Virus record (IMG/VR): IMGVR_UViG_3300032046_000031
Coordinates: 1 to 57,107 of that record
DNA length: 57,107 nucleotides
Reading direction: 5' to 3' (one strand)
Source: a virus
Both the position numbers and the translations under genes were made by a program. The notes below the pieces were generated by a model, which did no database searches, had not been told where the DNA came from, and saw only the letters and a list, made by a program, of their open reading frames with translations. Positions 1 to 57,107 of the stretch are shown in pieces; position 1 is the stretch's first letter, and every line of letters begins with the position of its first letter.

Positions 1-127
1 AATGCTTCGGCTCCACAAAAAGGACAAGGCTTTAATTTTTTCTCCTCAATCTCTTTCATTTTCCCTCCAATGCTTTAATGGCGATGTTTTGCATCTCTGT
101 CGCTTTATTGCTATTCACCACACTTTC
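1..127. repeat. Terminal direct repeat, left copy (circular assembly overlap)
   Basis: These 127 bases are identical to 56981-57107. A repeat of exactly 127 bases at contig ends is what a k-mer assembler leaves when it closes a circle, so the genome is best read as circular with a unique length of 56980 bp. The left copy carries on the minus strand the first codons of the gene listed at 56380-57039 (bases 1-59) and the C-terminal part of the 66-residue gene at 56-256. A real short terminal repeat of the virion DNA is the less likely alternative. Confidence 0.95.
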
Positions 128-256
128 TAGGGCCTGCTTTAATTTCTCAATCTCCTTATCCTTAGTTTCGAGAGAGAAAAGAAGTATTTGAATATGCTCA
201 TCCGCCCAAAGCTCTCCCTTACCCAATCTCTTCTTAATCTCCTCAATCTCTTTCAT
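56..256 (-). CDS. Small predicted coiled-coil protein, 66 aa
   Basis: Unrecognised protein rich in Lys and Glu with a heptad-like helix (about residues 25-55), so probably a short coiled coil. The ATG at 256 follows a GGAG-type site. Its first residues, MKEIEE, match those of the upstream gene at 56380-57039, and the start regions of the two genes share sequence, suggesting a local duplication of a leader. It overlaps the end of the next upstream gene by 4 bases, so translation is probably coupled in the leftward early operon. Confidence 0.7.
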   Translation of the reverse strand: MKEIEEIKKRLGKGELWADEHIQILLFSLETKDKEIEKLKQALESVVNSNKATEMQNIAIKALEGK

Positions 257-495
257 TTTAACTCCTTCTCTCTTCTCTCCAATTCTTCTAACAATCGGGA
301 TACCAAGACCCTTAGAAAAAATAATGCAGTTTTTCTTTGATAAAATAAATGTATCATTTCAATAAAACTATTCGCTAATTCAAATCCTGCTTGTCCTGCC
401 CTAATGGTCTTAGACTGCTTAGTCTCGCCCATCTCATCCTCCTTCGCTCCCCACTCAATTAACTCCTTAGTTGTCCCTTTGATGATCTTGGTCAT
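253..495 (-). CDS. Hypothetical early protein, 80 aa
   Basis: Unrecognised. I place the start at the ATG at 495 rather than further upstream because GGAGGC lies just before it and an upstream start would overlap the neighbour more. The N-terminal half is charged and the C-terminal half is helical, ending in a run of Glu, Arg and Lys. It sits in a tightly packed leftward operon of small proteins. Confidence 0.6.
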   Translation of the reverse strand: MTKIIKGTTKELIEWGAKEDEMGETKQSKTIRAGQAGFELANSFIEMIHLFYQRKTALFFLRVLVSRLLEELERREKELK

Positions 496-503
496 TTTGC
501 CTC

Positions 504-731
504 CTACTCTAAATGTAAACCATGCTTTTCTCCATACCATCCTTCCTCATCTATCCATTTTTTAATCTCTGCCAATTCTTCCCTCAATCTCTTCATTTTT
601 TCCTGTTCCCTTCGACATCCAGCAACATAACCATTTAGAAATGGCCCCCAATAACAACTCTTTTCAGGAGTCTTGCGATCTGTTACAAAAACCTTTCTTG
701 CTTCTTTTTCCCATCTCTCTTGGTCTGTCAT
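504..731 (-). CDS. Hypothetical early protein, 75 aa
   Basis: Unrecognised charged protein with a helical C-terminal half. The motif YWGPFLNGYVAG, followed by a long helix, resembles small phage proteins that carry no known function. The ATG at 731 is preceded by AAGGAGGATTGAG. It follows a strong hairpin at 752-785 that separates it from the DUF2283-like gene. Confidence 0.65.
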   Translation of the reverse strand: MTDQERWEKEARKVFVTDRKTPEKSCYWGPFLNGYVAGCRREQEKMKRLREELAEIKKWIDEEGWYGEKHGLHLE

Positions 732-751
732 CTCAATCCTCCTTTTAGGCG

Positions 752-785
752 ATAGAGGGAAATCCGGTCGATGTCATCCCTCTAT
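752..785. other. Perfect 9-bp hairpin between two early genes
   Basis: ATAGAGGGA at 752-760 pairs with TCCCTCTAT at 777-785 across a 16-base loop. It begins at the stop codon of the DUF2283-like gene on the minus strand and ends before the ribosome binding site of the next gene. No T-run follows in the direction of transcription, so it is not a classical terminator. It lies less than 1 kb from the attC array and might be a degraded cassette junction, but no core site is visible. Confidence 0.5.
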
Positions 786-958
786 TATGGTTTGATATTT
801 TTCAAATTTAAAATTGTTATTCCTGAAATCCTGTCTGTTGCAGGATTATAACGGATCAAAACCGGAATATTCTTTTCATAGCAAATCGCAGGCTCCGCCT
901 TATCAAATGTTAAATAAAGCACATCAGCATGTTCATCATAATCACAAGTTACCCTCAT
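785..958 (-). CDS. DUF2283-like protein, 57 aa
   Basis: The segment DVLYLTFD and the end GITILNLK match the layout of DUF2283, a family of 50-70 residue proteins of unknown function common in phages and mobile elements. The start is taken at the ATG at 958, after GGAAGGATTAA. Its start overlaps the end of the preceding gene by about 17 bases. No catalytic residues are known for the family. Confidence 0.75.
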   Translation of the reverse strand: MRVTCDYDEHADVLYLTFDKAEPAICYEKNIPVLIRYNPATDRISGITILNLKNIKP

Positions 959-1457
959 ATTTAATCCTTCCCCCCGTACTTGTTTTTCCAATCAGCATAA
1001 TTTTACGAACTATATTGGGATACCTTTCAATATTGATTCCGACTTTTGCCATCGTTTCAAAGACATTGATCCCACAGGCTTCAGGGATCTCCAAAATTGT
1101 ATCTCCATGCTTATAAACAGCAAGAGCTTTTTTATTAAGTTTACTCCTTACTCCGTTCTGCCAATATAAAGGATTTCTGCATTGCCGATCTGTCCATAGT
1201 GGATGGAGTTGTTTCATCTTTTTTTTATGACCGACCAAATCAAATTCTTCGATTACTGCATACCAATGAGTCCACACTTTAGAGCTATCAAGAAAATCGA
1301 AATATGTTGCAGGGCAGGCCGGAAAGTTTGGACAACCCTTCGGATGACCAGGATATGGCAGTTTACACCACATTCCATCTCTCGCCCTTAAGTCGTAAAC
1401 CACTTTAGTAAGTTTAATCGCTTCTTCGACTTTATCGTGACCAAATAAATCTTTCAT
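942..1457 (-). CDS. Cys-rich hypothetical protein, 171 aa, possible metal-binding
   Basis: The centre contains WCKLPYPGHPKGCPNFPACP, a Cys/His-rich segment like those in small predicted metal-binding proteins, so metal binding is my inference. The reading frame extends upstream, but the start is placed at the ATG at 1457 because a GGCGGTGA site precedes it and because the upstream portion is the coding region of the 63-aa gene in another frame. The C-terminal region is basic. It lies directly downstream of the attC-separated cassettes and could be the last imported gene of that block. Confidence 0.65.
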   Translation of the reverse strand: MKDLFGHDKVEEAIKLTKVVYDLRARDGMWCKLPYPGHPKGCPNFPACPATYFDFLDSSKVWTHWYAVIEEFDLVGHKKKMKQLHPLWTDRQCRNPLYWQNGVRSKLNKKALAVYKHGDTILEIPEACGINVFETMAKVGINIERYPNIVRKIMLIGKTSTGGRIKYEGNL

Positions 1458-1485
1458 TTCACCGCCTGAATCCGTATATCTCTTG

Positions 1486-1677
1486 TTATATGGATTCATA
1501 TTCACTTCCATCGGCCCAGTATCCAAGTTCCATCGCCAGCAGTTCACAGATACAGACAAACGCTGGCTGTCCACATTCACAAATCGGATCGGGTTCGTCA
1601 TCTTGTTCCATTGCTCTGGTATTTTCATCAAACTGAGCTTTTAGTAATTCTTCTTTTGAGGGCCAGCGATTAAGCAT
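1486..1677 (-). CDS. Cassette gene: Cys-rich small protein, 63 aa
   Basis: Unrecognised acidic protein with the cluster CECGQPAFVCICE, which could bind zinc. Its ribosome binding site GGAGG directly abuts the 3' core site (GTTATAT) of the attC-like element at 1690-1744, the layout of an integron gene cassette. Its stop codon lies in ATATAAC, a sequence like the 5' core site of an attC, but no complete attC follows before the next gene. This is the most downstream cassette in the array. Confidence 0.7.
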   Translation of the reverse strand: MLNRWPSKEELLKAQFDENTRAMEQDDEPDPICECGQPAFVCICELLAMELGYWADGSEYESI

Positions 1678-1689
1678 AATAAAACCTCC

Positions 1690-1744
1690 ATATAACCAAT
1701 CAATCCAGCGGATCGCTATGCTCCCGCTGATTTCTACGTTATGC
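1690..1744 (-). mobile_element. attC: attC-like site (integron cassette recombination site), 55 bp
   Basis: Read on the minus strand it starts with the 5' core GCATAAC, continues with CAGCGG and CCGCTG as a perfect stem around a short variable loop, and ends with GATTGATTG and the 3' core GTTATAT. This is the size and order of a compact integron attC (about 57 bp). The stop codon of the upstream 46-aa gene (TAA) lies inside the 5' core, and the next gene's GGAGG follows the 3' core at once. Best preserved of the four sites in shape, although the cores deviate from RYYYAAC and GTTRRRY. Confidence 0.85.
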
Positions 1745-1879
1745 GAAAAGATATTCTTCCATCAATGCCCTTTCTTCGGCATTGTATCCACCTGGATATT
1801 CCCCTGTTTGTTCAAAATACTGGAGATCTCTTTGAAGCGTTGGTGAATCTATTTTTTCACACAATTCTTGATAATTCAT
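1739..1879 (-). CDS. Cassette gene: acidic protein, 46 aa
   Basis: Short unannotated reading frame beginning MNYQELCEKIDSP and ending MEEYLFA. The ATG at 1879 has an ideal site, GGAGGTGATAGC. Its stop lies within the 5' core of the downstream attC-like site, and its leader abuts the 3' core of the upstream one, so gene plus attC form one cassette of about 200 bp. Function unknown. Composition is Glu- and Tyr-rich and acidic. Confidence 0.75.
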   Translation of the reverse strand: MNYQELCEKIDSPTLQRDLQYFEQTGEYPGGYNAEERALMEEYLFA

Positions 1880-1894
1880 GCTATCACCTCCTTC

Positions 1895-1978
1895 ACATAA
1901 CAAATTACTCAAGCCGACCGTGGATAGTCAGTTGCTATTCCATCCACAGTAGACAGCGGCTTAGTTCAGTCGTTATAT
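1895..1978 (-). mobile_element. attC: attC-like site, 84 bp, classical 59-base-element type
   Basis: On the minus strand it begins ATATAAC, then AACTAAGCCG, and ends CGGCTTGAG plus the 3' core GTTATGT. The pair AACTAAGCCG and CGGCTTGAG is the inner stem of classical resistance-integron attC sites. A second stem GTGGAT/ATCCAC lies in the variable central part. The two arms are imperfect inverted repeats with one-base bulges as in real attC sites. The stop of the upstream gene is in the 5' core and the ribosome binding site of the next gene follows the 3' core. Confidence 0.88.
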
Positions 1979-2203
1979 TTCCGCTTCCCAATTTGCTCTC
2001 TTTTTAATTTCCTCCTCGATTAATGGAAGAATCTTTTTGAGTTCTGCTATTCTTTGTTCAAAATGGGCAAGTAATCCATTGCCATCAATTAAAGCCTTTC
2101 TCCAGCCATCTAAGGTAAGATATCCATATTGATCTCTGGGCCAATGCCAACTATAATGCCACGATGAATCAATGATATTTGATAATTCATACTCTAAATC
2201 CAT
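1973..2203 (-). CDS. Cassette gene: hypothetical protein, 76 aa
   Basis: Unrecognised protein starting MDLEYELSNIID. It has a Trp/His-rich segment (SSWHYSWHWPRDQYG) and a C-terminal helix with alternating Lys and Glu. The ATG at 2203 is preceded by CAGGAGGATGAA. The frame is open further upstream but that part is attC sequence. The stop TAA falls in the 5' core of the site at 1895-1978, as usual for integron cassettes. Confidence 0.72.
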   Translation of the reverse strand: MDLEYELSNIIDSSWHYSWHWPRDQYGYLTLDGWRKALIDGNGLLAHFEQRIAELKKILPLIEEEIKKRANWEAEI

Positions 2204-2223
2204 TTCATCCTCCTGAAGTAGAA

Positions 2224-2306
2224 ATATAACCAATCACTCAAGATAAATCCCATCGCCTGAATATCCCCTTATCAGGGCAAAATGGTTTGTTAATCAATGG
2301 TTAGAC
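2224..2306 (-). mobile_element. attC: attC-like site, 83 bp, consensus 5' core site
   Basis: On the minus strand it starts with GTCTAAC, a perfect RYYYAAC core, and ends with CTTGAGTGATTG and GTTATAT. GCCTGA/TCAGGC-type stems occupy the middle. The outer arms pair imperfectly. The stop codon of the upstream 41-aa gene is inside GTCTAAC. It shares CTTGAGTGATT and GTTA with the sites at 1895-1978 and 2436-2528, so the sites are related yet variable in the middle, as attC sites are. Confidence 0.82.
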
Positions 2307-2426
2307 GGAATAACAAAAATCCCAACAAATTTCTTTGTGCCCAATAACTTCGCATTTATTTCTATGAAAAATATAGACACCTTCTGTTGAAGTTTGAGCT
2401 TGCCAAATAAAAGAGTAAAATAACAT
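2301..2426 (-). CDS. Cassette gene: hypothetical protein, 41 aa (alternative start at 2489)
   Basis: Starts MLFYSFIWQAQTSTEG. I choose the ATG at 2426 because GGAGGATTT precedes it directly after the attC 3' core GTTAGAC, the same layout as the other cassettes. A longer form from the ATG at 2489 (62 aa, with AAAGGAG before it) would read through the attC-like site and cannot be excluded. The stop lies in the 5' core of the site at 2224-2306. Function unknown. Confidence 0.65.
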   Translation of the reverse strand: MLFYSFIWQAQTSTEGVYIFHRNKCEVIGHKEICWDFCYSV

Positions 2427-2435
2427 AAATCCTCC

Positions 2436-2528
2436 GTCTAACAAATCACTCAAGAAAATCCTTTCAACTTCTTCGTCTCTGTTTAGCATATCAACTCCTT
2501 TCGCCGCTGCGTAGTTCAAGCGTTGTAA
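2436..2528 (-). mobile_element. attC: Degenerate or hybrid attC-like site
   Basis: On the minus strand the 3' half is CTTGAGTGATTT followed by GTTAGAC, a perfect GTTRRRY core. The 5' half reads CAACGCTTGAACTACGCAG, very like classical 5' arms, but its core TTACAAC is off consensus. The two halves do not pair well internally, and the middle contains a ribosome binding site and ATG in frame with the gene downstream. It looks like a hybrid formed from halves of two sites, or a site with an unusual insert. Confidence 0.65.
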
Positions 2529-2531
2529 GGC

Positions 2532-2579
2532 TTACTTTTCCAGTCTCTGTTTTCGTGCTTCTAAGTCGGTGCCTGTCAT
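2532..2579 (-). CDS. Mini reading frame, 15 aa, possible cassette remnant
   Basis: Encodes MTGTDLEARKQRLEK. The ATG at 2579 overlaps the stop of the upstream gene as ATGA and has GGAGGT nearby, so it could be translated by coupling. Its stop comes just before the 5' arm of the attC-like site at 2436-2528, as for the other cassettes. Too short to judge by sequence alone. Confidence 0.3.
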   Translation of the reverse strand: MTGTDLEARKQRLEK

Positions 2580-2743
2580 TTTCTACCTCCATAAATTTGA
2601 TTAAAACTTTTCCCTTCCTCCTCACAGAGAGGGCAACTTGGAGCCCAATCTCTTCTCCCTGGCTGTCCCCTCCACATTTGGAGTTGCCAGATTAGACCAC
2701 AGCAAGACCATTCCATAAAGCAGAATCGATAGTAGGAGTTCAT
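2576..2743 (-). CDS. Trp/Cys-rich small protein, 55 aa
   Basis: Unrecognised. I choose the start ATG at 2743 because it overlaps the stop of the upstream gene as ATGA, giving coupled translation. The open frame further upstream overlaps that gene. The C-terminal part contains CPLCEEEGKS, one half of a zinc-ribbon-like site, and an earlier SCC. Function unknown. Confidence 0.5.
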   Translation of the reverse strand: MNSYYRFCFMEWSCCGLIWQLQMWRGQPGRRDWAPSCPLCEEEGKSFNQIYGGRK

Positions 2744-2943
2744 TCTTCTATCGCTTCCCCTGCAACACCTGTGATAGGTCGATTTCGATAGAAGTCTCGT
2801 TCTTCCCAAGTCTTAGAGAGACATTGAGCGTGCTGTTGTTTAAATTCATCAACTAAGACAACGACTTTGTCAGTTGATTCCGCAAATGGATCACCTTCAA
2901 CATTGAGAGTTGCTCCACAAACGCAATGATATGAAATTTTCAT
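2740..2943 (-). CDS. Small Cys/His protein, 67 aa, possible zinc-binding
   Basis: Starts MKISYHCVCGATLNVEGD, with a later pattern in which a helix ends H-A-Q-C, the layout of short proteins that bind one metal ion through a CxC and a HxxC pair. The ATG at 2943 has a strong site (AAAGGAGGTGAATCCAG). Several phage families have this form with no known function. Confidence 0.65.
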   Translation of the reverse strand: MKISYHCVCGATLNVEGDPFAESTDKVVVLVDEFKQQHAQCLSKTWEERDFYRNRPITGVAGEAIEE

Positions 2944-3001
2944 CTGGATTCACCTCCTTTCCTTTATTTAATCTGACCAAATATTTGATTGATCCTTGCC
3001 A

Positions 3002-4327
3002 TCATCCCCCCTCAAGTTTCTTCTTACTCTCCAACCACCATACATCATCAATCTCTACCCCAACTGCCAACCTGTCTAATTGTTTACAGGCAAGGGTGAA
3101 AGTCCCTCCCCCAAGAAAGGGATCAATCCCTCTCTCCTTCACTTGTGAGCAATTCTCAATCAGTTTCTTAATGATGGTAAGAGGCTTCTCTGTTGGATGA
3201 ACCTTTGTCTGCCCTGAAAGGATTGGATGCTCAAACGTTGAGAGTGCCTGAATGGTAGAAAGGGGACGAGGTGGATACCCCTTACTACAATAAAAGATTG
3301 GCTCATAATTGACAGGATAGGAGATGTGAGGTCTAAGGTTGAGAGCATTGTTCTTGATCCATAGGAGGGGAGTTGGGCATACCCAGAACCCAACTTCTTC
3401 TAACAATGCTCTCACCTCAGTATAACGAGCAATGGCAAAGAAAACATAGCAGTGTGATCCCTGTACCAACACCCTATACACCTCCCTCATAACTGGTTTG
3501 ATTACATTCTCCAATACCTTCTTCTCATCATTAAATTCCATCCCCTGCCTAACCTCCCCTCTGTTTGGGAAGGTCTCCTGCATATCATGAATCCCAATCC
3601 CATAAGGAGGGTCGGTGATGCAGAAGTTGAAACTCTCATCTGGAAACTTTGGCAGTTCAATGAGGGAGTCTCCTTTAATGATCTGAATAGGTTCCTCCCC
3701 ACTTTCCAACCTTGCCTCAGCAAATATCCCTGCAATGTCCCTCATAAACCCCAACTCAAACCCAACCTTCATTGCTCTTATTGCAGCTTCCTTCGTCTCT
3801 TTCTTTCCCAACTCTGGGTCGAGTCTGAGAGCCTTTGCAAGTTGGAGATGCTCTCTGATCGTCCCAAGCCCCTCACCAAGGAGTTCAGCAGTATCCTGTG
3901 TCCTCCATCCTCCAGACTTCTTCCCTGTCCATGTGATGTTACCAATTCGCTCTCTTGTCGTTCCGAATTTTTCTTGATAGAGTTCATGAAGTTGAAGCTC
4001 TCCTTCAACCTTTTCCTGCCAGGTTAAGTCTTCTCTGTGGATGTTCTCATAGATCTCAATAGCAAGTCTCTGCCAAAGATCAAGGTTTTCTTTGAGAATA
4101 TACTCTTTCTCAGTTAATTCTTCTTTACCAATCTCTTTGAGTGCTCGAAGTCGTCTTTCACCAACAAGAAGATATATTCCATCATCTCTCTTTTCAAGAA
4201 TTAATGGTTCAATGAGACCAACCTCTTTAATCGAATTAATCAACTCTTGATGTTTCTTCTCATCAAAGGTCTTTCGTCTGCGATCTGGGTCGATGATGAT
4301 GTCTGAGATCTTAATTTTGTCTGTCAC
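3002..4327 (-). CDS. ParB-domain / DNA methyltransferase fusion, 441 aa
   Basis: Two domains. The first 80 residues form a ParB/sulfiredoxin-like domain with the signature LLVGERRLRA. The C-terminal half is a beta-class DNA methyltransferase: motif IV is DPPYGIG near residue 238 and motif I is DPFLGGGT near residue 401, the order typical of N6-adenine or N4-cytosine enzymes. I choose the GTG at 4327 because AAGGAGGGG lies 7 bases upstream. The ATG further upstream is inside the neighbouring gene. Such fusions are common in phages and probably modify phage DNA against restriction. The target site is unknown. Confidence 0.88.
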   Translation of the reverse strand: MTDKIKISDIIIDPDRRRKTFDEKKHQELINSIKEVGLIEPLILEKRDDGIYLLVGERRLRALKEIGKEELTEKEYILKENLDLWQRLAIEIYENIHREDLTWQEKVEGELQLHELYQEKFGTTRERIGNITWTGKKSGGWRTQDTAELLGEGLGTIREHLQLAKALRLDPELGKKETKEAAIRAMKVGFELGFMRDIAGIFAEARLESGEEPIQIIKGDSLIELPKFPDESFNFCITDPPYGIGIHDMQETFPNRGEVRQGMEFNDEKKVLENVIKPVMREVYRVLVQGSHCYVFFAIARYTEVRALLEEVGFWVCPTPLLWIKNNALNLRPHISYPVNYEPIFYCSKGYPPRPLSTIQALSTFEHPILSGQTKVHPTEKPLTIIKKLIENCSQVKERGIDPFLGGGTFTLACKQLDRLAVGVEIDDVWWLESKKKLEGG

Positions 4328-4649
4328 GCTTGGCCCCTCCTTTAGGTTCAACCTTTGCTGGAGGTGTTTGAGGAGGAGTGGTTTGCTTAAAGAGATCCCA
4401 CTTAGCAATCTCATTGATCATAGTTTGCTGGCAGGCATTAAAGAGGGTTTGTTTTCTTAACTCTTTCTCATTCTTTGGCATGATGAGATTGATGTGGGTG
4501 TCAATGGTTTCTGTAATCATCTGTTTCTGCTTTCCAATAGTAATGCCACCAACGAAGCCAGCAGAGACACCAGAAATAAAAATACAAATAATCCAGATAA
4601 GAAGATGATAACTTAATTCAGTTTTCTTTGGTGTTTGTTCTTCACTCAT
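4311..4649 (-). CDS. Small membrane protein, 112 aa, one transmembrane helix
   Basis: One hydrophobic helix at about residues 17-38 (LLIWIICIFISGVSAGFVGG) follows a polar N-terminus. The remainder is soluble, with two Cys residues and a Pro/Lys-rich tail. Probably anchored in the inner membrane. It overlaps the start of the ParB-methyltransferase gene by 17 bases. No family recognised. Confidence 0.65.
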   Translation of the reverse strand: MSEEQTPKKTELSYHLLIWIICIFISGVSAGFVGGITIGKQKQMITETIDTHINLIMPKNEKELRKQTLFNACQQTMINEIAKWDLFKQTTPPQTPPAKVEPKGGAKRDRQN

Positions 4650-4650
4650 C

Positions 4651-4977
4651 TTACCCTCCTATCCTACTAATAAATTTTAATGCCTCAATTGATGTTACAA
4701 TCTCGATTCCATTCTCCAAAGCAAATTTACACTCTGTGATTGCTCCCTCACTTTCACCAGCTAAGAGAAATAAAACATCACAACAGCTAAGCCATTTAAG
4801 ATCCATCTTCATCCAGAACTCTTTTGGATGATGATGAAAAAGATGCCAGAAATGAAAGAGATGTGGAACGAATGGAATATGCCCAAGGTTGGCGATTTTA
4901 TCTGCAACTTCAATCACCCTCTTGACATTACAGGCAACATCCCCTTTTGTGTAAGGACCAGTAATATAGACTTTCAT
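4651..4977 (-). CDS. DUF4406 / nucleoside 2-deoxyribosyltransferase-like protein, 108 aa
   Basis: The start MKVYITGPYTKGD, the Asp of MKMDLKWLSCCDVLFLL, and the SEGAITECKFAL segment match the Rossmann-like nucleoside 2-deoxyribosyltransferase superfamily (DUF4406 type). Members cleave N-glycosidic bonds of nucleosides or nucleotides. Phage versions may serve nucleotide salvage or degrade signals. The Glu of ESEGA is in the expected catalytic place. Substrate is not predictable. Confidence 0.75.
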   Translation of the reverse strand: MKVYITGPYTKGDVACNVKRVIEVADKIANLGHIPFVPHLFHFWHLFHHHPKEFWMKMDLKWLSCCDVLFLLAGESEGAITECKFALENGIEIVTSIEALKFISRIGG

Positions 4978-5372
4978 GCTACTACCCCTCCTGGATTATT
5001 CCCACCTTTAATTGGTCTCACATTACTGAGATCCCTTGCAGGAACTATCCCTGTTGTAGCTTGGATGTAAAGGTTGATAAGACTTTCATCTTTTACATCA
5101 TACATTAGATGTCTTAAAGCAGGGTTGAGCTGCTCAATCTTATCAGGGGTTCCTACGAGAGCTTTAAGCCCCATCACTTCTCTCCCCTGAGAATCTTGAC
5201 CTGAAATTACAACTCTTGGTTTCTGTAAAATCTCATCTTCATACTGCCCAATAAGGATAAGACCACCGATGAAGATTATTTTAAGTTCCATTATAGGATT
5301 AACCTCCTTCCAATCTGCTATTGTTAGAGCAACTGCTTCATCCCAAATTTTTCTTCTTCTGGCATCACCCAT
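4974..5372 (-). CDS. Hypothetical early protein, 132 aa
   Basis: Unrecognised. I choose the ATG at 5372 (MGDARRRKIWDEAVAL): it lies one base after the upstream stop and has GAAGGAT before it. The open frame upstream overlaps the neighbour. It carries a beta-rich middle (ELKIIFIGGLILIGQYED) and a Gly-rich tail. It overlaps the DUF4406-like gene by 4 bases. Confidence 0.65.
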   Translation of the reverse strand: MGDARRRKIWDEAVALTIADWKEVNPIMELKIIFIGGLILIGQYEDEILQKPRVVISGQDSQGREVMGLKALVGTPDKIEQLNPALRHLMYDVKDESLINLYIQATTGIVPARDLSNVRPIKGGNNPGGVVA

Positions 5373-5373
5373 C

Positions 5374-5559
5374 TTATCCTTCTTTCCGAATCCAAAAAGC
5401 TGGGTATAGAGTTTTACCATCTCCAATATAGTGTGTTACAAAATCAAGGGAAACATGCTGTCCTAAAAACCTTACAGATAACCATTGCATTACCCCAGTT
5501 TCCTCAATGGTCTCTGGATGGAGAATAACACAGCCAGGCGTAATGGAATCAATTTTCAT
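5374..5559 (-). CDS. Hypothetical early protein, 61 aa
   Basis: Unrecognised mixed alpha/beta protein starting MKIDSITPGCVILHPETIEE. Good site AAGGAGGTTGAG before the ATG at 5559. The stop is one base before the next start, so the two genes are probably translated together. Confidence 0.65.
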   Translation of the reverse strand: MKIDSITPGCVILHPETIEETGVMQWLSVRFLGQHVSLDFVTHYIGDGKTLYPAFWIRKEG

Positions 5560-5611
5560 CTCAACCTCCTTTATAATAAAATTGAGAGACCAACAGAGAG
5601 AGCTAAATTGT

Positions 5612-5920
5612 TTACAGAATGCCTTCTGGAATCTCTACACCAGCCTTCTTGAGAGTCTCTGCGAGTCTTGCTTGCAGTTCTGGCGTGAGCTTCCCAGTAG
5701 CCTTTGCAGCGATGATCATCTTTCCAATTGACAGAGCACCTGTAGCAGGTTTTCTCAACTTATTGATTGCATTTGTCTTCCACTGGGCATTGAAAACTGC
5801 AAGAGCCTCCTTCTCTCCCCCAGCGAGTTTCTGGCAATCTGCCCAGGTGTCTGCTTGCTTGCATGTTCCTTTCTGATCTGGTTGCCCCTTACTCTTGGCA
5901 ACGATCTGTTCGTCTTTCAT
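5612..5920 (-). CDS. Hypothetical basic protein, 102 aa
   Basis: Starts MKDEQIVAKSKGQPDQKG, with two Cys (GTCKQADTWADCQ) and a helical C-terminal half. The ATG at 5920 follows AAAGGAGGAACTAACTCT. The longer frame upstream runs through the tRNA-like segment and is rejected. It may be the first gene of a transcript beginning in the 220-bp gap upstream. Confidence 0.6.
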   Translation of the reverse strand: MKDEQIVAKSKGQPDQKGTCKQADTWADCQKLAGGEKEALAVFNAQWKTNAINKLRKPATGALSIGKMIIAAKATGKLTPELQARLAETLKKAGVEIPEGIL

Positions 5921-6002
5921 AGAGTTAGTTCCTCCTTTAAATGCTGAAGTTACGTTGAAAGTTAAAGTGGTCTCTCTGTTAATCTCTCTCAAGTTAAGGC
6001 TG

Positions 6003-6104
6003 TCTCGTTGAAGGATTCGAACCTTCTTTGCTATGGCAGTAGTCCTGATGCAGCTCTCCATAGTCTCGTTGCCTCAAGTGTTTTCACCAGAACACCACAC
6101 GAGA
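6003..6104 (-). tRNA. tRNA-like element without a recognisable anticodon arm
   Basis: On the minus strand TCTCGTG at the 5' end pairs with AACGAGA at the 3' end (6 of 7), a D-like arm GTGT/ACAC encloses a loop with GG, and a perfect T-arm GAAGG-TTCGAAT-CCTTC joins directly to the 3' acceptor strand. Between them lies about 50 bases with a CTATGG/CCATAG stem instead of a normal 17-base anticodon arm. A second ACGAGA copy in the middle can compete for the 5' strand. It could be a decayed tRNA, a tRNA with an insert, or a tRNA mimic. Confidence 0.4.
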
Positions 6105-6124
6105 CAGTAATTTATACTGAGTAT

Positions 6125-6141
6125 AGGTCGAACTTCGACCT
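6125..6141 (+). promoter_or_regulatory. Dispersed 17-bp palindrome, copy 1
   Basis: AGGTCGAACTTCGACCT, a perfect 8-bp inverted repeat around one base, preceded by TGAGTAT. One of six related sites in the genome. It lies immediately downstream of the DUF669-like gene and ends in its stop codon, in the 220-bp gap next to the tRNA-like element. Confidence 0.75.
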
Positions 6142-6611
6142 TAGCTGACCATTCCTCCTCCACCTCTCTTCTTTGTAATAATTCTGACACGATTGTCCTT
6201 GATGGGTTCAGGATCATTCTCTGTTCCCTTTCGGGTTACCTGATCAACCTTTACCACCAATGGTCTCCCCTGAAATACCTCCTTATCAGGAAGCTGTGTT
6301 CCTTGGATCTGCATCCCCGTTCCACTGATTATATTGACGATGGTGAATGTGGCTGTATAATCCCACTGTTTGGTATCAGGATCAATCCACGGTAGTTGTG
6401 CATATACGAACAGATTGCGATTCCCCTTTACTTCAAGGTCAGGTCTGTTTATGATCCTTAAGGTAAATTTCCACTGAGGTCTTCCTGACTGTTGGACAGG
6501 TGAATCATCAACCTTATCAATCACCGTTTCATAGGTTCCATCAGGAACCAACGGTGGCCTTGCTAACTTCTCCAAATCTTCAAACCCTATTCCGATGTCT
6601 ATTGGGCACAT
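6141..6611 (-). CDS. DUF669-like ssDNA-binding-type protein, 156 aa
   Basis: The segments VPDGTYETVIDKVDD and PQWKFTLRIIN, followed by a beta-rich body, resemble DUF669-type phage proteins, which sit next to recombination ATPases and are thought to bind single-stranded DNA. Start at the ATG at 6611 after AAAGGAGGAAAGAGAAT. The tail is Gly-rich. Its neighbourhood with a Sak4-like ATPase and a RecB-like nuclease supports a role in recombination or replication. Function inferred from similarity and context only. Confidence 0.65.
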   Translation of the reverse strand: MCPIDIGIGFEDLEKLARPPLVPDGTYETVIDKVDDSPVQQSGRPQWKFTLRIINRPDLEVKGNRNLFVYAQLPWIDPDTKQWDYTATFTIVNIISGTGMQIQGTQLPDKEVFQGRPLVVKVDQVTRKGTENDPEPIKDNRVRIITKKRGGGGMVS

Positions 6612-6786
6612 ATTCTCTTTCCTCCTTTTCTCTTTCAGATTTTTCAAACTCATCTTTCTCCTCAGCCCTCAACTGCCCTGATGATTTCCCATCCATTCTG
6701 ATGATGGGAGCACCACAGGGACATTTGTTTCTTACAATGGTTGAGGGTGCTGGGAAGTGTCCATTGCTGCACTCAAACTCACTCAC
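6580..6786 (-). CDS. Zinc-ribbon-like small protein, 68 aa (GTG start)
   Basis: Cys pattern FECSNGHF then NKCPCGAPI suggests one bound zinc ion, followed by a highly charged helical tail. The GTG at 6786 is preceded by AAAGGAGGTGACCTT. It overlaps the DUF669-like gene by 32 bases. Function unknown. Confidence 0.65.
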   Translation of the reverse strand: MSEFECSNGHFPAPSTIVRNKCPCGAPIIRMDGKSSGQLRAEEKDEFEKSEREKEEREYVPNRHRNRV

Positions 6787-6802
6787 AAGGTCACCTCCTT
6801 TC

Positions 6803-6943
6803 TCATCTCAGCTTCTCCATCTCCCCTTTGATGTGTCTCTCTTCCTTCCTTAAGCTCTCCAACTTCTTCTCCTCCTCCTCGATTGCATCCTGATAGCCTT
6901 CAAGGAGCTTCTGCCAATATTCTAAGGCTTCTGTTCTCTTCAT
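6803..6943 (-). CDS. Small coiled-coil protein, 46 aa
   Basis: Reading frame starting MKRTEALEYWQKLLEG and continuing as an uninterrupted charged helix with a run of five Glu residues, a likely coiled coil. GGTGAGGAAGG precedes the ATG at 6943. It fills the only gap between the Sak4-like and zinc-ribbon genes. Confidence 0.65.
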   Translation of the reverse strand: MKRTEALEYWQKLLEGYQDAIEEEEKKLESLRKEERHIKGEMEKLR

Positions 6944-6959
6944 CCTTCCTCACCTCCCT

Positions 6960-7796
6960 TCACTCACAGGACATTTGACCTCTGTAAATCTCTGCAAAGT
7001 TTGGTTTGATCTTGATTGGCAGGTCATCAAACGATCTCTGCCTGATGATCTTCAAGAACATCTGCGGAGAAGTCTCAAACCAATATTCCTTCTTCCCTGT
7101 CATCGTTGACACTGAAACATAGTAGATGTCATCGATCATACTTAATACGATCCCAGGAAGTTTCTTCCCATAGAGTAAGATGGTCTCCTGAATCTTCCCA
7201 ACAATCTCATCCTTCTCTGACTCAACATGGGTAGTAAGGATGAAATCAAAAGGGATGTGACAGCAGACATCTACAATCTCTCTGATCTTCTCAATAGCCA
7301 ACCCATAAGTATATTGGCTGGTTCCTTTCCCTGTATGTCCTGCAAGGTTGACCTCTCCGTGTAAAACATACCATTGTAACCCAGTAAGGGAATCCGCTGC
7401 AAAGTGGCACACCCCTCTCTCCTTATACGCTGCCACCTTACTTTCCATATCATTAATGTCCTGTGCAAAATCAAAGAAGATTTTAGAATCAAAAGAGGTA
7501 AGCATTCCAACGTTGAGAGGGGTTGCATATTCAGAGTAGTCAATAACCAAAATCTCATCCTTCTTCAAGATGTCATCCTTCTGTGCAAACCACTCTCTGG
7601 ATGTTTTGTAATGTTTAAGCTTCTTCGGTCTCCTTCCAACTTTCTGTGCTTTGAGTAAGGCATCTCCTTCCCTCTCTAAACATTTCCAACCCCCAGAGTC
7701 AAAATTGAAATCTATTAGACCTCCTGATAATGTCTCAAAACTTGTGGTTTTGCCACCTCCTGGCTCACCAATCAGAACTATATTTTTTTTACTCAT
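6960..7796 (-). CDS. Sak4-like (AAA_24) recombination ATPase, 278 aa
   Basis: Walker A is GEPGGGKTTS at residues 10-19, followed by LIDFNFDSGGW. The Walker B-like strand and the sensor-like LTTHVESEKD fit the RecA-like phage nucleotide-binding family AAA_24. Members such as Sak4 help single-strand annealing or strand exchange. I choose the ATG at 7796 after GGGAGGTAAAAAG. Its neighbours (DUF669-like protein, Cas4-like nuclease) are the usual partners. Confidence 0.8.
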   Translation of the reverse strand: MSKKNIVLIGEPGGGKTTSFETLSGGLIDFNFDSGGWKCLEREGDALLKAQKVGRRPKKLKHYKTSREWFAQKDDILKKDEILVIDYSEYATPLNVGMLTSFDSKIFFDFAQDINDMESKVAAYKERGVCHFAADSLTGLQWYVLHGEVNLAGHTGKGTSQYTYGLAIEKIREIVDVCCHIPFDFILTTHVESEKDEIVGKIQETILLYGKKLPGIVLSMIDDIYYVSVSTMTGKKEYWFETSPQMFLKIIRQRSFDDLPIKIKPNFAEIYRGQMSCE

Positions 7797-8011
7797 CTTT
7801 TTACCTCCCAATGTCTTGATAGATCAGCAAGAACATGAGCTACCGCATCTGTGATTCTTTCAAGAGCAATTGTAGTAGCAGGGATGTACTGACTGATTAT
7901 TTTGTAAGCATCATTTACTGCTTTAAGTTTTACCATCTCTTGCTCTGCTATAAATGCTTGTGTTTTTAAATAAGCAATTTGATCCTCTAACTGTTTAATT
8001 GTCTTTTTCAT
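7793..8011 (-). CDS. Small coiled-coil protein, 72 aa
   Basis: Starts MKKTIKQLEDQIAYLKTQAF, with about 35 residues of heptad-like coiled coil, then a shorter hydrophobic helix. Good site GGAGGAGAGAA. Overlaps both neighbours by 4 bases, so all three genes are probably translated together. Function unknown. Confidence 0.7.
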   Translation of the reverse strand: MKKTIKQLEDQIAYLKTQAFIAEQEMVKLKAVNDAYKIISQYIPATTIALERITDAVAHVLADLSRHWEVKR

Positions 8012-8223
8012 TTCTCTCCTCCTTTCTTCTTATCTGATCGCCAATGTGCAGATCCCCAAGGTCTTTCCTTTGGTCTGTTTGAGTATGACATGAGGGGTAT
8101 CTTGGTTATGATCTTAAACGCACCCATCCTACAGTTTGGGCATTGGCATACTGTTTCTGTTGATGATGTAACTTCTTCAAATTGATGATGACAACTTTCA
8201 CATTCCCAATCATAGAGGGGCAT
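8008..8223 (-). CDS. FmdB-type zinc-ribbon protein, 71 aa
   Basis: MPLYDWECESCHHQFE and CQCPNCRMGAF give the CxxC...CxxC zinc ribbon of the FmdB/CxxC putative regulatory family. Typical length. Phage copies probably bind DNA or proteins; the exact role is unknown. Lys-rich tail. Confidence 0.8.
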   Translation of the reverse strand: MPLYDWECESCHHQFEEVTSSTETVCQCPNCRMGAFKIITKIPLMSYSNRPKERPWGSAHWRSDKKKGGEK

Positions 8224-8461
8224 CTTCCAACTCCTCTCCTGGTATCTCTGATGGATCTGCTTTTAATGGTTCTAAGATCATTTCCATTTTTGTTAAGGCA
8301 TCTTTCCAGTTAGTTGTGGAGACCGAGATTCTTGGATCTATATAAATCCAACATTCAGTCTCTATTTTTCCAGATGAATATTCTACCAGTTCGTATCTGA
8401 TTGCATGATACTTTCCTTTTGCTAACTTCTTTAACTCATCCTTTGCCTCTTTAAATGTCAT
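8210..8461 (-). CDS. Hypothetical early protein, 83 aa
   Basis: Alpha/beta protein beginning MTFKEAKDELKKLAKGKYH, with a beta hairpin (RYELVEYSSGKIETECWIYI) and an acidic tail. Found next to FmdB-type genes here. Site GAAAGGAGAAAGCAA before the ATG. Function unknown. Confidence 0.65.
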   Translation of the reverse strand: MTFKEAKDELKKLAKGKYHAIRYELVEYSSGKIETECWIYIDPRISVSTTNWKDALTKMEMILEPLKADPSEIPGEELEDAPL

Positions 8462-8652
8462 TTGCTTTCTCCTTTCTTCCTTCCCTCCTTATGGATCACC
8501 GTCAACTCATGGGAGTCTGTCCAATAAACTGATTTCTTTTTCCCTGTTGGTTCATGAGCAAGAAAGTCTTTAGTGAGAAATTCCTTGATCATTCTTGCAA
8601 GGGTCGTCTTAAAATCACCTTCAAACTTGATGATCGTTCTTAGGTATTTCAT
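8458..8652 (-). CDS. Hypothetical early protein, 64 aa
   Basis: Starts MKYLRTIIKFEGDFKTTLAR. Start chosen at the ATG at 8652 after AAGGAGAAAGAG; the longer frame overlaps the upstream gene. Basic C-terminus. Overlaps the next start by 4 bases. Function unknown. Confidence 0.65.
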   Translation of the reverse strand: MKYLRTIIKFEGDFKTTLARMIKEFLTKDFLAHEPTGKKKSVYWTDSHELTVIHKEGRKKGESK

Positions 8653-8665
8653 CTCTTTCTCCTTC

Positions 8666-9124
8666 CTAACTAAGAAAAGGCTTCTCTGAGTTGGGATCTT
8701 TGAATTCAAACCTTCCTTCCATCACCTTTCCCTCTTCCAATCCCAATGACCGTCTCAACTCCTCTGCAAACTCATCGAGGGTATTCTTTTGTTTTGGCTG
8801 CACTAACATCCATCCCTTCCTCACCCCCAGTGACCCAAAGATATGATGGTTGATCGCAACCAGATTCCACCAGAGATCCCAGAGCATTATTATCGATGGG
8901 CATGATGATGCCAACACCTTCGTACAATTCTTATCTGTTGGGATGAGTTGGTAGAGGAATCTCTCTTCCTCACTGAGGGTATCTCCCAGAATGACATCCC
9001 CAGTTTGCATCTCATGCCCTGGTTCAGATGGATGTGCCATGACATCCTTTATACATTCCTCCCCAATGAAGGTAGTAACGAGATCGATCCACATCTCTCT
9101 ACGTCTCTTGGTCATATCAGTCAT
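8666..9124 (-). CDS. Hypothetical early protein, 152 aa
   Basis: Starts MTDMTKRRREMWIDLVTTFI. Start at the ATG at 9124 because GGAGGTACAAG precedes it. Contains a Trp-rich hydrophobic segment (MLWDLWWNLVAINHHIFG) and an acidic, helical end. No family recognised. Lies between nuclease and ATPase genes of the recombination set. Confidence 0.6.
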   Translation of the reverse strand: MTDMTKRRREMWIDLVTTFIGEECIKDVMAHPSEPGHEMQTGDVILGDTLSEEERFLYQLIPTDKNCTKVLASSCPSIIMLWDLWWNLVAINHHIFGSLGVRKGWMLVQPKQKNTLDEFAEELRRSLGLEEGKVMEGRFEFKDPNSEKPFLS

Positions 9125-9341
9125 CTTGTACCTCCACAATCTTTTGATCATCTGGGTGCTGAACAATCAGATTCCCCTTGGTCTGTTGTGCCCCCATTAA
9201 GAGAGCAGCCCCAAACAGTTGCCATTCTCCAACATCCATGATTAGAGTTCCTGTTAGTTTAAGATGATCTTCATCCTCACCTATAAAGACTCTTGTATGG
9301 ATGTGAGGACCTCTTCTTTCATCCCTTAATTTAATTATCAT
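9117..9341 (-). CDS. Hypothetical early protein, 74 aa
   Basis: Beta-rich small protein (RGPHIHTRVFIGEDEDHLKL then GTLIMDVGEWQLFG), acidic. Site GGAGGAGGATGA before the ATG. Overlaps the nuclease gene by 4 bases, and could be co-expressed with it. Function unknown. Confidence 0.65.
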   Translation of the reverse strand: MIIKLRDERRGPHIHTRVFIGEDEDHLKLTGTLIMDVGEWQLFGAALLMGAQQTKGNLIVQHPDDQKIVEVQDD

Positions 9342-10279
9342 TCATCCTCCTCCTTCTCCTCCCCCACTCCAACGTAGGGCACCCATGCCTTTACCTCATA
9401 AATCCCTGCTGCCAGGAGAGGTTGCAATATGCTCTCTGGATCTTGTGCAAGGCAAAGGTCGAGATACTGACATTTCCCCCTGTATGCTGTACAATAGTGA
9501 GGACTATGTTTCACCCATATGTTGCGAGAGGTAGAATCCTCAATCTGATGAATTGTCTGCAACACTTCCTTCTTCCACTGTTCCAATTCGATTGGTGACC
9601 GAGAGGTTGGCATCCTGACAAAAGTCTCTCTCTGTTTCTTTGCATACACCAGCTTTCCTGACTTTCCCATAACCTTTGGCACCGATTTATCAATCTCTTC
9701 ATCCGTAGCATACACCCCAATCCCATTGATCATATATCCCAGGATATTCTCATAGACTTGATTGAGATAGTAGATGTACCCAGTGATCTGATTGTTTGGT
9801 TTAACGAGTAGGCGGTGAAGGGAAGAGGTAGTCTTATGATCAAATCCATAAACCCCTTTTGGGTTTGCCCATTCAACAACTAAATCTAATCTAACAGTAT
9901 AAAGGTACTCTCCAATCTCACAGGCACCACCAACTTCTGGATCAATTACGTTAAAAGGCTCATGACGATATCTAAGAAAGTAGTTTGAAAGTATCTCCAA
10001 CCCTTTCCCAACCGTTCTCTTCTCATCCATATCATGTTTGTAGTTGTTGGTGAATATCTCAAGAGCTTCTACAATAGCTTGGTCGGTCATCCCTTCCTTA
10101 TAGTAATGTTCCAGTGATTGATGGATGCAAGAGCCAAAGTCAGCTGCGACCTTAATATCACCTGCTTTGATGATCTGTTTAGCTATTCGATAGTGGTAGT
10201 ATTCCTCGCAGTTACGGTAGCAGTCAAGAGCATAATTATCCCAGGTCTTTGATTCTAACCCAATAGCAACTTGATTCAT
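9338..10279 (-). CDS. RecB/Cas4-like PD-(D/E)XK nuclease, 313 aa
   Basis: The core is RLDLVVEW followed by VYGFDHKTTSS, the Asp and D-x-K of the PD-(D/E)XK fold. Cys residues near the N-terminus (DCYRNCEEYY) and a C-terminal group YCTAYRGKCQYLDLC match the 4Fe-4S cluster of Cas4 and AddB-type nucleases. Probably a phage exonuclease that makes single strands for the Sak4-like ATPase. Good site AAGGAGGAAGA. No helicase domain is present. Confidence 0.8.
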   Translation of the reverse strand: MNQVAIGLESKTWDNYALDCYRNCEEYYHYRIAKQIIKAGDIKVAADFGSCIHQSLEHYYKEGMTDQAIVEALEIFTNNYKHDMDEKRTVGKGLEILSNYFLRYRHEPFNVIDPEVGGACEIGEYLYTVRLDLVVEWANPKGVYGFDHKTTSSLHRLLVKPNNQITGYIYYLNQVYENILGYMINGIGVYATDEEIDKSVPKVMGKSGKLVYAKKQRETFVRMPTSRSPIELEQWKKEVLQTIHQIEDSTSRNIWVKHSPHYCTAYRGKCQYLDLCLAQDPESILQPLLAAGIYEVKAWVPYVGVGEEKEEDE

Positions 10280-10542
10280 TCTTCCTCCTTATAATTATTG
10301 ACAGCCTTAACAATAAATTCAGCATCTTCTTCTGAGAGGATAGCACCAGTCTCATCTGATCCAATAACAGTAATTGGGTTATCTTTACTTCCTGCACTTA
10401 CAAATTGATCACAGTATTCTCCATGAAACAGTTCGTAATCATACTGGCATTCTGGTGGTCCTGGATGATGCATCTCATGTGATTTGATATGACATCTACC
10501 TTCCCAACTTCCAATAAACCAAGGTAGTGGTGTATGTTTCAT
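10276..10542 (-). CDS. Common phage hypothetical protein, 88 aa
   Basis: Starts MKHTPLPWFIGSWEGRCHI and ends with EDAEFIVKAVNNYKEEE. The pattern HTPLPW ... DAEFIVKAVN is typical of a very common phage protein of unknown function. Start at the ATG at 10542, overlapping the upstream stop as ATGA, with GAGGAAAG before it. Confidence 0.75.
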   Translation of the reverse strand: MKHTPLPWFIGSWEGRCHIKSHEMHHPGPPECQYDYELFHGEYCDQFVSAGSKDNPITVIGSDETGAILSEEDAEFIVKAVNNYKEEE

Positions 10543-10697
10543 CTTTCCTCCTCTGCCAACCATCCCTCTTTCATCTTTCCATAAAGTTCTTCAATCTCTT
10601 TTTTAAACTCTGAAGTTGTTTCCTTATCAGCTTCACCCTCATGCCATTCAAATTCATGAGCACCACAAAGAGGGCAGTATTTAGAGTCATCCTCCAT
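10539..10697 (-). CDS. Small CxxC protein, 52 aa
   Basis: Starts MEDDSKYCPLCGAHEFEWHE and continues as a charged helix. The CPLCG plus His residues suggest a single zinc knuckle. Stop and next start overlap as ATGA. Ribosome binding site is weak but the gene fits exactly between its neighbours. Confidence 0.65.
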   Translation of the reverse strand: MEDDSKYCPLCGAHEFEWHEGEADKETTSEFKKEIEELYGKMKEGWLAEEER

Positions 10698-10699
10698 AG

Positions 10700-11059
10700 T
10701 TAATCTTCCTTTCCTTCTGCCAGACCTGCCTCCGATAATATATTAAACATCTCCTCCAGTGTCTCTTTACTGCGACCTTTCAGCAACGCATCAAGAGACT
10801 TCTTCTTTCTCTTTGGCTGTGCAAATACGATTTGTCTCTGTTCATTAACCACCTGAATAAGGAGGGATGGGAGAAGTTTCTCCTGTTCATCTGCGAGTTT
10901 GACACAGTCTGAAAGAGGAAGCTTCTCCCACTGTTTGGGAGGGGCATCTAACTTCTTTGCGATCACCTCTTTCTCACCCACCTCTTTCACAACATAGAGA
11001 AGGTCTGCGAGAGGGGTGATGAGAAAGATGAGACATCCTTTTTTAAGTTCCTGATTCAC
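10700..11059 (-). CDS. Hypothetical early protein, 119 aa (GTG start)
   Basis: Starts from a GTG (residues NQELKKGCLIFLITPLADLL). An SH3-like beta segment is followed by a basic linker (AQPKRKKKSLDALLKG) and a C-terminal helix. Overlaps the preceding gene by 17 bases. Ribosome binding site is weak, so the exact start is uncertain. Function unknown. Confidence 0.6.
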   Translation of the reverse strand: MNQELKKGCLIFLITPLADLLYVVKEVGEKEVIAKKLDAPPKQWEKLPLSDCVKLADEQEKLLPSLLIQVVNEQRQIVFAQPKRKKKSLDALLKGRSKETLEEMFNILSEAGLAEGKED

Positions 11060-11291
11060 TAACCAATTCCCTTACATCTTTCTGTTTAATTGTAACCAAC
11101 GCACCACAATTTCCCCCAACCCACCTTTCATCCTCAACTTCAATCTCTCCTTCAAGATTGAGGCAGGAGCATGGTCTAATGAATTCCAACTGTGAATCTT
11201 TCAAGGTCATAAAGATTGTTGAACATTCTGAGCATCTAAAATTAACCAAAAAGTGATTGCTCATCTCTAAGATGACTTCCTGTAAGGTCAT
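11043..11291 (-). CDS. Zinc-ribbon-like protein, 82 aa
   Basis: FRCSECSTIF and RPCSCLN, with a further NCGA, form a probable zinc ribbon. Remainder beta-rich and acidic. GGAGACTCCAAA precedes the ATG; the start overlaps the upstream stop by 4 bases. Function unknown. Confidence 0.65.
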   Translation of the reverse strand: MTLQEVILEMSNHFLVNFRCSECSTIFMTLKDSQLEFIRPCSCLNLEGEIEVEDERWVGGNCGALVTIKQKDVRELVSESGT

Positions 11292-11698
11292 TTTGGAGTC
11301 TCCTCCAACCCAATCTCCCCCAGATTTTTGATCTCTCTTGCTACTGCTATTCGACCAAAGAAATCATCACCTGTAGCAACAACATCTTTAAATTGGACCT
11401 TTATACAAACAAGACTATATTTGGTAGATTCTTCTGAACTATTCATTTGAAGCCATCTAAGGATTGGTTCCTTATTTAAAGCACAGTGGAATCCTGTTGT
11501 ATATTTATCCCCCCTACCAATTGTTTCATTTGATTGATCTTTAATCCAACAGTCTTTTAGATATTCTACCATCCATTGTCTATGCGTGCAATCCCAGCAG
11601 AAATATCTTCTCTTCTCTCCTTCACCCTTTACTGCTACCAACTTATAACCAATGTCAGTATTAATAGATGGAGTTGGATCAACCTTATCTAAGCACAT
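11288..11698 (-). CDS. Phage hypothetical protein, 136 aa
   Basis: Starts MCLDKVDPTPSINTDIGYKL and contains YTTGFHCALNKEPILRWLQ, a pattern seen in a family of phage early proteins of unknown function. Site GAAAGGAGATTATT before the ATG. One CxxC pair (CWDC). Confidence 0.65.
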   Translation of the reverse strand: MCLDKVDPTPSINTDIGYKLVAVKGEGEKRRYFCWDCTHRQWMVEYLKDCWIKDQSNETIGRGDKYTTGFHCALNKEPILRWLQMNSSEESTKYSLVCIKVQFKDVVATGDDFFGRIAVAREIKNLGEIGLEETPK

Positions 11699-11722
11699 AA
11701 TAATCTCCTTTCCTTGAGATAT

Positions 11723-11911
11723 TTATTTAGGATTCCCCTTCTGACTGGTGGTTGGTTTCCTCTGCAGAATGGTCTTCATCATTGTCCCTTTCATCTCTCC
11801 TGTTGTAATTACATAATAGAGAACAGCTTTCCCATCATACCTTATCCTTAACTTTTTAAGGGCAAGGTCATAATCACCTGGTTGAATTCTCACCTTCTTT
11901 GGTTTATCCAT
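11723..11911 (-). CDS. Hypothetical early protein, 62 aa
   Basis: Basic, beta-rich protein starting MDKPKKVRIQPGDYDLALKK. Overlaps the upstream gene by 8 bases. Function unknown. Confidence 0.6.
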   Translation of the reverse strand: MDKPKKVRIQPGDYDLALKKLRIRYDGKAVLYYVITTGEMKGTMMKTILQRKPTTSQKGNPK

Positions 11912-12104
11912 CTATCTCAGCCTCCTTAACTGCTTCAATTATCGCTTGATTTCCATCACTATCTGGATAAGCAATACCAAGATTGTATCCATGATCCTCT
12001 GATGCCCAGATCCAAACCCCTTTGCACCCAGAAGGAATGATCGTAATAACCACCCCTGCTGGTCCATCAGTCTGGGTGTATGCTGTGATCTTTTTCAGTT
12101 TCAT
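11904..12104 (-). CDS. Hypothetical early protein, 66 aa
   Basis: Starts MKLKKITAYTQTDGPAGVVI. Start at the ATG at 12104 because GGAGGGGAA is just upstream. The longer frame runs into the leader of this operon. First gene after the promoter at 12357-12386, with palindrome copy 2 in between. Function unknown. Confidence 0.6.
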   Translation of the reverse strand: MKLKKITAYTQTDGPAGVVITIIPSGCKGVWIWASEDHGYNLGIAYPDSDGNQAIIEAVKEAEIDG

Positions 12105-12185
12105 TTCCCCTCCATCCTGTGACAAGTGTGTTACAACCATATGGAACCTTAGATTGGATTGCATACTCACCTGCAACCAATCTAT

Positions 12186-12202
12186 AGGTCGAAGTGTGAC
12201 CT
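12186..12202 (-). promoter_or_regulatory. Dispersed 17-bp palindrome, copy 2
   Basis: On the plus strand AGGTCGAAGTGTGACCT; on the minus strand it is preceded by TGAGTAA. It lies in the leader between the promoter at 12357-12386 and the first gene at 12104, so a bound protein could block elongation or initiation here. Confidence 0.75.
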
Positions 12203-12356
12203 TTACTCAGCAAAACAGACCTGAGAGGAATGTGAAGAGTGACGCTGAGATTGATTACCACCGTACAATAATCATTCTCGTATGGTCTTTAATCTTGTCA
12301 TCCCTCTCAGATCAAAGTAGGATAATAAATGATAAAGTCCGCCATTTATAACTTTA

Positions 12357-12386
12357 ATATTAACATGGACTTATTCCTTTTGTCAA
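12357..12386 (-). promoter_or_regulatory. Sigma70-like promoter, leftward
   Basis: On the minus strand TTGACA (12386-12381) and TAATAT (12362-12357) are 18 bp apart. It would drive the operon starting at 12104. The gap 12105-12468 otherwise holds only palindrome copy 2, AT-rich sequence and no clear terminator. Confidence 0.75.
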
Positions 12387-12468
12387 GAAAAAAATGTGTA
12401 AGATTTCCCTTTAATTTCAATAAGTTAAAAGGTTTTTTAAGAATGATAACTTTAGCCATTTCCTTTTA

Positions 12469-12873
12469 TTAATGTTTTAAAAATTCAACAATCTTTGGCT
12501 CTAACAAAAGATGCCCTTTTTCTGCATTACATTGATGGCAACAAGAAATTAGATTCTCTTCTGTTGAAGTTCCTCCTTTGCTAAGAGGAATGATGTGATC
12601 AACAATAAGGGAAACATTTGGATCTGTATGTGGTGACTTTCCACAATAATGACATCGGAATCCATCGCTTGCAAAAATTAAAAAAGTAGGAATGAAACCA
12701 TCTCTAACTTTTTTAGTTGCCTTTTCTGCACATTTGGGTGAGCAATATTTACGAGATTTTGAATTAGATAAAAATTGTTTTTTACAAATTGGACAAATAG
12801 GTATAATATCCAATGGAATCATGGCTTCTTTTTCTATTTCAAATGTAACACTTGTATAATCTCTTTTTGACAT
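12469..12873 (-). CDS. HNH endonuclease, 134 aa
   Basis: An N-terminal zinc finger (CPICKKQF, then YCSPKCAEKA) precedes an HNH domain: FRCHYCGKSP, then IVDHIIPLSKGGTSTEENL and CHQCNAEKG. These are the first CxxC, the DH of the HNH core, the Asn and the second CxxC. Probably a free-standing homing or nicking enzyme. It is not inside an intron that I can see. It sits just before a promoter, at the end of one transcription unit. Confidence 0.85.
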   Translation of the reverse strand: MSKRDYTSVTFEIEKEAMIPLDIIPICPICKKQFLSNSKSRKYCSPKCAEKATKKVRDGFIPTFLIFASDGFRCHYCGKSPHTDPNVSLIVDHIIPLSKGGTSTEENLISCCHQCNAEKGHLLLEPKIVEFLKH

Positions 12874-12875
12874 CT

Positions 12876-12989
12876 TTATATCTCCCTCTTATAATCACAT
12901 CCTAAGATCAACGTATCCTCATCTTCAATCTCTTCACAAGGATGATCTCTACAAGAAAGACAAAACTCTTGTTTTACTTCAGTTTTCAT
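12876..12989 (-). CDS. Small Cys-rich protein, 37 aa
   Basis: Starts MKTEVKQEFCLSCRDHPCEE and ends LGCDYKREI. Four Cys could bind zinc. AAAGGAA precedes the ATG at 12989 and the stop is two bases before the HNH start. Function unknown. Confidence 0.6.
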   Translation of the reverse strand: MKTEVKQEFCLSCRDHPCEEIEDEDTLILGCDYKREI

Positions 12990-13185
12990 TTCCTTTTGTT
13001 TCCTTCCTTACCACCTTACTCACCCTCTTAAACCAGTTGAGTGAGTTAAATCTCCCTCCCTGAGTATAAGCAGAGAGAAACTTCTGACACCAGAAATGTG
13101 AGCTGTAATAGGTGTAATCAACCCCTCCAACCTTGACCTTAATCAGATTGGGATATTCATAACTTATCAAAGAGAGTTGTTTCAT
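12979..13185 (-). CDS. Hypothetical early protein, 68 aa
   Basis: Starts MKQLSLISYEYPNLIKVKVG, followed by an aromatic segment (YTYYSSHFWCQKFLSAY) and a basic tail. Start chosen at the ATG at 13185, preceded by GGGAGGTGAAT. Resembles small phage proteins with a KTSC-like beta fold, but this is uncertain. Confidence 0.6.
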   Translation of the reverse strand: MKQLSLISYEYPNLIKVKVGGVDYTYYSSHFWCQKFLSAYTQGGRFNSLNWFKRVSKVVRKETKGNEN

Positions 13186-13187
13186 AT

Positions 13188-13271
13188 TCACCTCCCAAGA
13201 ATCCAGATGAGGGCAAATGCAACTGTCAACCCAACACAAAACCAAGTCGTTCTCTCAACTACTTTAAACAT
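13188..13271 (-). CDS. Mini membrane protein, 27 aa
   Basis: MFKVVERTTW followed by a hydrophobic stretch (FCVGLTVAFALIWILG) that would make one transmembrane helix. An excellent site, GAGAGGAGGTGAATCATA, precedes the ATG at 13271, and its own end contains the ribosome binding site of the next gene, so it is probably real despite its length. Confidence 0.65.
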   Translation of the reverse strand: MFKVVERTTWFCVGLTVAFALIWILGR

Positions 13272-13404
13272 TATGATTCACCTCCTCTCCTTTCTCAAAT
13301 GGGATCAGAAGAAAGCAAAGGATGCACAGCCATCCTCTGATTGAGACAATCATACTCTGTCTCCCTTTACACTTAGGATTGGGACAGTCTTTAAAGCGAT
13401 CCAT
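13264..13404 (-). CDS. Small Cys-rich protein with hydrophobic centre, 46 aa
   Basis: Starts MDRFKDCPNPKCKGRQSMI, then WLCILCFLLIPFEKG. The pattern CxxxxC and CxxC suggests a zinc ribbon, although the second half is hydrophobic. Start at the ATG at 13404, after GGAGAGGAGATCAAAG. Overlaps the downstream mini gene by 8 bases. Confidence 0.6.
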   Translation of the reverse strand: MDRFKDCPNPKCKGRQSMIVSIRGWLCILCFLLIPFEKGEEVNHNV

Positions 13405-13606
13405 CTTTGATCTCCTCTCCTTCCTCCAAGAATCTAAAATCTGAATTGCAAGTAGTATTTCTTGCAGAACAGATCGGGCAAAGCACACTTAACATTTGAA
13501 CAGCCTCAAATTTCGATATAACATTAAGGGATGCTTGTCGGTGAATAAAAAGATATAGTAAAGTAAATCTTTTTTCATAGGGTAAAAGCATTTTTCTGGT
13601 TGACAT
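13391..13606 (-). CDS. Hypothetical early protein, 71 aa
   Basis: Starts MSTRKMLLPYEKRFTLLYLF, with LCPICSARNTTC in the second half (three Cys). Strong site GAAAGGAGGTTAAT. Overlaps the next gene by 14 bases. Function unknown. Confidence 0.6.
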   Translation of the reverse strand: MSTRKMLLPYEKRFTLLYLFIHRQASLNVISKFEAVQMLSVLCPICSARNTTCNSDFRFLEEGEEIKDGSL

Positions 13607-13624
13607 ATTAACCTCCTTTCAATT

Positions 13625-13756
13625 TTAATCACAGTAAATACAACATTCTGCTATCCCTTCATCCCAAATTATGTATCTTGCTTCCACCCATTGATGACAT
13701 CTGGGACACCTGATTAAACCTGCAATCATATTTTTAACATCAGTGATGTGACCCAT
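13625..13756 (-). CDS. Zinc-ribbon mini protein, 43 aa
   Basis: Starts MGHITDVKNMIAGLIRCPRC and ends ECCIYCD. The CPRC and CCIYC pairs make a compact zinc ribbon. The ATG at 13756 has an ideal site, GGAGGAGGAGAG, and overlaps the end of the preceding gene. Confidence 0.65.
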   Translation of the reverse strand: MGHITDVKNMIAGLIRCPRCHQWVEARYIIWDEGIAECCIYCD

Positions 13757-13925
13757 CTCTCCTCCTCCTCACCACCTTCTCACTCACCTTCTCCACAGGT
13801 CTCCAAGGTTTGAGAGGTTCGATGGTGACTTCTATTGTAACTCTCTCTTTCTTCTCTGTCAGTATCAATGACGCTGTATAAAGGTCTTCATGTTGGTACT
13901 TCCATCCGATGGTTTTGGGTTTCAT
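13740..13925 (-). CDS. Hypothetical early protein, 61 aa
   Basis: Starts MKPKTIGWKYQHEDLYTASL, a beta-rich protein with a very basic C-terminus (VVRRRRDGSHH). Start at the ATG at 13925, one base after the upstream stop, with AAAGGAT before it. Function unknown. Confidence 0.6.
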   Translation of the reverse strand: MKPKTIGWKYQHEDLYTASLILTEKKERVTIEVTIEPLKPWRPVEKVSEKVVRRRRDGSHH

Positions 13926-13926
13926 C

Positions 13927-14109
13927 TTATCCTTTCTCTTCATCATTATTATATAAATCTATTACTGTTGCAATCGCTTCCATTATAAGGTCTGGATCAG
14001 GTGCAGCAGGATAAGTTGAATCTAAATAGTTCTGAGCAATATCTCGAATTCTTCTAAAATAATCATCGATTGACATTAATCTCACCCCCCAACCAATCTG
14101 CTTTTTCAT
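13927..14109 (-). CDS. Hypothetical early protein, 60 aa (or 49 aa from 14076)
   Basis: Helical protein with the segment MSIDDYFRRIRDIAQNYLDS. Two starts are possible: the ATG at 14109, with GGAGGTAAG, or the internal ATG of MSIDDY, with GGGGTGAGATTA. Function unknown. Confidence 0.6.
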   Translation of the reverse strand: MKKQIGWGVRLMSIDDYFRRIRDIAQNYLDSTYPAAPDPDLIMEAIATVIDLYNNDEEKG

Positions 14110-14117
14110 CTTACCTC

Positions 14118-14321
14118 CTACTTAACAGAGACAACAACCCCATCCTTCATCTCAACCTGTGCGTACCATGTGTGAGGTGCTGGATAGTGTAGACCTTCCA
14201 CAAATTCTCTTCCATTTTCTTGTGGCTGTCCTAATCCTGGAGCATAAAGTCTAACTTTATCTCCTTTTTGGACAGCCTCTTTAAGAGCCTTCTTGGTCTT
14301 GAAATTGGTTTCTGTATACAT
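14118..14321 (-). CDS. Phage/plasmid hypothetical protein, 67 aa
   Basis: TNFKTKKALKEAVQKGDKVR, then GREFVEGLHYPAPHTWYA and DGVVVSVK. This layout (KTKKxLKEAV ... GPHYPxPHxWYA) is a common small family in phages and plasmids, with no known function. Site GGGGGGTGAAATC. Confidence 0.75.
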   Translation of the reverse strand: MYTETNFKTKKALKEAVQKGDKVRLYAPGLGQPQENGREFVEGLHYPAPHTWYAQVEMKDGVVVSVK

Positions 14322-14371
14322 GATTTCACCCCCCCTTCCATCCTATCCTTTTTGGTTTCATCTTAACTTCC

Positions 14372-14578
14372 TCAATCTGGAAGCCTTTCTGCTCTTCCAT
14401 TGGTGAATCTATAATTAACTGTCTCCTCTGATGGAAGCACCTTTGTCTCCTTCACTGCCATCCACCTTGAGGAGAGATCGTTCCCATAATCCTCTGCCTC
14501 TTTCTCTGTCTCAAAACAGAGTGCATTAGAGATAAATTCGGTGTCACCTGCTGTCTTAACTCCAAGTTTGAATCCCAT
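14372..14578 (-). CDS. Hypothetical early protein, 68 aa
   Basis: Starts MGFKLGVKTAGDTEFISNAL; the pattern with FETEKEAEDYGNDLSSRW resembles small phage proteins with a beta-beta-alpha fold. Site AGGAGGGAGAAAG. Function unknown. Confidence 0.65.
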   Translation of the reverse strand: MGFKLGVKTAGDTEFISNALCFETEKEAEDYGNDLSSRWMAVKETKVLPSEETVNYRFTNGRAERLPD

Positions 14579-14594
14579 CTTTCTCCCTCCTTTC

Positions 14595-14786
14595 TTATTT
14601 TCTGTAAAGGTTCAACCCTAAATGGATGTCTGAATGATCTGGGATTGAAACATTCCCTGCTGTGGTTGCGATGATTGCTGACTTCCCTGATTTTGAACGA
14701 TCAAATTCCTTTGTCAGATTGATAGTAATGATAAGATTCTCACTCCCATCATTCTCCTTAACTACAACCAGATTGATGTTCTGCAT
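14595..14786 (-). CDS. Hypothetical early protein, 63 aa
   Basis: Beta-rich protein starting MQNINLVVVKENDGSENLII, with SGKSAIIATTAGNVSIP. It resembles small phage proteins of the same beta layout. The GKS is not a P-loop. Site GGGGGGTGAGATAGT. Confidence 0.65.
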   Translation of the reverse strand: MQNINLVVVKENDGSENLIITINLTKEFDRSKSGKSAIIATTAGNVSIPDHSDIHLGLNLYRK

Positions 14787-14792
14787 ACTATC

Positions 14793-15146
14793 TCACCCCC
14801 CTTCCATCATCTGTTTTAATTCTTCTTGTAACTCTATTGGCAAACTCTCCCAAAACTTCTCTTTTTTTGTTTGTTTCTTTCCCTTACCCTTAGATTGTCT
14901 CCTTGTCGAAGGATCTGCCTTCCATCCTCTCACCCCTGCCCCTCTTGTATCTACAAGGATGTGTGCAAATGAGCATTTGGGATACGGCCAGTCCCATCTG
15001 CAGTATTCACATCCCTGTCTTGGATAGTAAGCACATTCATATAATAACTTCTTATCAACTTTGTGACCATGACGTTGAAACTCTTTGATGTAAGGTAAAC
15101 GGGTGGAGATGTGAGGGGGTGGGCCAGAGATGGTATGGTCTTTCAT
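14793..15146 (-). CDS. Cys-containing basic protein, 117 aa
   Basis: N-terminal half contains CAYYPRQGCEYCRW and PKCSF, four Cys that could bind zinc. It is followed by a basic, low-complexity linker (KGKGKKQTKKEK) and a helix ending KQMMEGG. No family recognised. Perhaps binds nucleic acid. Confidence 0.6.
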   Translation of the reverse strand: MKDHTISGPPPHISTRLPYIKEFQRHGHKVDKKLLYECAYYPRQGCEYCRWDWPYPKCSFAHILVDTRGAGVRGWKADPSTRRQSKGKGKKQTKKEKFWESLPIELQEELKQMMEGG

Positions 15147-15155
15147 CTGTGTCTC

Positions 15156-15335
15156 CTAATTTGTAAGAGTTAATGTAACTTCAATTCCAAGCTCCTTTGC
15201 AAGTAAGGGAGCTAACTCTTCCCTATCTTTCTGCGTGAGATTTTTAAGTTCTGCGATAAATTGACCTAACTTTTGATCTGGAAGTAACTCAAAATACTTT
15301 TTATAAGCAACAGCAAAGGATATTTTGTCTGTCAT
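15156..15335 (-). CDS. Hypothetical early protein, 59 aa
   Basis: Starts MTDKISFAVAYKKYFELLPD, helical, ending in a short beta strand. I choose the ATG at 15335 because AGGTGGTGAATAAG precedes it and because the longer frame overlaps the promoter at 15386-15414. First gene of its transcription unit. Function unknown. Confidence 0.65.
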   Translation of the reverse strand: MTDKISFAVAYKKYFELLPDQKLGQFIAELKNLTQKDREELAPLLAKELGIEVTLTLTN

Positions 15336-15385
15336 CTTATTCACCACCTTTCCTAACTGGCTTATTTTTCCATCTTGACACCTTA

Positions 15386-15414
15386 AATATAGCATAAAGA
15401 AAAAGGAATGTCAA
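15386..15414 (-). promoter_or_regulatory. Sigma70-like promoter, leftward
   Basis: On the minus strand TTGACA (15414-15409) and TATATT (15391-15386), 17 bp apart. Position fits a transcript starting about 45 bases before the 59-aa gene. The TTGACA and its T-rich flank closely resemble the promoter at 12357-12386. Confidence 0.8.
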
Positions 15415-15500
15415 GAAAAAAATGCATTGAAAATGCCTATACTTTCAAAGACTTAGAAGATTTCCGAAAATAGTCAAAATTGTCTTAAAAAGGAAACAAT

Positions 15501-15959
15501 TTACTCCGATCCTTCATTTACAATCTCAAATGGATCTTTCTCTGGGATGTAGACTTTACTCTCAGCCTTCTCTTCTGCTCTAAGGAAATCTCCCCACTCT
15601 TCTTTCTTCTTTTCTGGTACGAGTTTTATTGGTGCTTCTTTTTGTGGGGACAAATACCATTGTTTTAAACTTGAATTTGTTGCTCTAAGAAAAGGATCAT
15701 CTTTATCAAAAGGTTTCTTAATAACCTTTTTATCTATCGGTGATTTCATCCATCCAATCTCTATTTCAAATCCTATCATTTGTAAGAGAAGAAAACTTTC
15801 TCTTTGTTGTTTAGATAATCTGCCATTTGCATACTTTGCTTCAATCAATTTAACTCTTCCACCTTTACAGGCAATAAAATCTGGCCAAGCTATCTTAAAC
15901 ACCTGCCATCCCTCTTTTTCATACTGACCTTTGATTAATCTCTCACTTGCTGTTAGCAT
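15501..15959 (-). CDS. VRR-NUC nuclease, 152 aa
   Basis: WPDFIACKGGRVKLIEAKY and GRLSKQQRESFLLLQ give the PD...ExK active site and the following helix of the VRR-NUC branch of PD-(D/E)XK nucleases. Small phage members are thought to resolve branched DNA. The C-terminal 70 residues are basic and unrelated to the family. First gene after the early promoter at 16021-16049, with GAAGGAGGATCAT. Confidence 0.85.
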   Translation of the reverse strand: MLTASERLIKGQYEKEGWQVFKIAWPDFIACKGGRVKLIEAKYANGRLSKQQRESFLLLQMIGFEIEIGWMKSPIDKKVIKKPFDKDDPFLRATNSSLKQWYLSPQKEAPIKLVPEKKKEEWGDFLRAEEKAESKVYIPEKDPFEIVNEGSE

Positions 15960-16020
15960 ATGATCCTCCTTCTTAACTTCTTTGACTTTTAAATTGTGTA
16001 ATATTATTAACTACTTATAC

Positions 16021-16049
16021 CTTATAGCACACTTTCTTATATTTGTCAA
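16021..16049 (-). promoter_or_regulatory. Sigma70-like promoter, leftward early
   Basis: On the minus strand TTGACA (16049-16044) and TATAAG (16026-16021), 17 bp apart. Drives the VRR-NUC gene and probably the early block. The gap 15960-16695 also holds palindrome copy 3, an inverted pyrimidine/purine structure and a rightward promoter, and no convincing gene. Confidence 0.8.
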
Positions 16050-16143
16050 GTGTTTTCTTTCTTAATAATTTCAATGACTTATACGTCGCCTACTTCATAC
16101 TTATCATCTCCCGCCTTCTTCCCTTATCCCCTCCCTACCCTTT

Positions 16144-16160
16144 AGGTCACTTTTCGACCT
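16144..16160 (-). promoter_or_regulatory. Dispersed 17-bp palindrome, copy 3
   Basis: On the plus strand AGGTCACTTTTCGACCT; on the minus strand it is preceded by TGAGTAT. It lies about 95 bp upstream of the leftward promoter at 16021-16049 and next to the origin-like structure. Confidence 0.75.
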
Positions 16161-16167
16161 ATACTCA

Positions 16168-16293
16168 CCCTCTCCTCCTCTGATCCTTCCTTTGATCTTT
16201 CTCTCTTCCTCTTCTTTCTCTTATATATATAAATAATATATATGATAGTAAGAGAGGTAAGAGAAGTAAGAAGAAGAAGGAAGGGAAGAGAAA
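16168..16293. other. Pyrimidine / AT / purine inverted structure, possible replication origin
   Basis: About 50 bases of nearly pure pyrimidine (16168-16220) lead into an AT-only core (16221-16243, TATATAT on both sides), then about 48 bases of nearly pure purine (16246-16293). The two outer tracts are imperfectly complementary (for example TCTTACTAT-like and AGTAAGAGA-like runs), so a long hairpin or unwinding element is possible. It lies exactly where the two gene blocks diverge. Origin function is inferred from position and composition only. Confidence 0.45.
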
Positions 16294-16563
16294 GTAACTA
16301 AAAAGGGAGTGAATTGTAAGTCATTGATATCATTAAAGGAAGTAGATTTCCTTAATATTAAGAAAAAGATGGTAACTTATAACATATTGAAAGTATTAAG
16401 GAAAGTGAAAAGTAAAGAAGTTAACATAACTCATCCCTTCTCTCACCTGATTTCCCCTTGCAATCTTACCTGTTGGAAGAAGAGGGGATGAAAGCTGATA
16501 CAAGGTGACAAAAATTGGCTCAAGTTTGTGAAAAGAAAAACTTATCTCATCCCAAAAAAAGAC

Positions 16564-16592
16564 TTGACAAGCATTTTAGAATGTGATACATT
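16564..16592 (+). promoter_or_regulatory. Sigma70-like promoter, rightward
   Basis: TTGACA (16564-16569) and TACATT (16587-16592), 17 bp apart. Upstream is an A-rich stretch that could act as an UP element. Drives the single gene at 16696-17166, leaving a leader of about 95 bases. Confidence 0.75.
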
Positions 16593-16695
16593 GAAAGCAT
16601 AATTGAATAGCGCAGACATTGAAAATTTCTTGTATGAGAAATGAAACATTCAAAGTCTGGCCAAAACACAAATTCTAAAATGAAAGGAAAGGAAA

Positions 16696-17166
16696 ATGGA
16701 AAAAGCAAAAACCGGAGTTAAAATTGAATTGGAAGATGGTAAGGCTATTGACATCAGCCACCTAACCCTTGACTTTCTTGCTAAGGGACTTCCAAAATTC
16801 AAATTGGATGGAAAGGAAAAAGAAGGCAAGTTTACAAGTCTAAGTCTTAAACGAGGACTTATCAAAGACACTCCCACAGAGTACGTCGAGCGGAGAGTGT
16901 TTAAAAATGCGGACACAGATGTCGTAGTCTATGACTTGCCTCTTCCTTTAACTATTGCACAAGCAACAGCCATGTATGGCGAGTCTGACGTGCTTGATGC
17001 AATATGGACAGCCAAACGGATCAAGACCGACGCAAGCAAGGCAGGGAAAGGGCAAGCCGATCCCATAGTCTCCCTTGTCCGCAAGGCACAAAAGGGAGAG
17101 ACATTAACCGTACCAGAAAAGCAACTGCTTGCAAAGTGGTACGCTGGGATGACAAAAGTGAAGTAA
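16696..17166 (+). CDS. Hypothetical protein in its own transcription unit, 156 aa
   Basis: Unrecognised. Starts MEKAKTGVKIELEDGKAIDI, with a basic middle and a helical C-terminal half. Codon use differs from the neighbours (for example more GAC and AAG). AAAGGAAAGGAAA precedes the ATG. It has its own promoter (16564-16592) and its own terminator (17191-17224), unlike all other genes here, so it is probably strongly or separately expressed. It could be a regulator or an abundant protein; I cannot tell. Confidence 0.75.
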   Translation: MEKAKTGVKIELEDGKAIDISHLTLDFLAKGLPKFKLDGKEKEGKFTSLSLKRGLIKDTPTEYVERRVFKNADTDVVVYDLPLPLTIAQATAMYGESDVLDAIWTAKRIKTDASKAGKGQADPIVSLVRKAQKGETLTVPEKQLLAKWYAGMTKVK

Positions 17167-17190
17167 ACAAGAAGTTTAATATATTAAACT

Positions 17191-17224
17191 GGGAAGCAAT
17201 TAACATTCTTGCTTCCCTTTTTTT
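17191..17224 (+). terminator. Intrinsic terminator
   Basis: GGGAAGCAA and TTGCTTCCC form a perfect 9-bp stem with a 9-base loop, followed at once by a run of seven T. It ends the transcript of the 156-aa gene and separates it from the terminase operon. The gap 17167-17535 contains this and the next promoter only. Confidence 0.92.
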
Positions 17225-17476
17225 ATTCCCATTCTCCTCTGTTGTATCTTTCAAACATCCTATCTGCTACTTGCACTCCCAAACATACCTCTATAGTACC
17301 AAGGTGGCAAGTTTAGGGGCGAAAAAACAGAAACAGACCTCATCCATAAATTTTTTGGCCTATGACCTGTGATGTAAGAATGGCTAACCTTAGCTATTTT
17401 GTGATAGAAAGTGATAAGGTTTACACTCTTTCTTCGCCTCCCCCCTTCCCTATCCCCTTCTTTCTAAAAATAACAC

Positions 17477-17504
17477 TTGACAAGTGCCTTTATTATGTTA
17501 TAGT
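17477..17504 (+). promoter_or_regulatory. Sigma70-like promoter of the late block
   Basis: TTGACA (17477-17482) and TATAGT (17499-17504), 16 bp apart. It lies about 30 bases before the small terminase gene and would drive the late operon. Confidence 0.75.
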
Positions 17505-17535
17505 GGGGGTAGAAAAGGGAGAGGTCTAAACATTC

Positions 17536-18177
17536 ATGCCTTCAAACGAACTGCAAAAGTTGACTCCGAGACATAGAGAGATGATGCTTAGGTTGCTGAG
17601 AGGAGAGAAGGATAAGACGATCTATGAGGATATGGGAATCTCTCAAAATCGCTTCTCTATCATCAAGCACTCCCCCCTCTTTCAGATTGAATTGAATAAG
17701 ATGATGGCAAAGAGAGAGGAGAAGCTTTACAGTATTCAAGATAACTTTCTCGATGCGGCTGAGTTAGGAGTGAAGTTTCAGAAGGAGGTGTTAGAGTCAC
17801 AGCCAGGGACTCATACAATTGAGCAGAAGCTGAAAGCTGCAACAACAATGACGGTGCTTGCATCTCGCCTCCTTCGACCAGGACAGCCATCAAATGGGAA
17901 TGGTGATTTAAATGAAAGTGGGCTGAGCTACGAAGAGAGATTGAAAAGAGTGACGATTGAGGAAAGTATTAGGACTGTGACTCACCCTCAACCTCAGGAG
18001 ATTGATCCTATTGAGATTGATACCTTACTCGCAGGAGACTATCCTCCTTCCTCTGAGTTAGAATTAGGGAATGAAGAAGATATCCTTTTTGGAGAGAGTG
18101 AAGTGGAAGATGACATCTTCAACCCACCTGTTAAAATTGAAGAAACTCTCGCTCGAGCAGGAGGAGAGAAAACTTGA
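17536..18177 (+). CDS. terS: Small terminase subunit, 213 aa
   Basis: N-terminal helix-turn-helix-like segment (LTPRHREMMLRLLRGEKDKT then MGISQNRFSIIKHSP), a central helical region and an acidic C-terminal tail: the layout of small terminase subunits, which recognise the packaging site and bring the large subunit. Position directly before the large terminase supports it. Similarity is by layout rather than by strong motif. The stop overlaps the next start. Confidence 0.75.
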   Translation: MPSNELQKLTPRHREMMLRLLRGEKDKTIYEDMGISQNRFSIIKHSPLFQIELNKMMAKREEKLYSIQDNFLDAAELGVKFQKEVLESQPGTHTIEQKLKAATTMTVLASRLLRPGQPSNGNGDLNESGLSYEERLKRVTIEESIRTVTHPQPQEIDPIEIDTLLAGDYPPSSELELGNEEDILFGESEVEDDIFNPPVKIEETLARAGGEKT

Positions 18178-19982
18178 TCGACATCACCAGATTGAAATAT
18201 TTTGATTATTATGCCCCCAACCTACTCAAGATCAAAACTGAGAGAAGGCAGGTCGTCCCTTTCATCTTCAACCCAATCCAACAAAAATTACATAAGGTCT
18301 GGGAGTGGCAACTCCGTACTACAGGGATGGTTAGGATTGACATCCTTAAAGCAAGACGAGAAGGGCTTTCAACTTATGTTGAGGGAAGACTTTTTCATCA
18401 AACAGTTACAATTCCCAATACAGGAGCTTTCATCATCACCCATGATAAACCTTCCCTCTCTAAAATTTTTGACATGAGTAAATTATTCTGGAAAGAACTT
18501 CCTCCTGCCTTTCGCCCGATGAAAAAATATTCAAATAAGACAGAATTAGTTTTCGAGAATCCAAATGAAAAAGCTGGTTTTATTAATCCAGGATTACGAT
18601 CAGCAATTGAAGTATTCTCAGCAAATACTGTTACAGCCTCTCGAAGTGGTGGTTATGCAATTGGACACAATTCTGAAGTTGCATTTTGGGAAAATGCTGA
18701 GATCCTTATTACTTCAACAGTCCCTTCCATTCAAGACCTCCCTGGCACCATTATTGTAAATGAAACGACAGGAAATGGTCGATCTGGTTACTTCTATGAA
18801 CACTGGCAGAAAGCAAAACTCTCCCTTAAATCTCAAAGAAAACTCTCTAAATTTTATCCCATCTTCTTTTCCTGGTTGGAATTTCCTGATTATTTAACTC
18901 CTTTCCAAAATGTTAATGATAGGCTAACCTTCATCGCTACGATGGATGAGGAAGAGAAATACATCCAACAAAAATTCAAAGCAACTCTTGAACAGTTAAA
19001 CTGGAGAAGAGGAAAGATCCTTGATTTTTGTTCAATTGTTGAAACAGATGCTACTGAGAAGTTTCACCAAGAGTACCCTTGTGATGATGAGGAAGCATTC
19101 ATCGCTAAGGGGACTCCTTATTTCTCGAAGAAGAAGCTTTTAGAGCTTAGAAATAGATGTAGTGAACCAAAGGAAAGAGGAGACATTTCTGGGGTAGGGT
19201 TTGTGGAGAATGAAGATGGTCCCCTTTCTATCTGGGAACGTCCAGTAAAGGAGTTTGAATATGTGATTCCAGCAGATGTTGGGGAAGGGTTAGAGGGAGG
19301 AGACCCTTCAACAATTCAAGTCCTTAAAGTCCCAAAAACCAACCCTCTTATTGAACAAGTTGCTGAATGGAAAGGGTGGATCGACCCTGTCCAATTTGGT
19401 GGTAAGTTGGTTGAAATGGCGAAATGGTATAATGATGCAATGATCGTCCCAGAAACAAACAATCATGGTTTTACCACCCTGAATGAGATCAAACAGATTT
19501 ATTGGAACATTTACAGATGGCAATATTTTGACAGATACAAACATTATGAGACTGAAAAGTTAGGATGGCAAACCAGCATTGCAACCAAGCCCCTTTTATG
19601 TAGTTATACAGCCTCATGTCTCAATGCAGACATCCTTATCATTCACTCTCAATCTCTCATCGATGAGATGCTTTCCTTTGTCAGAAACCTTACAAACAGT
19701 GGTGAAGCAGATTACAACTGTCATGATGACCTGGTGATGGCTTATATGATTGGGGTGTTTACACTGGCACACACCCATCAATCAGGAAGTCTCCTTCAGC
19801 AACTGGGAAAGTTTCAAGAGGAACAGATTCAAGAACTTTCCAGTCAGGAGAATATTGATAAGGTGATTGAGAGGATGAAAAGGAATGATCCAACTAAGAG
19901 GGATATGGATTTAATAAGTGGAAGGGTGTTTGATGATGATGGAATGGTCGAGAGTGGAGATAGAAGTTGGTTGAATTATTAA
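18174..19982 (+). CDS. terL: Large terminase subunit, 602 aa (TTG start)
   Basis: ATPase domain first: KARREGLSTY serves as the Walker A (a known non-canonical form in terminases) and EVAFWENAE lies at Walker B. The C-terminal RuvC-like nuclease has PADVGEGLEGGDPST and HDDLVMAYMIG, with the expected Asp residues. Length is typical. The TTG at 18174 follows GAGGAGAGAAAAC and overlaps the terS stop; this is the only start with a good site. The protein packages DNA into proheads. Confidence 0.92.
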   Translation: MIDITRLKYFDYYAPNLLKIKTERRQVVPFIFNPIQQKLHKVWEWQLRTTGMVRIDILKARREGLSTYVEGRLFHQTVTIPNTGAFIITHDKPSLSKIFDMSKLFWKELPPAFRPMKKYSNKTELVFENPNEKAGFINPGLRSAIEVFSANTVTASRSGGYAIGHNSEVAFWENAEILITSTVPSIQDLPGTIIVNETTGNGRSGYFYEHWQKAKLSLKSQRKLSKFYPIFFSWLEFPDYLTPFQNVNDRLTFIATMDEEEKYIQQKFKATLEQLNWRRGKILDFCSIVETDATEKFHQEYPCDDEEAFIAKGTPYFSKKKLLELRNRCSEPKERGDISGVGFVENEDGPLSIWERPVKEFEYVIPADVGEGLEGGDPSTIQVLKVPKTNPLIEQVAEWKGWIDPVQFGGKLVEMAKWYNDAMIVPETNNHGFTTLNEIKQIYWNIYRWQYFDRYKHYETEKLGWQTSIATKPLLCSYTASCLNADILIIHSQSLIDEMLSFVRNLTNSGEADYNCHDDLVMAYMIGVFTLAHTHQSGSLLQQLGKFQEEQIQELSSQENIDKVIERMKRNDPTKRDMDLISGRVFDDDGMVESGDRSWLNY

Positions 19983-19991
19983 AGTTGGAAT

Positions 19992-20008
19992 AGGTCGAAA
20001 AGCGACCT
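19992..20008 (-). promoter_or_regulatory. Dispersed 17-bp palindrome, copy 4
   Basis: On the plus strand AGGTCGAAAAGCGACCT; on the minus strand it is preceded by TGAGTTT. It lies 10 bases after the large terminase stop and before the ribosome binding site of the next gene. Confidence 0.75.
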
Positions 20009-20035
20009 AAACTCAGAAAGGAAAGGAGATCGATT

Positions 20036-20587
20036 ATGAAACAGAAAGAAACTATTCTTCCCAGTGAGGTTATTGAAAGCTTAGAGGAGAGAATGCAGGA
20101 GTCATCAAGCTCACCCTCCTCGCAACCACAGACAGCTTCTGGCCCTGAACCCTTTAACCCAATCAATGACTCCTATTCAGGGTCTCTTGATGATGCTGCA
20201 TCTCTCCTCCTTCGTCAGCTTGTCCCATCTGTGAGGGATTATGCTTTTGAACTGGCAGACATCACCCTTAAAATTCCCAGATGGCAGTTGGTGTTGGGAT
20301 CTGTCCTCTCCCAATATAGCAGTGGCAACCTGCAAGCACCTGAGATTGATCCAAGCTGGAGACAGATCGAGGTGGTAAGTGGATCATCAATCTGTGGAAA
20401 AGGTACTCTTGATGGATGTAAAAGACCTTTCACACCTCAGAGATATGGAGAAATGTTTTGTTCTCCTGATTGTGGGAATAAGGCGAGGAAGAGACAGATT
20501 GATGAGATCAATCAGAAGAAGGCTGATGAGCTTAAGTTAAGAAGAAGGATTGAAGCAATAGAAAAAGGAGAGACTGTTACAGCATGA
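20036..20587 (+). CDS. Hypothetical protein with C-terminal zinc-finger-like segment, 183 aa
   Basis: Low-complexity Ser/Pro N-terminus, then a helical region. The C-terminal third has ICGKGTLDGCKRPF and EMFCSPDCGNKARKRQ, four Cys like those of RNA- or DNA-binding fingers in phage proteins, then a charged helix. Site AAAGGAGATCGATT. Lies between terminase and portal, so may have a role in packaging or assembly. Confidence 0.65.
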   Translation: MKQKETILPSEVIESLEERMQESSSSPSSQPQTASGPEPFNPINDSYSGSLDDAASLLLRQLVPSVRDYAFELADITLKIPRWQLVLGSVLSQYSSGNLQAPEIDPSWRQIEVVSGSSICGKGTLDGCKRPFTPQRYGEMFCSPDCGNKARKRQIDEINQKKADELKLRRRIEAIEKGETVTA

Positions 20588-20925
20588 TGACTTTTCTCTT
20601 ATTCCTTTCTCTTTATTCAGCTATCCTTTCCACCATCTTATTCATTCGATGGATGAGATTGCTGATTATAAGAGGAAAGATTAGGAAACAACTTAGAATT
20701 CCTGATCTTCTTCCTCAAAATCCAAATCTTACTCATAATACTCTTCTTACCCCATTTGGGCAAGCAATCAAGGATATTGAAGAGGAGTTAGATGGTGAGG
20801 TGGTGAGGGGATTTGAGATTGAGATGGAGAGAGAGGAAGGAGAAGGGATTGAAGAAACTGTTGAGGAAAGAGAATGGCAGGAAGAAGAAAAGATCCGACA
20901 GCAGAGGAAGGGAAGAGGTAAGTAA
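20584..20925 (+). CDS. Small membrane protein, 113 aa
   Basis: N-terminal hydrophobic helix (TFLLFLSLYSAILSTILFI), a basic turn, then a very acidic C-terminal half with Glu/Arg repeats. Starts at overlapping ATGATG codons within the stop of the previous gene. Function unknown. Confidence 0.6.
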   Translation: MMTFLLFLSLYSAILSTILFIRWMRLLIIRGKIRKQLRIPDLLPQNPNLTHNTLLTPFGQAIKDIEEELDGEVVRGFEIEMEREEGEGIEETVEEREWQEEEKIRQQRKGRGK

Positions 20926-23756
20926 TGGCTCTATCTGAACAAGAGACTAAACTCAGTCGCTACCTTGACTCTCTCTATGTAGAAGGAGCAGCAAGCAGAG
21001 CTGTTGCCAGTAAGAACTGGGAGAATGCAATCAAGGTGATCAAAGGAGAGACCTGGCCAAGTAAGAGACCAAAGTATAAGATCAGTGCTGTTATGAACTT
21101 CCTTGGACAGATTGTAGAAAGGAAAGCAGCTCTCCTTACAGATAGCAGACCAACCATCTCTGTCACTTCTCGTAAGGCTAAGGATGACCCCATCTGTGAC
21201 CTTCTTCAAAAGACGATTGGAGGTATCCTTGAGGAGAAGAACTTTGAGCAAAAGATCACCGAGTTTGTCATGCTTGAGGAATACTTTGGGTTCGCCCTTT
21301 TTAATACTTGCTTTGATCAGAACCTTGATTATGGAAAAGGGGATATTGATTTGGTGGTGATCGATCCTCGTTGCTTCATCTTCGATCCCTTTGTCACGAG
21401 AAGCTGGAACCTTCAGCACGGAGAATATTGTTGTTTAGAGACGGTAAGGCCGACAGAGCTTCTCTGTGAAACTTACAAAGAGAGAAGGGATGATATCAAA
21501 GCAGACATCTCAACAGGCACAACAAAACCCGACTCTCTTGTGCATAAGCTTAGACAACTCTTCCAATTTGATAAGGATTCTCCCAATCAGAAAACTTCTG
21601 TAATCCCACGCTCAATCGTAAGGGATTGGTGGGTGAGAGATCGTACTACAAAGAAGGGTGAAGGATTAGCCTTCCCAAATTGGAGACATATCCTCATCGC
21701 TGGCGGTGTTCCTGTTGCTGATGGAGTCAACCCTTATCTCGATGGCAACCTCCCCTTCGATGGAATGGAATGGGGATTTAATGTTGATTCAGCATATGGA
21801 ACAAATGAGATTGATCAGCTTGAAAATCCTCAGGTTATGTTCAACAAGGTGCTGGCTTCGATCCTTGAGAATGCCATCCTGATGAGTAATGGGATTTGGA
21901 TTGGAGATAGGGATGCTCTTACAGAAGAAGGTTGGAGGAAGCTGAGTAATGAACCTGGAAGTCATGTAAGGGTGAGACCAGGTAAGCAGTTGAGAAGAGA
22001 TGCTCCTCCTTCACTTCCTACTTACATCATGTCAGCTGCAGAGATGATGATCAATGGATTGGAGAAACTCTCAGGAATTACGGAGGTGACAGAGGGGAGA
22101 CGACCTGGGCAGGTTTGTGTTGATCCGCAGACGGAATGTCTGACAAAGAGAGGCTGGAAAAAGTATAATGAACTTTTAGAAAAAGATGAAATCTATTGCT
22201 TTGATCAAAGAACAGAAGTTGGAATGTGGTCTCCTTTGATTGGCCTGGCTATTTATGACTGGGATGATGAGATGTATTCTGTTAAAACGGACAGGATGGA
22301 TTGCCTTGTCACTCCTAATCATGGATGGTGTGTTGGAAATACTTCTGTTCCAGGGTATGTCCGTGTGGAGATGAAAGATATTCATACAGGTCATTTTATT
22401 CCAAATAAAGTAAGGTTAGTAGATGATGCTGTCCTTCCAAAACTCCATGATGCCTTTGTTGAGTTAGTTGGGTGGATTGTTACAGAAGGTTGTTTCAATA
22501 TTGGAATAAGAAAAGAAAATGGAAAGTTAAGATATCGAGTTATTATTTCACAATCGAGAAAGAGCAATGAGGATAATTGTAAACGTATTTATAGGTGTTT
22601 AAAACAGGCGCCATTTAATTTTTCTATGTATGAGGATAAGCGAGGGAGTGGTGTTATTGACTTTACTATCCACGGTGAACCTGCAAGGTTATTGATGGAA
22701 TGGCTTCCTGAAAAAAAATTAACTTATAATCTCATCAATCTCCTCTCAGTCTCTCAACTTGAACTTCTCTATGATACTATGTTGAGAGGTGATGGTTCTC
22801 GGTTTGATCCAACCAATGTAAAGTCTCAGGATATTTATTTTTCTTCGGATGTGGAATTAAGTAATCAGTTTCAGATGATAGCTACATTACTTGGTAAGGC
22901 TACAAATCAGAGAGAAGGAAAGGCTGATCTACGAGTGGAATCTCATAAGAAATCTTACTATGGCATTATTAATAAAGTAAGTTGTCGAAGAGAAGATCAA
23001 AATAAATGGCGGACTCTTTTAAAACACCGAGAGATACAACACTATCAAGGAAAGGTTTGGTGCCCTCAAACCTTAACTGGGACATGGATTGCAAGAAGAA
23101 ATGGTATCACCTACCTCACTGGAAATACCTCAGGTGTTGCCATTGAGAGCCTTGCGATCATGGCCCAGACCACTATTAGGTTGAAAGCAAGACAGATTGA
23201 ATCCCTCATTCAAAGGATTGGTCAGAAACTCATTCCTCGCATCTTTGCTTATTATACTGAAAATAGAATATTCAATCTGGTTGGGGAAAAGGGAGGATTT
23301 CAACAATATATTTTTGATAGAGAGGTAATTAGGCAGGCAGTTAAAGCTGATAGTCGAGGATTGGGAATATTTCAAGATTATCAGTTTAGGGTTGTCCCTG
23401 CCTCCTCCCTTGCAATGACCAAATGGCAGAAAGGGTTGATTGCAACTCAGCTATTCCAGATGGGAGCGATTGATCAAGAAGCCCTTCTCGAGGCAATTGA
23501 ATTTCAACAGAGAGAGGAGATTATGGAGAGGATGGAATCTAAGAGCCAGATGATCCCAATGGAGGCAATTGTAGCAGCCCTTCAGGGTGACCCAAACAGT
23601 CAAAATGTCATGCAGCGAATTGCTCAGGTGATGCAGAAGCTTCAAGGGAAGGGAAAGCAAGGTGGTGGTAAGGGAGCACCAGCAAAGCTTCCTTCAAACT
23701 TACTCAGAGGGGTTCACAGGGAAACTGGGCTCCAAGAACCTCAGATTGGGAAATAG
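20925..23756 (+). CDS. Portal protein with an in-frame intein, 943-aa precursor
   Basis: The host protein (residues 1-397 plus 735-943, 606 aa after splicing) is a portal: long, with a body of mixed strands and the typical segment EGRRPGQV joined after splicing to TSGVAIESLAIMAQT. It forms the ring through which DNA enters and leaves the head. The Gln/Gly-rich C-terminus is usual. Start overlaps the previous stop. The intein (residues 398-734) breaks it in a conserved region. Confidence 0.88.
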   Translation: MALSEQETKLSRYLDSLYVEGAASRAVASKNWENAIKVIKGETWPSKRPKYKISAVMNFLGQIVERKAALLTDSRPTISVTSRKAKDDPICDLLQKTIGGILEEKNFEQKITEFVMLEEYFGFALFNTCFDQNLDYGKGDIDLVVIDPRCFIFDPFVTRSWNLQHGEYCCLETVRPTELLCETYKERRDDIKADISTGTTKPDSLVHKLRQLFQFDKDSPNQKTSVIPRSIVRDWWVRDRTTKKGEGLAFPNWRHILIAGGVPVADGVNPYLDGNLPFDGMEWGFNVDSAYGTNEIDQLENPQVMFNKVLASILENAILMSNGIWIGDRDALTEEGWRKLSNEPGSHVRVRPGKQLRRDAPPSLPTYIMSAAEMMINGLEKLSGITEVTEGRRPGQVCVDPQTECLTKRGWKKYNELLEKDEIYCFDQRTEVGMWSPLIGLAIYDWDDEMYSVKTDRMDCLVTPNHGWCVGNTSVPGYVRVEMKDIHTGHFIPNKVRLVDDAVLPKLHDAFVELVGWIVTEGCFNIGIRKENGKLRYRVIISQSRKSNEDNCKRIYRCLKQAPFNFSMYEDKRGSGVIDFTIHGEPARLLMEWLPEKKLTYNLINLLSVSQLELLYDTMLRGDGSRFDPTNVKSQDIYFSSDVELSNQFQMIATLLGKATNQREGKADLRVESHKKSYYGIINKVSCRREDQNKWRTLLKHREIQHYQGKVWCPQTLTGTWIARRNGITYLTGNTSGVAIESLAIMAQTTIRLKARQIESLIQRIGQKLIPRIFAYYTENRIFNLVGEKGGFQQYIFDREVIRQAVKADSRGLGIFQDYQFRVVPASSLAMTKWQKGLIATQLFQMGAIDQEALLEAIEFQQREEIMERMESKSQMIPMEAIVAALQGDPNSQNVMQRIAQVMQKLQGKGKQGGGKGAPAKLPSNLLRGVHRETGLQEPQIGK
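22116..23126 (+). mobile_element. Intein with LAGLIDADG homing endonuclease, 337 aa
   Basis: Starts at Cys398 (CVDPQTECLTKRGWK) and ends GITYLTGN before Thr735. The first residue (Cys), the last (Asn) and the +1 Thr allow protein splicing. The penultimate Gly, instead of His, is a known variant in phage inteins that end TGN. Two endonuclease motifs are visible, LVGWIVTEGCF near residue 512 and LYDTMLRGDGS near 616. The domain order (splicing, nuclease, splicing) is intact, so both functions may be active. Confidence 0.92.
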
Positions 23757-23764
23757 GAGATGTG

Positions 23765-24019
23765 ATGATGAGAAATGGATTTGAGATTAAAATTTCAGAA
23801 TCTGAATTTAAGGCAAAACCTCAAGGGGAACAAAATTGGATTCTTTTTCAAGGTGTGAGTTTGATTCGAGCTTGTGTAAACGACATTGATGAAAAAGGAT
23901 GTGAATATGCGAGGAAGCGGAAAAAAGCTGGCATGTTAAAATTGGCCTCAGCAATTAGTGGTGGTGCTGTATTTGCCCTTGGTGTAATTTATCTTGTGTA
24001 TCAATTAATTTATAAATAG
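23765..24019 (+). CDS. Small membrane protein, 84 aa
   Basis: Soluble N-terminal 55 residues (ISESEFKAKPQGEQNWILFQ), then a hydrophobic helix (SGGAVFALGVIYLVYQLIYK) at the C-terminus. The start is one of three adjacent codons; I use the ATG at 23765, 5 bases after AGGAG. Function unknown. Confidence 0.6.
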   Translation: MMRNGFEIKISESEFKAKPQGEQNWILFQGVSLIRACVNDIDEKGCEYARKRKKAGMLKLASAISGGAVFALGVIYLVYQLIYK

Positions 24020-24043
24020 ATGAAAAGAAGGAGGTGATAAGAG

Positions 24044-24103
24044 ATGCCAAAGAAAGGTGGAAAGACAAGAAAGCCTGGTGGGAAGAAAGGGGTGATTGCC
24101 TAA
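24044..24103 (+). CDS. Basic mini protein, 19 aa
   Basis: MPKKGGKTRKPGGKKGVIA. It has an almost perfect ribosome binding site (GGAGGTGATAAGAG) and clear spacing. Lys/Gly-rich, so perhaps binds nucleic acid in the head. Mini genes of this kind occur in other phage head clusters. A second basic mini-protein gene is at the end of the late block (50666). Confidence 0.6.
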   Translation: MPKKGGKTRKPGGKKGVIA

Positions 24104-24144
24104 CTTGATGAAAGGTGAAAGATGAAAGCAAAGGAGGTGTAAAA

Positions 24145-24585
24145 ATGCCAAGAGATGAAAGGGGTGAAGGATTGCCTCCTCCTTTGAGAGGAGCAAGAAC
24201 CTCCCCTGATATGCGAGAGGATGCTGGTGGTAGAGGTGGTGGTGGGGCTTATGGTAAGTTAGGGCAACTCGCAGGGATGGGGATGGAATCAGATACTGGA
24301 GGAGAGGAACAAGCAGCTCAGTTGGTAATATCAGCGGCCCAGCAACTCATGCAAGCAGCTCAACTCCATCCACAAATTCGACCCATGATTGAAAGGGCGT
24401 TAGCGGTGTTGAAGAGTGGTGTGGATGAGATGAGCGGAGGTGCAGGAGCAGGTGTTGGGGGAGAGGAAGAGATGGGTGGCTTATCTGAAGAGCCAGAAAA
24501 GAAACCCAAAAAGCGAAAGAGGATGCGACCTCCAACAGCCGAGGCACTAGAAGATGAATCAATGGGAGCAGGAGTGGGTTATTAA
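24145..24585 (+). CDS. Hypothetical structural-region protein, 146 aa
   Basis: Low-complexity Gly/Glu-rich ends around a central helix (AAQLVISAAQQLMQAAQLHP). Basic KKPKKRKRMR stretch near the C-terminus. AAAGGAGGTG precedes the ATG at 24145. Position between portal and scaffold suggests a head assembly protein. No family recognised. Confidence 0.65.
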   Translation: MPRDERGEGLPPPLRGARTSPDMREDAGGRGGGGAYGKLGQLAGMGMESDTGGEEQAAQLVISAAQQLMQAAQLHPQIRPMIERALAVLKSGVDEMSGGAGAGVGGEEEMGGLSEEPEKKPKKRKRMRPPTAEALEDESMGAGVGY

Positions 24586-24670
24586 GATCACAACTAACCC
24601 TCCCTCTTCTCTAAACCCCAACCCTTACTTAGATACAGAGGGAAAGGCGAGAGGAACAAAGGAGACAACC

Positions 24671-25483
24671 ATGATAAAAGAAAATTTTAATTGGAACCCA
24701 TTTACACTTCTCGGTGAAACGCCATCTGGTCTACGTTTCAAAACCGAGTTTGGCGAGGGCGATCCAGACTTCGCAACCAAGGAAGATCTGGAAATCATCA
24801 ATGCAAACCCACAACTTCTCAAAGCATATAAAGCAGTCATCTCTGGAGCAAACAAAAAGTTCCAGGAACGTGCTGAGAATGAAAAGAAACTCTTGAAAAC
24901 AATCGAATCCCTCCAATCACAAGTTGGTGAATTGGATGGGGGATTGCAGGAGTGGGAGAACATGTACAGCCAGCATAAAGATGCTATTGATGCTGCAGTG
25001 ATCAGCCGAACCAACCCAGACCTAACTAAAGGGAAGGGAAAAGGTGGGGAAGGAGATGAAGGAATGTGGGAGAAAAAATTCAACCAACTTGTTCAAAATA
25101 TCAACCAAGTGGGGACTCAGATTGAGAAGAGACTTATTCATCAAGGAAGAATGCTTTCCCTTTCAATGCAACTGAATGACCTTTATAGGAAGAATCCTCA
25201 AATGGATGGTGAGAAGGTTTTGGACGCTGCTTTGAAGGGTGGAGAGACAGATCTCACTCGTGCTTATAATGATGTCTACCATGATGAGATCCTCAACAAA
25301 GAGGTGGAGACACGACTAACACCAAGATTGGAGGAAGAGCTTCAGAAACGTCAGACTCAAGTTGAAACTGGTTCTGGAGCAACTCCACTCAAATTTGAAA
25401 TCCCAAAAGAGACCCCAAAAACTTGGGTTGATGCTGGACAAGAGTTTCTTAAAGAGAGAGCTGCAGAGGCAGCCAAGCCTTAA
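24671..25483 (+). CDS. Probable scaffolding protein, 270 aa
   Basis: Predominantly helical and charged with a long coiled coil (about residues 60-100), then a Gly/Lys linker and another helical stretch: the layout of capsid scaffolds. It lies directly before the major capsid gene. Start at the ATG at 24671 after AAAGGAGA. Assignment rests on composition and position. Confidence 0.7.
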   Translation: MIKENFNWNPFTLLGETPSGLRFKTEFGEGDPDFATKEDLEIINANPQLLKAYKAVISGANKKFQERAENEKKLLKTIESLQSQVGELDGGLQEWENMYSQHKDAIDAAVISRTNPDLTKGKGKGGEGDEGMWEKKFNQLVQNINQVGTQIEKRLIHQGRMLSLSMQLNDLYRKNPQMDGEKVLDAALKGGETDLTRAYNDVYHDEILNKEVETRLTPRLEEELQKRQTQVETGSGATPLKFEIPKETPKTWVDAGQEFLKERAAEAAKP

Positions 25484-25571
25484 CCTTTAACTTTGATGGT
25501 TAATAAAGCAGAGGCATAAACCTTGAAAGCAACCTTTTTAGAAACGAGAACTCTAAGAAGGAGGAAATAAA

Positions 25572-27891
25572 ATGGCTTTAACTTATGATGATTTGGATGC
25601 TGCTGTTAAGAAAAAGTATCTTCCAAAGGCTATTGAGCAGATCTTTATAGGTAATGCTATCTTGACAAAACTCTTAGCCAAGAGTCAAGTTGTCTTTGAT
25701 AGTGGATCAAAGATTGCTCAGCCTGTCATTTATGGAAAGCTGGCAAGCGGTTCTTACTCAGGAATGGATACTTTTGATATTGGTTACAAGAAGATTGCAA
25801 CCTTGGCTGAGTGGAATTGGAAGAACCATCAACTCTTAAATTAGAGGATAGTGGCATGATTGATCTTGACTATGCTTATATTGCTGGATTTTTTGATGGA
25901 GAAGGAAGTATCTTGATTGCTAAGAGTGATCGATCTAAATTCAGACCAAATCCATCTCCTCTGTGGAGTTTAAGGATCACCATTTCAAATCAGCATCTTC
26001 CTGTACTTCAGTTGATGCATCAAGAGTTTGGTGGTGGTATGTATTCACAGACATCTGGAAAGAGTGGTGTTTATAGATTGATCCTTCAGAACAATCAAGC
26101 TGAGAATTTTCTCCGAAAAATTCAGTCTTACGTTAAGGTTAAAAATGATCAAGTAGAGTTGGCTCTTGCTTTTCAGGATCTCCGAAAGGGACGATCCTCA
26201 CGAGTTCGATTAAGTGAAGATGAGAAGACTCTATATGATTCAATCATGTTTGTGATGAGAAACCTTAATCATAAACTCAGTCAAGACTTTCTTGAAAAAC
26301 TGGGTGAATTCAGGGAAGGTCCGACTCATACCGTAAGGATGAAGGATAACCCTGAGCCAAGCTCCTTGAATGGTAAATATGTAGAGGAGAAGGTGCAGAG
26401 ACTAACGCTTGAGGAACCTACCAATAACAGCGACACGAGTGCCCAGCCCGTAAGGGATGAGATAGTCCGACCTTCATAGTAATATGAAGATGCTTTGGAT
26501 AAAGAGCCAAAGCGGTAACAAAGTGTATGTCAATGTCACCATCGCTGGTGACGATCTTGCTAAAACAGAAGGTGATGAGAAGATCATTGGTCTCCTTCAG
26601 GTTAGGATGGAAAATGCTACCCTCACCGCACATGATGACTTCGTGACCATGTTTGTTGGTGATGGGACAGGGAACTCATCTAAGGACTTCGATGGTGCTC
26701 TTAATGGATCTGATGATGGTACCATCTACGATTCCTATGGTGGAATCTCCAGAGCGAGTAATGTCTGGTGGAAGGGTTATGTGAACTCAACAGGTGGAGC
26801 AGCCACCCTTGACCTTATCAACCAAACCATCGGATCGACTACGATTGCTCAGAAGAAATGTGATCTTGCTTTCACCACACAGTCAATCTATGATAAGCTC
26901 TGGGCAAGGGTCCAACCTCAACAGAGATTTCTTGATAGTAAGAGCAAGCTTGCTGAGGTTGGTTTTACAGGGATTAATTTTAATGGTCATATGGAGATCA
27001 TCGTTGATAACCATATCCCTTCAGGTTACATGCTCGGTTTCAATACTGATTACTGGAAGTTGGTTCTCAATAGGAAGAGAAATTTCTATTGGACTGCGGA
27101 GAAGAACCCTGTTGATGCTGATGCCTTAATGAATTAGGGCCATGATGAGGAAACTTATCAATGAATAACACTGCTATATGCGAGGAACTCCTTAAACCTT
27201 CAGATACCCAGAATGGTAAAAATTCTGAAGCTGGGACAATTCGCAGGGAAGATATCCAATTAGAGTTAGATCTTGCTTGGCTTGCAGGTTTAATTGATGG
27301 AGAAGGTTGCTTAACTACTCATTTTTGGAATGATAAGAAAGCTCCTACCAGACCTAAAACTCTTATTTGCTCTTTGGTTGTTTCAAACTCAAATAAATTG
27401 GCTTTGGAAAAAGCACAGCAAATTTACGAATCTATTGGTGTAAAAAGCCATCTTATTATGGGTAAGAGAGAGAACAGAAAGTTCTGGGTTGGTAGTTTAT
27501 CTATCCGAGGGAATTATAATTTATCAACAATTATTCCTCGGTTGCTTCCTTATTTGGTAATAAAGAAGGATCAAGCAATCTCTCTATTGGCGATTGTGTA
27601 TAGAAAAGTAACACTTGGAGAAAAGACGAATGGTAAAAGAGGCTTATCTCTTACCTATGATGAATTTATTCTAACACAAATAAAAAAGCTGCATGAACTA
27701 AAGCAAGAAGGAAGATATGATATCCCCTCAACGACTATACGCAGTGCCCTTTTAGATGTGGAAGGTGATGATATAGTCTGCTCTGCATAGTAATATGCAG
27801 TTAACAAAAGGATGTCAGACAGATGTTAACGATGGGAAATCTCATTTGCATCCAACCAAGAACCAGTTTTATCCTTTCAGGGTTAACATAA
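25572..27891 (+). CDS. Major capsid protein, in three exons split by two group I introns
   Basis: Exon 1 is 25572-25829, exon 2 is 26526-27126, and exon 3 starts at about 27812 (or 27815) and ends at 27891, for about 312 aa. The junction WNWKNH|YVNVTIAGDDL restores a continuous capsid-like sequence (compare EWNWK then YVNVTIAGDDL in this phage capsid family). Exon 3 encodes MGNLICIQPRTSFILSGLT, like known capsid C-termini. Unspliced RNA would give a 90-residue fragment. Site AAGGAGGAAATAAA. Confidence 0.85.
25830..26525 (+). mobile_element. Group I intron 1 in the capsid gene, 696 nt
   Basis: Boundaries come from the rule that a U precedes and a G ends the intron and from pairing: exon CCAU pairs with the internal guide GUGG (U-G wobble at the splice site) and exon 2 UAU pairs with AUA just before the guide (P10). 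The 3' core strand AGATAGTCC (P7) is followed by hairpins CTTCAT/ATGAAG and GCTTTGG/CCAAAGC. It carries a LAGLIDADG endonuclease gene. Boundaries are well supported. Confidence 0.88.
25856..26479 (+). CDS. Intron-encoded LAGLIDADG homing endonuclease 1, 207 aa
   Basis: Start MIDLDYAYIAGFFDGEGSIL, a typical single LAGLIDADG motif with catalytic Asp/Glu. The protein would act as a homodimer to cut intronless capsid alleles and drive intron spread. Its reading frame covers most of the intron and its 3' end overlaps the P7 region. The ATG at 25856 is chosen because it is inside the intron; the frame is open a little upstream into exon 1. Confidence 0.88.
   Translation: MIDLDYAYIAGFFDGEGSILIAKSDRSKFRPNPSPLWSLRITISNQHLPVLQLMHQEFGGGMYSQTSGKSGVYRLILQNNQAENFLRKIQSYVKVKNDQVELALAFQDLRKGRSSRVRLSEDEKTLYDSIMFVMRNLNHKLSQDFLEKLGEFREGPTHTVRMKDNPEPSSLNGKYVEEKVQRLTLEEPTNNSDTSAQPVRDEIVRPS
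27127..27811 (+). mobile_element. Group I intron 2 in the capsid gene, about 685 nt
   Basis: Exon 2 ends GCCU, which pairs with GGGC in a strong P1 hairpin (GCCTTAAT with ATTAGGGC, with the U-G wobble at the splice site). The P7 strand is GATATAGTCTG and is followed by TCTGCAT/ATGCAG, like intron 1, so the two introns are related. The 5' end is well supported. The 3' end may be 27811 or 27814. Confidence 0.85.
27161..27790 (+). CDS. Intron-encoded LAGLIDADG homing endonuclease 2, 209 aa
   Basis: LDLAWLAGLIDGEGCLTTHF contains the LAGLIDADG motif. Related to, but clearly diverged from, the intron 1 enzyme. Starts MNNTAICEELLKP. The end overlaps the P7 region of intron 2. Single motif, so probably a homodimer. 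Confidence 0.85.
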   Translation: MNNTAICEELLKPSDTQNGKNSEAGTIRREDIQLELDLAWLAGLIDGEGCLTTHFWNDKKAPTRPKTLICSLVVSNSNKLALEKAQQIYESIGVKSHLIMGKRENRKFWVGSLSIRGNYNLSTIIPRLLPYLVIKKDQAISLLAIVYRKVTLGEKTNGKRGLSLTYDEFILTQIKKLHELKQEGRYDIPSTTIRSALLDVEGDDIVCSA

Positions 27892-27905
27892 AGTGGAGAA
27901 TGTCC

Positions 27906-27977
27906 CCAGGGCGCTTTTCCTTTCCTCCCTGGCCTCCACCAGTCAAGCACCCCTGACTGGTAAAAGAAGAGGGGTGC
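27906..27977 (+). ncRNA. Structured RNA after the capsid gene: hairpin plus H-type pseudoknot
   Basis: First a hairpin CCAGGG/CCCTGG (27906-27932). Then ACCAGTCA (27938-27945) pairs with TGACTGGT (27954-27961), and its loop GCACCCC (27947-27953) pairs perfectly with GGGGTGC (27971-27977) after an A-rich linker AAAAGAAGA. Two coaxial stems of 8 and 7 bp with an A-rich third loop make an H-type pseudoknot. No slippery sequence is seen before it. It could stabilise the capsid mRNA end or regulate the next gene, whose start is 70 bases on. Confidence 0.7.
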
Positions 27978-28046
27978 AACATTTCAACTCCGCCTTCTGA
28001 GACAACAGAGGGATGAGGTTGATCAAAACCAAAGGAGGTAAATCAA

Positions 28047-28796
28047 ATGGCAGGCGAACAAGTTAGGACGATGAGAAGTCGGTTTGTGATTCCTAAACAA
28101 TCAATCTATGAGGAATCATCGGTAGCACTTCACTCTCTCGGAGATTGTTGTGCACTCCCAGGTGGGAGAATCTTTGCTTACTGCAAAAATGGTGCAGTAG
28201 CTTTGACAGATGGATTGGTGGTTCAGGGAGCAGTTCCTATTCCTCTCCACCTTAACCAGACGGTTGCTGCTACAGCAGCAATTGGTGCGACGAGGGTATC
28301 TCTTACCCCTGGAGCAACAGGAGCCGCTGCAAACTATTACGCAGAAGGATATCTTCACTTTAACGAGGCAGCACCAGAAGGAACCTATTATAAGGTGAAA
28401 TCCCATCTTGCAATCACTGCGAGTACTGCTTTTTGGGTTAACCTTTATGATCCTCTTTGGAAGGCTGCAACAATCACGACAAGTTATTGGACTCTTACTA
28501 AAGAGCCTCATGACTGTGTGGTTGTCCTACCATCTACAGGTACACCAACATCAAAAATCATTGGAGTCCCCATCATTGATGTTACTGCCAGTTATTACTT
28601 CTGGGCTCAGATCGCTGGCCCCTGTGCGGTGTTAGGACAGGGAACATTAGTTGTAGGAAACAGTGTTGGTCCTGGTGGTACTGCTGCAGGTTCGGTTGGT
28701 CCAAAAACTGCTTACACAGCACCAACCATTGGTGAGGTGATTCAGGTTAACGCTTCGACAGAGTTTTCTCTCATCTTCTTAAAAATTTCAGCATAA
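28047..28796 (+). CDS. Probable capsid-associated structural protein, 249 aa
   Basis: Ala/Thr/Gly-rich beta protein directly after the capsid gene, starting MAGEQVRTMRSRFVIPKQSI. The repeat-like TPGATGAAANYYAEGYLHF and the hydrophobic ends are like decoration or head fibre proteins. No definite family. Site AAAGGAGGTAAATCA. Confidence 0.6.
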   Translation: MAGEQVRTMRSRFVIPKQSIYEESSVALHSLGDCCALPGGRIFAYCKNGAVALTDGLVVQGAVPIPLHLNQTVAATAAIGATRVSLTPGATGAAANYYAEGYLHFNEAAPEGTYYKVKSHLAITASTAFWVNLYDPLWKAATITTSYWTLTKEPHDCVVVLPSTGTPTSKIIGVPIIDVTASYYFWAQIAGPCAVLGQGTLVVGNSVGPGGTAAGSVGPKTAYTAPTIGEVIQVNASTEFSLIFLKISA

Positions 28797-28809
28797 AGGA
28801 GGTGCAGAC

Positions 28810-29136
28810 ATGGCTGGTGCATATGCAGGAACATCAACGATTATTTTCAATACGGTGATGGGGAATAAGAAGGTAGCACTGTTGAAGGTGGATATTACCA
28901 ACTACTACTCAACAGGAATCCCTACAGTCAAAGCAAGTGCAGGGATAGGTGTGGCTGAGGCTGTAATTGTCTTCTTTACAGGATTGTCAGATGAGGCTGA
29001 AAACCCATCTGTAGGAACCTATATCCCTTCAACCGACATTGTGTATCTTTACAATAAAGCAGGGGGCTCTATTGCAAACGATACTGATCTCAACTCAGAC
29101 GCCATCCTGATCTATCTTCTGGTGATCGGGGTGTAA
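28810..29136 (+). CDS. Small structural-region protein, 108 aa
   Basis: Starts MAGAYAGTSTIIFNTVMGNK, a beta-rich protein with an acidic middle. Follows an AAAGGAGGTGCAGAC site. Probably a virion component, from its position. No family recognised. Confidence 0.6.
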   Translation: MAGAYAGTSTIIFNTVMGNKKVALLKVDITNYYSTGIPTVKASAGIGVAEAVIVFFTGLSDEAENPSVGTYIPSTDIVYLYNKAGGSIANDTDLNSDAILIYLLVIGV

Positions 29137-29164
29137 ACAGAATTGAAAAAAGGAGGATTAAAAA

Positions 29165-29908
29165 ATGGCATCTACAAATAGGGTAAGTCGAGAAAAACCA
29201 CAAGCACTCGCTGACGCTATTGAGGCCTCAAACCGTGGGAACAGATATGGTGAAAATTATGTTCAGATGTTTCATGGGAAGAAGCACAACCTGGCAGATG
29301 AGGGATCGTACTTTGTTGCAACGAACCCTACCCTAAACACTGCGATTGCTTTAACAACCAGCATCACAACCTGGGCAGATTCAGGAGCAACCTCTTCTTC
29401 AGCACTCTTCATGAAGAATAGTGAGTTGAGAACAAACGCTTCTGCAAAAAGAGTCTATTTTGATTATATCAAGATGACTTGCGTTGGTGCTCCAACTTCT
29501 GCAACAGAATGGCAGTATGCGATTCATACCGATGATGCTGCTGCAAGATACACATCTGGAGGAACAGCACTCGTTCCGATCAACCCTAATGCAGATAGCA
29601 GTGTTGTTTCCATTGTAACAGGATATTTTGGAGCAGTTGTAACTGCTGCAGCGACTAACAGAAGGTTGGTGTCAAGAGGGATGATTCGACCATCCATTCC
29701 TGTTGTTCGTGATGAATTTATCATTGTCAGTGGTCCGATTGAACTGGGTGGCAGCTATGGAGCAGCAGCTGGCGTCCTGTCAAGGATTGTAGTTCCGACA
29801 CCTCCAATCATCATTGGCCCACAGCAACAGATGGTTCTCAGTCTGTGGGGAGTGGCATGTGCTGCAGCTTCCACCTGGGAGTTTGAATTATGCTGGTGGG
29901 AGAGATAA
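29165..29908 (+). CDS. Structural-region protein, 247 aa
   Basis: Starts MASTNRVSREKPQALADAIE. Ala/Thr-rich, mostly beta, with an end of Trp-rich residues (FELCWWER). Probably a head or tail surface protein. No family recognised. Site AAGGAGGATTAAAAA. Confidence 0.6.
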   Translation: MASTNRVSREKPQALADAIEASNRGNRYGENYVQMFHGKKHNLADEGSYFVATNPTLNTAIALTTSITTWADSGATSSSALFMKNSELRTNASAKRVYFDYIKMTCVGAPTSATEWQYAIHTDDAAARYTSGGTALVPINPNADSSVVSIVTGYFGAVVTAAATNRRLVSRGMIRPSIPVVRDEFIIVSGPIELGGSYGAAAGVLSRIVVPTPPIIIGPQQQMVLSLWGVACAAASTWEFELCWWER

Positions 29909-29978
29909 ACAACAAATCCCATCTCAAAGTTAACTGAGGTGAACCACCACCAACATGGGGATGGGCTTATAAGGATGG

Positions 29979-30017
29979 CAGGATGTGGCCTTCCACCAGT
30001 AATGGTGGAAAGTCCTG
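29979..30017 (+). ncRNA. Two-part RNA hairpin with GTAA tetraloop
   Basis: CAGGA (29979-29983) pairs with TCCTG (30013-30017), and inside it TTCCACCA pairs with TGGTGGAA around a GTAA tetraloop (29991-30010). It fills much of the 140-base gap before the glycosyltransferase gene. No T-run follows, so a regulatory or stability role is more likely than termination. Confidence 0.55.
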
Positions 30018-30049
30018 TCAATCCAATTTTATTTTGGTGAGTATGGGTA

Positions 30050-30658
30050 ATGGATAAACTAATCATGATTGGTCTTCCCTCAAGTGGCTCAATCAAAGAT
30101 GGAACCGTTGAAGGAATCTTTAATGCTCAGAGGGAGGGATTTCCCTGGCCAACTATCCTTAAAACGATGACTGGTCCTTACATTGATCACAATCAGATGA
30201 AGTTGGTTGAACTTGCGAGAGAACTTAAAGCAACTCATCTGATGCTTATTGAAACAGATAATGTTTTTCCTCCTTGGGGAATTGAACAATTGGTAGAATC
30301 TGATAAGATGGTAGTGGGAGCGAACTATAATTTCAAGACTTTAACACCTCCAGGTTGTAAGGAGGTGGGGGTTGCTCCCCTTATTAAACTTTGGGATGAG
30401 AATGGTGATCCGAGAAATATTACTATGGAGGAACTTCCAGATTTTTTGTCTCCTGTATATTCCATCCCATTAGGTTTTGCATTGATTGACATGAAGGTGT
30501 TTGATCGTATTGAGTTCCCATATTTTATTAACATTTGGAGAGGGAAGGTGTTTACTGAGGCAAGTGTTCATTTTTGTGAGAAAGTGAGAATGGGTGGGAT
30601 GGAGGTGTGGTGCGATCCCACCGTCAAAGTTGGACATATTGGATCATATGCCTATTAA
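30050..30658 (+). CDS. Glycosyltransferase, GT-A type, 202 aa
   Basis: The segments THLMLIETDNVFPPWGIEQL and FTEASVHFCEKVRMGGMEVW, ending WCDPTVKVGHIGSY, match small glycosyltransferases with the TDN site in place of DxD and the C-terminal GH motif. The donor and acceptor are unknown; the target may be a virion protein, the host surface or DNA. Lies inside the structural block. The weak GGTGAG site and the hairpin upstream suggest modest translation. Confidence 0.75.
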   Translation: MDKLIMIGLPSSGSIKDGTVEGIFNAQREGFPWPTILKTMTGPYIDHNQMKLVELARELKATHLMLIETDNVFPPWGIEQLVESDKMVVGANYNFKTLTPPGCKEVGVAPLIKLWDENGDPRNITMEELPDFLSPVYSIPLGFALIDMKVFDRIEFPYFINIWRGKVFTEASVHFCEKVRMGGMEVWCDPTVKVGHIGSYAY

Positions 30659-31400
30659 AGTTCCATATTTAATTGTAACTCCTTTCTATCGTCATTACTC
30701 TGCAGGGATACGGATGTTGCATAGGCTTTGTCATTATCTAAGAGAAGAAGGATATGAGGCTTATGTAAACACCGATTGCATAAACTTGGATTGGAATGAG
30801 GAAACCTGTTATCCTGAAGATTACCCCCGTTTTGCTAATGAGGGAATTATTATCTGCCCAGAGGTGGTGAAGGGGAATCCCCTCAATGGAAAGATCATTG
30901 TTCGTTATATCTTAAATCATCTTGGGTGGTCAGGAGGGGATAAAGAATACCCCACTGAAGATATCCTTTTTACCTGTAATGCTGAGACATTAGGTAAATA
31001 TGTTCCTGATGGGCATATCCTTTGCATCCCTCTCATCGAAGACTTTTTCAAGGATGAAGGTCTGCCAAGAAAGGGAGGATGCTTCTTTGTAGGAAAGGGT
31101 ATCTCCGTACCAAGAATCCCTGAGACTGAGGAGATGAAAGAGATCATAGGGATGAATCGAGAGGAAGTTGCGCATACCCTTAAAACTTCTACGATCCTTA
31201 TCACCTATGATAATTTTTCGCTAATCATTGAAGAGGCAAAGAAATGTGGGTGCCAAGTTAGGATTGTTGGTGAGGAGATCTCAAGAGTTTCTTATGATGA
31301 GTATACAAAAGACTTTAATCAACAGTTGGATAATTTTATTCAAATCACCCAATCAGAGGCATTGAAAAGAATGGAGGAGAGAGATGGCAAATCATCCTGA
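30648..31400 (+). CDS. Glycosyltransferase-like protein, GT-B type, 250 aa
   Basis: Starts MPIKVPYLIVTPFYRHYSAG, a Rossmann-like beginning of GT4-type enzymes, with HRLCHYLREEGYEAYV. The second domain has the TSTILITYDNFSLIIEEAKKCG element. Start at the ATG at 30648, overlapping the previous gene, so the pair is translated together. Partner of the previous glycosyltransferase. Acceptor unknown. Confidence 0.65.
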   Translation: MPIKVPYLIVTPFYRHYSAGIRMLHRLCHYLREEGYEAYVNTDCINLDWNEETCYPEDYPRFANEGIIICPEVVKGNPLNGKIIVRYILNHLGWSGGDKEYPTEDILFTCNAETLGKYVPDGHILCIPLIEDFFKDEGLPRKGGCFFVGKGISVPRIPETEEMKEIIGMNREEVAHTLKTSTILITYDNFSLIIEEAKKCGCQVRIVGEEISRVSYDEYTKDFNQQLDNFIQITQSEALKRMEERDGKSS

Positions 31401-31671
31401 AAGAGATCCAATGTTTATTGATACTGCAGGTGGCCCCTATTCAACAGGAAGGGCTACCAACATCTTTAAAACAGTTGAATGGGTTGGGCCAGAGGCAACT
31501 GAGGATCGAGCCTATGCTGTTGATAACCTTGGAGCAGTCATTTGTGATTTCAGATGTGATGTCCCAGGAAAGAATCAGTTTAAGCATTTTGGTGGGAAGG
31601 GGCAGGTGTTTGAAGGTCCCTTTACTGTCTCCATCTTGGATAGTGGTTACTTATTGGTTGCAAGAGTCTAA
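31384..31671 (+). CDS. Small structural-region protein, 95 aa
   Basis: Starts MANHPERDPMFIDTAGGPYS. Beta-rich with FDCDV-like and Gly-rich turns. Overlaps the previous gene by 17 bases with GGAGGAGAG as site. Likely virion-related by position. Function unknown. Confidence 0.6.
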   Translation: MANHPERDPMFIDTAGGPYSTGRATNIFKTVEWVGPEATEDRAYAVDNLGAVICDFRCDVPGKNQFKHFGGKGQVFEGPFTVSILDSGYLLVARV

Positions 31672-31685
31672 GGGAGGGATGAAAG

Positions 31686-32063
31686 ATGGCACAGAAGATA
31701 AAAGAACCTCAAGCAAGATTTGGCTATCGTAAAAATCCTGCTTCTGGAAATTGGGAACCCATTACACCAGATATTGGGAGTGTTGTTGGGGATGGTAGAA
31801 AGATTGTGACAACTGCAGGGACTCGTGAACAACTTTCATCTTCTTCCACTTCAACTCTCAATGTTGTAATCCAAGCCGAACTTGATAACACTGGGGTTGT
31901 TGTCGTAGGTGGGATTACAGTGGTAGCTGCTCTTGCAACCAGAAGAGGGATTGGGTTGGAGGCAGGAGATAGTATATCGTTAAATGTAAGTGATCTCTCC
32001 CTGATTTGGCTGGACAGTATGGTGAGTGGGGATGGTGTAACTTATTTCTGGACAAGACTGTAA
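31686..32063 (+). CDS. Small structural-region protein, 125 aa
   Basis: Starts MAQKIKEPQARFGYRKNPAS. Ser/Thr-rich beta protein, with hydrophobic strands in the middle. GGGAGGGATGAAAG site. No family recognised. Confidence 0.6.
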   Translation: MAQKIKEPQARFGYRKNPASGNWEPITPDIGSVVGDGRKIVTTAGTREQLSSSSTSTLNVVIQAELDNTGVVVVGGITVVAALATRRGIGLEAGDSISLNVSDLSLIWLDSMVSGDGVTYFWTRL

Positions 32064-32073
32064 GAGGTGAATC

Positions 32074-33171
32074 ATGCGTGATCATGGTGGGGGTTGGATA
32101 AGGGTAGGAATTCCTCCAAAGGGAAATCTGTATAAGACAGGACAACTTACTTGTTATACCATTGGAGATGATGGGGACAGACAGACTGGTATTGCTAAGA
32201 GGTATCAGATCAATACTACAGGGCAATATGCAGGCACTGTTAATGTTGATGAACCTGAATATGCCGCTGCGACCATTGCCTTTGCTGCTACAACCCCAGG
32301 GACGATTACTGACACAGCGAATCTCCTGGCGACATTTCTGACTGGAGATACAATAAGAATTCGTGGATCAGGCCTGAATGATGGTATCTATACCATCTCA
32401 ACAGGTGGTGTTGCTGGGACAATCAGGACAACTGAGGCGACTGTGGCTGAGGCTGCTGGTGCATACATCACAATCTGTAAGAGGGCAACCCATTCTAGTA
32501 ATACCGTAATTGATCTCAATTCCAGAAAGAGATTGGAATGGGCCAGATACGTCCAGACTGGCAAGGTCGGGCTTGCCTCAGATGGGAAATTAAATTGGTA
32601 TGATGCAACAAAATGCTATACGTTGCATCCTGCCGCTGCTGATTTGGCGATGGTTGCAGGGAATATACTGAGGATAGAGGGCAGTGATGAATCCTCTCGA
32701 TACTTTGCAGGACAGGTTTTGGTCAATAGTGGATTTGCAAGTGCAGTCAACAATTTACCTGGATTAATGGTCAAATCGGTTAGTTTCACGGGTGGCAACA
32801 CTGACATTGTAGTCGATCCAGGCAAACAGACGCTAATTGCTGAGGTGGCAGGTGGATCGAGAACTATCAAGATCGTCTGCCAATCCATTTGGTCTTATTT
32901 GTCGGGAATAAATGTTGCACTGTTAGGGGGATATGGAGATTGGGGGATTCCCAATGATCTGCAACTTGTAAATCTAAGAGATATGGAGCAACCCACCGCA
33001 GCGCCCGATGCGATAGCATTTCCAGGTTGGCCGACCAGTGATTATTTCTGGTCGTCTACTACGCAGCCCAATTACCTTGTTGGCGCCATGATGGTGAATT
33101 TCGAGAGGGGCAGCTTGGTCAACGACGCTAAGACTCTTAACCATTTCGTGCCTTTGGTCAGAGGGGGTTGA
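32074..33171 (+). CDS. Adhesin-like protein with DUF1566-type C-terminus, 365 aa
   Basis: Residues about 60-145 form a beta domain with Thr/Ala-rich strands. The last 100 residues (YGDWGIPNDLQLVNLRDME, then DYFWSSTT and FERGSLVNDAKTL) match the DUF1566 fold, a C-type-lectin-like domain of phage receptor or ligand proteins, including targets of diversity-generating retroelements. The last 200 bases are richer in GC than the flanks, as if imported. No reverse transcriptase or template repeat is visible. Function: probably surface binding. Confidence 0.65.
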   Translation: MRDHGGGWIRVGIPPKGNLYKTGQLTCYTIGDDGDRQTGIAKRYQINTTGQYAGTVNVDEPEYAAATIAFAATTPGTITDTANLLATFLTGDTIRIRGSGLNDGIYTISTGGVAGTIRTTEATVAEAAGAYITICKRATHSSNTVIDLNSRKRLEWARYVQTGKVGLASDGKLNWYDATKCYTLHPAAADLAMVAGNILRIEGSDESSRYFAGQVLVNSGFASAVNNLPGLMVKSVSFTGGNTDIVVDPGKQTLIAEVAGGSRTIKIVCQSIWSYLSGINVALLGGYGDWGIPNDLQLVNLRDMEQPTAAPDAIAFPGWPTSDYFWSSTTQPNYLVGAMMVNFERGSLVNDAKTLNHFVPLVRGG

Positions 33172-33174
33172 GAA

Positions 33175-33588
33175 ATGGGACTTCTTGATTTAACTCAAAA
33201 TCAGTTAGTGAAGGCAACCAAAGTCCAAATCCTGACCAAAATTAATGACAAACTCTCTGCTATGACCGAGAGAAGGCTAAAGGAGTTTGTCTGGCACATC
33301 CGAGACCTGATCGTTGAGGATTTGAACTATCAGGAAGAGGTTCAGGTTGAGAGTAAGGATTGTAAGAATGGGCAGATATTAAGGGTGAGAGAAATAAGGG
33401 ATTTGATGGGGAATAAGGTTGGTTCTGAGAGGATAGAGTGGGAATACTACCCTAAAGAAATCTTTCCTGATGAAAGAATAAGGTTTATAAGAACTCGTCA
33501 TTTTGATAAGAATGACATTGAAGTTATTGGACAGGGAAGAGAAATTGAACATCTTTCAGATGGAAAAATAACTTCAAAACTAATTTAA
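33175..33588 (+). CDS. Hypothetical protein, 137 aa
   Basis: Starts MGLLDLTQNQLVKATKVQIL, helical then beta, with many charged residues. Overlaps the upstream gene's end closely. Function unknown; virion-related by position only. Confidence 0.6.
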   Translation: MGLLDLTQNQLVKATKVQILTKINDKLSAMTERRLKEFVWHIRDLIVEDLNYQEEVQVESKDCKNGQILRVREIRDLMGNKVGSERIEWEYYPKEIFPDERIRFIRTRHFDKNDIEVIGQGREIEHLSDGKITSKLI

Positions 33589-33601
33589 CTATGGAGCCAA
33601 T

Positions 33602-33787
33602 ATGATTGAAACTATTCTAACAGCAATTGCAAGAAAAATCGTATTTATGATTATCCTTTTTGCAGGATGGAGATTTATAGATTATTTCTACTTCAAAGCT
33701 TTTGACACAGATGAGGTAATCAAAAATGACCCAGTCGCGGTTGCGATTATTCTTGCTGGCTTTATTCTTGCTCTTGCTTTTGCTTAA
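33602..33787 (+). CDS. Candidate holin, two transmembrane helices, 61 aa
   Basis: Two hydrophobic helices (residues 10-30 and 45-61) around a short polar loop, the layout of a class II holin. Overlaps the secreted transglycosylase gene that follows. No sequence family can be named. A holin would form membrane pores at the end of infection. Confidence 0.6.
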   Translation: MIETILTAIARKIVFMIILFAGWRFIDYFYFKAFDTDEVIKNDPVAVAIILAGFILALAFA

Positions 33788-34268
33788 TTTTGCCAGCGAG
33801 AGTGCAGCATACACCATAAAATATGACCTCTCCTTCAAACGATGGGGAGAGTTTTATTTTCCTTTTGATGATTGGAAGTGGTTCAAGTCACAAGGGACTG
33901 CAGAGAGTAATCTTGACGCTAATGCAATCTCATGGTGTGGTGCGGTAGGTTTGATGCAGATCATGCCAGCCACTGCAACAGGGTTAGGAGTGAAGAATAG
34001 ATGGGATGCAGAGGAATCCATTCAGGGCGGAGTTAAGTATGACAAACAGGTGGATGGAATCTTTAAGATGATTAGTCAGCCTGAGAGAAGAAAATTCATG
34101 TTTGCTGGTTACAATGCTGGACCAGGGAATATCATCAAAGCAAAAAAGATTGCAAATTCACCATTCTGGGATAAAGTAGCTTTGTGTTTAGAGAAGGTTA
34201 CAGGCAAACATTCAACTGAAACCATTGGGTATGTTAAGAGAATTTATCATATAAAGGAAATTCTTTAA
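33726..34268 (+). CDS. Secreted lytic transglycosylase (endolysin candidate), 180 aa
   Basis: Signal peptide at residues 1-28 (LLALFLLLLLLNF, ending ESAAY). The mature part has the SLT lysozyme-like core: GTAESNLDANAISWCGAVGL with the catalytic Glu, then QIMPATATGLG, and FAGYNAGPGNI. These are the three motifs of soluble lytic transglycosylases that cut peptidoglycan. Size and location with the holin and spanin candidates point to host lysis. The signal peptide suggests export by the Sec system. Confidence 0.85.
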   Translation: MTQSRLRLFLLALFLLLLLLNFASESAAYTIKYDLSFKRWGEFYFPFDDWKWFKSQGTAESNLDANAISWCGAVGLMQIMPATATGLGVKNRWDAEESIQGGVKYDKQVDGIFKMISQPERRKFMFAGYNAGPGNIIKAKKIANSPFWDKVALCLEKVTGKHSTETIGYVKRIYHIKEIL

Positions 34269-34269
34269 A

Positions 34270-34341
34270 ATGGATGAGTTCTCTCCTCTAATTGTACTTA
34301 TTCTTTTATTTATAGCAGAAATTATTGTCTTATTAATGTAA
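34270..34341 (+). CDS. Mini membrane protein, 23 aa
   Basis: MDEFSPLIVLILLFIAEIIV and three further residues, a single hydrophobic helix. Starts just after the transglycosylase stop, so translation may be coupled. No own strong site. Perhaps a lysis modulator. Confidence 0.45.
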   Translation: MDEFSPLIVLILLFIAEIIVLLM

Positions 34342-34358
34342 AAGAAGAGGTGGCCTAA

Positions 34359-34457
34359 ATGGCTTGGTATCTTATTATTGCTGGGGTTAGCTTGGTGGCT
34401 GGAGCAGTCTTGATGGCAAGATTGCTTACTAAAAAATGGTTTGTGTTTAAGATGTGA
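34359..34457 (+). CDS. Mini membrane protein, 32 aa
   Basis: MAWYLIIAGVSLVAGAVLMA followed by RLLTKKWFVFKM: one transmembrane helix with a basic tail. AAGAGGTGGCCTAA precedes the ATG. Perhaps a lysis modulator or antiholin-like. Confidence 0.55.
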   Translation: MAWYLIIAGVSLVAGAVLMARLLTKKWFVFKM

Positions 34458-34464
34458 GGATCAG

Positions 34465-34821
34465 ATGTGGAAGAAATGGTGGATTTGGGTTGCAGCAGCA
34501 ATTATAATCATCTTAGTTTGGCAGACCATCTCTGGGTGGTCCTTATCAGGGAAACTCTGTAATATGCTGGTTAATCAAATCCAAACCGATCAATCTAACA
34601 TCATTAAGGAGAAAGATAAATGGATTTCAGATTGTGAGAAAGAAATCTCCAATCTTCAAACCAAGTTAGTTTCTGTTGTTGCTGAGAATCAGAGGTTGAA
34701 GGGGAAGGTGAATGAGATTCAGAGTAGGCGTGAGAATATTGTTGTCCCTAATGATCCTGCTGGCATCATCAGTGACCTTCACAAGATGGGCTTTTCCTCA
34801 GAACATTACAGAAAAAACTGA
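34465..34821 (+). CDS. Candidate inner-membrane spanin, 118 aa
   Basis: MWKKWWIWVAAAIIIILVWQ is an N-terminal transmembrane anchor, followed by about 70 residues of periplasmic coiled coil (KEKDKWISDCEKEISNLQTK and following). This is the form of i-spanins (Rz). The frame start at 34465 is chosen because GAGGATCAG precedes it. The next gene starts inside it in another frame, as Rz1 does in Rz. Confidence 0.6.
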   Translation: MWKKWWIWVAAAIIIILVWQTISGWSLSGKLCNMLVNQIQTDQSNIIKEKDKWISDCEKEISNLQTKLVSVVAENQRLKGKVNEIQSRRENIVVPNDPAGIISDLHKMGFSSEHYRKN

Positions 34822-35140
34822 GCCAGGATACATCTGTAGAAGTGTTCTTGATGCCCGTGAACAAGATCGAAGATTGCAGGATTATGAATTACTCAAGCAA
34901 CAGTTGGCATTAAAGGAGCAACAAATTGCTAACCTCGAACAACAGATTGAAATTCAAAATAAACTTGCTGAACTGTATAAGAAGGAAGTTGAGATTTACA
35001 AGACAGCCTTTGACAGAGAGAAAGAACTTACTGACAGGGCAATTAAATTGGCTGAGATCAGTAAACCAAAGAGTAACTGGGAGATGTTGGGATTGATTGG
35101 GATGGCTTTGTTTCTGGTAGGATTTATAGCAGGGAGGTGA
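34712..35140 (+). CDS. Coiled-coil membrane protein, spanin partner candidate, 142 aa
   Basis: N-terminal hydrophobic stretch (VRILLSLMILLASSVTF), a long Gln/Glu-rich coiled coil, and a C-terminal transmembrane helix (MLGLIGMALFLVGFIAG). No lipobox Cys is visible, so it is not a typical Rz1 lipoprotein. The overlap of 110 bases with the preceding gene is like Rz/Rz1. A role in disrupting the envelope is inferred from position. Confidence 0.55.
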   Translation: MRFRVGVRILLSLMILLASSVTFTRWAFPQNITEKTEPGYICRSVLDAREQDRRLQDYELLKQQLALKEQQIANLEQQIEIQNKLAELYKKEVEIYKTAFDREKELTDRAIKLAEISKPKSNWEMLGLIGMALFLVGFIAGR

Positions 35141-35143
35141 GAG

Positions 35144-35470
35144 ATGGCTGACTTTCTAAAATGGAACCGCCCAGATGAACCTGGCTTGCAAGATCCAAAC
35201 ATCCTTCTCGACCCTCTCACCTATGTTGGAGGGGGAGTTGGTGGCTTGCTTAATAAACTTGCAGCAAGAACAGCAGCAAAAACTGGTGGAAGGATTCTTC
35301 AACATGGAGCAATCCTTAAAGGTGGTAAACCTATTTCTCAAACAATGGAAGGAAGGATTGAGAATCTGAGAAAGATTGGAAGAAACATCCAATCCACCTA
35401 CAATGAGCAACCAATGCAAGCAACCTGGCAGAGAGTACAGGATGCTCTAAAAAGGATGGGGTGGGAATAA
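35144..35470 (+). CDS. Small protein, 108 aa, structural or assembly
   Basis: Starts MADFLKWNRPDEPGLQDPNI, then a Gly-rich hydrophobic segment (YVGGGVGGLLNKLAARTAAK), seen in internal virion proteins that enter membranes. Basic C-terminal helix. Stop overlaps the next ATG. No family recognised. Confidence 0.6.
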   Translation: MADFLKWNRPDEPGLQDPNILLDPLTYVGGGVGGLLNKLAARTAAKTGGRILQHGAILKGGKPISQTMEGRIENLRKIGRNIQSTYNEQPMQATWQRVQDALKRMGWE

Positions 35471-36582
35471 TGACTCTTGCAACTATGTCAAATAATATTT
35501 TAAGATTTGCCCCAGGATTGAATCTTGATCTCATTAAATCCTCCATCCAGGATAGCTATCGTCTGCTCTTCCTCAGAGATTGGAATCGTCTCAAACTCAC
35601 TCGTCAAATCTACACTGTTATTCCATATTCAACAGGGACGGTCTCGATCACCCCAGCTGGTGTCGTAACAGGATATGGGACAACCTTTACCTCTGCAATG
35701 GCTGGTCGTCATATGAAAGTTTACTATGATGACAGCTTCTTTGAGATTGAAAGCTATACAAGTGCAACCTCAATCACTCTCAAAGATTGGACAGGAGAGG
35801 CAATTCCTGCTGGGACAGATTGTACAGCAGAAGCAGATGATGAGACCTTTACTTCTGTTGCTCATGGATTGGTAAATACAGATCGAGTTTATATTTTAGC
35901 GACTACTCTCCCAACAGGGTTGAGTTCTTCAATCTTATATTATGTTATTTCAGCAACGACTGATACTTTCCAAGTCTCCCTAACATCTGGTGGGGCCGCA
36001 GTCACCTTCACCACAGATGGAACAGCAGTAAGATGGATTCAGACCTTAGAGACCTACTCTATCTTTAAGATTATCTACACCCTTGACTCCACCTTTAAAC
36101 AGATCTGGGATGTTGTCTATCAAATCCCTCTAAAGAAGAAGTCTCAGGATTACTTCAATAAGCTTGATCCTGGTCGCACCTCTACCGCCTCCTCCCCAAT
36201 TGCTTGGGCTTTAGCTCCAATGTCCTCAACTGGTGTGACTCAGATTGAAATTTATCCCATCCCAACTCAGGTTGTTCCATTAAGGGTGTATGGGAAACTT
36301 GGATTTGTTACCCTTGGTGATAGTGACGCTGCAAAGTTACCAGAGGATCTTATTGAAGCGCATACCCTTCTTACCTGTTATAGATTGAAAGAACTTAAAG
36401 AACCCAAACAGGGATGGGAAGAGAAGCTTGGAATACAAGCTGAATTTTATAAAGGGATGTTAGCTGATTATGAGGATGACGACTATCAACTGGGGGAGCA
36501 TCCTGATCGAGTTAAGGATAGTATGGGAGAATCAGCTTTCCCAGGTGATGATAATTTTGCATTGAGCCATGACATTGAGTAA
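35470..36582 (+). CDS. Head-tail connector-like protein with inserted beta module, 370 aa
   Basis: N- and C-terminal parts (MSNNILRFAPGLNLDLIKSS; LPEDLIEAHTLLTCYRLKEL) are helical, like connector proteins at the portal. The middle holds a beta module (about residues 120-190) with DETFTSVAHGLVNTDRVYI and YYVISATTDTFQVSLTSGGA. The same module occurs in the 835-aa tail protein at 37428. Starts at the ATG at 35470 inside the upstream stop. Confidence 0.65.
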   Translation: MTLATMSNNILRFAPGLNLDLIKSSIQDSYRLLFLRDWNRLKLTRQIYTVIPYSTGTVSITPAGVVTGYGTTFTSAMAGRHMKVYYDDSFFEIESYTSATSITLKDWTGEAIPAGTDCTAEADDETFTSVAHGLVNTDRVYILATTLPTGLSSSILYYVISATTDTFQVSLTSGGAAVTFTTDGTAVRWIQTLETYSIFKIIYTLDSTFKQIWDVVYQIPLKKKSQDYFNKLDPGRTSTASSPIAWALAPMSSTGVTQIEIYPIPTQVVPLRVYGKLGFVTLGDSDAAKLPEDLIEAHTLLTCYRLKELKEPKQGWEEKLGIQAEFYKGMLADYEDDDYQLGEHPDRVKDSMGESAFPGDDNFALSHDIE

Positions 36583-36599
36583 AGGTCACCTTTCGACCT
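36583..36599 (+). promoter_or_regulatory. Dispersed 17-bp palindrome, copy 5
   Basis: AGGTCACCTTTCGACCT, immediately after the connector gene stop and preceded by TGAGTAA. It lies between two late genes, so it would act within the late transcript. Confidence 0.75.
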
Positions 36600-36610
36600 A
36601 AAGGATACCG

Positions 36611-37444
36611 ATGAACCTTTTAGAGATCAGAACTGAAATCAGACGAATCCTTGCAGAGACTACCGCTGCCTCATCTTATTTCTCTGACGCTGACATTAAT
36701 AGATTTATCAACGATGGCATCAAGCATATGTGCATTGAGGCAGGGGTTTATGAGAAGACTCTTTCCATCACGGTTGCAACCACCATTGCTACCTATACCC
36801 TTCCTCTTGAATTTCTCTCAATGAAAACTATCCTCAATCTTAATGGAATCCCACTTGATCCCATTGAAACTTTTCAGGTTGGAGGAACTTATAAGATTAC
36901 AGGTTTACCTCTAAATTATTATATGACTCAAGCAGCAGCCACCCTGCCAATCTGGGTTAAAGCAACTGCCTATGTTATATTCCCTGCAACTTGCAGTATT
37001 GCCAAAACGTACTGTGTCCCTATCACCGCTAATGGGTATTCTTATGAATGTGTAACTGCAGGGACATCTCATGCCTCAACCGAACCAGTCTGGACAACTG
37101 TTGTAGGGAGTACCCAACCAGTAGATGGTACAGTGTATTGGAAATGCCGAGAGTTATTCTCTACCCTTTTCACCCTCAATCTCTATGACACTCCAACCAC
37201 TGCAGGTGGAGGAGCTGGGACCTACACCCTAATCTATTCAGCCTTAGATGAAGGTCTCTACGTTGACACCGACACCCCAAATTTCCCTTGGAATAAACAT
37301 CAGTATCTTGTTTCTTATGGATGTTTTAAGTGTGGGATGAAAGCAAAAGATCAAGCCTTAGCAATGGCTTTTCTTACAGAGTACAGTTCGGGATTGGGAT
37401 TAAAGATGGGTGGTGCAGGAGGTGAAGGTGGCCCCCAAAGTTGA
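36611..37444 (+). CDS. Head-tail connector-like protein, 277 aa, with carbohydrate-binding-like insert
   Basis: Starts MNLLEIRTEIRRILAETTAA and FSDADINRFINDGIKHMCIE, the helical start of phage connector proteins. An insert (about residues 115-185) with YECVTAGTSHASTEPVW and VDGTVYWKCRE matches a small beta module found in many phage structural proteins. Gly-rich end. No closer family can be named. Confidence 0.65.
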   Translation: MNLLEIRTEIRRILAETTAASSYFSDADINRFINDGIKHMCIEAGVYEKTLSITVATTIATYTLPLEFLSMKTILNLNGIPLDPIETFQVGGTYKITGLPLNYYMTQAAATLPIWVKATAYVIFPATCSIAKTYCVPITANGYSYECVTAGTSHASTEPVWTTVVGSTQPVDGTVYWKCRELFSTLFTLNLYDTPTTAGGGAGTYTLIYSALDEGLYVDTDTPNFPWNKHQYLVSYGCFKCGMKAKDQALAMAFLTEYSSGLGLKMGGAGGEGGPQS

Positions 37445-39935
37445 ACCTCGCAAGACTAAACAGATCCTTGGCATGAACTCCTATGACGATTCTACTCTTC
37501 TCCCTGATGGGGTTGTCAAGCTCATCCAAAATATGCTCCCAGAGAAGACCTCTCTTGAGACCCGTACAGGGTGGGCTCATTATCGAACGGGAATCTCTTG
37601 CACCGCTGATCACACCACCGATGTCTTTACCTCAGCCTCTCATGGATTGAATGATGGGGATAGAATCTACCTTGCAGCAACAACCCTTCCTGCTGGGATA
37701 GCCTCAACTACCCTCTATTATATAATTTCTTCAGCAACTAATACTTTTCAGGTTTCTCTCACCCTCGGAGGTGGTGCTGTCACCTTTACCTCAAATGGAT
37801 CAGGTATAACCTGGATAAGAATGTTGACTGACTCAGCTGGCATCTTTGGGATGGGTTATTATGCTCCAACTACAACAATCGACCTTGATCTCGTTGTCTC
37901 CTATGGGAAACTTTACTCTGGAAATGGTGGAACCCTCACCGAGCGATACAGTGGACTCTCCGCTAATACGCTCTGCTCCATTGCTCAATTTGATGACAAA
38001 GCTTTAATCATAGATCAAGTTAATAAGATGAGAGTATATAAGTATGGAGAGACAACCTACGCTGCTGGAATCGATTCTCCAAAAGAATATAAACTGATTG
38101 AAGATTTTGAGTTAGTCTCAGATTGGGCTCTTGTAAATGGTACTGCTACTGCTAACGCAGTCAACTTTGTTTATGGGACTCAATGCATCACCTTCCTAAC
38201 AACTGCTGGTTTGGTAATGACAGCAGTGAAAACATTTGCATCAAAGAATCTTACTACCTTTGATGATGGTTCAACCTCTGGCACCAATGATTATATCAGT
38301 CTCTTTCTAATCCGAGGTGTTTATGCTAACTTTGATTCCTGTACCTTAGAGATTGGTGATGGTGGAAGTACCACCTGCTATCGAATTGTTCTCTCAAGTT
38401 TGACTGAATGGACCGCAACCTCTGCTCCTGATGTTGCATTTGAGTTTAAGATTAGAAAAAGTGCTTTTACAACAGTTGGTGCTCCAAACTGGAATGCAAT
38501 TACAGGTGTGAAAATTTCCATTGATGCTGCTGCAGCAGTTCAAGCTCAAATCATTGTTGACTATCTTAGGTTGGAGAAAGCTGGCCCTACCACAGCAGAT
38601 TCAACAGTGGCTGGACTTCCATCTGGAACATACTACTACCGAGTTACCTTTGTTACAAATGATGGATGGGAGAGTGATCCTTCTGTGATCTCTGATGCTG
38701 TTGTTGTGGTTTTAGAGAAAGTTACTCTGACAAATATCCCTGTCCCTGGTTCTGCTCGGATTGCAAGCAAGAAGATTTACAGGTTGGGAGGGACATCTGC
38801 TGAGTGGAGACTACTTACCACCCTCTACGATCGAACTACCACTACCTACACCGATAACACCGCAGATGCCAATCTTGGAGATCTCCAAGACATCATCGAG
38901 GGACAACCTTACATCCCAAAATGTCTTACCATCCATGATAAGACCGTAATAATTGCAAATCTTACCTCTCCTGATGGAACTGCCTATCCCTGTGGGGTGA
39001 TGATCTCAGAAGAATTAAGTGTTGATATCTTTGATCACGATAACTTCTTTGAGATTGAAGCAAACTTTGGAGGAAAGATTAATTGGATCCTCGATGCTAT
39101 GGACTTTACCTACGTTGGGAAATCAAACTCAATTTGGAAGTTTGATCCAAATGATCTTACCATCCCTCCTCGAAACCTCTCTCGTATCTATGGAGGAGTT
39201 GGACCTCTTGCTGTTACTGTAGGAGAGAATGAATTTTACTTTCTGGATGGTGCAAAGAGGGTGATTAGCTTCAATGGATCATTCTTTGAGAACATTGGAG
39301 AGGTTTCTCCCAATCGTCTCTCATCTGTGCAAAACTATCTCGATCTTATCCCTGATGCCTGCATCCAAACCTGTTGGATGCTATGCCATGATAATTTTCT
39401 TTTGGTTGGTATTCCACAGACAGGGGATACGTCTCCAACTCTCATCCTTGCCTACTACATCCCAAAGCAGATTTGGATTGTCATCTCTGGGTGGCCAGCG
39501 AGATGTGGGTACTCAGCAAAACTTGCAGGAATTAACACCTTACATCTTGGTCATGCAACCACTGGATTTGTTTATAATTGTTTCTCAGGGGATGATGATG
39601 CTGGAGCAGCCATCACCAATGGGATTCAAACTTCAGATTGGGACTTTGGATCGCCAGAGATTAGAAAAGATTATGCAAAATTCTTTCTCTTTGCAAAGAA
39701 ATTAACTTCGACAAGTGTAACTCTTACTGTTGAACCTTATCTTGATACAGTAGATTCAACAAAAGATATGACTCTTACCATTGATTCTACTGAACATAAG
39801 AGGTTTGGAGATGATATTTCTGTTCCAGAATTAGGATATGCAGGAACATTTCTTGGTTTGCGGATATTTGCAACAACAAGATGGGCATTCAGGTCGCTGT
39901 TTGAATATGCAAGGACGATCGGTATACCTCTATGA
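37428..39935 (+). CDS. Large tail protein, about 835 aa
   Basis: Long beta-rich protein with many short strands (a propeller-like or tail hub form). Near the N-terminus it carries the beta module TTDVFTSASHGLNDGDRIYL and YYIISSATNTFQVSLTLGGG, shared with the protein at 35470. I choose the GTG at 37428 because AGGAGGTGAAG precedes it; it starts inside the previous gene. Likely a tail tube or nozzle protein in a short-tailed virion. Confidence 0.7.
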   Translation: MAPKVEPRKTKQILGMNSYDDSTLLPDGVVKLIQNMLPEKTSLETRTGWAHYRTGISCTADHTTDVFTSASHGLNDGDRIYLAATTLPAGIASTTLYYIISSATNTFQVSLTLGGGAVTFTSNGSGITWIRMLTDSAGIFGMGYYAPTTTIDLDLVVSYGKLYSGNGGTLTERYSGLSANTLCSIAQFDDKALIIDQVNKMRVYKYGETTYAAGIDSPKEYKLIEDFELVSDWALVNGTATANAVNFVYGTQCITFLTTAGLVMTAVKTFASKNLTTFDDGSTSGTNDYISLFLIRGVYANFDSCTLEIGDGGSTTCYRIVLSSLTEWTATSAPDVAFEFKIRKSAFTTVGAPNWNAITGVKISIDAAAAVQAQIIVDYLRLEKAGPTTADSTVAGLPSGTYYYRVTFVTNDGWESDPSVISDAVVVVLEKVTLTNIPVPGSARIASKKIYRLGGTSAEWRLLTTLYDRTTTTYTDNTADANLGDLQDIIEGQPYIPKCLTIHDKTVIIANLTSPDGTAYPCGVMISEELSVDIFDHDNFFEIEANFGGKINWILDAMDFTYVGKSNSIWKFDPNDLTIPPRNLSRIYGGVGPLAVTVGENEFYFLDGAKRVISFNGSFFENIGEVSPNRLSSVQNYLDLIPDACIQTCWMLCHDNFLLVGIPQTGDTSPTLILAYYIPKQIWIVISGWPARCGYSAKLAGINTLHLGHATTGFVYNCFSGDDDAGAAITNGIQTSDWDFGSPEIRKDYAKFFLFAKKLTSTSVTLTVEPYLDTVDSTKDMTLTIDSTEHKRFGDDISVPELGYAGTFLGLRIFATTRWAFRSLFEYARTIGIPL

Positions 39936-40489
39936 AACCCGTCCTTAAAGTCATAATCCCTGATAAACCTGCTGAAGCAACCGTCAATGCTCTCTTTGAG
40001 GATATCTATAACAAGATTGGAAGTCTCCAAAAATGGGTGAGTGAAGGGACAGCTTTAGATCGCCCTCACATCGATTCTTCTTCAATAGGGGCTGAGCTTA
40101 ACTATGCTTTCATCTACCTTCATTGCCTTCTTGTTAGTGAGGCTCTCCTTTATGTCTGGAGGTATCGAAAGCGAGGTACCTATAAATGGTCAACCTGGTT
40201 TAGTGTTGAGAATGAGACTAAGATTCCCAATCTCTATTTTGCAACAGAATATGAGTTAGGGGTGTTAGCGATTGGGCCTTCGCTGGTAAAATCAGAATGG
40301 TCTTACACCATCATAGTGACAAGTGCTGCTGCTCCAGTCCCTTCACAGGTTACTGGAGTAGTCTTGACCAATCTTACAATGTTCGTTGATCCTATAACTG
40401 GTGAGCAGATGGCAAGAGTCCAAGTTGATTGGACTGATAATGCAACGAGTGAGTTGGTTGATCTTTATGAGGTGATCTGGACAGAGTAA
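39932..40489 (+). CDS. Tail fibre-like protein ending in half a fibronectin III domain, 185 aa
   Basis: Starts MKPVLKVIIPDKPAEATVNA. The end (VDWTDNATSELVDLYEVIWT) is the first half of a fibronectin III domain: strands A-C with the Trp, after a Pro-rich linker. The second half appears at the start of the gene at 41265. Stops overlap closely. Probably the first part of a former longer fibre. Confidence 0.7.
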   Translation: MKPVLKVIIPDKPAEATVNALFEDIYNKIGSLQKWVSEGTALDRPHIDSSSIGAELNYAFIYLHCLLVSEALLYVWRYRKRGTYKWSTWFSVENETKIPNLYFATEYELGVLAIGPSLVKSEWSYTIIVTSAAAPVPSQVTGVVLTNLTMFVDPITGEQMARVQVDWTDNATSELVDLYEVIWTE

Positions 40490-40492
40490 TCT

Positions 40493-41263
40493 ATGCCATA
40501 TAAAAGTTTTGCTTGCAATTCTGGTGGGACAGGAGCAATGATAAAATCAACCTATAAGGGGATTCTTTGCTATCCTTTTACCGATCCAATGATCTATCGT
40601 GGGATGATTGGATGGTATAAGGTTGATGAGGGAAGTGGAACAATCCTTTATAACTCTGCACCAGCAAGTGCGAGTAAGCTCCCAGACCTTAATATTGTTA
40701 CTCCAGGTTCAAATTTCTGGGGACTCTATTCTGGATTTGGATATTGGGATGGGGTTGCAACGAGGACCTATAAAATATTTTCCTTTGATCCCTTGGGAAC
40801 TGGACCAAGAACCGTAATGATCTTTGGAAGGGAGAAGCATGGGCTTCAAGATACAAAAATTGCTACTCAGTATTATCTTGCTCCTACTGATCCAGAGGTC
40901 TTTGATTATTACAGTGCACTTGGTGGGATAGTGGTTGTTAAACAACCCAACTGGGCAGGCATGAGTATCAGTCTTACTCCAGGATCAGATTATTATGATA
41001 GACCTTTTGTCAGTGTTTATACCCTTACTGATGTATTTCTGAGCACTTTGCAGATTAAATATACAGGAGGAACTTGGAAGTCTACTACTCCAAGCACTTA
41101 TAATCCAGGTCCAGGACTGACAGACATTTATATTGGAGGTCGATCAAGCCCACCTTATATATGGAAAGGTATCCTTGGTGATTTCATGATCTTTAATGTC
41201 TTACTAACAACAGCTGAAATAGATCAGATTGTAAGTTCTCGTCATTCTCGATGGAACATATAA
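40493..41263 (+). CDS. LamG/concanavalin-like lectin protein, 256 aa
   Basis: IGWYKVDEGSGTILYNSAPA and FMIFNVLLTTAEIDQIVSSR are the first and last elements of the LamG-like jelly roll, with IYIGGRSSPPYIWKGILGDF in between. These domains bind glycans and are common in phage fibres. It lies between two genes that encode the two halves of one fibronectin III domain. No strong ribosome binding site is seen before its ATG. Confidence 0.75.
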   Translation: MPYKSFACNSGGTGAMIKSTYKGILCYPFTDPMIYRGMIGWYKVDEGSGTILYNSAPASASKLPDLNIVTPGSNFWGLYSGFGYWDGVATRTYKIFSFDPLGTGPRTVMIFGREKHGLQDTKIATQYYLAPTDPEVFDYYSALGGIVVVKQPNWAGMSISLTPGSDYYDRPFVSVYTLTDVFLSTLQIKYTGGTWKSTTPSTYNPGPGLTDIYIGGRSSPPYIWKGILGDFMIFNVLLTTAEIDQIVSSRHSRWNI

Positions 41264-41264
41264 G

Positions 41265-42107
41265 ATGGGAACTCGAATTATTGAAGCTTTAAAAGCAAGC
41301 ACCCTTTATACCATTCAGGTAAGAGCAAAAAATGTCTTTGGAAAGTGGGGGGAGTTTAGTGCAGCAGAAACTACCACCACCGCTAAGGATACCACCGTTC
41401 CTGCCACCCCAGCTGGCCAAACCATCCTTGTCGCCACCCCAAACTTCTTCATCATAGGATGGACAGCGTCAGCATCAGGGCTTGGAGTTGAGGGATATAA
41501 TATCTATGTCTTTACATCAAACACCCCTGCCTCTGCCAAGATTATCAAGAGAGCAGGTTACAACACAACGAGGATCATCGTTAATCAGGGAGAGGCCTCT
41601 GAGGATGCTTCCATCACCATTGCTGCTGGAACAGCTTACTGGTTTTGGATTACCTCTGTTGATCAAAGTGGAAACGAGTCAGCTAAGTCAACCTTAGTAA
41701 CTGGTACATTAGGGACTGCAGGGACAGGAACTGATCATGGAGCTCTTACAGGATTACTTGATGATGATCACACCCAATATCGCCTTGAGAGTGCAGACCA
41801 TACTCATCAGACTACAGGAGCCGAGGCAGGAAAGATTGATCATGGATTGGCCTTAGATGGCTTATTGGATGATGACCATACTCAGTATCAAAAGGAATCA
41901 GAGAAGGATGCAGTAAGTGGATATGCTGGTCTTAATGCTTCAAGTCGAACAACAAAGGGAGTTGATACTACTGATGATCTCATCATTGACCTTGCAGCAA
42001 AAGGATTAGTATTAAAGGATACCCAAGGAACCCCACACTATTGGAGAGTAACAATAGATGATATAGGGTCTTTAGTTACAACAGATTTAGGAACGGTGAA
42101 ACCATAA
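41265..42107 (+). CDS. Tail fibre protein with fibronectin III halves and HTQY repeats, 280 aa
   Basis: Residues 1-40 (RIIEALKASTLYTIQVRAKN) are the second half of a fibronectin III domain. Next is a full fibronectin III domain (PATPAGQTILVATPNFFIIG and following). The C-terminal part repeats DHGALTGLLDDDHTQY and DHGLALDGLLDDDHTQYQ, a motif of phage fibre shafts, and ends with a short attachment stretch. Probably trimeric and located at the tail. Confidence 0.75.
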   Translation: MGTRIIEALKASTLYTIQVRAKNVFGKWGEFSAAETTTTAKDTTVPATPAGQTILVATPNFFIIGWTASASGLGVEGYNIYVFTSNTPASAKIIKRAGYNTTRIIVNQGEASEDASITIAAGTAYWFWITSVDQSGNESAKSTLVTGTLGTAGTGTDHGALTGLLDDDHTQYRLESADHTHQTTGAEAGKIDHGLALDGLLDDDHTQYQKESEKDAVSGYAGLNASSRTTKGVDTTDDLIIDLAAKGLVLKDTQGTPHYWRVTIDDIGSLVTTDLGTVKP

Positions 42108-42193
42108 TGCCAAAACATGCAACTTTAGATGAAACTGGAAAGGTTCCAGCTGTACAACTTCCTCCTATGAAGCTGGTCGAACTGGCGCAATGA
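42107..42193 (+). CDS. Mini protein, 28 aa, with tail-fibre motif
   Basis: MPKHATLDETGKVPAVQLPP and eight further residues. The pattern KHATLDxxGKVPAxQLP is part of many phage fibres. Here it is a separate reading frame that starts inside the previous stop (TAATG), as if a longer fibre had been broken by a stop codon. It could be translated by coupling. Confidence 0.5.
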   Translation: MPKHATLDETGKVPAVQLPPMKLVELAQ

Positions 42194-42205
42194 CAGCATA
42201 ATAAG

Positions 42206-42628
42206 ATGCAAGAGATCACCTATTTAGAATCCGATCAGGACTTCGAACATCTCATCCCCCTTATAAGGGTATTCTCAGAGAGAGCCAAAGTCCCTTACTG
42301 GCAACAGTTGAATGAGGTTACAGCCTCCTTCACCAATCCAAATATCTTCGTGATTATTGGGAAGGATGAAGGAAGAATCGTTGGCTATATTTGTGGGAGT
42401 TTATTAAACCAGAGAGAATTTTACATCTCTCAGCTTTTCTCTCCTTTACAAGCTGTTACTCCATTGCTCCTTGATTTTCTTGAAAAGGAGATGAGAGAGA
42501 GAAATGTTAAGAAACTCTTTGGTCTTAGCAGACCCGACCCTCGTGTCTTTGAGAAATATGGATTTAAGACTGAGAGAGTCCTTATGTCTAAACAGTTGGA
42601 GAAGGAGAAAAAGGAGGAATCAAAATGA
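42206..42628 (+). CDS. GNAT-type acetyltransferase-like protein, 140 aa
   Basis: IFVIIGKDEGRIVGYICGSL is strand 4 and the following turn of the GNAT fold, and DFLEKEMRERNVKKLFGLSR, ending PRVFEKYGFKTERVLM, is the typical C-terminal part. The acetyl-CoA loop (QxxGxG) is not conserved in its usual form, so activity is uncertain. In a late operon between fibre and internal proteins. Substrate unknown. Confidence 0.7.
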   Translation: MQEITYLESDQDFEHLIPLIRVFSERAKVPYWQQLNEVTASFTNPNIFVIIGKDEGRIVGYICGSLLNQREFYISQLFSPLQAVTPLLLDFLEKEMRERNVKKLFGLSRPDPRVFEKYGFKTERVLMSKQLEKEKKEESK

Positions 42629-43338
42629 GCTTCGGCCATACCAAGAAAACAAAGAGTACCCCAGTCTTTCGTGAAACCTGGCTCCCAGGGCAGCAGGAGG
42701 CTGCTGGGAAATTTCTCTCTTCAATTCAGGATATCTATTCTGGCAACCTTAACTCCCCTATTGCAAGGATGCTTCAACAGACAACAGGTGAAGCTGCGAT
42801 GAGAGAGACTGCCCAGCAGAGACAAGCTATCTCAGGAACAAAAGGGATGACAGCCCCAGCTAAAGCGAAAGCGATCTCAGGGTTGGGTGGGACAGCAGCT
42901 GGTGCGATGGCAAAGATCCCCCAAGCAATCTGGCAACAAGCGGCGGAGGCACTTCAAGCTTACACCACAGCAGCCCCTACTGTTGCAAGTGGAACAAAGA
43001 CAAGTGGAGGTGGGGGGACTTCGGTTGGATGCTGTTTCATCTTCATTGCAGGAGAGGGAGAGCTTACTCGAATTGTCAGACGATATCGAGATGAGCATTA
43101 TCTTGGGACACTGGTTGATCCAGGTTATAGATGGATGGCAAGGTTACTTGTACCTCTAATGCAGAAGTCTATCCTTATCAAAGGGGTGGTTAGAAAGCTA
43201 ATGACTCAACCCCTAACTGAATACGCAAAATGGTGGTATGGGGAGAGATCATTCACCATTGGGGGGTGGGTTGCAAAACAGTTTTGGCCAACCTTATGGA
43301 AGGTGATGGGGAGGATTAAACATGCCCAGACGAAGTAG
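42625..43338 (+). CDS. Internal virion protein with CFI-box-like segment, 237 aa
   Basis: The N-terminal half is helical with Ala/Gln/Gly (TAPAKAKAISGLGGTAAG). The second half has GCCFIFIAGEGELTRIVRRY and RDEHYLGTLVDPGYRWM, similar to CFI-box C-terminal segments of membrane-associated proteins. It precedes three large internal virion genes; probably ejected with DNA or part of the inner core. Confidence 0.6.
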   Translation: MSFGHTKKTKSTPVFRETWLPGQQEAAGKFLSSIQDIYSGNLNSPIARMLQQTTGEAAMRETAQQRQAISGTKGMTAPAKAKAISGLGGTAAGAMAKIPQAIWQQAAEALQAYTTAAPTVASGTKTSGGGGTSVGCCFIFIAGEGELTRIVRRYRDEHYLGTLVDPGYRWMARLLVPLMQKSILIKGVVRKLMTQPLTEYAKWWYGERSFTIGGWVAKQFWPTLWKVMGRIKHAQTK

Positions 43339-44464
43339 CGGTTCAACCTTTCAAATTGATACAGGTCTTGATATTGGTCCCTTTCTTACTAAGTCCCTGA
43401 TTGAAGCTATCGAACCAAAAGGGACAAGGAAGCAGAGACAGGAGCAAGAGGCTCTGGCTAAACTTGCTGAACTTCAACCAATGGTCTCGAAACTTCCTGA
43501 GACTGAGAAGAAAGATTTCTACAATCGATTCTTCCAGGCTTATGGTGTTTATAAAGCTCCTTGGATTAGGGGAATGTTTGGTGCTGGCGAGGAGCCTGTC
43601 CTTCCTCTTCCAACAGGTGCTCAAGAGATCACCAGACCAATGACAGGGATGTTTGGGAGGAAGGATGTGAAAGGTGTCTATGTCCCTCAGGTTGGACCTT
43701 TCAAGTTCACTGAAGCACCACTTCTTTCTGAACAAAAGAAATCAGAACTCTTACAATTTGCTAAGGCTCAAGGTTACGATGAAGAAGAAACAAATGCTCT
43801 TATTGAAGCAGCTACAACAGGAGTGCCCAAATCTGCAGCTGCCATCCAAGCCAACCTTCTTAAGCGAGCTGATAGATTAATTGGGGATGCAATGGCTGGA
43901 GGGAAGACAAGAGAACAAGCAATTGAGACTCTCCCACCAACCTTGAAAAGACACATTCAAGAGCATGAGCAAGAGTTTCAAACAAAGGAGTCTCTAAGGA
44001 AATATCAAGCAGAAGCTGCATTAAGTTTAGCAAGAGAAAGGGAGGAACGCCCAAAGATTGCAAGAGAAAGAGAAGCAAGATTTGCTCAACAATTTAAAGC
44101 AACAATGGATTTAGCAGGAAGGAAACAAGCTGTTGTTGAGCAGCAAGCTCAGAGAATGTTGAATCTTAAAACTATTGATATGCAGACCAGAAATTATATC
44201 AACATTATGAAGGAGAAAACTCAAGCTCAACTTCGATTATTGCTCCAACACAATCAACAACAAATGAAGTTTCGTGAGACAGATCCAAACTTTGTCCCTG
44301 ATTTTAGAGATGATTCCCAAATTGCTGGGAATTGGGATGATCTTTATGCAAGAGTGATGTCGATGCAAGGTGTTTCAGGAGCAGCACCAGAGGTTGCTCC
44401 TCCACTCTCAGAGCAAGATGCAGCTTTTGATCGTTTAATGAAAAGGATCAAAGGAGGAAAATAA
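43322..44464 (+). CDS. Internal virion protein, 380 aa
   Basis: Long helical protein, Gln/Glu/Arg-rich with coiled coil at about 215-300. Starts MPRRSSGSTFQIDTGLDIGP. Overlaps the neighbours by a few bases. Resembles internal core proteins of podoviruses in layout. No family. Confidence 0.65.
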   Translation: MPRRSSGSTFQIDTGLDIGPFLTKSLIEAIEPKGTRKQRQEQEALAKLAELQPMVSKLPETEKKDFYNRFFQAYGVYKAPWIRGMFGAGEEPVLPLPTGAQEITRPMTGMFGRKDVKGVYVPQVGPFKFTEAPLLSEQKKSELLQFAKAQGYDEEETNALIEAATTGVPKSAAAIQANLLKRADRLIGDAMAGGKTREQAIETLPPTLKRHIQEHEQEFQTKESLRKYQAEAALSLAREREERPKIAREREARFAQQFKATMDLAGRKQAVVEQQAQRMLNLKTIDMQTRNYINIMKEKTQAQLRLLLQHNQQQMKFRETDPNFVPDFRDDSQIAGNWDDLYARVMSMQGVSGAAPEVAPPLSEQDAAFDRLMKRIKGGK

Positions 44465-45594
44465 TGGAAGAACGAGTCAATTTGTTTGAGACACTTCGTA
44501 AAGATCCCGATTTCGATAAATTATCAAAAGAGCAGCAAACTAAGATCCGTGAGGCTTGGGTACAACAGCAGATGATGTCCTCTGGAGATCCAAGGAATCA
44601 AAAGAATTTTGAACAGTTGGTTAAAGAGGCATATTACGATCTTCCCCAAGCACCAACAGAGGGTGCCTTTTTCCCAGCTTGGCCTGAGTTTAAAGAAAGG
44701 ATGGGGACATCTTGGGAGAGAGGATGGGGAGTCCCAAAGGAGATTCTCTGGGGAGGGATAAAAGAGGTTGGAACTGGTGAAGGGACAATCCCACAGAGAC
44801 TCTCAAGGATGCCAGCACAGATCCGTGACTATTTTATTGGAAGGAGAAAAGCAACAGAACTCCCAGAAGAGATTGAAAAGGTTCCAGGATCATCTCTTTG
44901 GTCCGACCCTTTTCTCTGGGGATTAGGGAAGGTTGGATATAAACTTGGAGAGAAAACAGTAAAAGGAATTGGAAAGATAGGAGAAAGAATCAGACCTCCA
45001 GGAATTGCAAAGGCTAGTGAGGAGACTGCTGAAGCTTTCAATGCAAGAGTAATGGGTGAGGAAGCAGCAAAGAGAGAGGCTCTTAAAGGAAGGATAAGAG
45101 AACTACGAGGAGGAAGAGAACCTATTTCAGCTCCTATGCCTAAAACTCCAACCCCAACTCCACGAGGGCCTTACAACAAAGCAATGACTCGTCTCACCCC
45201 AAACTATGCAAAAGAGGAAGCAAAGGTTGTTTCTGAGTTTGTTGCAAGACATCCAGATGATATTCTCTCAAAAGCAATCCTTACAGAGAAGCCTCCTCTT
45301 TCTCCCTCAACCCTCTCTGAGATTGAGAGACGAATCTTCAATCGAGTTCCTCAACCTCCTGTAACTCCTCCACCAGTTGGTTATAGGATTCAACCTCCTG
45401 GTGCTGCTGCAGAATCCCTCGGTGTGACTGGAGAGGCAGTTAATCTCAACGAGCCAAGGAATCTTGCTGATTGGATGGCAAAGCAAGGTGAAGAAAGAAT
45501 AATTACCCCATCAGCAAAGGAAATTGCAGAAGCCGCTACCAGAAATGTAGTATTGAAGAAATCGTATAAGTTACCAAAACTTAGAGGACAGTAA
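44464..45594 (+). CDS. Internal virion protein, 376 aa
   Basis: Starts MEERVNLFETLRKDPDFDKL. N-terminal helices, then a Pro/Thr-rich linker (ISAPMPKTPTPTPRGPYNK) and a C-terminal tail of short motifs. Probably an ejected or core protein. Overlaps the previous stop (ATAATG). Confidence 0.65.
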   Translation: MEERVNLFETLRKDPDFDKLSKEQQTKIREAWVQQQMMSSGDPRNQKNFEQLVKEAYYDLPQAPTEGAFFPAWPEFKERMGTSWERGWGVPKEILWGGIKEVGTGEGTIPQRLSRMPAQIRDYFIGRRKATELPEEIEKVPGSSLWSDPFLWGLGKVGYKLGEKTVKGIGKIGERIRPPGIAKASEETAEAFNARVMGEEAAKREALKGRIRELRGGREPISAPMPKTPTPTPRGPYNKAMTRLTPNYAKEEAKVVSEFVARHPDDILSKAILTEKPPLSPSTLSEIERRIFNRVPQPPVTPPPVGYRIQPPGAAAESLGVTGEAVNLNEPRNLADWMAKQGEERIITPSAKEIAEAATRNVVLKKSYKLPKLRGQ

Positions 45595-45595
45595 G

Positions 45596-47800
45596 ATGTC
45601 ACCTTTATCTTGGCTCAAAGCTCCATTTAGCCTTGCAGGTAGGGTAGGGAAAGCAGTGGAGATGGCTCCAGGGGTGATTAGTATGATTCACCCTGAGCAG
45701 ATCCTTGCTAAGTCTCCAATCACGAAGAAACTCTTTGCTCTTACTGTTGATGAGGAACGAGCAGCCAATCTTCTCAGACGAAAGTTTACTGGGGAAGTTG
45801 ATCGTATTGTTAAAAAATATGGGATCAATACTGAGGAAAGAGCAAATCAATTTCTTAACACTCTTGAGTTTCATAACTATAAAGGTCGTCTCCCTGATGC
45901 TCAAGAGATGTCTCAGATGCCTAAATGGACTTTTAATGCAGCAGCTGAGCATTTAAGAAGCATTGAAGATCCAATCTGGCTGGAGTATAATAAGCTGAAA
46001 GATCCCAAGACCTATGAAGGGATTCTTAAAAAGTATGATCTCATTGCTGATCCTACTACTATGGTCAAACCTGAGATTGGCTATGTCTCAGGTCACTTCA
46101 CTCACTTCCCTGTGAAATCTTACACCAACTTCCTAACTGATGAGATCAACCGCACAGAGTCAATGCTCAAAGGTATCCCTGTTGAAGATCCAAACTTCTT
46201 CAACTATAAAGCACATGTAGCAGAAATGAAAAAGAGTTTAGATAAATATTCCAACATCGATACCTCCCTCAATGCTGTTCGTTTCAAACAACTCCCAAAA
46301 GGAGGAGTCTTTGGCCCTTTTGATGAAGCACGTCAGACTCAAAAGATGTGGGGCTATCGCAAAGACTACCAAGATGTCATGCACGAATACGTTGATAAGG
46401 CAGTTAGGAAGATCATGCTTGATCGTTACATGCCAGTTGCTAATGAGTTGGTCAAAGCTGAACCAAATGCTGCTCTCCGCCAGTATGCCTTTGATTACGT
46501 CACTGCTCAGAGAGGTGCCCTTACATCTAAGAGTAGAATCTTCTTCAATGAGTCCCTCGCTCAACTCTTCCCCGATCCTGAATCTGGCTACCGTAACATC
46601 GCTAAGGGAGTTGACTTTGCTACCCGTTTTCAATACCTCTCAAAGATTGGTCTAAGTTGGTTCCGCTTTCCATTTGTGAATGCAACTCAGCCCATTCTTA
46701 CCCTCTACCCAATGGTGGGAGCAAAGAATCTTCTCCTTGCTTACGGGAAAGATATTACCAACCCTAAACTTTGGCAGGAAGCAAAGGATGTGGGTGTTAT
46801 CTTTGAGATGCAACTAAGAAAGGGATTGGCTGAAGCTCTTGGGAGAGCCCCAAGAGAGAGTTGGTTGTGGAAAACTGAGAAGGTTATAAGTTGGCCAGCT
46901 TCCATCTCTGAGGAATTAAACAGAGTTGTAACCTACGCTGCTGGAAAGAGACAAGCAGCAGAGATGGGATTGCAAGGGCAAGAAGTGGTGGATCATGCAA
47001 TCAAACTTGTCAACCGTACCCAATTCCTTTACAGTAAGGCTGGGATGCCTTTGATCATGAGTAAGTCTCCAGCTGGAAGGTTGCTCTTTCAATTCCGTAC
47101 CTTCACCTCAAACTACATCAACTTTCTCACCCAACTTTGGAGAGAAGGGAATTACGCTGGTTTCGCCAGAGCCTTAGGATCACTTGGAGCACTCTCTGGA
47201 ACCGCTGCCATCCCATTTGGACTCTGGGAGGGGACACGGAAAGGCTTACTCAGAAATGCTGGGATCGATATTGGAGAGTTTAATCCTGTTGAGACCCTTA
47301 CTGAAAGAGCAGGGTTCTCCCCTCCACTCGATCTTGGCCAATCCCTTGAACCCTTTAATATCCCAGGTGACGTCACTCAGATGTTTGGCCCTTCCATTGG
47401 CCCTGTTGCAAAACTTCTCTTTGATTGGATGAGAAAGCCTGAGGAAGGGAAAGAGCATCTCAGACGATTTGGTGAATCTTATGCTGGACCTCCTATTGTT
47501 AGAGCAGTTAAGGGGTTGGGATTTCCAACTGTGACCACAGAACCAACCAAGACTATGCCTAAAGGAAGGGTGATTGGACAGAGATCTCTTGCTGAAGCAA
47601 TGTTCATGCGAGGACCTCTTGAATCAACCAGACGAAAGTATATGACATTGATGGCAAATGCAATGGCAGGGGGGAGGGAGGATCTTTCTCGTCAATATAT
47701 GCAAAGGATGAGACAGATGGGAGTTCAATTTAGTGAACAGGATTTTGGGCAGGTGAGACAGATGGCAAGTAAGTTGAAAGGGGTACCAGCTGTACAATGA
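45596..47800 (+). CDS. Large internal virion (DNA ejection) protein, 734 aa
   Basis: Helical protein with LSKIGLSWFRFPFVNATQPI and a hydrophobic RALGSLGALSGTAAIPFGLW segment. The C-terminus (PLESTRRKYMTLMANAMAGG, then LSRQYMQRMRQMG) resembles the ends of ejection proteins in short-tailed phages. Would help make a channel through the envelope for DNA. No enzyme motif seen. It starts just after the previous stop. Confidence 0.75.
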   Translation: MSPLSWLKAPFSLAGRVGKAVEMAPGVISMIHPEQILAKSPITKKLFALTVDEERAANLLRRKFTGEVDRIVKKYGINTEERANQFLNTLEFHNYKGRLPDAQEMSQMPKWTFNAAAEHLRSIEDPIWLEYNKLKDPKTYEGILKKYDLIADPTTMVKPEIGYVSGHFTHFPVKSYTNFLTDEINRTESMLKGIPVEDPNFFNYKAHVAEMKKSLDKYSNIDTSLNAVRFKQLPKGGVFGPFDEARQTQKMWGYRKDYQDVMHEYVDKAVRKIMLDRYMPVANELVKAEPNAALRQYAFDYVTAQRGALTSKSRIFFNESLAQLFPDPESGYRNIAKGVDFATRFQYLSKIGLSWFRFPFVNATQPILTLYPMVGAKNLLLAYGKDITNPKLWQEAKDVGVIFEMQLRKGLAEALGRAPRESWLWKTEKVISWPASISEELNRVVTYAAGKRQAAEMGLQGQEVVDHAIKLVNRTQFLYSKAGMPLIMSKSPAGRLLFQFRTFTSNYINFLTQLWREGNYAGFARALGSLGALSGTAAIPFGLWEGTRKGLLRNAGIDIGEFNPVETLTERAGFSPPLDLGQSLEPFNIPGDVTQMFGPSIGPVAKLLFDWMRKPEEGKEHLRRFGESYAGPPIVRAVKGLGFPTVTTEPTKTMPKGRVIGQRSLAEAMFMRGPLESTRRKYMTLMANAMAGGREDLSRQYMQRMRQMGVQFSEQDFGQVRQMASKLKGVPAVQ

Positions 47801-48690
47801 TCTACCCTGCTGACTCCCATCTTGAACTCCTTCTCTGTCCTCCAACCTTTCTCTCAACGGAGATCATCAACAACCGTTGGATGAAGAAGATGTCTCCAGA
47901 GGAGAGGCAGGTCAACCGTGATAAAGCTGTCTCTCAATTTCACCTTATGTATAGCTTATTCAGTCAGGATGCTATGGTTTATCTCCTCCCACCAAAGAAT
48001 GGTTTGCAAGACCAAGTTTACATCACAAATGCAGGGATGTGTCTCCCGCATCTTGAAAAGACTGTCATCCTTGCAAATTTCAAAGCTGAAGGACGACCTG
48101 GGGAGGAAGATGAGTTAGCTTGGTTTATCTCAAAGATGGGATATGCAACCTTCAAGCCTCCTTTCTTCTTTGAAGGAGAGGCAGAGTTAAAGTGGGTGAG
48201 GGACAACATCTACATTGGAGGGTATGGGATTAGGACACATCTCAAAGCTTTAGAATGGATCGAAGCTAACTTTGGTGCAAGAATTATCAAGATTGAAGAG
48301 ACCGACCCCCTCACCTACCATCTTGACTGTAACATCTTCCCCCTTTCTAATACAAAGATCATCTTTAATGAAAATCTGGTGAAAGATCCACAGTTAAGGG
48401 AGATGGAACAGATTGCTGAGCTTATCCCTGTGACTAAGAAGCAGGCTCAATTCTCCATTACAAATAATCTGAGAGTTGGCTCCATTGTGTATTCAGCTAC
48501 AGGGATCAAAGAGATGAAACTATCTGATGAGGAATACCCATTTGAGAAGGATAAGGATGAGAAATTAGAACAGATTTGTAGAGCTGCTGGGTTGGAGTTG
48601 ATCTTTATCAACCTATCAGAGATGTATAAATCTGGTGCAGCTTTAAGCTGTTGTATATTTCACCTTAACTATACGAACTTTTTTGATTGA
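47797..48690 (+). CDS. Guanidine-modifying enzyme, amidinotransferase/DDAH-like, 297 aa
   Basis: Residue groups typical of the superfamily are all visible: NAGMCLPHLE near the start, EGEAE followed by KWVRDNIYIGGYG, LTYHLDCNIFPL with the His, and GAALSCCIFHLN with the catalytic Cys near the end. Enzymes of this kind act on arginine, methylarginine or transfer amidino groups. Start overlaps the previous stop as ATGA. First of three coupled enzyme genes. Confidence 0.85.
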   Translation: MIYPADSHLELLLCPPTFLSTEIINNRWMKKMSPEERQVNRDKAVSQFHLMYSLFSQDAMVYLLPPKNGLQDQVYITNAGMCLPHLEKTVILANFKAEGRPGEEDELAWFISKMGYATFKPPFFFEGEAELKWVRDNIYIGGYGIRTHLKALEWIEANFGARIIKIEETDPLTYHLDCNIFPLSNTKIIFNENLVKDPQLREMEQIAELIPVTKKQAQFSITNNLRVGSIVYSATGIKEMKLSDEEYPFEKDKDEKLEQICRAAGLELIFINLSEMYKSGAALSCCIFHLNYTNFFD

Positions 48691-48691
48691 T

Positions 48692-49414
48692 ATGCTACCT
48701 TTACAAGACTTTCTCCAACAATCTGAAACACAGCAAATTAAGAGAGAGCTCCCTCTCAAACTCTACGAGGTTGATTTCAATCGTGATCCCAACCGATCAA
48801 TCTACCATGACCAGTCTACCTTCCTCTCCCCTGCAGATGGTGTAATCGTCTATGCTAAGGTTGTTCACCCTAAAGAGAACATGATCGAAGTTAAAGGGAT
48901 GAATTATACTATTGAAACCCTCATGCAAGAGACCATGAAGTACCCATGTTTGATCATTGGCATCTTCATGACCGCTCTTGACGTTCACATCAATCGCATC
49001 CCTACTAATGGCTTCATCAAACACACAAAACTCCCTCCTTTAAAGGTAGCTAACCTCTCAATGAGGGAGGTTGAAAAGGATATCCTAAAGAGGCTCAATC
49101 TTGATTATTCGCACATGGAGTATATGCTCTTCAATGAGAGAGTTAAGAATCGTATCTATGCCCCCAATCTCAAACAACCTTATTACATCTTACAAATCGC
49201 TGACTTCGAGGTGGATGTCATCGCTCACTTTGGAGACTCTGATGATTATTACACACAGGGAGAAAGGTTTAGTGTGGTCAGGATGGGAAGTCAGGTTGAC
49301 CTTATTATCCCCTTTATCAACCCTAAACTGCAATTTGAATCTCTCCTTAATAACTGCCTTCTCTATCATGTTGAAGCAGGAAAGGATAGGTTGGTAAGAA
49401 TAAATGGAATTTGA
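48692..49414 (+). CDS. Phosphatidylserine-decarboxylase-like protein, 240 aa
   Basis: FLSPADGVIVYAKVV, then VKGMNYTIETL, FMTALDVHINRIPTNG with the His, and GERFSVVRMGSQVDL are in the order of PSD family proenzymes. The GS of MGSQ stands where the family cuts itself to form the pyruvoyl group. Whether the substrate is a phospholipid or another amino acid compound is unknown. Lies between two guanidine-modifying enzymes. Starts two bases after the previous stop. Confidence 0.8.
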   Translation: MLPLQDFLQQSETQQIKRELPLKLYEVDFNRDPNRSIYHDQSTFLSPADGVIVYAKVVHPKENMIEVKGMNYTIETLMQETMKYPCLIIGIFMTALDVHINRIPTNGFIKHTKLPPLKVANLSMREVEKDILKRLNLDYSHMEYMLFNERVKNRIYAPNLKQPYYILQIADFEVDVIAHFGDSDDYYTQGERFSVVRMGSQVDLIIPFINPKLQFESLLNNCLLYHVEAGKDRLVRINGI

Positions 49415-50291
49415 CGATAGGTTAACCACCATCGTTTATTTTGCTGAGACCCTCCCCTCTCGCTATCCAGAGGTGTTTCTCCCAGCAAAGACTAACCTTG
49501 AATCAAATGGGATTAAGGTTAAACTGATCAAAGGAATAGAAAACATTTGGTGTCGAGATTATCTGCCAATTCAGGTGGGTGACCACTTTGTGAAATTCAT
49601 CTATGCCGATTCCAACTTTGAACATCGAAAGCCCCCAAAGATATCTTGTTGGGATGGATTTGCTGTTCCCTCTATTATCTCACCAATTATCTTAGATGGT
49701 GGTAACGTTGTAAGAGGATTTGGAAAGACCTTCATCACAGAGAAAGTGCTTAGAGACAACGTAAGGGTGAAACCTCGTGCAATTATTCACAAACTTTCAT
49801 CCCTTCTTGACTCAGAGATAATCCTCCTCCCAATCGAACCTGGAGACAATCTTGGTCACTCAGATGGGATTGTTAAGTTTATGGATGAGAAGACCATCCT
49901 CATCAATGACTATTCAAGCATCTTTGAAAAGGACAAGAAGTTCATTGAGTATGATGAGAAACTTAGAAAGCTTCTCTCTAAGAAGGGGTTTGAAATTGAG
50001 ACTCTTCCCTTTGCCTATGGTGACTGGGATTGGAATATGTCAGAGAAAGAGTTTCGTAAGCAATATCCTTTCGCTGACGATTTCAACCCAGGATTTGGGT
50101 ATTATATCAATTTCTTATTGGTAAGAGGGGTAATCCTTCTTCCTACGATGGGAATCAAAAAAGACTTTGATGTAGTGAGGAAGATGAAATTTCTCTATCC
50201 ACATTACAATATTGTTGCAATTGATTGCTCCCATCTTTCATTTGAGGGTGGGCTGATGAATTGCATCTCATGGAATATAATGGAGGTGTAA
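49404..50291 (+). CDS. Agmatine deiminase / peptidylarginine deiminase-like protein, 295 aa
   Basis: IWCRDYLPIQV, ILDGGNVV, DNLGHSDGIVKF and the end FEGGLMNCISWN follow the order of the agmatine deiminase family, with the catalytic Cys in the last motif. These enzymes hydrolyse a guanidino group to release ammonia. Overlaps the PSD-like gene by 11 bases. Together the three genes might process arginine or a related compound. Confidence 0.82.
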   Translation: MEFDDRLTTIVYFAETLPSRYPEVFLPAKTNLESNGIKVKLIKGIENIWCRDYLPIQVGDHFVKFIYADSNFEHRKPPKISCWDGFAVPSIISPIILDGGNVVRGFGKTFITEKVLRDNVRVKPRAIIHKLSSLLDSEIILLPIEPGDNLGHSDGIVKFMDEKTILINDYSSIFEKDKKFIEYDEKLRKLLSKKGFEIETLPFAYGDWDWNMSEKEFRKQYPFADDFNPGFGYYINFLLVRGVILLPTMGIKKDFDVVRKMKFLYPHYNIVAIDCSHLSFEGGLMNCISWNIMEV

Positions 50292-50292
50292 A

Positions 50293-50661
50293 ATGTTACC
50301 ATTTTTTCAAGCTGTCTTAACAGGGTTACAAGGTCTTGGTGGAGGGATCGCAAAAGGGATTGGATCAAGTTTAGGGTTGGATCTTGCAAAGAATATCCCA
50401 AACGTTGCAACCATAAAAAGCCCTGTCTCTGGGAAGCTCTTACAGGTAGCAACTCTCCCAGTCACTTCTACCTGGGAGAAACTTGGAACGATGTTAGGGA
50501 CACAGGCGATGGGCAGTCAAGCACCCTCTCTCCCCTCCGCTCCTTCTTTAGACACATCAACCAGAGTCCAAGCACCGTCTCAAAGAGCTCTAACAGGTGG
50601 GTTTCAGAGAGGGAAGAAGTCTCAGTTGGAGACACTTATCGAACAACTGGCAAGGAGGTAG
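50293..50661 (+). CDS. Small internal or structural protein, 122 aa
   Basis: Hydrophobic Gly-rich N-terminus (FFQAVLTGLQGLGGGIAKGI), then Ser/Pro-rich and basic parts. Like small internal virion proteins. Site GGAGGTGTAAA. No family recognised. Confidence 0.6.
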   Translation: MLPFFQAVLTGLQGLGGGIAKGIGSSLGLDLAKNIPNVATIKSPVSGKLLQVATLPVTSTWEKLGTMLGTQAMGSQAPSLPSAPSLDTSTRVQAPSQRALTGGFQRGKKSQLETLIEQLARR

Positions 50662-50665
50662 AAAG

Positions 50666-50842
50666 ATGCCTTATAAGATGACCAAAGTTGATGGCTACCG
50701 TGTAACCTCCCCTCATGGAGTTAAAGCAAAACATACCACAAAGGGGAGAGGTGCAGCACAGATGCGTTTGCTGAGAGGGGTTGAACATGGGATGGTCCCT
50801 CGGAGAAAGGTAGGATCGAAAAGGAGAAGTAGGTCTCGTTAG
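50666..50842 (+). CDS. Basic small protein, 58 aa, last late gene
   Basis: Starts MPYKMTKVDGYRVTSPHGVK and ends with a very basic tail (KVGSKRRSRSR). Start at the ATG at 50666 after AAGGAGGTAGAAAG. It resembles short basic proteins found in head clusters. Its stop overlaps the stop of the converging leftward gene. Confidence 0.65.
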   Translation: MPYKMTKVDGYRVTSPHGVKAKHTTKGRGAAQMRLLRGVEHGMVPRRKVGSKRRSRSR

Positions 50843-51018
50843 TGACACTCAGGCTTATCTACCTTCTTCCCTGTCAACTTCACCCAATCAAACAGCGACC
50901 AGACAATCTGATTTGAGAGGTCTCTTGCCTCATTTGGTGTCAAGATTCCATCTACCTTTGACAGAGGTAACCAATCTAATTTAATCCCTTTTTCAACTGC
51001 GGTGACTTTGATCTCCAT
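50839..51018 (-). CDS. Hypothetical protein, last gene of the leftward block, 59 aa
   Basis: Starts MEIKVTAVEKGIKLDWLPLS; start at the ATG at 51018 because AAAGGAGGGGGA lies before it. Ends by converging with the late block. No terminator is seen between the two. Function unknown. Confidence 0.6.
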   Translation of the reverse strand: MEIKVTAVEKGIKLDWLPLSKVDGILTPNEARDLSNQIVWSLFDWVKLTGKKVDKPECH

Positions 51019-51127
51019 TCCCCCTCCTTTTCCAACTCTGATACAAAGCCACTCCCATCCCCCAAAAGATGAGAGCAGCAACCAAAGCTCCAATAATATT
51101 GATAGCAAGATTAAAAAGCTCTTTCAC
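50993..51127 (-). CDS. Small membrane protein, 44 aa (GTG start)
   Basis: Reads (V/M)KELFNLAINIIGALVAALI then FWGMGVALYQSWKRR: one transmembrane helix with a basic end. GTG at 51127 follows GGAGATAAGAA. It overlaps the downstream gene in a different frame. May be a second holin-like or a membrane regulator. Confidence 0.55.
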   Translation of the reverse strand: MKELFNLAINIIGALVAALIFWGMGVALYQSWKRRGNGDQSHRS

Positions 51128-51342
51128 TTCTTATCTCCAATCCAATTAGGTTTAGAGAGTTGCGCTATCACTTTTGGGATATAAATTTTTCTTAAAATCA
51201 TATCAAAATATTCCACCTGTAAAAATAGAAACAAATCCTCCATTGTTTGTATCTTTTTTCTTTTTATCTTCCATTTCATCTTTCCTCCCATACGCCAAGT
51301 TTTCTTTAAAATCTCATCAGATTGTTCAATTGTTAAGCTCAT
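51124..51342 (-). CDS. Hypothetical early protein, 72 aa
   Basis: Starts MSLTIEQSDEILKKTWRMGG; basic middle (KMKWKIKRKK). Start at the ATG at 51342 after AAAGGAGGGAAG. Overlaps the membrane protein gene by 4 bases. Function unknown. Confidence 0.6.
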   Translation of the reverse strand: MSLTIEQSDEILKKTWRMGGKMKWKIKRKKIQTMEDLFLFLQVEYFDMILRKIYIPKVIAQLSKPNWIGDKK

Positions 51343-51352
51343 CTTCCCTCCT

Positions 51353-51553
51353 TTATAGTATAGAGAGTTTATATAAAATTTCAAATGTTTGTATTAAACC
51401 ACCCATCCACATTTTATCAAACATTGGATACTTCTCTCTTGCCTTTTCAAAACTACCTTCTTTATAAGTAATTACCAAAAAATCTCCATAATCAATAAGA
51501 ATCTGAGCAAGTTCATTTCTCACTTTTAATAATCTCTCATCCCTTTTTATCAT
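51353..51553 (-). CDS. Hypothetical early protein, 66 aa
   Basis: Helical protein starting MIKRDERLLKVRNELAQILI. Site AAAGGAGGAAATGGGAA; overlaps the helicase stop by 4 bases. Function unknown. Confidence 0.6.
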   Translation of the reverse strand: MIKRDERLLKVRNELAQILIDYGDFLVITYKEGSFEKAREKYPMFDKMWMGGLIQTFEILYKLSIL

Positions 51554-52857
51554 TTCCCATTTCCTCCTTTCTTCTTCTCCTTAATCTGCTCAAACCATTC
51601 TTGATGTGATTGCCAACAGACTGAAAATTTCTTCTTCGTTACATCTTCCCCCTCCTTCTTACACTGTTCCCTTATATAACCCTCTGTAACATAGATCACC
51701 TTCGTCCTTCCCTGTGTTGCAATCCTGTCATACCCAATCTTTTCCTCATCCACCAGCGTATGGATGATCGCTTTAAGGTCGTCCCCTGTCATACAGTAAT
51801 GAAAGGCTGAGAGCAGATGAGCATGTTGGATCATCCCAACCTCATTAATCTTCCCTAATACCTTATCCTGAAACTTAGCCTTCTCCCCCCATGCTACCCC
51901 CTGATAAGCGTAAGGCATTGTCAGCTCGATCTTTCCCAACAGTGCTAAAGCGGACTCAATATGCTCTTCTGTAATCACCATATCATCATTAATGCTTGCT
52001 GAGATTGCCATTGCTACCTTATGCACCATCGTATGCTTCTTAGAATAATACCCTTTCAGTCGTTGATCTGGATTCTTATACTTATCTCTCACCAAATACC
52101 ATTTATCAAAGAACTCTATTGCCTCTTGAGTCTCAAAGAACGGTCCAGTAAGCTGACTGATTCGATTTAAATCTGCTATCAATTTTTTTTCTATATCATC
52201 ACTTAAAGAAATCTTTTTTGGATGCCCAACTTGTTTCTCATCTGTAAGAATAGCAACAGGAATGATTCGAGATGAGAATCCTCCTCCAATGAAGTCAGCT
52301 GCTGATCCTGTTGTCAGCCATTCTGGAGTGGAAGCTGCAAGAATATTCACACAGGGTTTCTCTATGACATAGATACCTTGATTTTTTGTTCGATATTCAA
52401 ATGCTCCACAATCATAAAGATCAGTTAAATCTTCAATAAGACCAGAATCAGAGTATGCACCTTTAGCGAAAACTTTGAACTCTGAACAGTGAACACTTAC
52501 CTCTGCTAACTTATCTGGATTTTTAGCTTGAGCCTGAGCCATCCAATCCACCAGATATCCCATTGTAAGTTTTCCACGCATAATCACTAAATCAGGGACT
52601 GCTTGAGAGAGAAAAGCATTTGTTCCAATCTTAATTGCTGTGGATTTCATCCCAACACCAGACTCTGAGACAAGAATTGTATAGAGGTTAGGATAGAGGA
52701 TGTAAAAACCACCTCGCTCTAACCAGCATCTTCTTCTCATCGCAGAGGCAATTGTGCTGATCCCTGTCCAAGTATGAAATATTGTAGGACTTTGCTGAGG
52801 CTTAGTATACTCGAGGTAAGTCCTGATCCAACCATCTCGGCATTCACGTTGAGGCAT
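51550..52857 (-). CDS. DUF3987-like replication helicase/ATPase, 435 aa
   Basis: Near residue 65 lies VSESGVGMKSTA, a P-loop with Lys-Ser but Met instead of the usual Gly before the Lys. The pattern from TWTGISTIASAMRRRCWLER onward matches DUF3987 proteins, helicase-like ATPases of phages and plasmids. Follows the polymerase in the early block, consistent with replication. No separate primase is seen in this window. Start at the ATG at 52857 after GAAGAGGTAGATC. Confidence 0.75.
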   Translation of the reverse strand: MPQRECRDGWIRTYLEYTKPQQSPTIFHTWTGISTIASAMRRRCWLERGGFYILYPNLYTILVSESGVGMKSTAIKIGTNAFLSQAVPDLVIMRGKLTMGYLVDWMAQAQAKNPDKLAEVSVHCSEFKVFAKGAYSDSGLIEDLTDLYDCGAFEYRTKNQGIYVIEKPCVNILAASTPEWLTTGSAADFIGGGFSSRIIPVAILTDEKQVGHPKKISLSDDIEKKLIADLNRISQLTGPFFETQEAIEFFDKWYLVRDKYKNPDQRLKGYYSKKHTMVHKVAMAISASINDDMVITEEHIESALALLGKIELTMPYAYQGVAWGEKAKFQDKVLGKINEVGMIQHAHLLSAFHYCMTGDDLKAIIHTLVDEEKIGYDRIATQGRTKVIYVTEGYIREQCKKEGEDVTKKKFSVCWQSHQEWFEQIKEKKKGGNGK

Positions 52858-52860
52858 GAT

Positions 52861-53154
52861 CTACCTCTTCATCACTCTTAACTGCATCCCAGAGACCTTA
52901 GAGTAGAACTGCCAATTTTCGTGCCTCTTCTTCTGTTCCTCTTTCACCATCAACTCATACTCAAAATCATCTGACCTCCCACACTTTATGCAGACACCAT
53001 CAACGATAGGGCTCTGGCAGAAGATGCAGATGTGGTGAGAGGTCTCCCAGAAATCAATCAGTCTAAGCAGGGCATAGTGAGAGTCAAACCCTCGACACCT
53101 GCAAAAATCCTCAAACCTACGATTGGACTCGGTGAGATAGTCTCCATTTCTCAT
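52861..53154 (-). CDS. Zinc-ribbon-containing protein, 97 aa
   Basis: HICIFCQSPIVDGVCIKCGR is a CxxC...CxxC zinc ribbon in the middle; the ends are helical and basic. GGAGGGAAAA precedes the ATG. Lies just before the helicase gene, so perhaps a helicase loader or ssDNA-binding helper, but this is a guess. Confidence 0.7.
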   Translation of the reverse strand: MRNGDYLTESNRRFEDFCRCRGFDSHYALLRLIDFWETSHHICIFCQSPIVDGVCIKCGRSDDFEYELMVKEEQKKRHENWQFYSKVSGMQLRVMKR

Positions 53155-53178
53155 TTTTCCCTCCTCTTTAACAAAAGC

Positions 53179-53352
53179 TCAGTATAGGTCGGTTTTCGAC
53201 CTAAATGCAGCTTTCTTCAATTCTTGGTATTGTCTCCTTCTCCCAGTACAAATAACCTGCCCCTTTTCATCTACTTCATAGATGCGTTCTCTTTGGGAGA
53301 AATCCTTTCCATAGACCTTTTTTCTAAGACTCTTAACCTTACGTTGATTCAC
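53179..53352 (-). CDS. Basic small protein, 57 aa (GTG start)
   Basis: From the GTG: (V/M)NQRKVKSLRKKVYGKDFSQ, basic throughout. I choose the GTG at 53352 because GGAAGGAGGTGGAAGAA precedes it. Its last eight codons (FRSKTDLY and neighbours) consist of palindrome copy 6. May bind nucleic acid. Confidence 0.6.
   Translation of the reverse strand: MNQRKVKSLRKKVYGKDFSQRERIYEVDEKGQVICTGRRRQYQELKKAAFRSKTDLY
53186..53202 (+). promoter_or_regulatory. Dispersed 17-bp palindrome, copy 6
   Basis: AGGTCGGTTTTCGACCT, preceded by CAGTAT. Unlike the other five copies it lies in coding sequence, at the very end of the 57-aa gene on the minus strand. Its stop codon follows. Confidence 0.75.
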
Positions 53353-53524
53353 TTCTTCCACCTCCTTCCTCTTTAATATAGACATCTTTTGGATGGAGAT
53401 AGATCTTCTTTATCCGCCCAAAAATATAACGGAACGGATTAAACCATCTCCTATAAATTCTCATTTGAAAAGATGCTCCATATATGAGTTGGTCAAAATA
53501 ACATTTATAATCTACTTTTTCCAT
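53339..53524 (-). CDS. Hypothetical basic protein, 61 aa
   Basis: Starts MEKVDYKCYFDQLIYGASFQ, Arg/Tyr-rich with a charged end. Start inside the polymerase stop region; translation is likely coupled to the polymerase. Function unknown. Confidence 0.5.
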   Translation of the reverse strand: MEKVDYKCYFDQLIYGASFQMRIYRRWFNPFRYIFGRIKKIYLHPKDVYIKEEGGGRSEST

Positions 53525-55881
53525 CTTTTTCCACAACCTGCCTCCTTTACTGGGATCTTAAACCTCTCTCCCTTCCATATCAATTCTTTGTCAAAAGCTA
53601 ATTTTACCAAAGGTTCAATCTCTTTAAGTGATTCTTCTTTTACCTCTATGATCATTGAATCAAATCCTTCCTGAATAATCTCACATCCTTTAGGAAGAAG
53701 GTATTCTAATTTGATAATTGCCAAATGATTGTATGTTGCAATTGTCCTTTGGGGAAGATGTGCAAATGCTTTCTTTGGTGTCTCAGTATCTTTCATCCCT
53801 CTATAAGATCGAAACAATCTCTTTCCTCCAAAAGGATCGATAAGGATTCGAGTTCTTTGCAGCTCCTCAACAATCTGTTGATGCCACATCTCCATCTCTG
53901 GGGCAAACATATCATATCTTCTAAGTAACTCTTCTGCCTCTTTGATTGACTTTTTGGTCATTACAGCAAGCATTGCTGGCTGCAATCCATTAGTCTTAGC
54001 ATGAGTTACTCTTTTACCTGTATAATATTCTCCTCCAGGTTTGTTATTATTATCAATCTCAGATTCTGATTTATTAAATATCCAACTTGCAACCATCTTG
54101 TGAACTTTTTCACCTTTTCTCAGCTTATCCAATAAAGCTGTACAGTTAGAGAGTACAGCCGCAACATAAATCTCAGCCTGCCATAAATCTAAAACGAGTA
54201 AAACCTTTCCTTCCCCTGCAAGAAACATCTCTCGAAGGTCTTCTGGGATATTTTGAAGATCAAGTCCTGTGTTATCATAAGTTTTGCTGGCTGAACTCCT
54301 ATCTGTATCTGTTCCACAGACATTATATCTACTTCTGATCCTCCCATCAGGATCTGCCTTTGGTAGTGTATATTCACCATCAGAATCTTTTGAAGCGAGA
54401 TAGGTTCCCATGCGTTTAACCTTACCCCTGATATCTAAGGCTAAATATAATTCTGGTCGAGGGTATCTTGCAATGAGTTTGTTCAGTGTCTCTTCATCTG
54501 CGGTTGGTTTTTTGGTCTTTCTATTGTGATAAACAGGAAGTTTTAAATCTTGATAAAGAAATTTGATCATTTGCTTGTTGGAGAGTGGATTTAGATCATA
54601 GCCAACATAGGATTTAAGTTGTGCTTTTAAGGTTTTAACCTCCCCTACTTCCCTTACCAATAACTCTACTCTCTTCTCATCATCTACAAGAATCCCTCTT
54701 TGCTGTACCCTCCACATCACCCTCATCTTTGGCATGTCAAACCCATAAAAGCGAGAGAGCATTCCCATCTCTTTTAACTCTTTCGTTAGGATTGGTTCAA
54801 GGATGAGAGGAATTTCTACATCCTTGCCATTATATTCCCAGAGTCGCTCACTTGATGTGGTGTACTTCCAACTTTTCTCTTCGTCTTTGGGATCATCCTT
54901 ATAGTAATTGACATCTGTATAGATCGAGGTCATAAAAGCAAGGGTGTGAGGGAGTTCAGGCTCTAACAGGTGGTAGGCAACCATGAGATCATACCATGGT
55001 GGAGATGGTTCTCCAATAAAAGGGAGAAGTTTGGTGAAATCGTAGTTTAGGTTTTGGCCGATCTTAAGTTGGTCACCTCTAAGAAGTTGTCGGAGGAGTT
55101 CCCAGATGTAGAACTCTTCTTGCTCTGACCAATAATTGTTGTATCCAAATTTGAAAGGGATGCAGATAGACCATCTCTCATCCACATCAGAGCCAACCGA
55201 ACCAACTCCAACACAAGCAATCTGTCCACTTCCAACCACCTCGATGTCGAGGGAGATCATATTACATCGTGATAGGATTTGGATCTTTTCCTCAACCTCT
55301 TGTAAAGTTGGTCTAATAATAGTATTGAACCTGACATCCTTCCTTCCTCCTTTCCCAACCCTTATCGCCTTCTTAATATCTTCCACGACTACCCCTCTCA
55401 TCTTCCAATTCTCAATCACAAACCTGGGATGAAAGGTTGGGACAACCAGTTTGCGTGGATCGAGAATGCAGGGATAGATGGAGCCTCTGTGTTTAGACAC
55501 TCCTGAGATCTCTCCCTTCTTACTTACCTCTCCCATCCCTGTCAGATACCACATCGCGACATCACCATAAGCAACGATGACTGGGCAATCAATCTCTTGA
55601 AGGGTACGAGAGAGGTTGGGGATAAACATCTCAACTGTTGCTCCCAGCTCAGACAATCTCTCCAACTTATTGAAAGGAGGTCTGATTGGGATAACATTAT
55701 CGAGAAAACAATTCTGTCTTAGTAAACCTGCTGAAGAGAGAATTCCATCTTGGATGTGACCTGAGGGACCAACAAATGGGATGCCTTGATTCGCCTCTTC
55801 CTCTCCAGGTGCTTCCCCAATAAGGATTAACTTAGGTCGCTGTGGCCCGCATCCTTTTACAACTCTTATATTGTCTATCAT
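53512..55881 (-). CDS. DNA polymerase, UDG-like / 3'-5' exonuclease / family A polymerase fusion, 789 aa
   Basis: Residues 1-185: uracil-DNA-glycosylase-like domain (ILIGEAPGEEEANQGIPF; TFHPRFVIEN). Residues 200-385: exonuclease, with all three motifs (MISLDIEV, GQNLNYDF, EYNGKDVEIPL). Residues 400-789: family A polymerase. Motif A is VLDLWQAEIYVAA, motif B is RVTHAKTNGLQPAML, motif C is GFDSMIIEV. Motif A and C Asp residues are kept but the surroundings differ from bacterial Pol I. Replicates phage DNA; the fused glycosylase-like part may detect uracil. No strong ribosome binding site. Confidence 0.88.
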   Translation of the reverse strand: MIDNIRVVKGCGPQRPKLILIGEAPGEEEANQGIPFVGPSGHIQDGILSSAGLLRQNCFLDNVIPIRPPFNKLERLSELGATVEMFIPNLSRTLQEIDCPVIVAYGDVAMWYLTGMGEVSKKGEISGVSKHRGSIYPCILDPRKLVVPTFHPRFVIENWKMRGVVVEDIKKAIRVGKGGRKDVRFNTIIRPTLQEVEEKIQILSRCNMISLDIEVVGSGQIACVGVGSVGSDVDERWSICIPFKFGYNNYWSEQEEFYIWELLRQLLRGDQLKIGQNLNYDFTKLLPFIGEPSPPWYDLMVAYHLLEPELPHTLAFMTSIYTDVNYYKDDPKDEEKSWKYTTSSERLWEYNGKDVEIPLILEPILTKELKEMGMLSRFYGFDMPKMRVMWRVQQRGILVDDEKRVELLVREVGEVKTLKAQLKSYVGYDLNPLSNKQMIKFLYQDLKLPVYHNRKTKKPTADEETLNKLIARYPRPELYLALDIRGKVKRMGTYLASKDSDGEYTLPKADPDGRIRSRYNVCGTDTDRSSASKTYDNTGLDLQNIPEDLREMFLAGEGKVLLVLDLWQAEIYVAAVLSNCTALLDKLRKGEKVHKMVASWIFNKSESEIDNNNKPGGEYYTGKRVTHAKTNGLQPAMLAVMTKKSIKEAEELLRRYDMFAPEMEMWHQQIVEELQRTRILIDPFGGKRLFRSYRGMKDTETPKKAFAHLPQRTIATYNHLAIIKLEYLLPKGCEIIQEGFDSMIIEVKEESLKEIEPLVKLAFDKELIWKGERFKIPVKEAGCGKRWKK

Positions 55882-55991
55882 AGTTTGCTTTGCACCTTAT
55901 ATGAAAGTAACTACCTGATACAGGAGTTGGGTGCTTTGATCGTAAGCGTTTAACGATTATTATTGTTATCTTTTTTATATTTCCTTGATCA

Positions 55992-56222
55992 TCAAGAGTT
56001 TCTTTTACTCGTAGATCTCTGTCTCTTTGACTTCTCGTGGTTTAGTTCCTTGTTTGTTGATTCTTTTATCAACTCTTTCTCTTTTCCCTCTTTGATGAAA
56101 TTCCTTACTGCACATCGTAGGATGTGGGAGATTTGCCCAAAGGGATAGTTTCCAACTAGTAAATATTTATCAAGTTCTTCTCTTTCACTTTTTGTAAGCT
56201 CAACTCTAAGAACGAGATTCAT
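55992..56222 (-). CDS. Small ribbon-helix-helix-like protein, 76 aa
   Basis: MNLVLRVELTKSEREELDKY starts with a short strand and two helices; the form is like CopG/Arc-type ribbon-helix-helix DNA-binding proteins, with a basic tail. Placed before the polymerase gene, it could regulate early genes. GGAGGAAAG precedes the ATG. Similarity is only by layout. The gap 55882-55991 shows no gene. Confidence 0.55.
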   Translation of the reverse strand: MNLVLRVELTKSEREELDKYLLVGNYPFGQISHILRCAVRNFIKEGKEKELIKESTNKELNHEKSKRQRSTSKRNS

Positions 56223-56270
56223 CTTTCCTCCTTTCCTCTCTCCCGTCTTGCAATTAGGATTGAAAGGTTA

Positions 56271-56444
56271 TTATATTATCTTTTTATCCCCTATTGTTTC
56301 TATCTTAAAACATTTTAATTCCATATGTTGTCCACAATGAGGACATCTTAAAAATAATTGAACAAATGGTTGAAGTTGGTTAGGTTGATCTGAAATATAT
56401 ATATTGGGTGAATGTTCGGTTGGAAGGATCGGTCTTGATTTCAT
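56271..56444 (-). CDS. Zinc-binding-like small protein, 57 aa
   Basis: Starts MKSRPILPTEHSPNIYISDQ and contains LRCPHCGQHMELKC, a probable zinc knuckle. It begins inside the end of the Lar-like gene and has a weak site, so translation would be coupled. The gap downstream to the ribbon-helix-helix gene is 48 bases. Function unknown. Confidence 0.55.
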   Translation of the reverse strand: MKSRPILPTEHSPNIYISDQPNQLQPFVQLFLRCPHCGQHMELKCFKIETIGDKKII

Positions 56445-57039
56445 CGAGTTTTTTCACTAATTTTATGATAAGATCATTCTGTATGGTTATGATTTCATTC
56501 AACCCTTTCACCCTCTCCTCAGTCTTATCAGCTCTCTCCTTCTCATTTTCTAATTTGAGAAGAGTTTGGAAATGCTGATTCTCTACCTTATTCGCTCGGT
56601 CTAATTCAAGATTATAAACTCTATTCAGTCTATCATTCTCAACCTTCAGCTCCTCAAATTCCTCATCCCGAATCGTCCTTAATTGATCTGCCAGTTTCAA
56701 TTCTGACTGAGTGGTTTCGAGCTGTTGATATAAGGCTTCAGCTATCCCATTTTTAATTTCTGGATTTTCTCTGATATGATCAGGAATAGAATATCCCAAG
56801 GCTCCCCGTAGTTGTTCAATATAAATTTGAGTCCCTTGGAGAGAAGAGAGAAGTATTTGATTATTCCAATGTTTCATTGCTTCATCTTCTGAAGAGAACC
56901 CCATATCAAAACGTGGAGGCATCGTAACACAATCCTTTGAACATGATACTTTCCACATGTTTTCCATTATAATCCAAAAGAATGCTTCGGCTCCACAAAA
57001 AGGACAAGGCTTTAATTTTTTCTCCTCAATCTCTTTCAT
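56380..57039 (-). CDS. Lar-type zinc-finger protein with long coiled coil, 219 aa
   Basis: KLKPCPFCGAEAFFWIIMEN, then WKVSCSKDCV and MKHWNNQ, is the N-terminal zinc-binding part of Lar-like restriction-alleviation proteins. The remaining 150 residues are a coiled coil (LKVENDRLNRVYNLELDRAN). Lar modulates type I restriction; whether this protein does is unknown. GGAGGGAAA before the ATG. It crosses the circle junction, so its first codons also appear at 1-59. Confidence 0.75.
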   Translation of the reverse strand: MKEIEEKKLKPCPFCGAEAFFWIIMENMWKVSCSKDCVTMPPRFDMGFSSEDEAMKHWNNQILLSSLQGTQIYIEQLRGALGYSIPDHIRENPEIKNGIAEALYQQLETTQSELKLADQLRTIRDEEFEELKVENDRLNRVYNLELDRANKVENQHFQTLLKLENEKERADKTEERVKGLNEIITIQNDLIIKLVKKLDEIKTDPSNRTFTQYIYFRST

Positions 57040-57107
57040 TTTCCCTCCAATGCTTTAATGGCGATGTTTTGCATCTCTGTCGCTTTATTGCTATTCACCA
57101 CACTTTC
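56981..57107. repeat. Terminal direct repeat, right copy
   Basis: Exact copy of bases 1-127. See the left copy. It holds the start of the Lar-like gene and, at 57036-57107, the C-terminal part of the 66-residue gene of position 56-256. Confidence 0.95.

What the first reader, a model, noticed from the sequence alone, without database searches (positions are those of the whole stretch)
16564..17224. One gene isolated between its own promoter and a strong terminator
The 156-aa gene is the only one with a complete transcription unit of its own, at the divergence point, and its codon use differs from that of its neighbours. Such genes in phages are often regulators, anti-defence proteins or lysogeny-related.
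Basis: partly seen in the sequence, partly recalled or inferred. Interest (0 to 1): 0.55.

Follow-up and report, generated by a model that had tools for sequence, protein, structure and literature searches.

The report
Swappable phage gene with fixed promoter
A small phage gene of unknown family sits alone between its own start and stop signals, and in a nearly identical sister phage those start signals are kept while the gene itself has been exchanged for a very different version, a pattern that suggests a protein involved in the contest with the host, though its function is untested.

Summary
ORF 16696-17166 is a monocistronic unit: extended -10 promoter, leader hairpin, ORF, 3' hairpin, and the only strong intrinsic terminator that a custom scan found in 57 kb. 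Codon use is 2nd most atypical of 83 ORFs and shifted in all seven alleles. (2) A sister phage, about 99% identical over 28 kb, keeps promoter, leader and start codon but has a 37%-identical ORF and another terminator; the neighbouring small unit shows the same ORF-for-ORF exchange. (3) The protein is mosaic: conserved core, exchanged middle, unrelated tails. (4) The unit flanks a large imperfect palindrome with repeated 20-mers, origin-like. Best reading: a strongly expressed, host-directed (takeover or counter-defence) protein, diversified by promoter-anchored ORF exchange. The exchange is shown by sequence; expression and function are inferred. No fold or family match. Lysogeny is not supported. 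Main rival: a protein of the adjacent origin-like module.

The parts
16564..16592 (+). promoter of the gene, TTGACA-17-TACATT, extended -10
   Evidence: a TTGACA promoter recurs in L002, L004, L005, L006, L042 and L044 (read from the sequence)
16610..16661 (+). leader hairpin: 13-pair stem, 25-nt loop, about 10 nt after the expected transcript start
   Evidence: 61 of 65 cells paired in 5 sequences, 9 of 13 positions with two or more pair types; stem chosen by eye. Folding z about -2 each; RNAalifold on the MAFFT alignment predicted no pairs
16684..16692 (+). purine-rich ribosome-binding site AAGGAAAGG
   Evidence: sequence
16696..17166 (+). gene X, 156 aa, basic (pI 9.4), orphan family
   Evidence: no hit at E<=10 in PHROGs or Pfam; homologs in L002, L004, L005, L006, L042, L044
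17173..17190 (+). 3' hairpin AGTTTAATATATTAAACT between stop codon and terminator
   Evidence: a hairpin in front of the terminator also in L003, L005, L006
17191..17224 (+). intrinsic terminator; stem-loop and T tract identical to that of L005
16058..16403 (.). large imperfect palindrome around the AT core TATATATATAAATAATATATAT, between divergent promoters; origin-like
   Evidence: window z -5.3; L002 -8.9; L005 -11.7; L006 -4.0 against 30-nt block shuffles, 0 of 100 shuffles as good in each of 4
16062..16081 (+). 20-mer repeat TTAATAATTTCAATGACTTA, copy 1; further copies at 16317-16336 (-, 2 mismatches) and 16380-16399 (-, 4 mismatches)
   Evidence: exact in L042, 1 to 5 mismatches in L002, L004, L005, L006; none in L044
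16021..16049 (-). divergent leftward promoter TTGACA-17-TATAAG in front of the VRR-NUC-like gene
   Evidence: read; counterparts in L002 and L005 read
15501..15959 (-). VRR-NUC-like gene, also an exchanged allele (39 of 141 columns identical to L002)
   Evidence: (Pfam VRR_NUC E 0.0016, below the curated cut-off)
15156..15335 (-). small ORF of the neighbouring leftward unit, replaced in the sister phage by an unrelated ORF of like size while promoter (15414-15386), leader and ATG are kept
17477..17504 (+). separate promoter of the terminase operon, TTGACA-16-TATAGT

Best explanation
Gene X is an insulated, strongly expressed phage gene whose product acts on the host or its defences (takeover or counter-defence). 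Mechanism proposed: host RNA polymerase reads a strong fixed promoter soon after DNA entry; the short mRNA carries hairpins at both ends, which should slow its decay, and a terminator keeps its transcription apart from the terminase operon, which has its own promoter. The ORF is diversified by recombination that keeps promoter, leader and start codon and brings in a different ORF with its terminator. The conserved core (residues 46-86, LxLKRGxxKDxxxEYxERRxF) would be the scaffold, and the exchanged middle and tail the part that meets variable targets. Shown by sequence: the unit, its conservation, the ORF exchange, the mosaic protein. Inferred: strong and early expression, mRNA stability, host-directed function.
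For: Sister phage G001 (L002 contig): of 142 windows of 200 nt shared over 28.4 kb, the 131 outside 15000-17260 average 99.3% identity; inside that hot spot 10 of 11 windows are below 95% and the one above (98.5%) holds the gene's promoter and leader. Only 3 mismatches in the 200 nt before the ATG, 13 identical nt from the ATG on, next exact 40-mer at 17262, beyond the terminator. The neighbouring unit repeats the pattern: promoter, leader and ATGACA kept, ORF unrelated, identity back at the next gene's ribosome-binding site. Gene tree conflict: X of the window is 59-61% identical to L005/L006 but 37% to L002, whose TerL and TerS are 100% identical to the window's; residues 87-126 are 72-78% identical to L005/L006 against 21-23% to L002/L004. 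Leader hairpin covariation. Codon shift in 7 of 7 alleles. The other variable locus, 32508-33508, lies in and beside a gene with a head-protein PHROG match and an Lcl_C domain, plausibly a surface gene that contacts hosts; that gene ranks 1 and X ranks 2 of 83 in codon atypicality. Conserved regulatory sequence in front of poorly conserved early genes is the signature used to find anti-defence genes in archaeal viruses (PMC11065993, abstract and one section read).
Against: No functional homolog, fold or family. No expression data. The gene is present in every relative covering the site, which fits a core function as well as an accessory one. Only one pair of near-identical phages was available, so the exchange rests on one comparison (two units). 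The same hot spot also exchanges the palindrome and the VRR-NUC-like gene, so selection may act on those.
Confidence: 0.48

Rival explanations
1. X belongs to the phage's replicon: it binds the adjacent palindrome or its 20-mer repeats (initiator, origin-binding or accessory factor), and is exchanged because replicon modules are exchanged between competing elements.
For: Directly beside a palindrome with conserved repeats at the GC-skew minimum; palindrome, VRR-NUC-like gene and X all differ between the sister phages; six of seven alleles have pI 8.9 or more. Precedent: PLE repA DNA-binding domain and origin covary (PMC8263062, passages).
Against: The promoter-leader island between palindrome and X is retained, so the palindrome and X were replaced separately. 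Side-hairpin motifs of the palindrome group window with L002 and L005 with L006 (read), while X groups window with L005/L006. No DNA-binding family found.
Confidence: 0.2
2. X is an abundant structural or packaging-associated protein (head component or small-terminase partner), hence its place before the terminase genes and its strong unit.
For: Fixed position immediately upstream of the small terminase gene in 7 of 7 relatives covering the site; strong unit.
Against: Its own terminator separates it from the terminase operon, which has its own promoter; the terminase genes beside it are 100% identical in the sister phage while X is 37%, unexpected for an obligate partner; no structural PHROG match.
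Confidence: 0.15
3. Ordinary fast-evolving ORFan in a recombination-prone intergenic region near an origin; the exchange reflects recombination rate, not selection.
For: Palindromes and origins are recombination-prone (general knowledge); a nuclease-like gene lies next to it, and nuclease genes occupy boundaries of exchange between phages (PMC10448857, abstract and outline).
Against: The replaced stretches keep start codons and promoters in 2 of 2 units, the family core stays conserved, and codon shift and RNA hairpins persist across alleles.
Confidence: 0.12
4. Lysogeny or immunity regulator.
For: Position at a divergent intergenic region.
Against: No integrase, serine recombinase or HTH_3 match in the 57-kb record, which carries a 127-bp terminal repeat.
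Confidence: 0.03

Closest known systems
PeSL cassettes (promoter early stem-loop) of T4-type phages, Arbiol 2010 and Comeau 2014 (papers not held; known here from passages in PMC4503421 and PMC3950731 and from recall)
   Same: conserved early-type promoter on one side and a stem-loop terminator on the other of exchanged small ORFs
   Different: one unit on each flank of a palindromic intergenic region rather than many dispersed cassettes; the exchanged ORFs of gene X are homologous alleles; PolA-type polymerase, so not T4-type by that marker
Early anti-defence genes under a shared regulatory sequence in archaeal viruses (PMC11065993, abstract and section 6 read)
   Same: regulatory sequence conserved while the gene behind it is not
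   Different: bacterial-type promoter, one allelic family, no tested function
PLE replicon modules of Vibrio cholerae satellites (PMC8263062, passages read)
   Same: origin region exchanged together with nearby genes in otherwise near-identical elements
   Different: X and the origin-like region do not group the relatives in the same way; X has no recognised DNA-binding domain
T7 Ocr, gene 0.3 (recalled, no call)
   Same: small early protein made in quantity from a strong promoter
   Different: X is basic, Ocr is an acidic DNA mimic; no sequence relation tested

Membership tests
PeSL-type regulatory cassette | promoter directly upstream of the exchanged ORF, conserved across the exchange | tested here: met
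   3 mismatches in 200 nt before the ATG against a 37%-identical ORF
PeSL-type regulatory cassette | stem-loop terminator bounding the ORF | tested here: met
   window and six relatives folded; that of L002 seen in the alignment only
PeSL-type regulatory cassette | composite stem-loop plus promoter element repeated at many places in the genome (feature recalled and from PMC4503421 passage) | tested here: not met
   one strong terminator in 57 kb
anti-defence protein | inhibits a bacterial defence system | not testable with these tools
   needs expression and plaque assays
anti-defence protein | expressed immediately after infection | not testable with these tools
   no transcriptome; the promoter sequence only suggests host RNA polymerase
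replication initiator or origin-binding protein | recognised DNA-binding or initiator domain | tested here: inconclusive
   no PHROG, Pfam or NCBIfam match and no fold match, but models have mean pLDDT 58 and 63
replication initiator or origin-binding protein | allele groups covary with origin type | tested here: inconclusive
   whole X groups window with L005/L006, palindrome motifs group it with L002; motifs judged by eye in 4 sequences
lysogeny regulator | temperate phage (integrase, repressor) | tested here: not met
   0 of 1 each

The most novel reading that the evidence does not exclude
A phage 'switch locus': around an origin-like giant palindrome, divergent fixed promoters drive exchangeable host-conflict genes, among them a new family of modular effectors (fixed core, exchangeable middle and tail) made from an mRNA protected by conserved hairpins at both ends, so that near-identical phages differ by which effector, nuclease and origin variant they carry.
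Probability: 0.22. Interest if true: 0.72.

Novelty: new variant of a known kind. Interest (0 to 1): 0.5.

Why it matters
If right, promoter-anchored ORF exchange between near-identical phages would be a way to pick out host-conflict genes without any homology, using retained promoter and changed ORF as the mark, and it would give a new effector family with natural variants ready for defence-panel tests. The palindromic region beside it would also be a candidate origin, of a type seen here only in this phage group.

Tried and rejected
Homology: PHROGs, Pfam, NCBIfam, PADLOC, PDB sequences, INPHARED phages (three weak hits at E 4-6 only; none for the L005 allele), plasmids (one weak partial hit), GTDB genomes (27 pattern matches, none a relative) gave no relative outside this phage group. 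Structure: two AF2 jobs (mean pLDDT 58.1 and 63.1); Foldseek found nothing at E <= 0.001 and VIA-align's best Z was 5.6 over 47 residues of the helical C-terminus, not interpretable.

The AT core of the palindrome as a probe (19 stretches): 2 are contigs already in hand (those of L005 and L002); none of the 17 others encodes a relative of a window protein at E <= 1e-6; some fold better than block shuffles, but those are AT-rich or repetitive by eye. Rejected as a marker.

Nearest annotated phages by TerL that I opened (MW202692, MK613349; 28-30% identity) show no recognisable counterpart in their annotations; they were not compared protein by protein.

I first took 15157-17250 to be the only variable region; a window-by-window check showed a second, milder one at 32508-33508. 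RNAalifold on the MAFFT leader alignment gave no structure; the covariation claim rests on a stem placed by eye and its slid controls (13-31 of 65 cells). Covariation of X with the palindrome type was looked for and not found. Rfam gave only sub-threshold matches.

Full report
Genome and gene. The window is a 57,107-bp virus record with a 127-bp terminal direct repeat. It reads as a tailed phage: TerL 18174-19982, portal 20925-23756, major head protein 26484-27137, primase 51550-52857, PolA-type polymerase 53512-55881. The finding's gene, called X here, is 16696-17166, 156 aa, the first rightward gene after the divergent intergenic region.

X has a TTGACA-17-TACATT promoter with an extended -10 and a strong intrinsic terminator at 17191-17224 (z -4.5). 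A custom scan of both strands found no other terminator of that quality in the genome. Codon use ranks 2nd most atypical of 83 ORFs (seven likely spurious ORFs were dropped beforehand). The gene that ranks first, 32074-33171, has a head-protein PHROG match and an Lcl_C domain.

Relatives. TerL searches gave eight contigs. One, L043, starts inside TerL and cannot inform. All seven others carry X between the divergent region and the small terminase gene: L002, L004, L005, L006, L042 and L044 in full, and L003 by its last 20 codons, read. Promoter and terminator recur. No relative was found in annotated phages, plasmids or GTDB genomes.

Exchange under a fixed promoter. L002's contig is about 99% identical to the window over 28.4 kb. 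Of 142 windows of 200 nt, 15 fall below 95%: ten starting between 15108 and 17108 and five starting between 32508 and 33308. In the first region two islands remain near-identical, 15330-15515 and 16429-16708. Each holds the promoter, leader and start codon of a unit. For X there are 3 mismatches in the 200 nt before the ATG, 13 identical bases from the ATG on, and the next exact 40-mer begins at 17262, beyond the terminator. For the leftward neighbour (start 15335), promoter, leader and ATGACA are the same but for one base in the printed stretch, the ORF is unrelated and of like length, and identity returns at the ribosome-binding site of the next gene. L002 also has a 65-aa CxxC-containing gene after X, and L004 a 45-residue ORF between promoter and X, read.

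Gene tree and mosaic. TerL and TerS of the window and L002 are 100% identical, yet X is 36.8% identical; X of the window is 58.9% and 61.0% identical to L005 and L006, whose TerL is 65% and 63%. Within X, residues 87-126 are 72-78% identical to L005/L006 and 21-23% to L002/L004, residues 46-86 are 55-73% identical to the four, and the tail is 20-32% identical to any. The terminator stem-loop and T tract of the window are the same as L005's. So an L005-type ORF part with its terminator, or its reverse, has moved between lineages under a resident promoter. Which sister is derived cannot be told.

RNA signals. The leader forms a 13-pair stem with a 23-25-nt loop in window, L002, L005, L006 and L042: 61 of 65 cells pair, 9 of 13 positions show two or more pair types, against 13-31 of 65 with the partner slid by 1 to 3. 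The stem was placed by eye; RNAalifold did not predict it from the MAFFT alignment; the leader of L004 is of another build and that of L044 has no significant fold (z 0). Terminator regions fold with z -4.4 to -8.5 in the six relatives folded (L003, L004, L005, L006, L042, L044). Codon use is shifted from each phage's own terminase genes in 7 of 7 (z -3.9 to -6.9), in six clearly beyond every TerL stretch of equal length and in L004 only just (-3.9 against -3.8); C-ending two-fold codons are 82 of 152 in X against 381 of 1028 in the terminase genes, counting six phages and leaving out L002, whose terminase genes duplicate the window's (Fisher 9e-5). Hairpins at both mRNA ends and codon selection suggest, but do not prove, high expression. 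T4 gp43, which binds a hairpin in its own leader (PMC3014915, passages), shows an alternative: autoregulation.

The neighbouring palindrome. Between two outward-facing promoters lies an imperfect palindrome of about 350-500 nt around a TATAAATAATATATAT core, in 4 of 4 sequences tested, more stable than 100 block shuffles each (z -5.3, -8.9, -11.7, -4.0), with arms that differ between phages. The 20-mer TTAATAATTTCAATGACTTA recurs around it: 0, 2 and 4 mismatches in the window, 0, 1, 4 and 5 in L042 (about 2.4 hits at up to 5 mismatches arise in a shuffled 57 kb). It lies near the GC-skew minimum. An origin is a fair guess, not shown.

Function. No family or fold was recognised. Comparison with known kinds: retained promoter and changed ORF resemble PeSL shuffling in T4-type phages (PMC4503421 and PMC3950731, passages; the original papers were not held) and the conserved regulatory sequences before poorly conserved early genes of archaeal viruses, which led to tested anti-defence genes (PMC11065993, abstract and one section). 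Together with the only other variable locus being a probable surface gene, this favours a host-directed protein, at about even odds. The main rival is a role in the adjacent origin-like module; against it, the island between palindrome and X was retained, so the two were replaced separately. Lysogeny is disfavoured.

Noticed in passing
16058-16403; L002 3520-3975; L005 3690-4185; L006 1-420: Giant imperfect palindrome between divergent promoters, arms differing between phages while pairing is kept; no other such repeat in the window at the search settings used.
   Followed up: partly
17292-17360; also L003, L004, L005, L006: Conserved noncoding block TATAGTACCA ... GAAA..CCTC ... AATTTTTTTGG between X and the small terminase gene; a packaging-site (pac/cos) candidate.
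   Followed up: no
32508-33508: Second variable region between the sister phages (69-94% identity), in and beside a gene with a head-protein PHROG match and Lcl_C domain, the most codon-atypical ORF.
   Followed up: partly
48683-50291: Phosphatidylserine-decarboxylase-like gene next to a peptidyl-arginine-deiminase/agmatine-deiminase-type gene, unusual cargo for a phage.
   Followed up: no
20925-23756: Portal ORF of 943 aa looks interrupted by an intein-like insert (by eye from the translation only).
   Followed up: no
3002-4414: ParB-like N-terminal domain fused to a DNA methylase domain.
   Followed up: no
L004 396-533 and L002 4781-4978: Different small extra ORFs inside the X transcription unit of two relatives (45 aa before X; 65 aa with CxxC pairs after X).
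   Followed up: no
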